Positions 1-50,131 of a DNA stretch of 50,131 nt are shown here, in pieces. Origin of the DNA: Fragilaria crotonensis (lineage: Eukaryota > Bacillariophyta > Fragilariophyceae > Fragilariales > Fragilariaceae). Location of the stretch: positions 1 to 50,131 of the forward strand of contig JAKSYS010000470.1 in NCBI GenBank assembly GCA_022925895.1, written 5' to 3'. The translations under genes and the position numbers were made by a program. Position 1 is the stretch's first letter, and the number at the start of each line of letters is the position of its first letter. The notes beneath the pieces are model-generated. The model saw nothing but the letters and a program-made list of their open reading frames with translations. It ran no database searches and had not been told where the DNA came from.

Positions 1-190
1 AAAGCATGTCTTGATTCAGTTATGAATTATCTAAAACATAGAAAAGTGAGCATTACCTTGTTCGAGTCATCCTTCAATCCCGAGTCGTACTGTGCAGATG
101 TAGTACCGTATAATGGTACTTGATACATGATTCATAGCATCCTGAATGATACAGTACTTGTACCGGTAGGGTAGCTTGCAATATCAACAG
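1..190 (-). repeat. 3' LTR of copia element, partial
   Basis: Matches 6301-6490 almost base for base. The match stops at position 190 (ATATCAACA), after which the two copies diverge (GTCCCC here, CATAA at the right copy). That fixes the terminal base. The remainder of this LTR lies left of the window. Confidence 0.9.
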
Positions 191-382
191 TCCCCGCGAC
201 TCTGAATTAAGTTCCTGAATCAGAGGCGAATCACACTTCCTGAACCGATATAATTATCTCGACAGAGGCCCCGGCTACGTCGTTAACATATATAACCCTG
301 CGACGGTCACCTACTGTTTTCGATGGACAGTTACCATTATATCGCGACTACCCAATTCGTGTCCCCGGGTGTTGGTCGTCGA

Positions 383-3300
383 TTACCAGAGTATGTTATG
401 CAACAACTCCTTCATCTTCGGTCCTGGCATTAACTTTGTCAAGATATCTGCCAAGTTCGTCTGTGTGTTTTCTTTTGCCACCCTGATGGTCCCGGCAGCA
501 ATCGCTTCGCGTACGCGGTGAAAGTTAATTGCAGCGTGCTTCTTCTTGAGTGTCGATTCAGGTCGGGAATTAGTCACAACTGCCGAATTATCACAAAACA
601 CGGAGCATTCCTCGGTTAGCGGAACACCCATCATCCGCAGTTTGTAACGTAGTCCCTCTATCATCTCAATCGATAGTCGCATTGCAAGTAACTCTGAACC
701 ATACGTAGACGCCTCGACCGTATTCTGCCTCTTGGAAAACCAAAGTATCGGCGCTCGATTAACGAATATTAAGATCCCTGAATGTGACCTCCTTGTCTCT
801 CTACACCCTGCGTGGTCAGCATCCACGAAACATGACATTGTGACATCCTTTCCACGTGGCGTCGGCATGTTTTCGGGTATTGCTTCGGCTGCGTCGGGTA
901 GAACTCGGACCAGTCACATTTGACGAATCGCTCACCTCGGAATGTCGGGATCGTATCGTCGAACACCATTGTCGATCTCGGATGATGCTTTAAGTATGCA
1001 AAAATATGGAAGACTTGTTCTAAATGTCCTTGTCGTGCCGATACCAAGTACCGCGACATTAACGACACCGGCATCAAAACATCAATCCTCCCAATTTCGC
1101 AAATCCATCTGAGGACGCCAATCAAACCTTGATAGTAGTTCAATTGTTTGCTCCCCAACTCCGCTGAAAGGTCTAACTCAGGCCGGTATCCACTTGCCAG
1201 CGGAGTCTTTGCATTTGGCAACAGTCTGAGATCGGCATCTTCAAGTTCCTTTTCCAGGTCGGCGATCGCCTTCTTCACGTATGAAGTTGACTCGAACGCC
1301 CACCGCACCTTATCGGGCTCGTCAGAATCTGGGATACGGAATTTCTTTATGTCAACGCCCAAATAAGTATCTGGTTCTTTAATGCTCCCGGCTTCAAGGT
1401 AAAACGCTGTCCCAGGGCATCCATAAAGCCCTCCGGATCTATTCCTTGAAAAATCAAGTCGTCCACGTACGATATGACGTACTCGTAGACTTTGTCCCCG
1501 TTCGGTTTGACCGCCGCTTTCATCCACAGATCAGGGTCAGCTTTCGACGACGCGAAGCCCAGTTCCCTTAAATTCTTAGCCAAGTAGTCGCGAAACGATC
1601 TTCCGCTCGATCTTAAGCCATAGAGCTTTCGCGATTATAGCTCTTTACCATTGTACTCAGGTCCTAATTGATCAGTAAACTTAGTCCACACCTTTTCCTT
1701 ATTCGGTGCCGCCAGGTAAGCATTTTGAATATCACACGACAAGAGGTCTAAATCGTTGAGAGCGGCCAAGAGGAAGAAGAGTCTCACCGTATCTCTGCTC
1801 GACAGACGCAAACGTTTGTTCCTTCGTTGCCTCGGTCATATTGCCTCGCGCTACCAATCTGGCCTTTCTAGTAAGGTCCATTTTGATGTCGAAGACAAAA
1901 TATGTATCAACGAACTCGTACCCAGGTGGAACTTTTGTGTCGTCGTCTTCGATAAACTCGAATGCAGGAAAACGTTCCGAATCTCTTTTTCGATCGCCTT
2001 CGTCCAGAAATCCGTTCCCGTTCTCTTGTCGATCGCTAACGCATGGGCGACACTTTTCGGGTTCTAATCCGTATTTGTGTGAAACCGACCAATATTTCGA
2101 CTTGACCTTTTTAGAATCCTTTCTCGTTTCTTGAGTACAAATGGAACCCACCATCGGAACGCTGGTTCGTTTGACAGGTTGTTTGTAACGGCGTAGTCGG
2201 CAACTTGAACTGGGTAAGAGTCCTTTAAATCTGCCAGCGGTACCCAAGTACTGGAACCGTCTTTCCATTCGACTAATAGGCGCCAGCCCTTTGTCGTTCT
2301 CTTTGGTTTCGGTCCAGTCTTGGTAGAGTAGTACGCCTCGTCCTCTCGTAGCGCACTATGACTCTTTTCGTGGTCAACGATCTCCTGCATCACTTGCAAG
2401 CGTCGACCATCGTCATCTATTTGCAGTATAAACACTCAGCAATTAGATTCGCAGTGTATGTCTCCTCCGTCCCGTCCTCGAAACACACAAGGTATTCGCG
2501 GAATCCAATAAAGGATTTGGGTTTGACGATCCAATTGGCTTTCCGTCATGATCTCTTTTTCGGCTTTTCACGGTGCCGCGAAGGATATCTCCGCCGCGGT
2601 CGGTTACTATCTCAGCAGTTAAGTACTGATCAAAAGCCTCCGGGGTATAATCATCAGCGTCGGAGCGTCGGATTCTCCTCCGTCCTCCGTTGCGTCATTC
2701 AAGTCCCGAAGATGTCAACCAGGAAACTGATTTTCACCAAGCTCTTCCGCCACCTCCTCGTTTGTCCGCTTATCCCTATCTTCTCTTCTATCGATTCCAA
2801 CAATTCCGCGATCTCCTCCCTTCGATCTGCGTTCATCAGGTGTTAGAGCCCAGAACGTGCTCCTCACGATGGCTTTGCCGACTTCGGTAACAGGAACGCT
2901 GCGTCCCCGCCACCATAATCTTCTGCTGGCCCTAACCAGCATGCCAACTTCCGCTCGTTGTCATTGTCGAGGTAAGAAATAACTTCGTACCAACCATGCA
3001 TAACGTAAAGCGAAATATCTGGTGTCCACCCATGGACATGTTCGAAGGCAGAGCGTCCTTGTAGATCCGGATGCGTCCCCGCAACAAGGATCTGATCCTT
3101 GCGCAAGGTTGACGAGATAATTCCAGAGTCTTCTTGGTGATCGCGTCTTGTCTTGGAATCTTCGGATCATCCTCTTCAACTCTCTGATGTCTAATTCAGC
3201 CTTGTTCTGAAACGGTGAATAGGGTTCCGTGTATTTCGGATCAATGGAATACTTTCGGATCCTCTTCTTCCACTCGCCCCATCCTTCCATTGTGGCGTCG

Positions 3301-4478
3301 TTATCGCACAACAATACTTCTGGAATTCCCACTTTCTTGACAAAATCATCTAGCGCATAGATTGACTCGTTCTTACGCTCCATCGGGTAAGCCTTCGTGT
3401 ACCCCCGGCCATTCCCAATAATGTGAGCATATCGTTGCGAATCGATTGATTTGATCTTCGGTTCCATTATATCGGCGTAAAACATTCCCCTCAACCTTGG
3501 ATAGCGCAGATGTGCCATCTGAGTTTTAAAACGTCGCATCGCTGGATTCGGTATCGACCTGACTCCTTGTTGGGTTGTCACCCTCAAGGAGTTCTTCGCA
3601 GGCTCTAATCCAACCATCCAGCGTCGTGCCACGTTTTCAGGGGTTACATCGGAAGTTACATCTCCAGTTCGTATCGCCGCAATGCCAGTCTCCTCCGAGT
3701 TCGCATCCGCTGTCGTCATAAGTGCTGCGACCCTTCGCAGTATCGGGTCGGTCTGGTTCAGCAGATTTATTTCGTTTGCGATTTGCATTTCGAAGGGGAA
3801 CTGGCTCGCTGCAAGAACCTGCATGCAACTCTTGATCTTCTGTTTCGTTGCCTTGGAGTGTAGGACCTTCAAGCGCCTTGCTCGCAAGTTCATAATCTCC
3901 TCTTCATCGTCGGAATTCAAGGCATCCTCCTCCGCGAGCGAGAGCGCGAAGGTGTGGGGAATCCACTCGACGTCTGAAGTGAGTTCGACATGCAGGGCAG
4001 TATTATCAAGATCATCTTGGGTTGGGGGTCGCGAGTCAAAGCCTGCGACAACTCCGTCGAGAGTAAAAGGGATGCGTAGGGGTTCGGATGGAACGAGGAT
4101 GCCAAATATCGAGTCAGGGGCATGGTGCCTGTGCCGTTCGTCGACGTGAACATCGTTGTCCCGGAGCTGGTTAGGGGAAAGTAATGAAAATGGCAAGGAG
4201 TCGCCGAAGTAAAGGGCTTCGTTAATGATTATCACATACGTGGCCCCGGAAGTCGGACAATCGTAGGCCGTTGCAACCGTTGCGATAGGGATCTGCTTCG
4301 AAGGGTAATCAGGCGAGTAAGCTTCGACCTCAGCTGATCGCCCAGTATATTCGAGGACCACGCAATTACTCCCCGCCACGCATGTGTCGGCGTGAGAGTC
4401 CATCTCGCACCGACCCGAACGATGACGCTCTCCGTGTATTGCATTGTAATCCACCGAATAAACTTCCCTCGAAACCAT
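383..4478 (-). pseudogene. copia pol: protease, integrase, RT, RNase H (frameshifted)
   Basis: Order on the minus strand: an aspartic protease site in the context EMDSHADTCVAG near 4397; an integrase core at about 3500-3180 with catalytic acids in ADIMEP, CDNDAT and AELDIRE; RT beginning near 1990 with FDIKMDLTRKARLVARG; the RT catalytic YVDD at about 1469-1458; and RNase H at 868-383 with DADHAG and TYGSELLA motifs, ending ...LLHNILW. Coding moves between at least four frames (breaks near 3120, 2700-2400, 1790-1600, 1350 and 900), so no intact polyprotein can be made. In the family these domains make and integrate the cDNA copy. The short 191-382 stretch between the pol stop and the 3' LTR is untranslated. 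Confidence 0.88.
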
Positions 4479-4496
4479 CGCAACGGTTCTGCACTG

Positions 4497-5847
4497 TCAT
4501 GCCTTATCCAGCTTCTGCTTCTTCTTGTGAGCGCCGCGACCGAATTCTTTTCCGGCCGCTTCATCTGCGCTCGACTCATGCTCATCATCGCCATCGTTGT
4601 CGTTTCCCTTCGCCAGTTTCTTCATTTCATTCTTCAACTCCTCCTTGATCTGTTTCTTCAAAGCAGCCACGGATCTCTTGCCTTTCTTGTCTCCCCACTC
4701 CTTAAGCTGGTCTCTCTGCTCCTGGCTCAGAAGTCGGAAGATCTTTGGTGGGTAATATTTATTCTCTAACTTGAAACCCTTTGGCAACTTCCCTGCCTTC
4801 GCCGTCTTATCCGTCTTCTCACCGCTCTTCACGCCCGAAATGTTCCTTTCCTTACTTCTCTCGAGGGTTGCCCTGTTTTCCACGGTCGTCGACAGGTATT
4901 GTTGACATGCCTGGAAATTGTTCAGCAGCTTGGGATCGCCAAGCACCACTGAGACGGCAGATTCCAATTTCGGATCCGTAATTCCCTTGAGAAAATCAGC
5001 AACTTTCTTGGATTCGGGGACGGCTTCGGTTGGATCGCAATCAAGGATTTCATTGTGAGCAGTCTGGTGGACATTGATAAAATCTTGGAATTTGTACTGG
5101 CGACGCGATCGACGCATAAGCCTTGTTCTTACGTGTGATCTTGGACGCCGTGCCTTCACACTTCGTCTTCAATGCCAAGTACGCTTTCCTTCCGTCCTGG
5201 GACCTCTCAAATTTCTTGATGTAGGACCACCCTTCTCCATTTACAACAAAGGTCTTCAATTCCCGATAGAATCGAGGATTATCCAATTCGTAATGTCGTC
5301 CCTCGAGTACCGTCGCTTCAATAAGGTACTCCATTGGACTTCCGAAGTCCGCCGGATCAAGAACATTCTCTGGCGCTTCCCTTTCGTCCCTGGTGAGGTA
5401 AACGAGTGGGATCTTTGCGGCACTAAGGATTTGACGAAGGTAGTTCTGGAAGGACTCATTCCACAATGCCCAGTTAACCAACTTTTTGAGGCTGTCTGGC
5501 TTGGACGCATCTTCGTCTTTCGCCGCTTCCTTCTGTTCCTGGTATTCCTGGCACTTGGCCGTGAACTCAGGAACTTTGTCAGCTGTGAAACTCTCGGGAT
5601 TTGCCTCGAACCCGGTCCGCTTGCGCTCATCCGCCCAGAAACGGAAGCCTTTCAAGTTCTTCACAGCAATGAATGGCATCGTAACGTTGCCAGCTCCTCG
5701 CGGTGCAGATCGAGCAATGCTTCTGGCGATCGAGTCGAGGTCCGACTCTGTTGCAAGCATCAAGTCGTTCGGGGTTGAAAAACCCTGAGCAATCAGCCAC
5801 GTAACGGTCGGGGCATTAAAGCCGCATCGTTGGAGGGCAGCGTTCAT
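4497..5847 (-). pseudogene. copia gag (capsid) with frameshift
   Basis: Two overlapping frames together give a gag-like protein. The first (5847-5050, start MNAALQRCGF) runs about 245 residues. Coding character then moves to a second frame (to 4497) near 5110, continuing with a QDFINVHQTAHNEI-type segment and ending in a highly charged Lys/Glu tail (residues KKLAKGNDNDGDDEHESS, then a basic stretch) like a nucleic-acid-binding C terminus. No CCHC zinc knuckle was seen. The protein would assemble the virus-like particle of the retroelement. It lies directly inside the 5' LTR and upstream of pol, as expected. The frameshift, and lack of a zinc knuckle in what is readable, mark it as decayed or as the knuckle-less diatom type. 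Confidence 0.75.
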
Positions 5848-6490
5848 GGTCGAGATATCGGTTCGTGGTGGTCTTGTATGAAGCTCCTAAAGAATCAAGC
5901 AAGAGTATACGAGGGTGAAAAAACCGGGATTACCGAATCCACAAGAGTGGCAGCATTTATGCCAACCGCATAATGACTTGCCGAAATAATATTTAGGAGA
6001 TTTGTTACGAATCGGTCTTTGGTAGACTGACTCATTCCGTGCCACGGTCATTTACTTATCCGTACGACACGTCCATCTTAGTATTGCGGTCATTCAGGCG
6101 TGAAAAACACTCCCAACGCAATTTCTCATCAAGTCCCGACATAATCTGCTCAACATCATTTCATCACATGTGGCCATTCTTAACCATGATGAAATGATCA
6201 ACCGGTGATCTCCATTCAACCGATCAGATGGCGCCATTCATATCATTGAGCCGTTGGGTCTGATAAACTGTTAATCCTACAAGTATACCATCCTTGTAGA
6301 AAAGCATGTCTTGAATCAGTTATGAATTATCTAAAACATAGAAAAGTGAGCATTACCTTGTTCGGAGTCATCCCTCAATCCCGAGTCGTACTGTGCAGAC
6401 GTAGTACCGTATAATGGTACTTGATACATGATTCATAGCATCCTGAATGATACAGTACTTGTACCGGTAGGGTAGCTTGCAATATCAACA
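5848..6490 (-). repeat. 5' LTR and untranslated leader of copia element
   Basis: Positions 6301-6490 are proven LTR by the match with 1-190. The inner LTR boundary and primer binding site fall somewhere between 5848 and 6300 but cannot be placed, because the left LTR is truncated exactly at the corresponding point. No obvious initiator-Met primer site was seen. No gene is visible in this stretch. Confidence 0.75.
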
Positions 6491-6622
6491 CATAAACGTG
6501 AATTCGCCGATCCAGCAAGCTGGAGTGGGAAACGTTGCACACATCGAACCACTATCGTGAATTGACTGTGCCATCCCCACCACCCCCCAAAGCCAATAGC
6601 TTAGCTTCTAACTGTTTAATTT
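6489..6622 (+). repeat. Split direct repeat A1
   Basis: Matches A2 (13474-13605) at roughly 96 percent with a 2-nt indel in the C-rich stretch. It ends just before the first ATG (6626). The match begins at 6489, two bases before the end of the copia LTR (6490), so the upstream part of A1 is expected on the other side of the copia insertion, outside the window. Confidence 0.85.
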
Positions 6623-6625
6623 TCA

Positions 6626-8666
6626 ATGGCTCCCATGGTCAGCTTTGCAGGAGAAACTGCTTCTACTAACAAGTGGACAGAATTTTATGCCCGAAACCAG
6701 AACGACGGAGGACCTTTTCAGGTACTTTTCGAGACAAACATGGAGACGATGGCCTGGAAGACAGAAGGGCATCTCAACAGCGTTGCTAAGCTTACGGAAA
6801 CAATCACCGGGAGCGATTACGGAAACATGCTACTAGTCCCAGGAGATAAAGGGACAATGCAACTCATCCACCACGGATTTGCCTGCAATACCGAAACAGG
6901 ATTCTCACTCGCGTTCGCGCACGGAAACCTCGATGACACCACGACATTCAAGACCGTAGACCGAGACGAGTTAGTCTCCCCCGCCTTGGTGAGAACGAAG
7001 GCGGAGACGTGGAAGGACCCGGTAGAGGACCGCTGTTCCCTCCCTGGACAGCATGATGGCGGCCGAGTCACCAGATGAGTTCGCCGAGCTCGTAGCCGAA
7101 GGCAACCAAATCCTAGAGAGACGACCCAATCACTGCCTCATCACCACTAGCACCTTCGAGGAAGTCGAGGGAGCCAAGCTGGTCTCCGCCAAGGACCTCG
7201 CATTTGCCATCATCGAAGCATTCCAGATCGCGGCGGCCGACGACGACGTGATAAGCACGGAGAGAGAAGCGGAGGCCGCGGGGCTGGAAGACATAGTACT
7301 AGCCCTCTTATGGGCATCGGAACAGGGAATGCTCAGGGAAATCCGCCTCGTCGACGTCCCCGAGAGTACTATGATGAGTCAGGGGGAAGCTCACGGGGGT
7401 CGTAGCCCGCCCCACAACAGGAGGGACAGTCGCGGGAAACGCGGACGCCCAGGGAGAGGGGAACGCGAGCATGGAAATGATGGCGGCCTCCTCACAAAGC
7501 ATGGTCGCCCTCCTCAGTCGTTTTCAGGAAGGAGCCGACTCGGACCGCCAGAAGAAGGAAACCGAGAAGTCGATCCTCAAGACCATGGGACCAACTCAGC
7601 GCGGACTGTTCACGTCTCTCTGCACCGCGCGGATGAGCGTCGAGCCCACGATGACGGAGTTCATGATGAACCTGACGACGAGCAAAACACCTCAGAAGGC
7701 CATCAACCTCATACAGTCCGAGACACGGGATTGGGAAGGAACCTTCTCCGTCGGCGGCTTCCACAAGATGCTGTCAAATGGTTTCCTCTCCCAGGACCCC
7801 AACAGAGCAAACCCGGGCGGGTTCACCATATTCATGTTCCACCCGGAGACAGTCGACCTTGGATCAAAGGGAAGTGGGGAAACGAACTCCTGCGAGAGTA
7901 CCTGGGGATGGACGTGGACGAAGCGACCCTAGAGTTCTACATGAAACAGGGTTTTTACACCCCGAACACGCCCCACGACCTGCGAGTGCAGCTCCAGACC
8001 GCGCTCGACATGCTGGAACTCTTGACCTGCGACGGAACAATTGCGGGCAAGGGCCTAGCCTACGTGTTGGACGCGCGTCGATGGGGACAACTGACCACCG
8101 TCCTCAATGACCGATTCAAGTCGGAGACGGACTTTGGCGCGAAGTTCTGCTACGCCCTCGATCGACACCTCCAAACCTTCTTCAACAAGGTCACCAGGTG
8201 GGAGGACATTGCAACGGAAGGACAATCCCGGTACCTCACCAACAAAGCAGAGGAGTTGATCGAACGACTAGAAGACGGCCAGGGATTGAACGTCGTATTA
8301 CCGGTTGCGTTGAGCGCGACTTCCACGACCGCGGACAAAACCAAGCGCGTGGGGACGGTCGCGACCGGAGACAAAGCCGCAAAGAAGAAAAAGCCGACCG
8401 CCATCGCATCGCCCTCGGTGGTGAGGGACGCTGTCGCCCACTCCAACACCGCACCCGTCGCCGCCTGGCAGCTACCCGAAGGGATCGACTACCTGGACCT
8501 CTTCGGAACCAAGATGCCCGGCCTAAAAGGGTGGCCTGTGCTATTGGACACACGCATCTCCGAGCGGCTCAACAAGACGCAGAAAGCCCCCATCACCTCC
8601 ATTGACATGCCCGATAGCGCTCGCGAAACCGCGACCGCACGATTCAAGGTCGTCTACAACGCCTGA
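6626..8666 (+). pseudogene. gag-like ORF1 of the first DIRS-type element, frameshifted
   Basis: Starts at ATG 6626 (MAPMVSFAGETAS) directly after A1. Coding-like sequence runs in frame 2 to about 7060, frame 3 to about 7375, frame 1 from about 7470 to 7870, then frame 3 to the stop at 8666. The 7053-8666 frame stays open throughout, but between 7375 and 7870 it reads as Arg/Pro/His-rich nonsense while frame 1 reads sensibly (LLSRFQEGADSDRQKKETEK). The C-terminal part (REYLGMDVDEATLEFYMKQG onward) is helical and acidic-basic mixed. No enzymatic motif or zinc knuckle is visible. Its position before RT and its composition suggest a structural gag-type protein. Confidence 0.6.
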
Positions 8667-8681
8667 AGGCGTCGGCCATCG

Positions 8682-9614
8682 GTGCCACCAGCACCCGACC
8701 CCGATGGCCCACCACGCCTATTTTCCACCCACCCACCCCGCTCGTCCTCAGACGTTCATTCAATGGCTCGACGGACACACGGGGCGGAACCAGGGCGGGA
8801 TCCGGACCTCAGTAAGAAGGCCGGCACACAACCAGCAGCAGTCCACAGTATGGGGACTGGTGGGGGGAACAGATCAGCCAGTAAGGCGGCACCAGGGCAT
8901 GGCGCGACCAGTATGGCGCGAAGCCTGACCAAGGACCAGTATGGCCCAAACGAGAACACCGCCACACCGGCAGGATCGACAACAAGCGAGGCGTGCAGCC
9001 TGACAGCCGGGGACCAGTACGGCCCCCAGCATGGCGCGACACCGCCGGTCGCCAGGGCCGATATGGCCCACAAGGGGTCGGGAATTCACTCGACGAAAGG
9101 CGGAAACCAGTACCGAAAAGGGCGAAACCCGGCCTCGGAAACGACGTTCATGGCGAACGCCGCGTCGGCCCGGCGGTCGAGGCTGCGGTACGAAGGGACT
9201 CTACAAGCAGCCCGGAGTGCCGAGGTCGCGGTTACCACAGGCGCCGTAAAGAAGGAGACGAGCCAGCCTAAACCAGGACTAGCAAAGCTCCCAACGTATC
9301 AGACCCCCGAGTCGACTGACAAAGGGGAAGGCCCAAATCCAAGTGGCCACCTCACGACGAGCGCCGCCGAACGCGTTAGGAGCGTCCTCAGCCCCGCAGC
9401 GCGCCTCAAACAAAGGCAGACCAACAACTGCCGAGAGCCCATGGTTGTCACAAAAGGGGAGGAGCGAAACGCCAAACGCCTCAGGGAATCGGACGTGAAT
9501 GATCGGGAAACCTTAGGTGAGTACCCGAGAATAGTGAGTTCGTACGGAGACGAAGTCCACCTGCCGAGCGACGCCGCGCTTTTCTTCCGGGAGCCACCGT
9601 GCGGCGTGCGATGA
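8682..9614 (+). pseudogene. Low-complexity N-terminal part of DIRS-type pol ORF
   Basis: A 310-codon frame rich in Gly, Thr, Ala, Ser, Pro and charged residues with no recognisable fold. The pentapeptide DQYGP recurs (around 8935 and 9013). It ends in SDAALFFREPPCGVR just before the RT region, where another frame (near 9605-9700) continues with CDEFRPPAWFLEAIKAIC, so the break at about 9605 is probably a frameshift inside one long pol ORF. I treat it as the disordered leader of pol; a separate ORF is also possible. Confidence 0.45.
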
Positions 9615-11740
9615 GTTCAGGCCGCCAGCCTGGTTTCTGGAGGCAATCAAGGCGATCTGTGCAGCACCCTCGGAGGTGCCCACAAAGTCCCAATTCGGTT
9701 CGAGGTCTCAGAGGCTGCGTCAGCGCACAACGCGGAGTTACTGAGTCTTTCGACTTCGATCTGGGCCGCCTAATCCAGGCGTTCGACTCGTCGACCATCG
9801 GCTTCGGGTCGGAGTTCCGCAAGGTCAGCGAACTCCGCCCACTCATTGGACGACACCCCCACTTCCCCCGACTCGAGACACTACTCACGGAAGGAATGCA
9901 GTACGTGTTCGACAGGGAGCTGAGCTCCCAGGAGAGGGGAGACGAAGTGACGGCCATGCTGGCCAGGGGGAATCACAAGTTGGCCCAACAGGAGCAGGAC
10001 CGTGTGGGAGAGCTGCTGGCCAAGGACGTCACCCACGGGTTCACGATACCGATACCGATTGCCGCGGTTCAGTCGATCCCTGGAGCCATGGTACAGCCAC
10101 TTGGGCTGGTCCAGCAGTGGACGGTCGACCAAGACGGCGCGAGGAAGGCCAAGTTCAGACTTACCCAAGACCTGAGTTTCTCAACAGGGCGCGGGTCGGA
10201 GCCAACCTCCATCAATTCCCGTATCGACATGTCGGCCTACGTCAACATGGTGTACGGATGGTGTCTACCTCGCATTGTCCACTTCATCGTCGCCTTGCGT
10301 TCGCAGAACCCGGCACTGCTTATACTCATAAGCAAGTACGATTACAGCGACGCGTACCGACGCATTGCGCACAGCTCAACCGCCGCCGCGCAGACCATCG
10401 CAATCAATGGAAGCACCGCCTTCCTCTCGCTGAGGCTTACCTTTGGTGGTTCCCCCAACCCACCAACGTGGTGTATGTTCTCGGAGCTGGTCACCGACTT
10501 GGCGAACGAAATCGCGCAGTGTGACGATTGGGACCCAACCGAACACAGGAGCCCAGCGCAAGCATCAACCCCCGAACCCTTGCGACTACCGGCCCATGTC
10601 CCCATCGTCCAGGCCCGACGGATGGCAATCAACATCCCGCCGACCAAAGCCGGAGGCCGAGTCGATGGGTTCATCGACGACCTGATAAACGTGTTCCTAG
10701 ACACCCCGGCGAACTGCCTCAGACAACCGCACATCGTGCCACTCGCCATGCACCTGACGAGCCGCCCCCACGCGGGCGACGAGCATGAGCCGATACCTCG
10801 AAGACCGATTCTATCCATCCCAAAACTCATCGCAGAAGGACGACCAGAGGAGGTCCAGATCGTGCTTGGATGGAGGATTAACACGCGACTCCTCGAGATC
10901 TCCTACCCGACGACAAGTACCTCGCCTGGGTTGAGGACATCAGGAAACTTAGGGCCGCCGGTCATTGTCCGACGAAGGAGCTGGAGACGCTGGTGGGACG
11001 GTTAAACCACCGCCTATATCATCCCAAACTCCGCCATTTCATGAGCCGAATCAGGAGGGGACTCGAGCGCGGCGGAGGGGGACGGAGAAAGAAGGTAGGA
11101 CCCGAGGCACTGGACGACTTGCTTCTTTGGGAAGGGTTCCTCAAGCACGCAAATCAAGGAGTACCAATGAACCTACTGGTAACGAGGGAACCGGACAAGA
11201 TCTGCTGGTCGGATGCTTGCCCGTATGGACTCGGAGGGTACAGCCTGTCAGGACGAGCCTGGCGCCTCCGAATCCCGAAGTCCAGTCCAATATTCGGACA
11301 CCAGGGAATAAACAACCTGCTCGAATTCTTGGGAATGGCCATTAATGTCTGGCTTGCGTGTCGCGAGTCTGATGGGGGGGAACACTGCATACTGTCAATC
11401 GGTGACAACACGTCGGCGATCGGGTGGCTCCACAACTCGTCCCGACTGGAAACCGGATGGGAAGCACAAAAGGCCCACCTCCAGGTAGCGAGGAAGCTAG
11501 CCGAACTGCTGATCGAACACAAGTGTTGCCTCGCCTCGCAACACCTGAAAGGCGAACTCAACGTGGTCGCCGACTTGCTATCTTTCGCTGGCGACGACTC
11601 GCGCGGAAAGAAACATCCTATCGCAGCAGACATGCCTGCAAACGACGAACTAACCCGTCGGTTCCTCACATCGTATCCATCTCAGGTGCCGGAGAACTTC
11701 GCTATCTCACAGCTGCCGGAAGAGATACTATCCTGGACCA
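9605..11740 (+). pseudogene. Reverse transcriptase and RNase H of first DIRS-type element
   Basis: RT motifs are clear: FRLTQDLSF near 10150, the first catalytic aspartate in DYSDAYRR at 10340-10363, a GGSPNPP loop near 10450, and the double aspartate in GFIDDLI at 10676-10681. Frame changes occur near 9700-9720 and near 10905. In the new frame (10993 onward) a thumb/connection segment (ETLVGRLNHRLYHP) leads to an RNase H-like domain with SDACPYGLGGYS near 11210, GDNTSAIGWLHNS near 11400 and KGELNVVADLLSF near 11550. The enzymes would copy element RNA to DNA. The shifts make it nonfunctional. Confidence 0.8.
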
Positions 11741-12992
11741 CGCAAGTGCTGCGAGTCGCAGAGTCATATTTGACGGTCGGCAGGAAAGCAGCAACGAAGG
11801 TTACGACCGAACCTGGAGACGGTGGATTGGGTACTGCCGTCACGTTGGGTACGAAGCTGACCCCTGCCTCACTCTGTTATCCGACAACGAGCGAGACCTC
11901 TTCCTCCGGTCATTCCTCGGCTTCTACAGAGAAGCCGAATGGGACGCAGGGGGGAGACCTAAGGGAGATCGTCGCGAGCCAGTGGTCGCGAGTACTCTGC
12001 GCAAAACCGCAAGCAACCTGGCTGCGGCGTTTCGGGGCAATATCGGGAGCAGCCCCCTGCACATCAAGGGATCCCCGAACATGCGACCTTTCGTCAGGGA
12101 CTGGCTTAAGGCCTGCGACAACACCGACCCACCGAAACGAAAGCAAAAAGCCGCGACACCCCAGCTCTTGCGGGCACTGTTTGAGCAATCAGCAGGGGCT
12201 GGAACGGAAGCAGGACGAGACACACGCGAAGCGGTCGTTGCCGAGATAGCGATCGCGGCTTACTTCTTCGCTATGCGGTCGTGTGAGATCACAGCGACGA
12301 CCACCCCAGGAAGAACCAAGATCATACGTCTCAAGTGCGTCGTATTCCGAGACGCGACGCATCGGGAGATCCCCCACTTGTCAAAACAAGAGCTCCCGAT
12401 GGCCCGCTGAGTAACGGTCACGTTCGAGAACCAGAAGAACGGGCTCAAGATGGACAGGCGCACCCAAGAGAGGACAGGGGACAGTGTCATGTGTCCCGTG
12501 CGGAGGCTGGCATCCCTAGTCCTGCGGGTACTGGACAGAATCCCGGGAGCGGAGCAGGAGACACCCATCGGGTCGATCCAGCAGACGACGGGAGGAACCC
12601 GGGTTATCACCAGCAGCGAACTTCGTTGGAGCCTACGATCAGCGTGTACCAAAGGAGGGGGATCGAGCACCTTCGGGTACAACGCGAGCGACATCGGGAC
12701 GAGGTCGATCAGATCTGGAGCCGCGATGGGACTCTTTCTGATGAACCAACCGGTGGCTAAGATCATGATCCTAGGAAGGTGGTCATCGGATGCCTTCCTG
12801 GATTACATCCGACCCCAGGTCCTGGAATGGACGAACCAACTGAGCGGAGACATGATCCACAACGATTCGTTCTTCGACGCTGCGGATTCCCGGAGAGCAA
12901 ACCCGACCGACCCACGTACGAGGACGAAGGCGGGAGCCCCACTAGCAAATGGATCGAGGAAGGTGGCAAACCGGATGCACCTGCACCACTGA
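11741..12992 (+). pseudogene. Tyrosine recombinase of first DIRS-type element, in-frame stop
   Basis: The N-terminal SAM-like half runs in the 11741-12410 frame (GYDRTWRRWIGYCRHVG...), reached by a frameshift from the RNase H frame near 11760-11800. The box A arginine lies in MRSCEIT (Arg codon 12276). A TGA at 12408-12410 interrupts the protein, and the same frame resumes at once and continues to 12992 with GTRSIRSGAAMGLFL (Arg codons 12702 and 12711) and GRWSSDAFLDYIRPQV (candidate nucleophile Tyr 12804-12806). The family inserts circular cDNA by site-specific recombination without target duplication. The stop is probably decay rather than recoding, given the other lesions. Confidence 0.8.
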
Positions 12993-13033
12993 CGGATGAA
13001 GAGCGATCTGAGTCAAAGAGAGATTCAATGGCG

Positions 13034-13238
13034 GGACCACCCAACATCCGGGGAGTTGGAGCTGAACTTACCGTCGAGGAATTCCCCTCGACCAAGCCAA
13101 ACATCAGCCTACCAACCTACTACACTAATAGGGCGAGACAACTACTCGCCGAGCCCGACAGAAAACGACTTGGGCAACCCAAACGGAAACAAGAGAGAAG
13201 AACAGACTGGTTTCGAAGTGGCGCAGCGAACAACTTCG
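13034..13238 (+). repeat. Split direct repeat B1
   Basis: A 205-bp block from GGACCACCCAAC to ACAACTTCG, identical by eye to 13622-13826. It starts about 40 bp after the tyrosine recombinase stop. About 235 bp of unique sequence, including a (CTA)n stretch and repeated TCGGCATTTC/T words, separates it from A2. Confidence 0.9.
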
Positions 13239-13473
13239 TTACATGGTCTGGGGTGAGAGCACAGTACTGTGTCTCCAGCTCTACTACTACTACTACCACA
13301 CTGGGAAGCGACAGTAGCACTATCGAGGGGGTACCAACGGTCCCACACTATCGGCATTTCGTGTCGGCACCCGGCCACGAAATTTCGTATCGGCATTTCA
13401 TATCGGCATGTCATATGCGGACATACGTGCCGGATACGGACACAACCACGATTCACCGTTGGATGCCGAATCG

Positions 13474-13605
13474 CACATCAACGTGAATTCGCCGAACCAG
13501 CAAGCTGGAGTGGGAAACTTTGCACACATCGAACCACTATCGTGAATCGACTGTGCCATCCCAACCACCCCAAAGCCAATAGCTTAGCTTCTAACTGTTT
13601 AATTT
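13474..13605 (+). repeat. Split direct repeat A2
   Basis: Second copy of the A repeat, placed between B1 and B2. Differences from A1 are scattered substitutions plus one 2-nt indel. In PAT/Ngaro-type elements the A2-B2 block is thought to help complete the circular cDNA before recombinase-mediated insertion. Confidence 0.85.
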
Positions 13606-13621
13606 CCCCAAGCCCACCCCT

Positions 13622-13826
13622 GGACCACCCAACATCCGGGGAGTTGGAGCTGAACTTACCGTCGAGGAATTCCCCTCGACCAAGCCAAACATCAGCCTAC
13701 CAACCTACTACACTAATAGGGCGAGACAACTACTCGCCGAGCCCGACAGAAAACGACTTGGGCAACCCAAACGGAAACAAGAGAGAAGAACAGACTGGTT
13801 TCGAAGTGGCGCAGCGAACAACTTCG
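13622..13826 (+). repeat. Split direct repeat B2 (right end of element)
   Basis: Identical to B1 over 205 bp. Sequence after 13826 no longer matches. Immediately outside is an 8-bp inverted repeat, GGGATGCC (13828-13835) and GGCATCCC (13850-13857). Confidence 0.9.
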
Positions 13827-15742
13827 CGGGATGCCGTGCTTTTCAAGTTGGCATCCCCTATCAAGTGTTTTAGTTTAGCACTTCTAACGGCTCCACACCT
13901 TCGCGTTTTCCTCACTTCTTTAGAGAGTACAAGTACCTTACATTTAACCGCAGACGACCTTGGGAATAATTTTGGAATTTGACTTTTGTCACCTTCATCT
14001 GCAAAGACGATGACCATGGACCTGGCGAGAAAATGAGGGCTGCAGTTGCCAAGGGAACGTTCTAGGTTTGGCAGGCCGAAGACGATCCAGACTATATGGA
14101 GCACGCGAGAAAAGTGGATTACCACACCCGCGCATACCGAGAATTCACTTGGTGGCGTGCTGAAGGATGGGAGAGTGAATATGAACGGCGAGCATCACCA
14201 CGCCCTGCCTCGCGCCGACCACCCCGTGGTCAATACACTAACTGATTACTCCGTTCGATACGCCTTCTCTGACACTGACATGTCATCGTCGATTCGGCTC
14301 CTACGCACTTCTACCCTCGTTCCCTCTCCTTCCATTCTCTTCTTGAACTGTGAATCCTTAGTCAGTCTTCTTCCCCCGGACAACCCCCTGAGACTGTAAC
14401 ATGTAGAGGGGTGGCCACTCAAATTGATCATGCCTTCCTAACTGTACTAACGGTTTACGATCCAATTCGTAGTGCAGTGATGGGCGCTGTTCCCATTCAG
14501 GTCTCAGGAGGCAGGAGGCGCGTTCGCGAAAAGTAGTCCTGTCTACGGGCTCGGGTTTCACGGCTCAAGATCATACAATTACCAAAGTCCAACCACAACA
14601 ACCAAGGCTCCTCTAGCTAGTAGAAGTTGCACACGAACAAGCACAGCTTCGACGAGGGCCACATTGCACTCGAGCCGTGTCCTCAACCGTGGAGGCATTC
14701 TTTGAGATGATTCCATGGCGCCGTGCCAGCGCGCATGTGGGACCCAGTCTCGGATGTTGATAGCGCTGACACGTGAGATTGGTACTCTAGCAAGACCTTC
14801 AACACTATGTCTATGCAAATGTGCAAGGACTTCCACTCCGACATGACCTTTTCTGATGAAAGACATGGATATTGTCCATCATGGCGGTCACAGTCGATTC
14901 GAATAAGTTGCCACGACTACAAAATGCTCGAACAACGAGCAAAACCCGGAGCATTAACATGAGAGTGGTATATTGACTTCAAGAGATAAAGGATACGCAT
15001 CGCTACACTCTTAGGACGATTTCGTATGGACCGCAAAAATTTACGACTAAGCATTTATCGAAGGTTGTACACTTCTATCCATGATTGTTTCTGTTGTTCG
15101 TTCACTTTTGGGTGAAATCGCTAACGGTAGAGCATTCTAAACATACATGCGGACAGCGTGCGAGATCCAGACGTGTCATGGCCAAAGCGCACGGTGCCGT
15201 ATAGCATGGATGTATGAGTCTGTGCGTGAAATGCACATGTTCCAAAGCGACGCAGGCGCCATGGCACTGAATGCTCGCCAGATCCGACGTATGTTGATGA
15301 CTCGAGATGACTATCCCAAGGAGATAACCGGCCCTGAATTCCGCGAAATCAAGAGATGTACATAACGAGAAATGGTGAGAGCAAGTCAGTACAATTTTGT
15401 CTGCCAAACACCCGTGATTGTTCCAATTTCCTCGTCCCACACCATTTTGGTATTGGGACTCGATATCGTGCCATATATGCCAGGATGAGGTTGATGAAGA
15501 CCTATGAGGGCAACGGCCAAGGTGCTAGCGATTTCTTGTAGCTCGGACTGAACGGACCAGGATATGTGTGTGTCATGTATTTCCCGGTTAGCTGGCCAAG
15601 CGTGTTTTTGGTATGTGATGGGGGCACGGAGTGTTTCGATTTCCACTTCAACAACAACAATATAGATATATACTTCTTACCGGATGTTCTCTTTAGATTC
15701 CAAACTGCTGTTTTCTCTGTTATTCTTGCGCACCTTACTGAC
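13827..15742. other. Region without a recognisable gene
   Basis: About 1.9 kb between the retroelement and DPH3. Only short frames are present on either strand, none with convincing composition or motifs. No repeats beyond the small inverted repeat at 13828-13857 were noticed. Confidence 0.5.
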
Positions 15743-16015
15743 TCATTTAACCGACAATCCTTCCAAGTTGGATTCCAAATCTGTGAGTGGTTGTTGTGAT
15801 TGATCATCGTCCGGCGGCAAATCTGGCAAATCTTCTTCGTCGTAAATCACCATGATGCGCAACGTGCAAGAGGGACATTTGGCAATGTCTTCACCATCCC
15901 ATAGCTCTTCAAGGGTGATGCGAAACTTGTCGCCACAAGGACATGGATAGGTATAGACCTGCTCCTTTGGATCGTAGTCCATGTCTTCAATCTCTATTTC
16001 TTCATAAATCGACAT
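15743..16015 (-). CDS. DPH3: Diphthamide biosynthesis protein 3 (CSL zinc finger)
   Basis: A 90-residue single-exon protein starting MSIYEEIEIEDMDYD. The CSL zinc-binding signature is complete: CPCGDKF (Cys at about residues 24 and 26) and CPSCTLRI (Cys at about 46 and 49), with the acidic EDMDYD and the GEDIAKCPSC context typical of DPH3/Kti11. The family is an electron donor to the radical SAM DPH1-DPH2 enzyme in the first step of diphthamide formation on elongation factor 2, and also serves Elongator-dependent tRNA modification with Kti13. The length agrees with the family (about 80-90). The acidic tail (DEEDLPDLPPDDDQSQ) is slightly extended. There are no close neighbours: repeats lie to both sides. 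Confidence 0.95.
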   Translation of the reverse strand: MSIYEEIEIEDMDYDPKEQVYTYPCPCGDKFRITLEELWDGEDIAKCPSCTLRIMVIYDEEDLPDLPPDDDQSQQPLTDLESNLEGLSVK

Positions 16016-16830
16016 TGGAATGACGATGCTGAGAACTGGTCCTTAGCTGTAATGCTGGCGGGTTGGATCGCCGCCGCTGCGAACCTCGAGTTGAGGAACA
16101 GCACTCAGAAGAGGATTAATTGTTATTTGTCAGTGACGGAGTGAGTGGTGGGCGACCCGCCGCTGGGGGTTGGTGATTTTGGTGAAACCTTGTTATACAT
16201 ATATGAATACCGTCCGAATATATCGTTTATCATATGGTTAGTACTGTAGCTATTTGTACTACAGTATACAGTATGTATGTGATCCGTGAGAATACAACCA
16301 GTACTGTACAAGTTGTACACGACGAGAGCTGGTGTTGTAGGTCTGTATACACTTATACAGTACAATACCCTTGTACTGTTCATATCATACCAGGGCAGCA
16401 CTGTGTATACCGGTACTTTGACCTCTGACTACCCTGGTACCACGGTACTCGTAGCAGGTAGAGTACGAGTCCTTGTATGATACAACTACAGGTAGATGTA
16501 ACATCGAACAGAGCACGAATCTGATACAACATGGAGATTCGGAGAGAGTTGAAAGGTGCAAGTTTCAGCAGTTATCGTAGTTATCGTATGGTTCTGAGTT
16601 CTGAGTGTGATGCATCGAATGTGTGGTGGGACGGTGGGACTTAGGGTTCAGGTCCATAACCTAATTCTGGTTTGGGGTTATGCAAATTATCATGCATTTA
16701 ATTGCGGTGGCAGTAAGGCAACATGAAGTTTGAACGATGCCAGTATCCATACCATATGTACCAGATACTTGTAGTCTGAAATAGTCAGCATAGAGTACAA
16801 GTACTGTAGGTCTGTAGTGGGCGGTTGGCA
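16016..16830. other. Upstream region of DPH3; GTAC/TACAGT-rich low-complexity DNA
   Basis: No gene seen. From about 16200 to 16500 and again at 16740-16810 the sequence is dense in words such as TACTGTAC, TACAGTA, GTATAC and GGTACC, many self-complementary, giving several overlapping weak palindromes. Similar words appear in the copia LTR and near 47220-47420, so this may be remnant LTR-type or promoter-like sequence. No clear TATA box could be assigned to DPH3. Confidence 0.4.
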
Positions 16831-16876
16831 TGGTACGTTGGGGAGTCGGGAGCTGGAGACCGGCGGCCTTGCCGTT

Positions 16877-19630
16877 TCAGGCCCAGGCGACGTGGGCCGT
16901 TGATGCGTTCACACGCAGCTGGCCGGGGTTCTCCTTCGCGGTCCAAGCGCAAGCCGAAACCCGGCGAGTCAGGACAGTACCACTATCAGGATGACAGACC
17001 AAACCCCCTCTGCTGACGAGTGAAATGGCGGCCTTGGCGTTGCCCACATAAGTTGCCGGCGTCTTCGACCAAGCTGAGACGGGAGGTAGACGGATGACGT
17101 GAGAGACATAGACATCCCGAGCTCCGGTGCGCCTCTCAGGCAGAGCAGGCCAATCGTAACCGGGGTAACGCAAAGACGCCAGAGCCCTCAAGGACGGTAT
17201 ATACCAGTCGGCCTGGATGTAGAGGGCCGAAGAGCCCGGAGGCCTGTATATGTTGCCAGACCGGGTTCTTCCCAACAAGTCGGCTCGGAGCCCCGGAGCC
17301 GACACTGCCTTCAGACTAACCGACTCTTCACTCCCACACAGAGATGACAAACAATCTCCTCCCAAGGCTACGGCGTCAACACCGGCAAGGTACGCCGAGG
17401 CTGCGAAGGAATCCCTCGCGCGGTCGCTCTGGAACTCCAACCTATGGAGAGCGTAGGCTAACCCCCAGTCCCCGAAGTGCCAAGTCTTAATTGGGTGGTC
17501 GGAGTAGAGGCGAGTGAGCCCGAACACCGAAACAGCCGAGAGGAGTGCTACGCCGCTCGAGACGAGCGACGGGCCCAGCGAGGATATCCAGGTGAGCAAG
17601 CCGCTGGCAACGGCTATGCCCAGGGCGATCGAAAGTAAAGACAGGGGGAGGCACGTGAAGAGCACTACGTTGAACGAAACTTCCCGGCTAACCAGGACAG
17701 CCGCACCCGATGAGCCTCCGAAGCGCGGGGCGGTCGATACGGCCCACCGACCTCCGCCGGACCTGAAGGCTCGTGGTGGCTTCCAGGTCGGAGGGACGGT
17801 GGGAGGAGCGCTCGACCTCAAATCGCCTAGAATGGCGGCGTGGTCGAGATCCAAAGCAGCCGTGCCGTGGTAGAACTGGTCCAAGAACGCTAAATCGTCG
17901 ACTCTCCTGTCCGACACTCCGCTTAATAGCTCGCTCGTCGAGTGGTGGCTTCCAGGTCGGAGGGACGGTGGGAGGAGCGCTCGACCTCAAATCGCCTAGA
18001 ATGGCGGCGTGGTCGAGATCCAAAGCAGCCGTGCCGTGGTAGAACTGGTCCAAGAACCCTAAATCGTCGCATCTGCTGTCCGACAATTCGGTTGCGGATT
18101 GAGAAGCCTCCCCTACATCCGACGACGCGCGTGATAGCTCGCTGGTCGACTGAAGAGGCGCACTCGAACGCGGCACGTCCGGGGCGGCGCTGACCCACCA
18201 ACTAGCGGGCGTAGGGGATGGGAGGCCGGCTCGGGTGGAGAACGAGTACTTCCTAGGAGGCCTTACACAGACTAAAAGCGGGAACCCGGGCATTTCTGGC
18301 CGTGGACTGATATAAGACTCTTTTCTGTCAAGAGCGTGCTTCAGCCTGCCGGCAACGGCCTCCACACTGGCTTCGTTAGCCGCTACAGCGAGGAAATACC
18401 TGCCGAGATGCCATCTGGCGTCTCGGGTAGTCAAGTCCGAGGAGAGCGCCGCGGCAAGAAGATTCGGAAACACGGCGTGTGAAGGGAAGGAGTCGCCTTC
18501 TGACAAAGTGTCGCCTTCCGCGTTCAGTAGCAGTGCATTGAGAGTGTAGCGCTGTAGGTCATCATCGCTCCGGAGTTTAGGGGCACGGGCGGCTAAGCCG
18601 GCAGCAACGGCCGCATCGAGCAAGGCACCGTTATCCTCGGTGCGCTTTATGAGAGCGCCGGCCGGCGATGATAGCTGCCTAGCTTTGCTAACGGCGCTCC
18701 TGCTGTAACCCAGAACCATGACATCTTCTGCAACGGCCAGGTACGCTGCGTCAACGTTGTCGATGTCCCTACAATTATAGCACTGCTCAATGATGGCACG
18801 ACTCGAGCTGTCCGAGAGCAGTACATCGCGCCGCCCCTCCCTTGCGGCGTCTACGGGAATCGCGGGAATCGCGTTACGGACTACCTCAAGGATTTTACCT
18901 AGGTATATCAGAGCTGCCGCGCTGCCCCCCCTACCATCGGCGTAAGAACCGACGTGGTTTATGAACTCCAAGTCCAAAGCGGCCGAAGGTTCAAGACCAG
19001 AGCCAGGAGTAGGCGCGCGAAGTAGTCTGGACAATTCCCCGACCAGGAAAGCAGCACGTAGCTTGCTTAACCGGGAGTCGTCCGAACGAACTCTAGCTAT
19101 AGCGCAATCACGAGACTTGGCGTTCCAGTTGTCGGGACCGCACCATTTGAAAACGTCGTCATCTACGCCTGCGAGCATTAGGACCTCCCTCAACGTATGG
19201 TCTGGCCTCGTTGCGTCAGCATACCAGTCCTTTGTGACGGCTTTGCGAGCTAAGACGAGAAGATCCCGGCAGAGTTTACTCCTATCGGGATCGGGTTGCG
19301 TATCGGGATCGGGTTGCCGAGCGAGCTGCGGATCGGCGCGCTGCCCGCGAGTAGAGAAGACGCTCGGCAAAGACCTCAGCATCTCAGACACCAGAAACAG
19401 CGGTGTCTCACAGCGCGAAGCGAACGTCGAGGAGCACAGGAAGGCCCGTTATACCTCCTCAGCAAGCAGGTCTAAGTCAAAGTTCAGCCTCGCTGTAGCG
19501 AATCTAACCTTCGAATTCGCCGAAGGGTCTACCGGTAGAGGTGTCAAGGCAGAGGGTAACGTGAAGCGATGGTCGCGGAGCACTGGGGGGGCACAATCAG
19601 CTACTACCTGGTACTGTACCTCTGCTTACC
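16877..19630 (-). pseudogene. Long decayed reading frame in a GC-rich island, unrecognised (possible viral/foreign origin)
   Basis: One minus-strand coding-like frame can be followed from about 19630 to a stop at 16877. It is interrupted by a TAA at 19449-19451 and by a 169-bp tandem duplication (17773-18110) that shifts the frame. The upstream part (19382-18000) is a helical, Ala/Leu/Arg/Asp-rich protein with no motif I recognise. The downstream part has a hydrophobic pair at about 17600-17500 (FTCLPLSLLSIALGIAVASG and the next segment) that could be two membrane spans or a buried core. The island is sharply GC-rich against AT-rich flanks and lacks transposon enzymes. The composition and absence of introns would suit an inserted RNA-virus capsid-type or other foreign gene, but that is speculation; no polymerase motif was found. 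Confidence 0.45.
17773..18060 (-). repeat. 169-bp tandem duplication inside the GC-rich reading frame
   Basis: The block starting GTGGTGGCTTCCAGG occurs at 17773 and again at 17942, nearly identical for about 120 bp and then diverging with recognisable similarity (ATAGCTCGCT near the end of each). The offset of 169 is not a multiple of 3, so the peptide DQFYHGTAALDLDHAAILGD is read twice but in different frames, truncating the downstream half. Confidence 0.85.
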
Positions 19631-19640
19631 TTGCCGGTTC

Positions 19641-20297
19641 CACTTTTTTTGCACACTCGTTTGTTTTATGTCATTTCTATGTTCTGATTGAAGTAATGCA
19701 CAAGCAAGTCGTATTGCACGTATATCTAACTACCGGTACTCTGTATGGCCTTTTGTCAGCAAATCTTTTTATTCACAATTTTTCTGTGTATTCATTTCTG
19801 TTAAACGTATTAATTACATGTTCCCCTGTAACATCTAGTACACTAGCCATGTAATCACATGGTATTCAATTTTTTAATATATACAATATTGATAATTTTT
19901 TTTACTCGTTCAAAAAAAATGTGTTCGTTGCACATTTTATTTGTACGACAACGTACATTTGCCGCGTATTAATGTTACATAAAAATGTACAGTATTCTTC
20001 TACGATGGCAGCACTCCGCGTACCTATAAGCGTACAGGTCAAGTTGGATACTGTCGCACAGCAGACACTACACCGGTAGCTACTACTCCAGAGTCCAGAG
20101 TACTGTATATGATTCGACTGCATCCCTAATTTCCGTTTCTAACACACTGCCGTCATCGCGTTGAAAAGGTCATCGGCATCCCGCAGACACCGTTGAACCA
20201 CGTACGAGTAATGGCAGAGTGTTGGTTTGTTGAGAATGAGGAAGATGTTTTGTCTGCGTGATGAACACATCTATCTAGCCACTAGGCTACTTGAAGT
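19641..20297. other. AT-rich intergenic region
   Basis: No convincing frame on either strand. It marks an abrupt drop in GC from the island on the left. It contains runs of T and A (for example 19880-19920) and several TGTAC/GTACA words. Confidence 0.5.
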
Positions 20298-20498
20298 TTG
20301 TCTACCGTATGCTCTGGTCGGGCGATCAAAGTCCTTACCTCATACTTTGTATTCAACTATCAGAGTATGCAAGTGATTCAGCGGGACGACCCTTCGTCCA
20401 CTCTTTTTGGCTCTAGCCTTTATCTTCGAACCGTACATCCAAGGCCTATCGCTAGCGAAGCCATCAAGCAGTTTCTTTTTCCTTTCCTTCGTTCTGCC

Positions 20499-22842
20499 AT
20501 GTCCGATGTCGACTCCGTCCTCGATTCCTTAATGGATGATGCCACAGGCGTTTCCTTCGTTGTGGTCGAGGGCTCTGCGCGGGCTGCTCGCCCACCCTCA
20601 CCGCCTCGGGCGGTTCGTATTATGGGGGTTGGTAGAAGCGGGATGCAAGGTACGACATCAAGTGCTGTTAGTGGAAAGATTTATCCTGTTGTTCGTGTGA
20701 CTGGTTCCGATCGTTCAATTTGTTTCGGTCTTGTCGGTAAGGGGGTGGTGCGTTTTGCATGAAACGTAATTGTACTTTTAGTTCCCACGGGGACGCAAAG
20801 ACTGCGTTTCAAGGAACAGAAGCGACGTGCTTCTTCATCTGTCGAGGTGGAGAAGTGAGTACTATCATCTACGCACAACCCAACATCGATGAGCGTCGAG
20901 TTCCTTTGAAAATCAAAGAAGAATGGCAAACCCAGCAGCGAACCCTAGCCGAATGGAGGATGGCGTTCAGGGCCGTCGAAAATGTAGATGATGTAGACGC
21001 TTCGACAGATGAAATCAAAAAGGAAGTCACGTTCTTGGAGGATACCTCGAATTTTAGAACACCATCTAGAAAGCGGAAGGAAGCGTCATCGGATGGTGAA
21101 GGAGAAGCTTTGGGAAACCTTGATTTTGTTGGACACGTAAGAGCCCTCCCTGAAGACCTCACTGCGGAACTGGAGGATGTTATCACGAACACCATGGCAA
21201 AAGGGTTGCTTACGCGCATTGTTGCCCGACTCGAGTCGAGCATGGTAAATCAAGGAGCGGCGTTGGAAACAGTTGCTGAGATGACCTACAAGAGATTTTT
21301 GGTCAACGAACAAGACTTGCGAGCAGTTTCAGGCGCCGTTCAATACATCCAAACGTCCGTGGGACAACCAGTTGAATTGGACACCAGGTTTGAGGCACCA
21401 ACACTATGGAGTGCTACGTCGTTCGTATCCGAAGAACTTGTAAGAGTTGCGAATGGATTGTCGAGTCTGGAAGGAGCGTTGGAACCCATGCAGAAGGACC
21501 TCAGTGTGATCAACGGAAAGTTCAGTCAGTTTGTCAAGATGGGACAAGTAGTAGATAAAATGCTGAAAGTTATCGTGATGATGTCCGGTAAGGTGAAGGA
21601 AGCATCGAGCGAAATCATTGGGCTGAAAGTCAAGATTGAGTCCATGGAGTCGGAATTAAGCACCTCTCGAAATTCGAGTCGCGATAAGAGACCTAATATC
21701 TCGGGCTCCAGCAAAGTCGAAATGGATGAGCTTATGGATATGTTTGGGACCAGTCATGTTGCGGGGGGGAGCGTCGGGACGGTGGTCACCCCAGAGAACT
21801 AAAGTTCGACTCATTCACTCGTCAGTTGAAGCAGTTGAGCGACGATATCGGGGTTCTCAAGGCAGTGTCGGAGGATAAGTCTGTGAAGTTTGCTGGCTTG
21901 GGTTGGAGGACGATCCTGGACTGTCAGCTCTGGATCAAGAGCAACTTTCCAAGCAACCGATACGGGCTTATCATGGACCCATTGCTGATGTTGGATCGAG
22001 TGTTCGGGTCCGACGACGTGGAAGCCGACAGCCAGTTCAAAACATTGGAGTCGAGAGTCAAATTGAAGATTGCAACAGGGGCAGAAGCGGCCGCAATCAA
22101 GGCTTTGTACTTCAAGCGGCCTCGTTTGTTTCACTCGGGACAAGTATCGATGGCAACGGATCGTCACAAGTCCAAGCTTAACAAACTTCCGGATCATAAA
22201 GTTTGGAAAGCTGGGGGAGAAGGCGTTCACAATCATATTGTGATGCGGTTGAATCTCCTGCACTTGACCATTTCGCAGGACATCGGACACGTTCTTGGAC
22301 ATGACCCAAAAGGACAGTTGTTGGCGACCATGTGTTTAAACGCGACCGTCACTTTTCTGACCCAAATGCTCGCATTCGTGGACTCCATTTATGACAAGTT
22401 GGTGATGGCGTCAAAATTCACGGCCGAACAGGGATGGTCCCTCACGATGAAGATTCTGGACAGAATTTGTGAAGATTTGTATGCTCCCAAGGAAGGAGTG
22501 GTGGTCGCAATGAACGTAGAAGATCCAAGTTCTATTTGTGCGCATGTGCTGTGGTCCTGCTTCAGGACCCACGACATCATGGCAACGTACATGGATGTGA
22601 ACTTTGAAAACCACCCGGCAATCTCTGCAGAATATGTTAAATTTCTTGCGACAAACTCTGGTTTCGAGAAGGTCGAACGACTCGAGACGACAGTTGCCAG
22701 TTTTAAATCACTGGTAGACAAGGCGTCATCGGACGCCGCAAAAGCCAAGTCGGTGGCTGATGGCTCGGCAAGCGCGGCGTCGTCGGCGACAAAGGCGCTG
22801 GCGGAGTTAGTTAAACGAGTCGGAAAGTTGGAAAATAAGTGA
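20499..22842 (+). pseudogene. gag-like ORF(s) of second DIRS-type element
   Basis: ATG 20499 opens a short frame (MSDVDSVLDSLMDDATG...) that stops at 20762, overlapping by ATGA the next frame (20759-21802). Translation flows from GLVGKGVVRF into MKRNCTFSSHG, suggesting a shift in one original gene. The second part has long amphipathic helices (LSSLEGALEPMQKDLSVING) likely to form coiled coils. Near 21790 coding moves to another frame (FDSFTRQLKQLSDDIG) and continues to 22842 with a globular segment and a heptad-rich Ala/Ser/Lys C terminus (AELVKRVGKLENK). No zinc knuckle. Position before RT supports a structural role. Confidence 0.6.
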
Positions 22843-22860
22843 CATGGTGGCAGAGAACAC

Positions 22861-25800
22861 ATGAGCGGGAGTGGGCGCGGAGTTAATGATAGTAGCACCA
22901 ATTCTGACGCTACCGCAAGCTCATGTGTTGGTGTAGACCCCGTGGGGGGGATTGGGCGCGGTCAGGGGGCGTCCGTGTTAAACCCTCAAGGCAGGGACGA
23001 CGCGTTTTCCCAGACTTACTCGCGCCTCAAGCTGTGCAAACGGGGGCATCGAGAGGCATTGGTTGAGCGAGTTTGTGCTGTCTCGTTTGAGGATCTTCCG
23101 GTTTGGCTTTGGACGCTGCGATTGGCAGAGTGGTCCTCTATCCATATCGTGGACACAGATGAGGTCCACTTGCGCCAGTATCATGGTGCAACATGGGAGG
23201 CAATCAAGTCAAAGCTGGTAATAAGGAAGTCGTATGTAGGTTTGGGGGTCGACGTGTGGTTGGTCAGCGGATCTCTACAATTTCTATGTGCACAGGAACG
23301 CCTGCTGGTCGGTGAACCAATGGTGGGATGGCTGTCAGACGGAGGTCGGAGAAGACCCAAAGTCGAAGGATCGCAGTGGTCGTGGTTTCCAGTGTCACAT
23401 AGCAGGATAGGTGGAGTAACCAAATCCACCGGAATGTTTGGTACCATCGGCTTCGAACCAGGCATCGTTGTTGCGGATGATCCAATTCGAAGGTCTATTG
23501 GACACGTGATCAAGCACTCGGAGCGTCCAAAACCGTGCAGTCTTCCCTTTACTAAGCCCCATTACATCACTACAGACCTCCTTTCGGTCCATCAACTTCA
23601 CGTACCAGTGGTGTTTCCAAGCGGTTTTTCCCGCACGGGATGGGGACAACGACCATTGATCGGGTCGGAGCTCGCACATGCTTTTGACTTGCCAGCTTTT
23701 GTCGCGTGGGAAAGCATCGGGGCATCTAACGTTATCCCTATTCACATGTTTCGGGTGGTGTTGGATGCAGTGTTGGCTACATTGGCCCCAGCTTTTCAGG
23801 ATCGGGATGGATCTCATGAGAAAAACGAACCAAACTCAGGGGCTGTGTCGAGTCGTCCCTTCCTCTGCCGTTGGACACGACATGGTTACCCGGCGTGCAA
23901 CAATGGCTACCGGGGGCGTGGACCGACATCTCCATTTCACACAAAGCCGTCAAGTCCGATAACGCAGCTGTTGATTTTTTCCCGTGGAATCAGCGGATCC
24001 AATTACTGTTTCCCTGCCCTCACGGTACTATCGTTGCCTTGGAGGAGTTGATGATGCACCGATGGCGGCGCTCCGTGGTGGCGTCTTTCTTGCGCTACCT
24101 CATCACGAAACATGGGACGAACTGGAGCGCCCTTCTTGCGTCGGGACGCCTCGTGTCTGATCAGCTCAGTGAACCGGCAGTTAAACGCCGGAAGGTGGTT
24201 CTCGCGGTGACAGGGCGGGCCGTGTCGGAGAACGTGGTGGGGGGAGGATACGTAAAGGAAAGAAAAGGAGAATGATGTGAGCGTTTGCGACTTTGCCGAA
24301 CTCAAACGCGATGTTGTCAAAGGTCGGTTAGTGGTGAAACAAGTGTTGCAGAGCAATTGGTGGGAGTGGACCTTTGGTCAGCTCTCTTGTTTTGGCGCTG
24401 GAATGGAGTCGAGCAGATTGCGGCGGCTCGGGATGGGATGCGAATACACGTGCAAAGCTCCCTCCCGATTGGGCGCAAACGAATGAAAAGGGTTAAGCTT
24501 AGTCTCGAGAGCAAGAAGTTAGTGGGTGAAAAGATTGAAGGCATGCAGAAACGTTTCTACTTGGAGGCGACGGGTCACGTGTCCAATTCTTTGAGTTACT
24601 TCGCAGTACCAAAAGGAGAGGCGGACATTCGTGTGGTTTTCGACGGTTCGGCATGTGGCCTAAACGAAACCCTATGGGCCCCCAATTTCTTTTTGCCGTC
24701 GGCCAACTCAGCCGCAATGCTCTTGACTTTCGGAACTTGGATGGCGGACATGGATTTCGGTGAAATGTTTCATAATTTCCCGATGGAAGAGCGAATGCGA
24801 AGGTGTTCCGGAATTGAGTTTGAAACGCGAACAGAGGTGGGCGGAAGCGTGACCAAGATGCTACGCTGGACACGTCTATTCATGGGCATGCGCCCAAGTC
24901 CCTACATTGCAGTCCGGTATTACTACTGGGGGGAGGAATTCGCTCGAGGCAATCCCGCGAGGTCCGACAACCCAATGGGATACGACTGCATTCGGTTGAA
25001 TCTCCCTGGAATGAGCCAATTTGACCCGATGCTTCCGAAAGTAATGAAGTGGCGAACAGAGGCGGGCGTGCTGGCAGGGGATGTCATCACATTTGTAGAT
25101 GACGTTCGCATCACGGGACATTCGAAGGAAACTGTCACGAGGTGCATCGTCAGTTCGCAAGCAGAATTCAGTATTTAGGTATGCAGGATGCTCCGCGAAA
25201 GTTCCGACCCCCATCCCAAATGCAAGCCGGTGCGTGGACAGGTACCATATTCAAGATTACTCCGTCATCTATCTCGAAGTCTGTGGCACAGGAAAAGTGG
25301 GAGAAGGGGAAGTCCATGGTGGAGCGATTATGGTGGGTGTTGATCAACGATGACCCAAAAGAGCGACCATCGATAGACCGGAAGACATTGGAAAGGGAAA
25401 CTGGTTTCTTGAACCACTCGGCGATGACATTTGACGTGATTACTCCGTTCCTGAAGGGTTTCTACCTGACGTTAAACTCATGGAGGTCGCATAGAGATGA
25501 GGGTGATTGGAAGATGCCAGACAAACGATGGCGACAACTGTTGTTCGCTCAATTCGAAATGGGAGCAATATCGGAAGAGGAACTGGACAGCGCTCTGGAC
25601 GTCCATCAAGATGTCAACGCTGCTCCGCAGATGGTGAGGGCAAGCATCAGTTTGTCAAGTGATGTGAGGGCATTGTGTGAGATTTTCTCCCCGGCTCTGG
25701 TTCCGGTCGTTGGGGTCAGGTCCAAGCAGATCATCACCGTGGTTTACGGATTTGGAGACGTCTCAGGCACGGGTCTGGGAGCCACATTCACTTGCGGGTC

Positions 25801-26155
25801 TGGCTTGAACTTCCGAATCGGAGTGTGGGGGTCTAAGGAAGATCCGGAGTCCTCGAACTGGAAAGAGTTCACCAACGTGGTAGAAGCTCTTGAAGAAGAA
25901 GGCGAGGAAGGAAATCTCAACAACTCAGAGGTCTTCATGTTTACGGACAACTCGACCGTCGAGGCATGTGTTTCAAGAGGATCATCGACGTCACCAAAAT
26001 TGCTGGAATTGGTAGTCCGGCTCCAATCGTTGTCATTGAAAATGGGAATAAAAATCAATGTCTTTCATATTGCCGGAACCAGAATGATCGCTCAGGAACC
26101 GACGGAGTCTCTCGCGGGTTCCTTGGTCAGGGAGTCATGGACGGCCAGGCAATGA
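22861..26155 (+). pseudogene. RT and RNase H polyprotein of second DIRS-type element
   Basis: Starts MSGSGRGVNDSS, 18 bp after the preceding stop. An N-terminal region of about 330 residues of unknown role leads, through frame changes near 23860 and 24400, to the RT: VVFDGSACGLNE near 24640, MADMDFGEMFHNFP with catalytic Asp near 24753, FMGMRPSPYIAVRYY near 24890, and the double aspartate FVDDVRITG at 25098-25103. A shift near 25160 leads to RNase H with GFGDVSGTGLGATF (Asp codon 25758), FTDNSTVEA near 25946, and FHIAGTRMIAQ near 26070. In the family these copy the element RNA; here the reading frame is broken. Confidence 0.8.
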
Positions 26156-26830
26156 GTGCGTTCGTCCCAATCCACTTGTCCGCGGTCGATCGGTCGCCAG
26201 AGAATCTTGTGCCCTGGATTCGCGAATGGTCAGGAAAGGATGCTCTCCTATTGGATGAAATGGGGTGGTTCGAAACAGGGCACGATATCGAAGGATGGAA
26301 CCTGGATGCTGATGGGTTTGATCGACCTATCTTGTCGAATAAAGGGAGGACGTATATCTGGGCACCCGCACCGATGTCAGCGGAGGTCGCGATATCCGAA
26401 ATGCGGAAGGCCAGAGTAAAGCGACAACAGTCATCTCACATATTTGTTTGTCCCCGGTTGTGCTCGAACCAGTGGCTCCGACAGTTGTACAAAGCGGCTG
26501 ACTTTGTTTTTGAGGTCCCGATCGGATCAAACATGTGGGCCAGTTCTATGCACGAACCATTACTAATAGGCATTCTCTTCCCCTTTATCAGATGCAAGCC
26601 TTGGCAACTCCGCAGTACCCCAAAGATGCACGCAGTGGGTAGGCAACTGCGTCAAGTGTTCAAAGAAACGGGTGGACCCAAGCGATTTTCTGCGCGAATT
26701 TTGGCTTTGCAGTATCAACCTCGGCAGTCTGTCGGAATCTGTGGTGCGGAAGTTGTTATACTTCCAGCAGTGAGCCACAGTTCTTCATGGCTGCAGGGAT
26801 CAACCCATTGCTGAGGCGGACGATGATCGC
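26090..26830 (+). pseudogene. Domain of unknown function between RNase H and recombinase
   Basis: The frame 25966-26814 picks up from RNase H (IAQ then GTDGVSRG) and continues with a domain containing PENLVPWIREWSGKD, SSHIFVCPRLCSNQWLRQLY and ADFVFEVPIGSNMWASSMHE. In DIRS1 itself a methyltransferase-like domain can occupy this position, but I do not see a DPPY-type catalytic motif, so I make no functional call. It joins the recombinase by a frame change near 26750-26830. Confidence 0.5.
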
Positions 26831-28079
26831 ATGTTCTCTGGCTGGACTCCCAGAAAAAGCGACATGGGTCGATTCACTTCGGCGAGAAATGGAGACAACC
26901 TTATGGTTCCGTTTGAATGTGATTTCTGCGTGTTCGGGAAGCTGTTTGACCACACACCAGACGCTTCAAACGCAAAGGATGCGTTTGCCATGGCATGCAT
27001 TCGCAGAATTATTTTGGATGCGTTTTGGAGTCGAGCGAGATCAACGGTGGATGCCAATACTGCGAAGGCCAGAGAAGGCTTGGCGTTGTCAAGAAGAATG
27101 GGGATGAGAGGGCCGGCGGAGGCCCCTGGTCCGCTGCCAAACGTTGATCATTGTGGGTATGAGGTGGCTATCCAGATTGTTGTGTCCTCCTTGGAATCCG
27201 GTCGATACTCCAAGACTCACAAGCAATGGGGCACCGTTAGGCGATTCCGATCGTGCTACTCCAATCAGGTCAGAGCGGCTCGCGATGCGAACGCCAACCC
27301 GATCGTTATGACTGATGCAGACGGGAAGTCGTATCAACGAATCGGACGAGACGCGTGTGGGTCACTATGGTTTCAAAGGTTAACAATGGGTGCCGCAAAA
27401 GAATGGGTCAAGATTGGCGACCAAACCAAGCCATCAGCGTAACCCTGATGCAGCAACTACTGCAGAAGACCGAAGGACGAGCGAGAAGGGAACAAGATTC
27501 GTCGGAGAGGCACAAGTGGATCCTAGCCGGGGGATACTTTTGCATTTGCTTCGTGTTGTCACTTCGCAGTCCGGAAGGACTGATGGCGGATTTGGAGGGT
27601 CTAATAAAGTATCATGTTGAGGAAAGTTATGAAGTGGTGATCCCTTTGCTTGGTCGGTTTAAAGGCGAACATCATGTGAAGCAACATTTGTTGATGTCAT
27701 GCAGTACCACGAGCTCTGGGATCAGAGTCAAGCAATGGATTCGCAAATTGGGACGGGTATCAGGTGACGACCTCTGAGATGAATGAATTGTTCTTACAGG
27801 TATTGGGTGAAATCCACGACGAACAGCCGAGCCTTTTCGGTGTCGACGTAAATGACGTAAGCGACCTATCTGACAAATACAATGTGTTCAGATCCTTTCG
27901 GCGAGGATCAGAATCAAGGGCAGTGGCGATGAAAGTATCCGAAGCAGACCGATATGTGGTCAACAGATGCAAAGAAGGAGGCAGCTGGGGCAAACAAGAC
28001 AACACATGCCATCGACCAGCATTATGTGGATGTTTCCTTGGTTAAGGAGTCATTCATGCGATACACGAATGCTATGTGA
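26831..28079 (+). pseudogene. Tyrosine recombinase of second DIRS-type element
   Basis: Begins FSGWTPRKSDMGRFTS, continues with a DNA-binding-like N-terminal half (SGRYSKTHKQWGTVRRFRSC near 27200), shifts frame near 27400, and then shows box A in SLRSPEGL (Arg codon 27565-27567), a further shift near 27775, box II in FRSFRRGSESRA near 27890, and after a last shift near 27975 the C-terminal QHYVDVSLVKESFMRYT with candidate nucleophile Tyr at 28023-28025. The stop is TGA 28077-28079. All recombinase landmarks are present but spread over four frames. Confidence 0.75.
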
Positions 28080-29175
28080 GCGAGGGGCCAAATCAATGGA
28101 TGCACGTTTTTGGAGAAGCAGTGTATTCCTTTTGGCCAGGACCTAGGAGATATCCTAGTTCCCGGATGCGATAGCATCAAAGCTACCATTCGCTCGGATG
28201 TCGCTCACAGGAGCGGGTATCAAAACAATCCCTTGTGTGTGAGCAAGGTTTGGTGGTTCTCGTGGTGGGGGGTTTCGAGTTCAAGGTCCGGGTTATAAGT
28301 TCGGGCACTATAACTCGGTCCTGGAAGTTACTTGTCTTGCCCTGATCGATCGGACGTGAGTCTCTCGGGAGACGACTCGTTCGAGCAGGTATATTTCCTC
28401 CCGGATCAAATCCCGCTCGGCCGTTGACCTAGGTCCGACGAGCGACGATCGGAACGGGATTAAAGGAGAACAACCCTTTCAGTTCTTGTCAGGAGCTTTC
28501 GCGAGCCCATGCTACGATGCATGACCTGAGGAGGGATTTATACTATATTTCAGTATTGACGTACTGTGCTACTGTTCCCCCATTACACTGGCCGAATCAT
28601 ACTATCTATACGATTCGGCCTATGAGACATCATCAAAGAATACCGCAGTGTCACTCACCATTCAGTGGGTGAGTGTCATCGCGGGTGGCTAGACTACTCT
28701 TAACTATTGGTAGTCGAGTCAATATGCATTTGTGTTACAAGTTGTACTGGCTGTCGAATGTAAAAACAGAATCCGTATAACCCTCATCATTGTAAGTCTA
28801 CTCCAATTATTCTACGATTGAAAGTACACTTGTAAATGCAGTGTTGTATGCCAAATAATTATCTTATAAAACTTACCTATCTGATTAGATACATAGACGT
28901 GTTTATGTACAACTTTATTGCACTGCACGACTGTATGTTCTTCAATACGTCTTCCACAGTCGTTGTGTACCATGTGTATTGCATTTCCATGTATTACATC
29001 CTTATTATAGTAGCTAATACTTGTTACACATAAAACTATAATCAAGGAAAAAATTATTCATAATGGAGTCCCGTGTCCTGGTCTTGTTGTTGCTGCTAAA
29101 TACAGTTTGTGTTGTTTTCTGCAGACTGATTTTGCCAGGATAACGAAATAAATTCCAAGTCTTGTCCGAATTTCT
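28080..29175. other. Region 3' of the second retroelement; hairpin cluster then AT-rich DNA
   Basis: No gene seen. Three perfect or near-perfect inverted repeats occur in a row: 9 bp (28590-28598 with 28612-28620), 11 bp with one mismatch (28649-28659 with 28668-28678) and 6 bp (28692-28697 with 28710-28715). A weaker GTTATA/TATAAC hairpin lies near 28295-28313. From about 28720 to 29175 the DNA is AT-rich without coding character. The hairpins could belong to the retroelement terminus. Confidence 0.5.
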
Positions 29176-29674
29176 CTAAGTCCGTTTAGTCGGATGAGTC
29201 GTCTGCGCTGAGTTTCCGTTATGTCGTCGTTTCGTCCACTGTGTACTGACGTCCTGTCTTTTCTGTCGATGTTTGCGTGTCAAAAGCTTATCGGGTTGGA
29301 TGCGCAGAAGTGGGATGTTGCCGTAGATCATCACGTCGATGTCTAGGTGGTGACTTATGACGCAACGTAGGATGTGGTGGATGTAGTGCTTGTCGAGGCC
29401 ACGGATGATGTTGAGTTCGGGTGGGTCGGCGAGTGTGTTGATGCAAGAGGCAGAGATAGTGGCACTCGTGCGAACGCAAAGCGGTAGGTCGCGAAGTTGA
29501 ATCGTGCCGTTGATTGTGTCCAGTAGCATTGCCTCGGTGAAAAATAGGTCGCGTGACGGATTGTGATGGAAGTCTTGGAACATCCGAAAAGGGTGGTGAT
29601 GAACGACGTTGAGAGGGTTGGGATATTGCAACGGTGGAGCAGGGTGCAGAGGAGGCACTAGTCTGACGCCGCAT
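29176..29674 (-). pseudogene. 3' half of an unrecognised gene split by the 29.7-33.9 kb transposon
   Basis: A coding-like minus-strand frame of about 165 residues runs from the transposon edge to the stop at 29176. It includes PPLHPAPPLQYPNPLNVV, a folded-looking middle (FFTEAMLLDTINGTIQLRDL, then LDKHYIHHILRC) and a basic tail (RKHRQKRQDVSTQWTKRRHN). It has no proper start of its own. Its frame joins exactly with the minus-strand frame that ends at 33907 if the transposon and one AT are removed, so I regard both as parts of one gene. I do not recognise the product. Confidence 0.6.
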
Positions 29675-29684
29675 CACAAGGTGG
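29675..29684 (+). repeat. Left terminal inverted repeat of element 1
   Basis: CACAAGGTGG, preceded by CCGCAT. The inverted copy lies at 33897-33906. Including flanks, the 16-mer CCGCATCACAAGGTGG is shared between both ends. Confidence 0.75.
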
Positions 29685-30291
29685 TATATGGTGACTTTTA
29701 AAAAATAAAATGGATTCAATACATATGGTTAGTGGACGGGGATTAATGAATATAAAATATTTAGCACTAACATTTTAAAGTTATATTTCACAGTTTAGTA
29801 TCATACTACACCTTTAAGCAAATACTCAACAAACATCAAAACAAAAAACAAAATAAAACAAGATTTGTCGATTGCAATTACAATTTTCTTTGTGTTTTAA
29901 ACTTTTAAATTGGTTTACATGGCTTTTTTTGGTTTCAAGCAACGTTATACAGTAAATTTGAATCACAATGTAAATTGAATGAATCAATTTAAATGGGTAT
30001 CTGTCACCATATTACAGTCATTTATAACAATAAAAGATAAATGCTATAACTTTATCTGATGAAATGAAATTCTTTAAATTGAGCAGAGTCGTTGTTAAAC
30101 GTTTCTTACTAGCTTGAAATATTGATTGCTTGACAACAATATGTTTATAGTTTAAGTTTCTATGTTTAACAATGACGCTGCATGTCAACATCTCCACATT
30201 CAAAAGTGGAGTTATTACTCCTCGATGCGGTTTCGTTTCAGAATGTTATGGTGATGATCATAATAATTGTGCACCTCAATAAATTGCGTTG

Positions 30292-31690
30292 TTATTCCAA
30301 ATCCCAACATGCTTCCACTGGTTCTAATGCTTCTGCCTGCTCTCCATCGGAGGTGTCTCGACTTCCTTCACCATTTGTTCCTCTCCTTTTCAGTGCAATG
30401 CAGTGATTGAGCAGTTCACGCTCCATATCCATGGCTTGTTCACACGTGCGATCAGCCTTCACCAAGTGATAGAATTCGTTGTACCTTGCCATTCCTTCGC
30501 GGCTCCATCCACCATACTTGCAGTGGCCTGTTTTTTGCGCAGTATACTTGCCTTTCTCCCTTTCCCTCTTGGACTTTTCCCTGCTGCCGGCGCCGCTCCT
30601 TGGTTGTGGTTCTGCTGGTGGGGTCTCGTGCCGCAGTTGTTCCTCTCGCTGAAATGCCTTGAGCCACTTCTCAATATAGTTGTCGTAGAGAAGGAGAGCG
30701 AAAGCCTCGTCGCTGATGGTCACCAACTTGCCGTGTTTTGTGGCCGAGCTCGTCGCCTGCGACACCAATTGCTTACTCTTTTGTACACCCCAGTGCTTCA
30801 GGCCACAAACGCACTCAAGAAATGTTCCATAGAACCAGAGGAATGCTTTTTTCTCCCTTTCCGTACTTGCTCTCCTCATTTTTGTAATTCATCAATTGAG
30901 AACATCCATTCTATCTTCCTTGAATTGTTTTAGTTCTCTCATCATGATGTTCTTCCCCGCCTGCTCGCATGTGCTCCTCTTGCTGTTCAACGCATGGTTA
31001 AAAACACTTTCATATAACATCTGGAATTTCACACGATCTCGGTTTGCCACACACTCGTGGTCCATCACCTCCTTGAAAGCCTTACCAAACATGTGTTCAT
31101 TGCTGATAAACTTGACGACTCGAAACATATGTTTTCTGACGTAAGTTGTGACCCTATCTGCAATGTTCTCCTGGTGTTTTCCGACATGGACGATTCTTTT
31201 GCTGACATACCTCTTACTCGTATCAACCCTTCAAATTCTGCGCAGCTCCTGCTGGCGATGTTCTTCCACGTTTTGCAGGAACAACATAGTCGTCATCATC
31301 ATCGTCATCATCGGACGAATGTAATTCCTCGGCACCCCGGCAGGGAAGCATTTTGTCCAACTCCTATCCACTCTCGTTCTTGGTCACTATTTTCTTCTCC
31401 GTCACTTGTGTTATATGTGTGGTCCGGGCTACTAGACCGTGCCGTAGCCTCCTCGTTGTCATGGTCCTCTTCTTCGATATGTTCTCTTTGCCGCTTTCCT
31501 CCTTTTGACGATTCGGCAATTTCGTCTTCGCCACTGCCGCTGTCTTCATCCTCATATAAAGATTCGAGTCTGATTTGTCAGATACAGTTCCGTTGTTCAT
31601 GGCTTCAGTTACTCTGTTGTAGTAGTATACAATTGTGGGAACAAGTTTCATCGCTTGCGGCACACAAGAAAAGTTTTGAGCGCGAAGCAC
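30292..31690 (-). pseudogene. Broken YGGWS-family protein of element 1
   Basis: Homologous over most of its length to the intact protein at 37225-38922. Shared landmarks in order: ADRVTTYVRKHMFRVVKFI (ADRIQIVVKTKVFRKCKFI in the paralogue), NSKRSTCEQAG (NTKRSTCGQAA), KKAFLWFYGTFLECV (REAFLWFAGELLECV), ISDEAFALLLYDNYIEKW, then GKYTAQKTGHCKYGGWSREG. Two adjacent in-frame TGA codons (about 30886-30891) fall between MDVLN and ITKMRRAS, where the paralogue reads without interruption. A further break near 31240 separates the conserved part from an acidic N-terminal segment and from the 31690-31364 frame. Function unknown; likely an accessory protein of this transposon family. Confidence 0.65.
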
Positions 31691-32779
31691 TTTTGTTCAC
31701 AACTCCCATTTAAATTTGAAGAGTTGGGCACACATGTTGTTTGTATGCTTGACACAGAGTCAATTTGAATGGGTGTGTCGACAGAAATTATTACTAAAGG
31801 CACTGTACAATTGTTTGTGGCAAGCTACCGTTGTAAATAAATATTGCTGTGTCGGGGATTGAAGGCTTACTAGTTATATTCCTGCAATATATCATGATGT
31901 GTATACGTTTATATGGCAATATTTTGCCGCTAATCGTTTTTGTAACCGCCACAATTACTTCGTGGGAATACTCCGATGTTTGCGCATCATGTACACTCAC
32001 TCGGTACGATGAAGATGCGCATGTGCTTGGTATATATGATTTGTTACTAAGTGCTGCGAGTTTTTTTAGGTGCTGCGATGCGTCAGTTCTCAGTACTAAG
32101 GTAAATTACCATTATCATCTTAAGTACTGGCTGGCTGGTGATGCATTCGACTTGGAATTTCTGTATGTGACAAGAATGTGTGCCTGAATACACATAAGGA
32201 TTTAGCACATCTATGGCTACGTTAGTTAGGGTCTTGTTGCCATGGCAAAATGAAGAAGATGAAAAATAAATGACTAACACATGTTTATTTGTTTTTGTAC
32301 TTAGACAGTTTTGAGGGGAAGGAAATTTTGGCCTGAAGTCCCATGGGCAACGCGTGCCTTGCGTAGTATTGGTTATACTGGAATCGACGTGAAATGCACT
32401 ATTTTGCACGAGTTGCTTTCACAACAATTTATGGACATCCACACTGCTGTTGCACTCTTTGTGCCCAGCACATACGTATACCACATTCATGCTTGTTGTC
32501 GTCTGAAGAGGAGAACTGCTTGCTTTTCTGGCGTGTTGGAACTCTGGTACAATTGCCTTCTCCCCAGACAGGGATTTGCAAATCTGTCCTTTGTGACGAC
32601 GTGTTGCCTTATCACTCAACGTGAAGAGGGGGAATTGCTTGTTTTTCTGGCGCGTGCGAACTCAGGATTGGTTGTTCCCCCCAGACAGGGGTGAACAACT
32701 TGTCGTTAGTGATCGCGTTGCCGCCTTATCGTCGGTATCATCATGTTTGCAGATCCTTCACGAGATCGCGCCAGGATAG
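31691..32779. other. Non-coding interior of element 1 with a diverged tandem duplication
   Basis: No convincing gene. A unit of about 118 bp starting GAAGAGG occurs at 32505 and again at 32623 (both with TGCTT..TTTTCTGGCG and CCCCAGACAGGG), clearly related but diverged. Confidence 0.5.
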
Positions 32780-33394
32780 CTAGCGCGCGGCGTACGCTTC
32801 CGGCGCAGAGCTCTGTTTCAGCCATGGGACGCAATCCGCGTGCGGTTGGGGTTGGTGCTGCAGGCCATGACATTGCTGGCAGTTCTCTGCCTTTAGATCG
32901 GACTGCTGGAGGAGTTCCTCGTACAATTCAAGGACTCCTTCGTCAGGGTCTGTCGCTCCGTTCTCAACCAAATCAGGTGGCGTCGTCAACGACTCTTCCT
33001 CACCAAAAGGATTGACGTCATCGTCGTCGTCCAATTCATGCTCATCGGGGTCATCGTCACCATCTAGTGCTTCAACAGAAGCAGCACGACCAGCATCCTG
33101 AACAGAACTGAATTCGAATGGTGCAGAAAATCGTTGACGACTGTGACCCTCCTGGTGTCCAGTAGTTACTTGTCCTGTGAGGATATGTGAGGACAACGAA
33201 GCGTGGTTTTGCGCGGCCTTGGCAGCACTCCGGTTAATCAAAGTACCACCAATACCAGCAGACGGATCAATTGTGCTCTTCCGAGAAGCATAAATGCTGT
33301 TGCAAACAAGATTGTGATTCAGGTGTACCTGGATTCGCTTGAAGGGTTTGTGACATCCGTCGCACAACGTAGTAGAGGATGTGCGTTTCGGCAT
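32780..33394 (-). CDS. Zinc-finger ORF, probable N-terminal remnant of a transposase
   Basis: A 204-residue frame starting MPKRTSSTTLCDGCHKPFKR. The start carries a C-x2-C-x9-H-x2-H-x3-C cluster (residues about 11-31), followed by a Ser/Ala-rich stretch and a strongly acidic linker (GDDDPDEHELDDDDD near residue 120). The same layout, Cys-Cys-His-His-Cys finger then acidic linker, opens the transposase at 45763-42436 in the sister element. The downstream catalytic part is missing; the frame ends in ...APEAYAAR. It could be a truncated transposase that still binds the ends, or a relic. Confidence 0.5.
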   Translation of the reverse strand: MPKRTSSTTLCDGCHKPFKRIQVHLNHNLVCNSIYASRKSTIDPSAGIGGTLINRSAAKAAQNHASLSSHILTGQVTTGHQEGHSRQRFSAPFEFSSVQDAGRAASVEALDGDDDPDEHELDDDDDVNPFGEEESLTTPPDLVENGATDPDEGVLELYEELLQQSDLKAENCQQCHGLQHQPQPHADCVPWLKQSSAPEAYAAR

Positions 33395-33896
33395 GTGAAT
33401 CCTTGTAAAGAGAGAAGCAATGCACAGAATTGTCGAAGATTCAACAATGAACTCAAAAGGTCACTGGACCTGTTGAACAACAGCCATTAAATGCCAGAAA
33501 TACGGTAAAAGTTTTAGACAACGCCATTCACTGTGCCTCGGAAACCTAACTGGCGAGTATGCCTCAATATCAGTGAATTTAGAAAACACCAAGTCAAATT
33601 TTTGAAAAAATGGTTGCAGCAGTGAAAATCAATTCGTTATATCCATCACTTTGTTGATTCAATCAGAAATATAGTTATAGTTTATATTTTTTTGTTGATA
33701 TCAAACCATATAGATTGATTATAATTCGAGAATTCACTGATAAAATTTGATAATTAATATATTTTAGTATTATATCATTATAACATGTAGAAAGAAACCA
33801 ACTATATACAACTATTGACTATTTAAGTCTAAAAGTAACCACTTCAGTAAACATAAACTGTCATTAATGACTACATGTATATCAACTCACAAAAAC

Positions 33897-33906
33897 CCAC
33901 CTTGTG
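33897..33906 (-). repeat. Right terminal inverted repeat of element 1
   Basis: CCACCTTGTG, the reverse complement of the left end, followed by the AT duplication. The gene to its right reads through into this terminus and stops a few codons inside (...ASQGGFL). Confidence 0.75.
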
Positions 33907-34650
33907 ATGCGGGTTGTTGTAAAGCTGTGCTTGGTACCTCATTAGGTTCACCAATATCTTGGTTAGCGTCGCCATTATTGTCAAGATCATCCTCAACAAT
34001 GTCCATTGGTTTGGGATCAGGGTTGTTTGCAACTTCTGGTAACGGATCTGGGTCGGCATCAGGATAAAAGTTAACAGTTTCCCTAGTGGAGTCATTATTA
34101 CTGCAAGAGTAACAATGATTGTCAACAAAATCATCAACATCAGCATCAGCTGGGGAGCTTGGCAAATCTTCCACCTTGATTGGGACAGGGTGCTGAACAT
34201 CCAAATAGGTTAAACTCTCAGAGGAAATGGTCGGATTGTGGGCTCTGCAGGCCCATTGTTGTGGATTGGGGGAGGAAACCGCGGTACGAATGACAGTAGC
34301 TGCATTTCCCGTGTCAACGGCAGCGCAGTACAAGGGCGATGCGTCAGAACCGATAAAGGGACGTTTCGCAAAATCAGGAATCTCCAAAATGACGTCAGGA
34401 ATCGGGCTTGACGTGGAAAATTTGCAAACAGAATCGAGGGTTGTTGAGTTGTTGTCGGAATTTGGATTGGGATGGGACTCCCCAAAGGAACAGGGACTGT
34501 ACTGGGGAAAGTACCAGGGTAGTTAGGAGACGTAGGCGGGGTGGCCTTGGGAGTTTTGGGGGAATCCGGAATGTTTGGTTCAATCGTGGAAAAATCAGTA
34601 CAAAAATTCTGAGTACCGGATCCGTTGTCACTGTTCTCATCATGCGTCAT
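33907..34650 (-). pseudogene. 5' half of an unrecognised gene split by element 1
   Basis: Starts MTHDENSDNGSGTQNFC at 34650 and reads Pro/Ser/Thr-rich sequence to PTSPNYPG near 34535. There coding character moves to another frame (FPQYSPCSFGESHPNPNS) and continues to the transposon edge through DFAKRPFIGSDASPLYC and an acidic segment (NNPDPKPMDIVEDDLDN) to STALQQPA. The frame then enters the transposon terminus. The downstream half lies at 29674-29176 in the matching frame. The product is probably a largely disordered nuclear-type protein; no domain recognised. Confidence 0.55.
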
Positions 34651-34932
34651 AGTTTTTCGTCGCGCGTCCGCTGAATTGCTGGAGGTTCCGGAATTTCGGC
34701 TCTTTTATGTGTCTCGTACCTTTTACGCAGATTATCTACCAGAAATTTGTTCGACAAACATCTAAATAATTCCTCGTTTCCAAAATGATAGAATATCTTC
34801 TGTTGATACACTATAATTAAAACCGTGCTTTATTTTGGAACTGTTTTTTAAATCGTTTGTTATGACAAGTACGACATCGATTCAATGTCTTGGATGAACT
34901 AGTACTATGTAGGGATATTTAAAAAAGGCGTT

Positions 34933-35049
34933 GGCTCTTGAGCCACTGGCTCTTGAGCCACTGGCTCTTGAGCCATTGGCTCTTGAGCCCCTGGCTCTTG
35001 AGCCATTGGCTCTTAAGCCACTGGCTCTTAAGCCACTGGCTCAAGAGCC
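34933..35049. repeat. 15-bp palindromic minisatellite, eight units
   Basis: Units of GGCTCTTGAGCC plus a 3-nt spacer (ACT, ATT or CCT). GGCTC and GAGCC are reverse complements, so each unit is a small hairpin. Units 6 and 7 read CTTAAG in the centre, and unit 8 is the exact reverse complement of the consensus (GGCTCAAGAGCC). Confidence 0.95.
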
Positions 35050-35190
35050 AATTTACCTCGTCCAACTAGTCGAGGAACGTGTTTTCTTTAAATGAGAACT
35101 CGCCACACGGGGAACGGAAAAAAATGACAGGTCATCTAAGGTCGATGGTATGCGTATGCGTTACGTCTCCATTGATACATATGTATTTCG

Positions 35191-35327
35191 GCACATACTA
35201 CATTTTCTGTAAGCATCGGCGAAACAATATACAGGTATGAAGAGAATACATTCATACATATAGGCACATAGAACATTTTCTGTAAGCATCGGCGAAACAA
35301 TACTCAGGTATGAGGAGAATACATTCA
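35191..35327 (+). repeat. 73-bp tandem duplication
   Basis: Two copies of a unit starting GCACATA and containing ATTTTCTGTAAGCATCGGCG and GAGAATACATTCA, at 35191 and 35264, with a few mismatches. Confidence 0.9.
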
Positions 35328-35444
35328 GCGAATGACAAGGAGTGGTATGACATAAAGTGCGAGCACTTTTGAGGACGAGCTCTATGACACAGACAAAACG
35401 TGTGTTCTTGAGTTTGACTTCGCCGGGGGCTGTTGTTCAGCCGT

Positions 35445-35504
35445 TGGCTCTTGAGACAACGGCTCTTGAGCCAATGGCTCTTGAGCCAGCGGCTCTTGAG
35501 ACAA
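35445..35504. repeat. Second cluster of the 15-bp palindromic minisatellite
   Basis: Four units, GGCTCTTGAGCC or GGCTCTTGAGAC, with spacers AAC, AAT and AGC, about 400 bp from the first cluster. The period of 15 keeps a reading frame (minus strand: repeating QEPLA/QEPLS). Confidence 0.9.
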
Positions 35505-36037
35505 CGGCTGCCGACACCTCAAATGTCGAATATCCTTAAGTAGGATTTTCATAAAACGTCGATTCCGTTGTCGCATAGTCTAATCTCAAGTTCTTTAGTT
35601 GAAGCTCAAAATTTGTCACGTCATGAGATTGATGTACCTAATGATCCGGACATTTGAAGTGATGGAACGTGGAATATTTGTCGGGCGTGACGAACAAAGT
35701 TGTAGAATTAGTATCCGTAGCCAGTAGTATACACTTATAGGTAAAAGAGCCGAAATTCCGGAACCTCCTGGTGTCCATCAAAATGCCCGAATTACTCCCA
35801 GAACTTTGAACAGTCATTTCTCGAGATCTATCGCTTCGATTTTGCTCAGATTTGGGGAGGGCACTAAAAAGGTTGTACTGTGGCGCCTGGCATCGCGTGG
35901 TATGGCGTGCAAGTGCGTGCGCGATCATGGTGAGTGTGTTTTGAAGAGACATCAATTGCTCGTTTCCAATGGCTCTGATGACCTTGTCAACGTCGTCTTG
36001 GATCTCCCCCAGGGTATAAGAGGCTTTAATTGGTTCC

Positions 36038-36720
<683 letters not shown>

Positions 36721-36722
36721 AT

Positions 36723-36732
36723 CACAAGGTGG
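36723..36732 (+). repeat. Left terminal inverted repeat of element 2
   Basis: CACAAGGTGG, the same 10-mer as the left end of element 1, preceded by GTGCAT. Confidence 0.75.
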
Positions 36733-36768
36733 CGGGTGGTACATGTAACATATTTGTTACATAGACTG

Positions 36769-36983
36769 TTTTTTTTTGAGTCCGGTACAGTTCGAAATAT
36801 CTTATTACAATGTACCATATTGATTTTCCTGTTTATTTTTTTGTGCATGTACCAATATTTTTTGAGTCCAGTACATCGTCCCGACGTGCATGTTACATGT
36901 AAAATTTTTTTTATTGTACCATTGCCTGCTTACTGTCCGTAATTTGTTTGTCTTTGTACAATGTTTTTTTTTAGTCCAGTACA
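36769..36983 (+). repeat. Left subterminal repeats of element 2
   Basis: T-rich tract plus GAGTCCGGTACAG near 36777-36790, GAGTCCAGTACATC near 36864-36878 and TAGTCCAGTACAG near 36971-36983, spaced about 90-105 bp, with ATGTACCAT/ATGTACCAA words in between. Subterminal repeats of this kind are transposase binding sites in CACTA elements. Confidence 0.6.
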
Positions 36984-37224
36984 GCGTTGTAACATTCATT
37001 CTACACCAATCACCTTTTTGTCACTGCACCACGCATGCTTTGGATGTCCATTCTTTGTTACAATGTATCATCTTGTCACAGTACCATTCCTGTATAATAA
37101 TACTGCTTTTCATAGTACTGGGTCGCTGCGTTCAATTGTTGCTAGTTACAACTCAATAAATGCATTGACTACTTGTTCATTCCGGTCCAAACTCCTTTGC
37201 GAATCACTGTAATCCACCTCCCTC

Positions 37225-38922
37225 TCATTGCTCCTCCACTCCCTGTCCTGCTTGTTGCCGAAGACTTGCCATTAGCCTACCCTCAGCCTCCCTTGCATTT
37301 CGACTGGCCCTGTCCTCTTGCACCATTTGGCACAATTCATTGAATCGCAGCACACCGTCCTCGCTCCAGCCTCCATATTCACAGTACCCAACGCTACTTC
37401 TTGTGTACCTCCCAGCAATCCGTTTTGACCTCTCTTCTCCCCTTCGATCCTCGTGGTACCTCTTGATCCACTTGTCAATATAATTTTCATATAGAAGCAA
37501 CGCAAATGCTTCGTCCGAAACCGTCACAATCAGTTCTCCGGTATCGTTTGATGTTGCTTCTGATATCATTGCCTTATACTTTGTCCTCGCCCCCCATGCC
37601 CTCTTTCCACTGACACATTCCAGCAATTCACCAGCAAACCACAGAAAGGCCTCTCTCTCCAGATCAGACTGTGACTGCCGTAGCTTGCAAAGGATATCCA
37701 TTGAATAGGGCGGTGGCTCCACTTCATCAACATGGTTTTTAATCTTCAGCAGTTTCATCACTGCTTCAGTAGCAGCTTGCCCACATGTGCTACGTTTAGT
37801 ATTCAGGCTTCCAACGACACATGTTTTGTAGATCCTCACAAATTTGGAAGCATCAGCTGGTTTCTCCGAATCCACAACCACCTGCATTACCTTGTCGAAG
37901 TGTTCCCCGCTTGTAATGAACTTGCATTTCCGGAAGACTTTCGTTTTCACCACAATCTGTATGCGATCGGCAACATGTTTCTGCTGCATTGCTTTTGCGG
38001 CTCTGTAGGACATGGCTCGTCTTCCGGCTTCATGTAGTAGTGTCCGATCTCCTGCCCTGTACCTGATATCTTGTCCAACACCTTCGTGATGTTCCCAAAT
38101 GGACTCCTGCTGGTTCTGCACGTGGTGTCTCTGGTGCATTTCCTGATTCATTGGAGGTTGCTGCTGTCGAGAGACCAACAAGTCATCATTGAAGTCGTTT
38201 CCTCTGGATGGAGGCAATCGTCCATTCTGACGAACATGGTTGTCTGACTGTGTGCTTGTCCAATGATTGAGTGGAGCTTGTGTCCTGTTCTGGTCACGTG
38301 CAGTTTGGATGGGTCTGTCTCCGAATGGAGGTCTGCCTCCGGTAGATGGCGGCCTGCCACCGACTTGCATATTTGCAGTACTGTTGCTTCCACCCTGCAG
38401 CATATTCCCATTGTTCAGGTGATATGAAGTGTCACCTGGAATGTCTCTGGATGGAGGCATGCCGTCGACTTGCACATCACCAGAAAAATGGGGTCCTCCC
38501 TCCTGTTGCTGGCGATCCCGCTCATGGTGACCTTCTCCTACTGCATGAGAGTCATCCTCACTACTAGAGCAGTTATCTTGTGAAAGGGTGTCTAGTTCCT
38601 CCAATACAGACTTAGATGGTGAGCTTCCTCTACTCTCGTTGCCATTTGCGTTCAAATGCCGTTCCAAATTTTGATTCAAGTTGCGCAGACTCCTCCTCTG
38701 CTGTACTCTCCTTCCCTGCACATCTTTTGACCTACCTCCTGATTCTGGGTCTATGTTTTCATCATTCCAAACCCTCTTTGGCGGCATTCCTGTTCGTCTT
38801 AATTGCTTGTTTCCTCTTACCTGGTCGTACAATGTTTCAGACAATGTGTTGGAGTTTGTGTTTCTTTTCATGTTTTGTGCGCTCCTTTTGTTGGGCGGAT
38901 GCGAGGACAACCGGTCGTACAT
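37225..38922 (-). CDS. YGGWS-family protein, accessory gene of element 2
   Basis: An uninterrupted 565-residue frame starting MYDRLSSHPPNKRS. Residues 1-270 are low complexity, with Gln, Arg, Asn and Gly-rich runs and repeated RPPS/MPPSRD peptides. The C-terminal half is conserved with the broken copy in element 1: KHVADRIQIVVKTKVFRKCK (about 320), NTKRSTCGQAA, LEREAFLWFAGELLECV, VSDEAFALLLYENYIDKWIK, and GRYTRSSVGYCEYGGWSEDG near the end. The pattern of conserved aromatic and charged residues suggests a folded domain. I know no named family for it. Its repeated pairing with a transposase-type zinc-finger gene suggests a TnpA-like DNA-binding or regulatory role, which is inference only. Confidence 0.7.
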   Translation of the reverse strand: MYDRLSSHPPNKRSAQNMKRNTNSNTLSETLYDQVRGNKQLRRTGMPPKRVWNDENIDPESGGRSKDVQGRRVQQRRSLRNLNQNLERHLNANGNESRGSSPSKSVLEELDTLSQDNCSSSEDDSHAVGEGHHERDRQQQEGGPHFSGDVQVDGMPPSRDIPGDTSYHLNNGNMLQGGSNSTANMQVGGRPPSTGGRPPFGDRPIQTARDQNRTQAPLNHWTSTQSDNHVRQNGRLPPSRGNDFNDDLLVSRQQQPPMNQEMHQRHHVQNQQESIWEHHEGVGQDIRYRAGDRTLLHEAGRRAMSYRAAKAMQQKHVADRIQIVVKTKVFRKCKFITSGEHFDKVMQVVVDSEKPADASKFVRIYKTCVVGSLNTKRSTCGQAATEAVMKLLKIKNHVDEVEPPPYSMDILCKLRQSQSDLEREAFLWFAGELLECVSGKRAWGARTKYKAMISEATSNDTGELIVTVSDEAFALLLYENYIDKWIKRYHEDRRGEERSKRIAGRYTRSSVGYCEYGGWSEDGVLRFNELCQMVQEDRASRNAREAEGRLMASLRQQAGQGVEEQ

Positions 38923-39000
38923 TTGATTTCAAATCACCGTACTAGTACTCCTTGTACATGCTGTATGTACAGCTATATTTACTACGTTTATGTTCTATTG
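38889..39000 (-). repeat. Start region of the YGGWS gene, duplicated at 39736-39855
   Basis: TTGGGCGGATGCGAGGACAA and the following roughly 100 bp recur at 39736 with small differences. The block includes the first 12 or so codons of the YGGWS gene and its upstream DNA. Shorter related pieces link 38991-39045 with 39604-39660, and 39670-39728 with 39844-39900. Confidence 0.85.
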
Positions 39001-39443
39001 TATACATGGTCACGCTATACATATGTCCACGTACGCATTGCGTTTATGTAGAACCTATTTTCGGCAACTTTGGTGTTTTCTTGCACCAGTGCAACTACTT
39101 CTGGCGTGCTTTTTGCACCCGCAACGCTAAAAGCCAAAATATTGCAATTTCCTCACACAGTATCATTCTACTGCGTCAAAGTGGATGTCATCGCATGTCG
39201 TCATCGGACGAAACGAAGATGTGAAGTTTGCGTGCCATACCAGGTACTACGAAACGCATCAAGTACAAGTACAGCAATGATTGCTTCACAAGAACAACTT
39301 TGATTGGAAAATTCATACTGTTGCACTCCGTTAAATTCCTACTGTTCATACTACAGTACAAGTAACCTGATTCGAATGGTTCGACAATGCATTCGGATGA
39401 TTCGATTACATTACTCCTTTGAGTCGAGCAAGTCAAAAACAGG

Positions 39444-39593
39444 CACGCTATTCATTCTATTTTCATTCTTTTCACCATTGATATAGCGTGTCAAGAATGA
39501 AATAGCGTGACCAAAATGTCAAAAGGCCCAACCGGTGGTATAATTTTTGGACATTTTCGTCACGCTATTAGACCATTTTTGCAAAATAGCGTG
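39444..39593. repeat. Palindromic MITE-like insertion with CACGCTATT ends
   Basis: Five copies of ATAGCGTG/CACGCTAT in both orientations (39444, 39483, 39502, 39560, 39586). The inner pair 39501-39520 and 39550-39569 forms a 20-bp inverted repeat with one mismatch. The outermost copies (CACGCTATT at 39444 and AATAGCGTG ending 39593) could be the termini of a 150-bp element. No coding potential. Confidence 0.65.
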
Positions 39594-40559
39594 ACGGGTG
39601 GGGATGCTCTTATGTTCTATTTTAGACATGGTGTATACATATGTCTCCACGTACGCATTGCTATGTTACTGTATGTAGTACGTTTAGTACCACGCATGGT
39701 ATTTGAATTTTGTTTGTACCAGCATGACGTTTTCGTTGGGCGGATGCGAGGACAACCGGTCGTACATTTGATTTCAAATCACCGTATGCATACTATTACT
39801 CCCTGTACATGCTGTATGTACAGCTATATTTTCCTACGTTTGTGTTCTATTACGTTTAGTACCTCGCATGGTATTTGAATTTTGTTTGTACCAGCATGAT
39901 GTAGATGTCTGTGCTGGGTACTTTGAGGCATAGTACCTGAATTCAATTCTACACCGGTTTGCAACGCATTTTCTCAATGCAAAGATATATAGTCACGTAT
40001 GTAGTATTTCGAACGAAATTTTGCGTGCATATGCGCATATGCTCCCACTATGAGCAAGTTGTAGTATGCATATCTTTGATACTTAGCACAGGTTGATACG
40101 TACTACGTATCAATCGTCTGCAACATGTCAGTGCCCGACGGTTATGATAGTCGTTTTGCACGTATTGCCAGTGTAAGCTACAGTTATCAAATGGTTTCCA
40201 AGTTTCAACTTATTCCCTATGTAACTAAGTTTCTTCATACATGGCATATATCTAGATACCTTCTTTGCATGTATGCGTGTACATGGCAAATTCCTATGTA
40301 ACTAAGTTTCTACATATATGGCATATATGTAGATACCTTCTTTGTATGTATGCTTGTACAGCGCAAATTTGTGGTTTTTAAGCGGCAAAATGAAGTCCCA
40401 CATTGCAGTCTTGTTGTTTGTGCAACATATGTTGCTTGAACTAGCCTGTACGTAGTCCTCTAGTACTTTTTCACCGCTCTGCTTTTTAGTTTCTTTCCGC
40501 AATTTGTAGCAATTAACACACGTTCACAGGTTTGACGAATACGATCTTTGTTGCCATCC
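39594..40559. other. AT-rich interior of element 2 with a 77-bp tandem duplication
   Basis: No gene seen. A unit beginning CCTATGTAACTAAGTTTCT and containing GGCATATAT.TAGATACCTTC occurs at about 40216 and again at 40293, roughly 85-90 percent identical. Many ATGTA/TACAT words are present. Confidence 0.7.
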
Positions 40560-41710
40560 AGTAACAATCAAGATCAAATCGTCGCTTCCATCCAGTGACA
40601 CGGTGCTTAACGTTGCGAGAGGAATTGTCGTTCCGTCGCTTCGCTGACGCGGTGCCGCTTAACGTTGCGAAAGGAATCTTCGTCGCCCTTACCGACGTTG
40701 TACTTGAGGTTTCAAAGTGATCGTCGCTGCCATCCAGTGACGCGTTCGCATCGCTGCAAAGAAACAACGTCGCGAAGAAACGAATCGTCGTTGCCATCCA
40801 GTGACGCTCGATTGTGTGTTGACGCCGCAGTTCTTGACGTTGCGAAGAGGATCGTCGTTGCAATCCAGTGACGCGGTGCTTGACGTTGCGAAGAATTGTC
40901 ATCGCCATCGCTTTGACGTTGCGAAGAAACGAATCGTCGTTGCCATCCAGTGACGCTCGATTGTTTGTTGACGCCGCGGTACTTGACGTTGCGAAGAGAA
41001 TCGTCGTTGCCATCCAGTGACGCGGTGCTTGACGTTGCGAAGAGAATTGTCGTCGCCATCGCTTTGACGTCGCGAAGAAACGAATCGTCGTTGCCATCCA
41101 GTGACGCTCGATTGTTTGTTGACGCCGCGGTACTTGACGTTGCGAAAGGATCGTCGTTGCCATCCAGTGACGCGGTGTTTGACGTTGCGAAGAGAATTGT
41201 CATCGCCATCGCTTTGACGTTGCGAAGAAACGAATCGTCGTTGCCATCCAGTGACGCTCGATTGTTTGTTGACGCCGCGGTACTTGACGTTGCGAAGAGA
41301 ATCGTCGTTGCCATCCAGTGACGCGGTGCTTGACGTTGCGAAGAGAATTGTCGTCGCCATCGCTTTGACGTTGCGAAGAAACGAATCGTCGTTGCCATCC
41401 AGTGACGCTCGATTGTTTGTTGACGCCGCGGTACTTGACGTTGCGAAAGGATCGTCGTTGCCATCCAGTGACGCGGTGCTTGACGTTGCGAAGAGAATTG
41501 TTGTCGCCATCGCTTGACGTTGCGAGGAGAATCGTCGTTGCCATCCAGTGACGCGGAGCTTGACGTTGCGAAGAGAATTGTCGCCATTGCTTGACGTTGC
41601 GAAGAAACGAATCGTCGTTGCCATCCAGTGACGCTCGATTGTTTGTTGACGCCGCGGTACCTGACGTTGCGAAGAGGATCGTCGTTGCCATCCAGTGACG
41701 CGGTGCTTGT
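40560..41710. repeat. Higher-order minisatellite, about 150-bp unit of three 50-bp monomers
   Basis: Each monomer combines GTCGTTGCCATCCAGTGACG with a variable part and GACGTTGCGAAGA. The long-range unit, marked by GCGAAGAAACGAATCGTCG, starts at 40772, 40921, 41072, 41222, 41373 and 41599 (spacings 149, 151, 150, 151, 226). The left edge (40560-40770) is more diverged. Long minus-strand frames through it are a by-product of the near-multiple-of-3 period and change frame at small indels. I do not regard them as a proven gene. Confidence 0.95.
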
Positions 41711-41732
41711 TGTTCTTACAATTATGTCTACT

Positions 41733-42560
41733 TCACCATTTGGGAGACGCTCTTGCAATCATACTCGGGAATGTGGCTCCTCTCTTGTGAGAACCGCAAA
41801 CGCAAGGCGGACTCTGATGTCTTGGATGTTCAGGATCTCGCCTCGCCGGTACGTCGTGTGTTGGTGGCTTCCCATGTGGTTGGGGGCCGAACGTTTCCTG
41901 GAGCTTTCGCGTTATATCATTGCGGGTACAAAAATCCACGTGTCTTTTGCGGTCTTTCGTCTGGAGATGAGTCGCATTTTCGGATCCCGCGCGCCGCAGA
42001 CATTCTGCCCTAGTCAAGTGCAGGCTGCGGCGGTGTTGTCGAAATGCATTCCACGTCATCTGTCGGAGTCTTTCACCAAGCGCTTTCTCCATCATCAGGG
42101 ATTGCCCACAGCCGGTTCAAAGTGGGTGCATGATGCCATCCTGCCTGGAGCACAGGTTTGCAAAACCTTCGTTTCCAGTATTCACGAAGCACTAGTGGAT
42201 ACCTTTGGTGTTGGTAATGTTTCCGTGGAACAGTGCCAATTCATGAAGTGTGATCGCGACAAGACGTGTGGTGTGGCTGTTCCTCACGTTCTTGAGATCA
42301 TTGTTCTCGATGCTGTCTTGGCGCGTTCCAAGAAAGTTCCAAGGCCATTGTCTTCCACCCGCGCTACGGTTGATACTCCTGTCAAGATGCGTATTGATGA
42401 CATTTCCCTGAAGGAGCCCTGTCACGACCACCGTTTCAGGGCGTTGGTCGCTGTGCTTCCGGAGGCGGGTGTGTTTTACTGCCACCGGGAGAGGAGGAAG
42501 GTGTTTTACTGCCACCGGGAGAGGAGGCACTTTCGTCGGATTCGGGTTTCTCACGAGTGA
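41733..42560 (+). pseudogene. Broken plus-strand ORF between the minisatellite and the transposase
   Basis: Coding-like sequence starts in one frame (about 41753-42010: ENRKRKADSDVLDVQDLASP, then GAFALYHCGYKNPRVFCGLS) and continues in another from about 42012 (SQVQAAAVLSKCIPRHLSES, QCQFMKCDRDKTCGVAVPHV, LEIIVLDAVLARSKKVPRPL). It is antisense to the transposase end and terminates in the short 30-bp repeat there. Unrecognised; perhaps a captured gene fragment or a second transposon gene in opposite orientation. Confidence 0.4.
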
Positions 42561-45500
42561 TGACTACTTCTCTGTGCTTCTTGTGAATGAAGGAGTCCCA
42601 CGTTGTTGACCACTCAGATGGGGAGAGAATCATGAATAGGTACTTGATGTCGGGAAGACTTTGCGCATTGTTGTCGGGGGGCGAATCGCTGAATGTATCG
42701 GGAATGGCCACAGTAGGTCTCCATATTGCATTGACATGGACAAGGTAGAGGATTGGTTGGAGAGTTCCGGGGATTAATGAGAGCTTGAACTCTCGAAAGA
42801 TGGATCTGTCAACTTCCTCTTCCACATTGTTGTGGTCATTGACTTCTTCGACGTCAAGGTCTTCCACATCACTGCTGTCATCATCATTGTCAAGCACAAC
42901 CTCATTGTAAGACTCAATAACCGCATAAAAACCAGGCGTTTTGACGGCAACAGATTGTCCTGAGTGGGGAAACTGATACGGGAACCACTTTGTACATTGT
43001 GAAGGTTGAGAAGGTGTGAATTCAAGAAGGAAGAGATCATTGAATCCGGACCACTTGACCAAAGCATAGTCGAACCATGGTTTTGGTGATGATAGTTGGG
43101 ATGGGCACGATAGATCTGTCCATCAGCAGATTTGTATTCAGTGTGACAGTGAAGAATTGGCGTAGTCAAGTGAGGGAGGCAATACGATGCCAGGGTGTTG
43201 GTAACATGTGAATTCAGGTGGTACTCCTCAGGAATGGAGTCGTCAACTTTCTTCTTTGATGCAAAACGGCGGCACTTTACATTACCATGAGCATCCCTCT
43301 CCATGGAATACCTCTTGCCTTGCAAGCGATGAGTGGTGGGAGGCAAGTTGGTGCTTGAGAGGAATCGCTGACACTGGAAACAGACTTCCTAATTGCAAGG
43401 TTCTCAACATAACGCATAGCAGCCTGGACTGTAAATGTTTCTTGACGCTTTTGGGTATTCCGTGTGGTATCTTTGGAGATGGTGATGTGAGCAGACTCTG
43501 CATAGGAACTATTCATAACCTCGGGGACACCAAAATTGAGGATGTCGTCTGCAATATGCAACACAAGATGTGTTTTGATTGTTGCATTGCCCATGGCACC
43601 GGCAAGTCTGGGGGCAACAAACTTCAGGGTTCGCATCAGCGACGATGTTGCATAGCCAGATCTCAATGCGGATAGACGTGGGATATGAGGTTGCTTCAGC
43701 CAGGCGTGCCATTCAAGCAAAGAACTGAGTAAAAAGCTTCCAGTCGTTGACAAAATCAGGGTTGCTCAGGTTCATGTCAACATCGGGCTGATGAGACGAT
43801 GCCTTTTTTGATTGAAATATTTCTGAGAATTGAGTGGTGTACAATGAAATCAGCATGATGAACAGGCATCCCGCATATTCATGTCCAGGAATGTTAGCGG
43901 TGGAGGAAAAACCCTTTGTGACATTTGTCTTGGGAATCTGACGATCACTTTGCCGGCGTACTTGCTGGTTGATGTCCAATAACAGATTATTATACCTCCT
44001 TGCAAATTCGGATGTCTTTCCAATTTGCTTAAAGAACGAGTCAAGAACATTTTTGAACCAGCCTAAAAGAACCAAGTGAAGGATCTCGCCAGGGCAGGCA
44101 CCAAAAATGCCGCGATCGTTGTGGGCGCCAAATCGGACAGAATCGAATGCATTGATCAGAAACTGTTGAGAATTGGACTTCAACAAGTCAAACTGTCGCT
44201 TGGGGTGACCATTTCATTGACGGACTTGGGTGTGCGTTTTGGATAGGCACGTGCCTTGGAATAACCTGATTTCCCAGTTGGACACTCGCAAGCACGACAT
44301 AGCTGTGCAACACCTGCTGTGCGAGATCGGTAATGACCACAGAGAGTGTCATGTCCCTCAGTGTCTCCAACAATGAATGGAACGTAAGGGTGCAAGACAA
44401 CAGGGAAAGATTTACCGCGATAACAAAGGTTCCATTTCATACCTGTTTCTTGGAGTTGAAGATATCCTGACTCACGAAGAATGAAGTCAATTTGAAGGTG
44501 ATATTCATTTACGCGGTAGCAAGCATCAGAAACAAGTGAAGATGATACAATTGGGAGTGGCGTATTGGCTTTTGGAACACCAGGAGAGGAATCACGTTCC
44601 TTCACAGGAGTTGTGTTGATGAAACCCAACACCCTCATTGCGGCGGGTGTCTTGCGAATGTCATGCTTCATCAGTCCATAGGAAAGAACAATGGGTTCCA
44701 AACTCAACCTACCACCGCCACCAATGTCGCATGTTGTCTTATCAATTGCAAGTATGCATGGAAGTAACATATCCTCAGGATTCTTGATAAGCTTGTCGTA
44801 GGTTTTCAGGTAGGACATGCCAGTATTGATATCACCCAAAACTGACCCGGACGGTTTTGCAAATGGGTCAAGGTGGTGATTGTTGGGGTCGTGAAATATA
44901 TAGTTCTCGTCCTGGTTAAGGTCCGGACAAGAAAGAAGAGAACTGAATACGGCATGGGCACTAAAATAAACAACCTCAATGTGGCAGTTTGAATAAGGGA
45001 GGTAGAGCTCTTTCACGATGGGAGTCAAAGAATCGAGGCCAACACGTCCACGCAGCTTGTCCATAACCGTCTTTCGTGAAGTGATCGGCATGTCGCGAAA
45101 AATGTGTCCTTCTGAGCAGGATCTAACAGCCCACTTCATAACCTCGTCATAAGCAATCATTGGAGCTTTGAGTCTCTTCAGGGTCTGAAGGAGATCAATC
45201 TGAACCTTTTCTTCAACAGAAAACAACGACAGTTCAAGGCCATCATCGTGATCATTTGACCATGGATCCTTGAATGTATCAGAAAAAGAAGGGGCATCGC
45301 CAATCTCAGCAGCAGACATAGGGACACTGCTGTTGGGATGGTTGGATGCAAAGGTGGTGGAGTCCTCAGCGATGGATAGTAAAGGGTCATTTTCATCAAC
45401 ATCAGCAAATGACGAGGTACCAACAAAATCATCCTCAACGTGCAAGGGTAGTAAAGATATGTGATCGTTGTTTGCATGGGCACCAGTAACAGATGACAAG

Positions 45501-45763
45501 GCAGCATGAAAGCTCGCATTGGTTTGTTGGTGATGAAGGGGTGGTGCGTCCATTATGCCACCATGAATGGAAGGATCTTTTGAGTAATCCAAGGAACACT
45601 GAGGATGCGTTGAGAGATGACGGGACAGACCCATTGGGCCAGCAACAACAAATCGACCACATGAAATACATTGGTCTTTCTCTGGGGATAACATGAGGAC
45701 TTTCTTGGCATTTCTCCTGCGTGAATTTTCGATCCGACGTGAAAGCCTGGCCTGGAGGCTCAT
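42436..45763 (-). pseudogene. CACTA/Plavaka-like transposase, frameshifted
   Basis: The probable start is the Met of MSLQARLSRRIENSRR at 45763; the open frame extends further up to 45907 but with a hydrophobic leader unlikely to be real. Domains in order: zinc finger CISCGRF...RHLSTHPQC (about residues 30-55); acidic linker; LKRLKAPMIAYDEVMKWAV near 45170; central catalytic region with ILAIDKTTCDIGGGGRLSLE near 44740; cysteine motif QLCRACECPTGKSGY near 44280; FDSVRFGAHNDRGIFGACPG near 44130; ADDILNFGVPEVMNSSYAES near 43540; acidic C-terminal domain. Frame changes occur near 44208, 43715, 43350 and 43085. The order and motifs match fungal Plavaka-type transposases. About 1,100 residues if intact. 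The shifts could partly be introns, but no good splice signals were evident. Confidence 0.7.
42470..42529 (-). repeat. 30-bp tandem repeat in the transposase C terminus
   Basis: Two copies of GTGTTTTACTGCCACCGGGA plus GAGGAGG; on the minus strand they encode the repeated SSPGGSKTP peptide near the end of the transposase. Confidence 0.85.
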
Positions 45764-46099
45764 GGTGGTGGCATCCAAATGAACAACAGACAAGGACGAG
45801 CGACTTAAACAGAAAACCCTTGCATGTAGGTTGAGAATGACACAAATGAAGTGGTACACCGATACCAAGAAAGTTGCGAATACAAAAAAAGAAACAGAAC
45901 ACTTCATACATAGAGGTGTTCACTATATGCATGGATATGTTTGAAATACAAAATTGGCGTACCATAGGTGGTACACTTATTTTGAATGGTTTTGGTTGAA
46001 AATTCCATATTAATGTAAAATACATAAAGGTACAAATTGTAAAAAGTTTGGACATAATTTGTAAAATAATGTACTATGTAGGAGTCCATGTAAAAGCCG

Positions 46100-46109
46100 C
46101 CGCCTTGTG
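46100..46109 (-). repeat. Right terminal inverted repeat of element 2
   Basis: CCGCCTTGTG; reads CACAAGGCGG on the minus strand, one mismatch from the left end. The next bases inside (GCTTTTACATGGACTCC) share the GAGTCCA..GTA-type word found in the left subterminal repeats. Confidence 0.75.
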
Positions 46110-46111
46110 AT

Positions 46112-46936
46112 GTGGCTTGCATCTTTGCAGCCATCTTGGTTGGAGTGGTAGCCCTGTGGCTAATGTGGGTGCCCTGATGGAATGGAGCTGCAATCTTGTT
46201 GTTGCGCTCATGGAGGTGGAGGTTGCAATCCTCCTGGATGATCTGGTCAAAATTGTCGTCGGAATTGGTGGCATGATAGGCGGCTTGGGGACCTTTCTTG
46301 ATGGAGGTGCGCCTCTTCTTCTTGGTTGGTTGATCCTGATCGTCATCAGGGGTAGTGTTGGGAGAAGGAAAACGGTGGACACGGCGATGCTTGGATCCTC
46401 TGGGAGATCCGAAAGCTAAGGCTCCATGATAGAGGCCAGGATAAGTGGGCGTGTCGGGAGGGACAGGATTTGCGCCGATTGGGGCGCAAACGTCGACGTT
46501 ATCGTCGAAGGCATCGAGGTCTTCGGCCTTACGGGCGGACCTAGTGATGCGAGGGGCAAGGGTGGGGGGGGGCGTTCTTCATGGTGGACTTGGGGAAGCT
46601 TCTGTTCTTCAATGGGGAGTTTAAATTCGCTGCTGGCAAGTCCAAAAGGAGAGGGAAATTAATAGCAGTTAAACTCAAATTGTTAACGGCCGTAGGAAGG
46701 CTCGCCCAATGATTGTGCATGTCGGGCTAGTAATTTCTCTCGACGGTAGAGCCTTGGACCGGTGGTTTGAGGCGAGCAACCATGACAGTGTTCGTGTGAT
46801 CGGTACACAAGTACTGGCCAACGGTAGACTTAAGGTTAGTACGACATAGAAGTCTAGCGTCGGACTTCACGGGTGAGCAAGCGAACCTGACGGATCGTCC
46901 AGCTTTGGGCAATGGTGTTTTGTAGACATACACCAT
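46112..46936 (-). pseudogene. 5' half of the poly-Asn gene split by element 2
   Basis: Opens MVYVYKTPLPKAGRSVRF at 46936 and reads to VARLKPPVQGSTVERNY, where a TAG (46727-46729) interrupts. The same frame continues (LLLDLPAANLNSPLKNRSFP, STMKNAPPP) to a run of nine C at about 46562-46570, where coding moves one frame (LAPRITRSARKAEDLDAFDD) and runs on through VPPDTPTYPGLYHGALAF, a basic KKKRRTS motif resembling a nuclear localisation signal, and KMAAKMQAT at the transposon edge. The continuation is at 36720-36038. Unknown function; probably a disordered nuclear protein or itself a gene of an older repeat. Confidence 0.5.
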
Positions 46937-47729
46937 GGCGGTAGTAGATTTATTGATACAAGGATGTAGAAATGTAGGAAACTAAGTAGTAAAGGCCTTT
47001 ACTGGTTTTGGTTTGTGGAAATTATAAGTTAAATTAAGGATGAAAAATGAAGATGAGACTAGCAACAACATTAGTTGGAGTCTCACAAATGAAGTGTGGT
47101 CTTAGTCCCACTTCCTGAGTGGTGTTTGGGAAGTGTTGTCCATACTAGTAAAAAGAGTGTTGTTGAAGTTATCAACAACACTCATGATTTGAACTACATA
47201 GGAAGTGATTCAAATCATTTTTGTGTTGCAGACCGGTACCCATAGAGTTCTGATTCTCAGAATTCTACTGGAACGGGTCACGGACAGACTAAGGAAAATA
47301 AGGGACTGTCTACTGTAGTACCGTATGGTATTTAACCTTACAGTAAGTACTAGAGACAGTGTGACAGAGTGACAGTAGATTCCTAACATGCATTGCCAGT
47401 ACACAGTGCAGTAGTGGGCTGTAGGCATCTTCGAAGCTCGCACCACGCGATTTTGAATTTTGACCACAAAAAACGTTCCCTTGGTGGCCGGACCACCCGG
47501 TCTGTCTGGCACAACGGCACAACGCTACATGTATCGAAATGTCCATGGGCAACGCACGAAAGTGCGCACATGCACGCCCAAGCAAACTCGCGCAGCCTCC
47601 AAAATTGGAGCGCATGATTCGTGACCATCAAATCAGTCTGTCTCGAGTCTAGGAAAGGAAAGGCGCAGTCTTTTTCGTGTGGTTGAGAGAGTTGAGTGCC
47701 TACTTCTTGCAAACTCCTAGGTTTCAACC
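46937..47729. other. Intergenic region and promoter side of eIF5A, with hairpins
   Basis: No gene. Three inverted repeats lie close together: GAGACT/AGTCTC (47055-47060 with 47079-47084), a perfect 12-bp pair GAGTGTTGTTGA/TCAACAACACTC (47155-47166 with 47172-47183) and a perfect 10-bp pair ATGATTTGAA/TTCAAATCAT (47184-47193 with 47209-47218). The 200 bp before the eIF5A ATG are rich in pyrimidine tracts on one strand but show no classic TATA box. Confidence 0.6.
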
Positions 47730-48579
47730 ATGTCCGAAGAAGAGCACGATTACAACATTGAGAACGCCGATGCCGGCGCCTCTGCTACCATTCCCATGGA
47801 AGCCGGGCAGATCAAGAAGGGAGGGTAGGTGACATGATGATACGTCCGCAACGAGCATTTTCCATTTCCCCTGGAAGGCACTGGTTTTCACGTACCGTCG
47901 TACTATGGCTACGGAAGACTGCCTACAATACCGCGTGCGAGTACTGTTGTTGAGCAACAACTGATAAATATTTGCTATCCATCAGTCACCAACTAAAACT
48001 GACTTGAGTGTAATGTTGGGAGTCCTGTGATCACTCCCCTCTAATGTCCTGTTGGGCTTGTCGAAGCAACGGTCAAAGGAACATGAACTCTTGCCTCATT
48101 CCTTCCTGTGCTTGTCCGAACCACAACCTCATAACATTGGATTCACGTATGTTGGCACTCAAACTCACTCCTTATCGTGCCTCTGCTTCTTCAGATTCAT
48201 GATGATCAAGGGAAAGCCATGCAAGGTTTTGAGCATTTCCGTCTCCAAGACTGGAAAGCACGGCCACGCCAAGTGTAACTTCACCGCCGTCGACATTTTC
48301 ACCGGAAAGAAGTTGGAAGATATGATTCCATCCACCCACGGAACCAGCGTTCCTATTGTCAACCGTACCGAATGGGAGATTATCGACATCGGGGAGGACG
48401 GAGAGCTCACCCTCATGGACGAAGGAGGCACCCAAAAGACCGACCTTAACCTCCCTGAAGTTCCCGAGGGACTTGCCCAAGAGATCAGGGACGCATGGAG
48501 CGACGGAGAGAACACTGTCAAGGTTGCGGTTCAGGCTGCCGTCGGAATCGAGCAGGTTATCTCCTTCAAGAAGGAGTAG
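47730..48579 (+). CDS. EIF5A: Translation factor eIF5A, two exons
   Basis: Exon 1 is 47730-47824 (MSEEEHDYNIENAD... to KKGG), intron 47825-48194 (370 bp, GTAGGT...TTCAG), exon 2 48195-48579 (FMMIKGKPCKVLSISV onward), stop TAG. The joined protein is 159 residues, normal for the family. The hypusine loop SKTGKHGHAK is intact; the modified lysine by homology is Lys53. The N-terminal SH3-like barrel and C-terminal OB fold (IDIGEDGELTLMDEGG) are both present. eIF5A binds the ribosome E-site, relieving stalls at proline-rich and other hard peptide bonds and aiding termination. The intron position within the GG before the conserved MIKG segment is supported by exact codon completion. It is convergent with panB, about 275 bp apart. 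Confidence 0.97.
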
Positions 48580-48855
48580 TGGACTAAATCAGAAACAAGT
48601 ACTACTATCCGAAACGCACACGCACACCTACTCTTTCATCGCCCTCGTCCAACAATTTCATCATCATGTGTTTTGATGAAACGAATCGAATCAAGATTCA
48701 TTTTCTCACAGCGCCTTCTCGTACGCACCAGCAAGGATAGAAACAACCATAAGCTAGTCTGTCTGAGTTGGTAGTCAAACCATATATCTGGCGTTCTCCA
48801 GGTACCTATCTTTTTGACAAGGCCTATCCTGGCAAACTCCATTTCGACGAACCGA
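48580..48855. other. Convergent intergenic spacer between eIF5A and panB
   Basis: Holds both 3' untranslated regions. No canonical AATAAA was found by eye. No further gene seen. Confidence 0.7.
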
Positions 48856-50131
48856 TTAGGAAGGCTTACCACTACTACTACTACCACCACTGTCGCCGTA
48901 CAATTTCAGAAGCTCGTACTCGTCCGCTTCGGTCAGCTTCTTGGCAATGTCTTCGTGATGCAGTTCGCGCTCTTCTTCATCACTCTTGAGGAGATTCTCA
49001 AACGCAACCTTCTCCTCGTCCTTCATGACGTACGGCGAATACAATTCGCCAGGAAACACACCAGATTCCACATCCTCTTTGAACTCCTTCAATCCAACTT
49101 GAATTTCATGTCCTATTCGAGCATATCGTTTACAGAATTTCGGAACGAACGCCTCATGGTGCGGATGCGACAACATCCCCAGCATATCATGAAAGACCAG
49201 TACTTGTCCCGATGTGCCACCACCGGCTCCAATGCCAATGGTGGGAATTTCGAGTGTATTCGTAATGGCCGCGGCTACATTGGCTGGGACACATTCCAAC
49301 ACAATGCCAAAGGCACCCGCATCTTGCAATCGCAATGCCTCATCCACCAACACGCGCGCCCGAGCAGCAGTTCGACCCTGGGCGCGAAAACCACCAATCA
49401 CGGAAATGGCTTGAGGAGTCAGGCCAATATGACCCATGACGGCAACTGGAGGGAGAGTGCGTGGGTGAGCACATGCCAAACACGAATGGATCGCACACGA
49501 CACAATGAAACTATTGAACGTACCACCACCACTGACGATTTTCTCCACCGTTTTCGCCCTTGCTTTGCTTCCTCCCTATTTTTTCATCGTGATGAGGGAT
49601 TAAAGACGATGAGTGACAAGGAACGATTTGGTGCAACATCACCTGCATGGCGTCATAATCCAGTCAATGCCAATTTCGGTCAATCTACTACACGCGGGAC
49701 GCACACAGATCCGAAACTTCATTACACCAATATCAAACAGAAACTCACTCACCTCGATTTTGACAGCATCAACACCTGCTTCCTTGACAAATCTATAAGC
49801 ATTTCCTAGAGCCACATCTGTATCCTCAAATTCATAAGATCCGAATGGCATGTCCCCAATCAGCATGGGTATTGTCGGCGCATTGGAAGCGGCAGCATAT
49901 TCGATTCCCCGCTTCACGTTTTGACAATGATGCAGCATTTGTTCCATGGTGACGGGTTGTGTGGTTTCAAAGCCCATTTCCACCATGGCCGCAGAATCCC
50001 CAACCAAGACGATATCAATGCCAGCTCGTGCCACATGAACGGCGGATGGGTAGTCGTAGGCAGTCACCATGGTTATCTTTTGACCATGGCGCTTCTTGGA
50101 GGTCAAGGAGAGGGCGGATGCCTTGGAAGTT
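48856..50131 (-). CDS. panB: 3-methyl-2-oxobutanoate hydroxymethyltransferase (PanB), 5' partial
   Basis: Exons on the minus strand: >50131-49753, 49575-49524 and 49445-48856; introns 49752-49576 (GTGAGT...TAG, 177 bp) and 49523-49446 (GTACGT...CAG, 78 bp), both GT-AG. The splices restore the family motif AVKIEGG and then [12 protein letters not shown] exactly. Other landmarks: [10 protein letters not shown] near the start, the metal-binding [55 protein letters not shown], and FCKRYARIG. PanB transfers a hydroxymethyl group from methylenetetrahydrofolate to 2-oxoisovalerate, the first committed step of pantothenate synthesis. The frame is open to the window edge, so the start and any organelle-targeting presequence are outside. 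The C-terminal tail after FPGELYSPY is extended and acidic, with a Ser/Gly-rich end. Confidence 0.96.

Follow-up and report, generated by a model that had tools for sequence, protein, structure and literature searches.

PlavakaB-like transposons in the diatom Fragilaria crotonensis and YGGWS, a second protein found with their transposase

In a 50,131-nucleotide stretch of the Fragilaria crotonensis genome (contig JAKSYS010000470.1; hereafter the window), the 10-mer CACAAGGYGG occurs at exactly four sites, 29675 (+), 33906 (-), 36723 (+) and 46109 (-), as a preliminary description had reported. The sites form two head-to-head pairs. Inside each pair the minus strand carries first a zinc-finger protein or transposase and then a member of an unnamed family with the motif YGGWS, an order confirmed in both elements. 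This arrangement raises the question of what kind of transposons the two elements, E1 and E2, represent, and whether YGGWS is a part of them. Both are best read as members of a large PlavakaB-like group in this diatom genome. PlavakaB (CMCT clade) was described in fungi (Kojima, 2025; PMC12730594).

Element ends and target-site duplications

Shuffled versions of the window contain the 10-mer 0.22 times on average, and none of 100 shuffles reaches four. The 7-mer CACAAGG by itself occurs in the window about as often as chance predicts (8 found, 7.67 expected), and the 10-mer itself is barely enriched genome-wide (299 sites vs 261 for the reversed control). The 13-mer CATCACAAGGYGG, which adds the preceding CAT, is highly specific, with 68 sites in the genome and none among controls. 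Two further terminal inverted repeats (TIRs) also exceed their controls, CATCAGAAGGTG (193 sites vs 7 controls) and, in a minor set with CATCG ends, CATCGGAAGGTKG (17 sites vs 3), so the search for further copies with such ends, proposed earlier, returned many. The true TIR is 5'-CATCACAAGG, placing the element ends 3 bp outside the CAC termini first proposed, and the end consensus of the group is CATC[AG][CG]AAGG.

E1 (29672..33909, minus strand; 4,238 bp) has CATCACAAGGTGG at both ends and a CG target-site duplication (TSD) at 29670..29671 and 33910..33911. E2 (36720..46112, minus strand; 9,393 bp) is bounded by CATCACAAGGTGG and CATCACAAGGCGG, with TG at 36718..36719 and 46113..46114. Both duplications, CG/CG and TG/TG, are given as read on the plus strand.

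Since AT precedes CACAAGG at all four window sites, it had been noted as flanking the ends, and a duplicated AT next to CACTA-style termini with CAC as their first bases would account for it. The AT is indeed there; because the TIR begins 3 bp further out, it is part of the TIR. Neighbouring TIRs less than 25 kb apart are convergent in 52 cases, divergent in 4 and on the same strand in 1 (among the matches listed). An exact 2-bp TSD lies outside CAT in 47 of 52 elements, in 11 different sequences, against a mean of 7.4 and a maximum of 17 when partners were shuffled 10,000 times; a 3-bp TSD is found in 0 of 52. AT at the scanned ends is uninformative on duplication, as the scanned patterns contain CAT. 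Given the varied duplications beyond CAT, a duplicated AT is very improbable. When the element and one TSD copy are removed, open frames of 363-364 aa (E1) and 354 aa (E2) span the join. When excisions were placed at random, 28 of 2,000 gave frames of 354 aa or more, and joins at shifted positions yielded 225-349 aa too; these frames are weak support for the boundaries.

The transposase and the origin of E1

The E2 transposase gene (42436..45907, minus strand) is spread over several frames (44180-45907, 43713-44213, 43277-43765, 42774-43388 and 42436-43122). The Pfam Plavaka family (PF18759) matches the frame 44180-45907 at E 8e-7, and the E2 transposase scores 29 and 30.5 bits against a curated cut-off of 26.3. 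The same family matches 12 of 13 members of transposase set A2 (E up to 0.01) and is found in 0 of 14 control genomes. PDB sequence searches returned two weak matches each, at E 0.18 or worse, and the transposase alignment has no relatives among viral contigs. Compared by tblastn with the open frame of a relative on contig C1, the E2 transposase aligns in five collinear pieces, 41-79% identical, and is interrupted relative to it. The 5' parts of five further copies align with E2, and small indels occur in the transposase region among the six copies.

Visual inspection of the E2 frames shows all five parts of a D-D-CxxC-HxxxH-E signature. For the open relative on C1, a pattern search finds both D residues, CxxC and HxxxH, and the E was recognised by eye, its YAESGH falling outside the strict pattern [YF]AE.[AT]H. 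Applied to nine ORFs, of which some are truncated at locus ends, a strict scan detected D1 in 7, D2 in 7, CxxC in 8, HLVLHI in 4 and [YF]AE.[AT]H in 4; the complete set occurred in none, and the proposition that all of these transposases show all five motifs was rejected.

Taken together, the CATCA..TGATG ends, the 2-bp duplications, the Pfam Plavaka transposase and the signature match PlavakaB, which shares these termini, transposase and signature as well as possible accessory genes, and has duplications of 2 or 3 bp where those here are 2 bp (PMC12730594). The present elements differ from it in their diatom host and in the minor set ending in CATCG. PlavakaA has 5'-TGT..ACA-3' termini instead of CATC ends, and neither the CACTA termini nor the 3-bp duplication of CACTA/EnSpm sensu stricto is met here.

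E1 is a non-autonomous element that arose from a 9.3-kb full-length element by internal deletion. Its sequence matches both outer parts of C279:3634-12956 at 97.4-97.7% identity and lacks about 5.1 kb from between them. The approximate junction (32896..32920) is visible against locus L069: near E1 position 991-1002 the match jumps from 635-1635 to 6720-9957. A 12-bp microhomology at the deletion was considered and rejected, the stretches being only imperfectly alike.

The E1 zinc-finger protein (P0003; 32780..33394, minus strand) had been taken for a gene of its own, and E1 and E2 for independent elements sharing one two-gene module. A 204-aa open frame carrying a C2H2-like motif does exist, as would be expected if E1 were a distinct transposon of two genes, one of them for a zinc-finger protein of its own. 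Nine other places, however, have transposase N-termini that match residues 1-166 (1-164 in one place) at 94-98%, and the remaining 38 aa match DNA in 8 places at 90-100%, lying 5.0-5.1 kb further downstream in 6 of them and 11.8 kb in 2 (C22 and C40). That search found no other place with an unbroken high-identity match to residues 1-204, and E1 is collinear with C279 apart from the one deletion. A separate transposon is thus extremely unlikely, and the protein is best read as a truncated transposase, in which about 166 N-terminal residues run into 38 aa of apparently non-coding DNA. The tail is apparently no transposase C-terminus, since its matching DNA in C279 lies beyond the last transposase frame.

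YGGWS and its association with the transposase

In E2, YGGWS is encoded by one open frame of 565 aa (37225..38922, minus strand), which has 87 matches in the genome. The E1 gene (30292..31705, minus strand; upstream limit approximate) is split over frames at 30292-30888, 30892-31230 and 31308-31696. Its C-terminal 195 aa are identical to C279:11755-12339, and the C279 relative is a single 469-aa frame. YGGWS has no Pfam match at E values of 1 or below, no credible Pfam or PDB relative and no recognised DNA-binding or enzymatic domain. Its alignment has no relatives among viral contigs, nor was any found in a collection of genome contigs. Two AlphaFold models have pLDDT values of 47.7 and 47.0 and give no usable fold. 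The protein is mildly basic; its last 270 aa are conserved and its long N-terminal part looks little ordered by eye. In four comparisons between two subfamilies, YGGWS has a dN/dS of 0.12-0.14 and the transposase one of 0.09-0.11; in the other 16 listed pairs, many with frameshifted copies, YGGWS values are 0.43-1.04.

The preliminary description had placed YGGWS in a CACTA/Plavaka-like lineage as its second protein, and had proposed examining where its homologues lie. Two single-protein queries found most of them with Plavaka transposases: at 84 of the 127 YGGWS places among the matches listed, a same-strand transposase lies no more than 15 kb upstream, and 2 places show other arrangements. 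Random placement would put about 1.4% of the places in the upstream arrangement, vs 66% observed. The 52 TIR pairs enclose both genes in 31 cases, YGGWS only in 3, transposase only in 0 and neither in 18; YGGWS therefore lies inside every one of the 31 pairs that enclose a transposase, a partnership in which these elements differ from PlavakaB. Downstream of a second Plavaka clade (36 places) YGGWS never occurs.

The remaining 43 of the 127 places listed, with no same-strand upstream transposase within 15 kb, are what would be expected if YGGWS were a repeat common in diatoms, or a family of host genes near transposons, and the association only a by-product. Yet a scanned TIR lies at most 2.5 kb downstream of 8 of these 43, where about 0.6% would be expected (for the 21 on contigs C1-C317, a scanned TIR lies downstream of 7 and not of 14). 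With the excess over random placement and the enclosure of YGGWS by 34 of 52 TIR pairs, a by-product is highly unlikely, and the reading of YGGWS as an ordinary host gene was rejected.

The two genes also diverge in step. A Mantel test on a first set of 18 elements gave r 0.70 (0 of 9,999 permutations); this set included YGGWS copies with frameshifts, and since the stretches out of frame make distances too large, the test was repeated with cleaner elements. The correlation rose to r 0.976 for 10 elements (0 of 9,999 permutations) and was 0.964 for 8, in sets of mutually related elements picked as clean after the first result, both of which include C153 with its two stops. Judged by position and co-divergence, YGGWS is a regular partner of this Plavaka transposase, encoded by the element and co-inherited with it, which bears out the proposed lineage.

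Possible role of YGGWS

The best explanation of the whole, to which we give somewhat better than an even chance, is a PlavakaB-like cut-and-paste group with YGGWS as a TnpA-like transposition factor. The transposase, some 1,100 aa long and carrying a DDE signature and, in its N-terminal part, a C2H2-like zinc finger, would recognise the CATC[AG][CG]AAGG ends, excise the element and insert it by a 2-bp staggered cut. YGGWS would most likely be a co-factor of the TnpA type that works at the ends of the element; it would bind subterminal DNA and help to assemble or regulate the transposition complex, like TnpA in maize En/Spm. E1 would be mobile only with both proteins supplied in trans.

The analogy draws on En/Spm (TnpD and TnpA), which is similar in its two-protein organisation, short TIRs, internal-deletion derivatives and possibly motif-rich subterminal regions. 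En/Spm requires both TnpA and TnpD, and TnpA recognises subterminal repeats (PMC2613891). TnpA is a product of alternative splicing of one transcription unit (PMC1636069), whereas YGGWS, known here from DNA alone, occupies an open frame that lies some kilobases 3' of the transposase. The same source describes SmTRC1/TRC elements (animal and fungal CACTA), which likewise have 2-bp direct repeats at their ends and a proposed TnpA-like second protein; they differ in animal-element TIRs starting CCC and in a Transposase_21 rather than a Plavaka domain (PMC1636069). EnSpm-Plavaka elements of the green alga Auxenochlorella are Plavaka-type DNA transposons in an alga, and the covered part of their description mentions no second protein (PMC12633428).

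Candidate binding sites may be provided by GTAC. The 3' subterminal region of E2 (36720..37224) holds 10 GTAC in 505 bp, or 19.8 per kb, a count reached by 0 of 300 shuffles, and the 5' region (45908..46112) holds 4 in 205 bp, reached by 1 of 300. Densities of 17.5-35 per kb occur at 9 of 11 3' ends tested, from four of five families, vs a background of 3.9 per kb at window positions 1-29000. In the fifth family, represented by C279 and E1, the ends contain no GTAC over 450, 617 and 620 bp. The motif is also enriched in the intergenic part of E2 (9.4 per kb), and in the rest of the window it exceeds shuffles (112 vs 70).

Some fungal PlavakaB elements carry an optional TET/JBP dioxygenase gene (PMC12730594), and YGGWS could by analogy be cargo against host silencing or for expression control, dispensable for the transposition chemistry. 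Its little-ordered N-terminal part and conserved C-terminal portion would suit such cargo, as would the 30 of 113 transposase places (among the matches listed) without YGGWS within 16 kb downstream, some of which contig ends may explain. This reading is unlikely, though of some weight: an optional passenger sits poorly with the 0 of 31 transposase-enclosing TIR pairs that lack YGGWS, with the parallel divergence of the two proteins and with the absence of any enzymatic domain recognised by Pfam.

Under the preferred reading of a TnpA-like factor, it may further be proposed, tentatively and at somewhat below even odds, that YGGWS founds a new protein family: an essential co-factor and TnpA analogue unrelated to named domains that co-evolves with the transposase and with subterminal sites specific to each family, and that sets a two-component diatom branch apart from fungal Plavaka. 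In the part of the literature covered, no description was found of this lineage in a diatom or of a YGGWS second protein. That literature describes Plavaka elements mainly from fungi, and here a diatom has them with complete ends, with duplications and with a gene that regularly accompanies the transposase. The lineage thereby gains a defined anatomy, its second protein becomes nameable and testable, and full-length elements together with short non-autonomous ones offer material for a two-component transposition assay. The short non-autonomous elements observed in the genome include six 1.33-kb copies.

Limits and copies of the elements

The preliminary description placed the 10-mer CACAAGGYGG as two facing pairs, and its four sites, the only ones in the whole window, do form two convergent pairs (0 of 100 shuffles attain four). 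Across the 62.1-Mb assembly of 881 contigs, which its silicon transporters (PF03842) mark as an apparent diatom with 19 matches (best E 4e-193; one of 14 control genomes matched, below the cut-off), the 10-mer alone is near chance (299 sites vs. 261 in reversed controls); once the preceding CAT is included, specificity is high (68 vs. 0 genome-wide). In relatives with both ends known, the terminal inverted repeat (TIR) starts with CATC (CATCACAAGG, CATCAGAAGG or CATCGGAAGG) and has outside it a 2-bp direct repeat whose sequence varies between elements. The AT flank suggested earlier is therefore not the target-site duplication (TSD), and the window's two transposons become E1 (29672-33909, TSD CG) and E2 (36720-46112, TSD TG).

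Genome-wide, the three TIR patterns occur at 68, 193 and 17 sites (0, 7 and 3 in reversed controls). Pairs were defined as neighbouring listed sites of the same pattern less than 25 kb apart, using the first 100 places of the 193-site pattern (up to contig C317). Further copies with such ends, as anticipated, are many: 52 convergent pairs among the matches listed, against four divergent and one same-strand, counts that include some insertions present on several contigs. Identical insertions with identical flanks are shared by C22/C40, C183/C265/C466 and C209/C111, which suggests that the assembly contains uncollapsed haplotypes.

TSDs were scored in 52 elements, comprising 50 of the 52 listed convergent pairs plus those on C832 and C466; C110 and C516, at contig edges, were omitted. 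An exact 2-bp TSD flanks 47 of these listed elements (shuffled-partner control: mean 7.4, maximum 17), and a 3-bp TSD none of the 52. The exceptions are on C138, C142, C109, C285 and C122; the two flanks at C142 are inverted copies of one another. Because some insertions are repeated in the sample (C22/C40 and C183/C265, detected by script; C466 with C183/C265, and C209/C111, by eye), the figure corresponds to about 43 of 48 distinct insertions.

Six TIR pairs of 1,334-1,341 bp with CATCACAAGG ends (C84:46739-48073, C195, C235, C252, C392 and C478) all carry a 2-bp duplication and, judged by length, likely represent one non-autonomous family. The C84 element resembles C279, which holds a full-length relative of E1, at its ends only (62 and 70 bp, 82-89%). 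A few TIR pairs of 16-23 kb may hold further insertions. CACAAGGTGG occurs in direct, not inverted, pairs about 2.28 kb apart on C3, C41, C134 and C165, probably a different repeat.

A Plavaka-type transposase and a deletion derivative

The first frame of E2 matches Pfam Plavaka, as do 12 of the 13 members of transposase set A2. Signature residues of CMCT, the clade including PlavakaB, are readable in E2 and in a relative on C1. Both window copies, E1 and E2, have a C2H2-like motif close to the transposase N-terminus. The E2 gene is spread over several frames, compared with an open frame on C1. Four copies of the 5′ part are 99.4-99.6% identical to E2 (C624: 83%, in a gappy alignment), and the aligned 5′ parts differ by many small indels, one E2 indel being in none of five other copies. 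On these alignments, E2 looks to have transposed recently and decayed afterwards.

Kojima (2025; PMC12730594) describes fungal PlavakaB elements with CATCA..TGATG ends, 2- or 3-bp duplications and, in some, TET/JBP genes; EnSpm-Plavaka elements from a green alga are mentioned in PMC12633428. No account of diatom Plavaka elements or a YGGWS partner was found in the literature covered, which lies largely outside subscription papers. The E1/E2 group is thus provisionally filed as PlavakaB-like, a class assigned from ends, duplications and transposase signature.

E1 had been proposed to carry the same two-gene module as E2, with a zinc-finger protein as its first member. Instead, it is 97.4-97.7% identical to the two outer parts of its full-length relative, C279:3634-12956, and lacks about 5.1 kb, and hence most of the transposase. 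Its "zinc-finger protein" consists of transposase residues 1-166 plus 38 residues from other DNA, which lies past the last transposase frame in C279. The deletion breakpoints fall within two short, imperfectly alike stretches, and YGGWS, the second protein, named for its motif, is a single 469-aa frame in C279 and broken up in E1. This anatomy resembles En/Spm deletion derivatives.

Association of YGGWS with the transposase

The minus-strand order described earlier, zinc-finger protein or transposase and then YGGWS, holds in the window. Merged searches yield at least 127 YGGWS and 113 transposase places, the latter wrongly including C154, which matches only the tail of P0003, the 204-aa E1 "zinc-finger" frame. 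Among the matches listed, YGGWS homologues do not sit mostly apart from transposases: 84 of 127 have a same-strand transposase upstream within 15 kb, two another arrangement and 41 no transposase within that distance (median separation 6.9 kb over all 86 linked places). Seen from the transposase side, 83 of the 113 listed places are followed by a same-strand YGGWS gene within 16 kb, leaving 30 that lack one. Both genes are enclosed in 31 of the 52 listed convergent pairs, YGGWS alone in three (E1, C85, C261), the transposase alone in none, and neither in 18 (1.3-6.7 kb), among which are the six pairs of 1.33-1.34 kb.

The PF18759 profile matches 80 places, 36 of which were assigned to a second Plavaka clade because none of them appears in the other lists and most align to a different portion of the profile (for example C872:110523-111251 and C140:31359-32087). 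Among the matches listed, none of these 36 has YGGWS downstream on the same strand, and three YGGWS places have a second-clade transposase at most 15 kb away in the opposite orientation.

Transposase and YGGWS protein distances correlate (r 0.976, n=10 elements). Of 20 pairs listed, the four between subfamilies C153/C832 and C466/C124 have dN/dS of 0.12-0.14 for YGGWS and 0.09-0.11 for the transposase. The remaining 16 range from 0.43 to 1.04 for YGGWS; 13 of them, inside the E2 family with its frameshifted copies, give 0.61-1.04. The C-terminal 270 residues are conserved between subfamilies (51-73% identity, 10 others vs. the window copy). Searches with YGGWS returned no credible Pfam family and no PDB relative. 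The protein is mildly basic (pI 8.9 in E2, 9.2 in C279), and its predicted structure is mostly helical, at a confidence too low for use.

PMC2613891 and PMC1636069 describe En/Spm as needing both TnpD and TnpA, the latter recognising subterminal repeats. Similarly, one element here encodes a DDE-signature protein and a co-inherited partner that has no recognised enzyme domain, a pair reminiscent of TnpD and TnpA. It is slightly more likely than not that YGGWS is a transposition co-factor; a cargo or anti-silencing role is less likely. Subterminal GTAC is supporting, not decisive, for the co-factor reading: in nine elements (E2 and eight others, four families) this palindrome reaches 17.5-35 per kb of 3′ subterminal DNA, compared with a background of 3.9 per kb (window positions 1-29000). 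GTAC is also enriched at the E2 5′ end and in its intergenic part (9.4 per kb); the C279 and E1 ends contain none.

Other features of the window

Between the transposase and YGGWS genes, E2 contains an array of tandem repeats, each about 150 bp long (40577-41731); a 321-aa open frame (41595-42560, +), also inside the element, runs opposite to the E2 genes. About 100 TTG triplets lie just beyond the E2 end (36270-36570). Between E1 and E2, a 1,088-bp stretch (34681-35768) is probably another non-autonomous element. Its two ends form a perfect inverted repeat of 27 bp (GGAGGTTCCGG..), it contains arrays of a 15-bp unit around GGCTCTTGAGCC, and its flanks have no clear duplication. Retroelement-like frames occupy 24285-25175 (+) and adjoining ORFs (20759-26814), one of which weakly matches reverse transcriptase (E 0.00099, under the curated cut-off). 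Ordinary host genes encode the translation factor eIF5A (48052-48579, +) and ketopantoate hydroxymethyltransferase (48856-50106, −).
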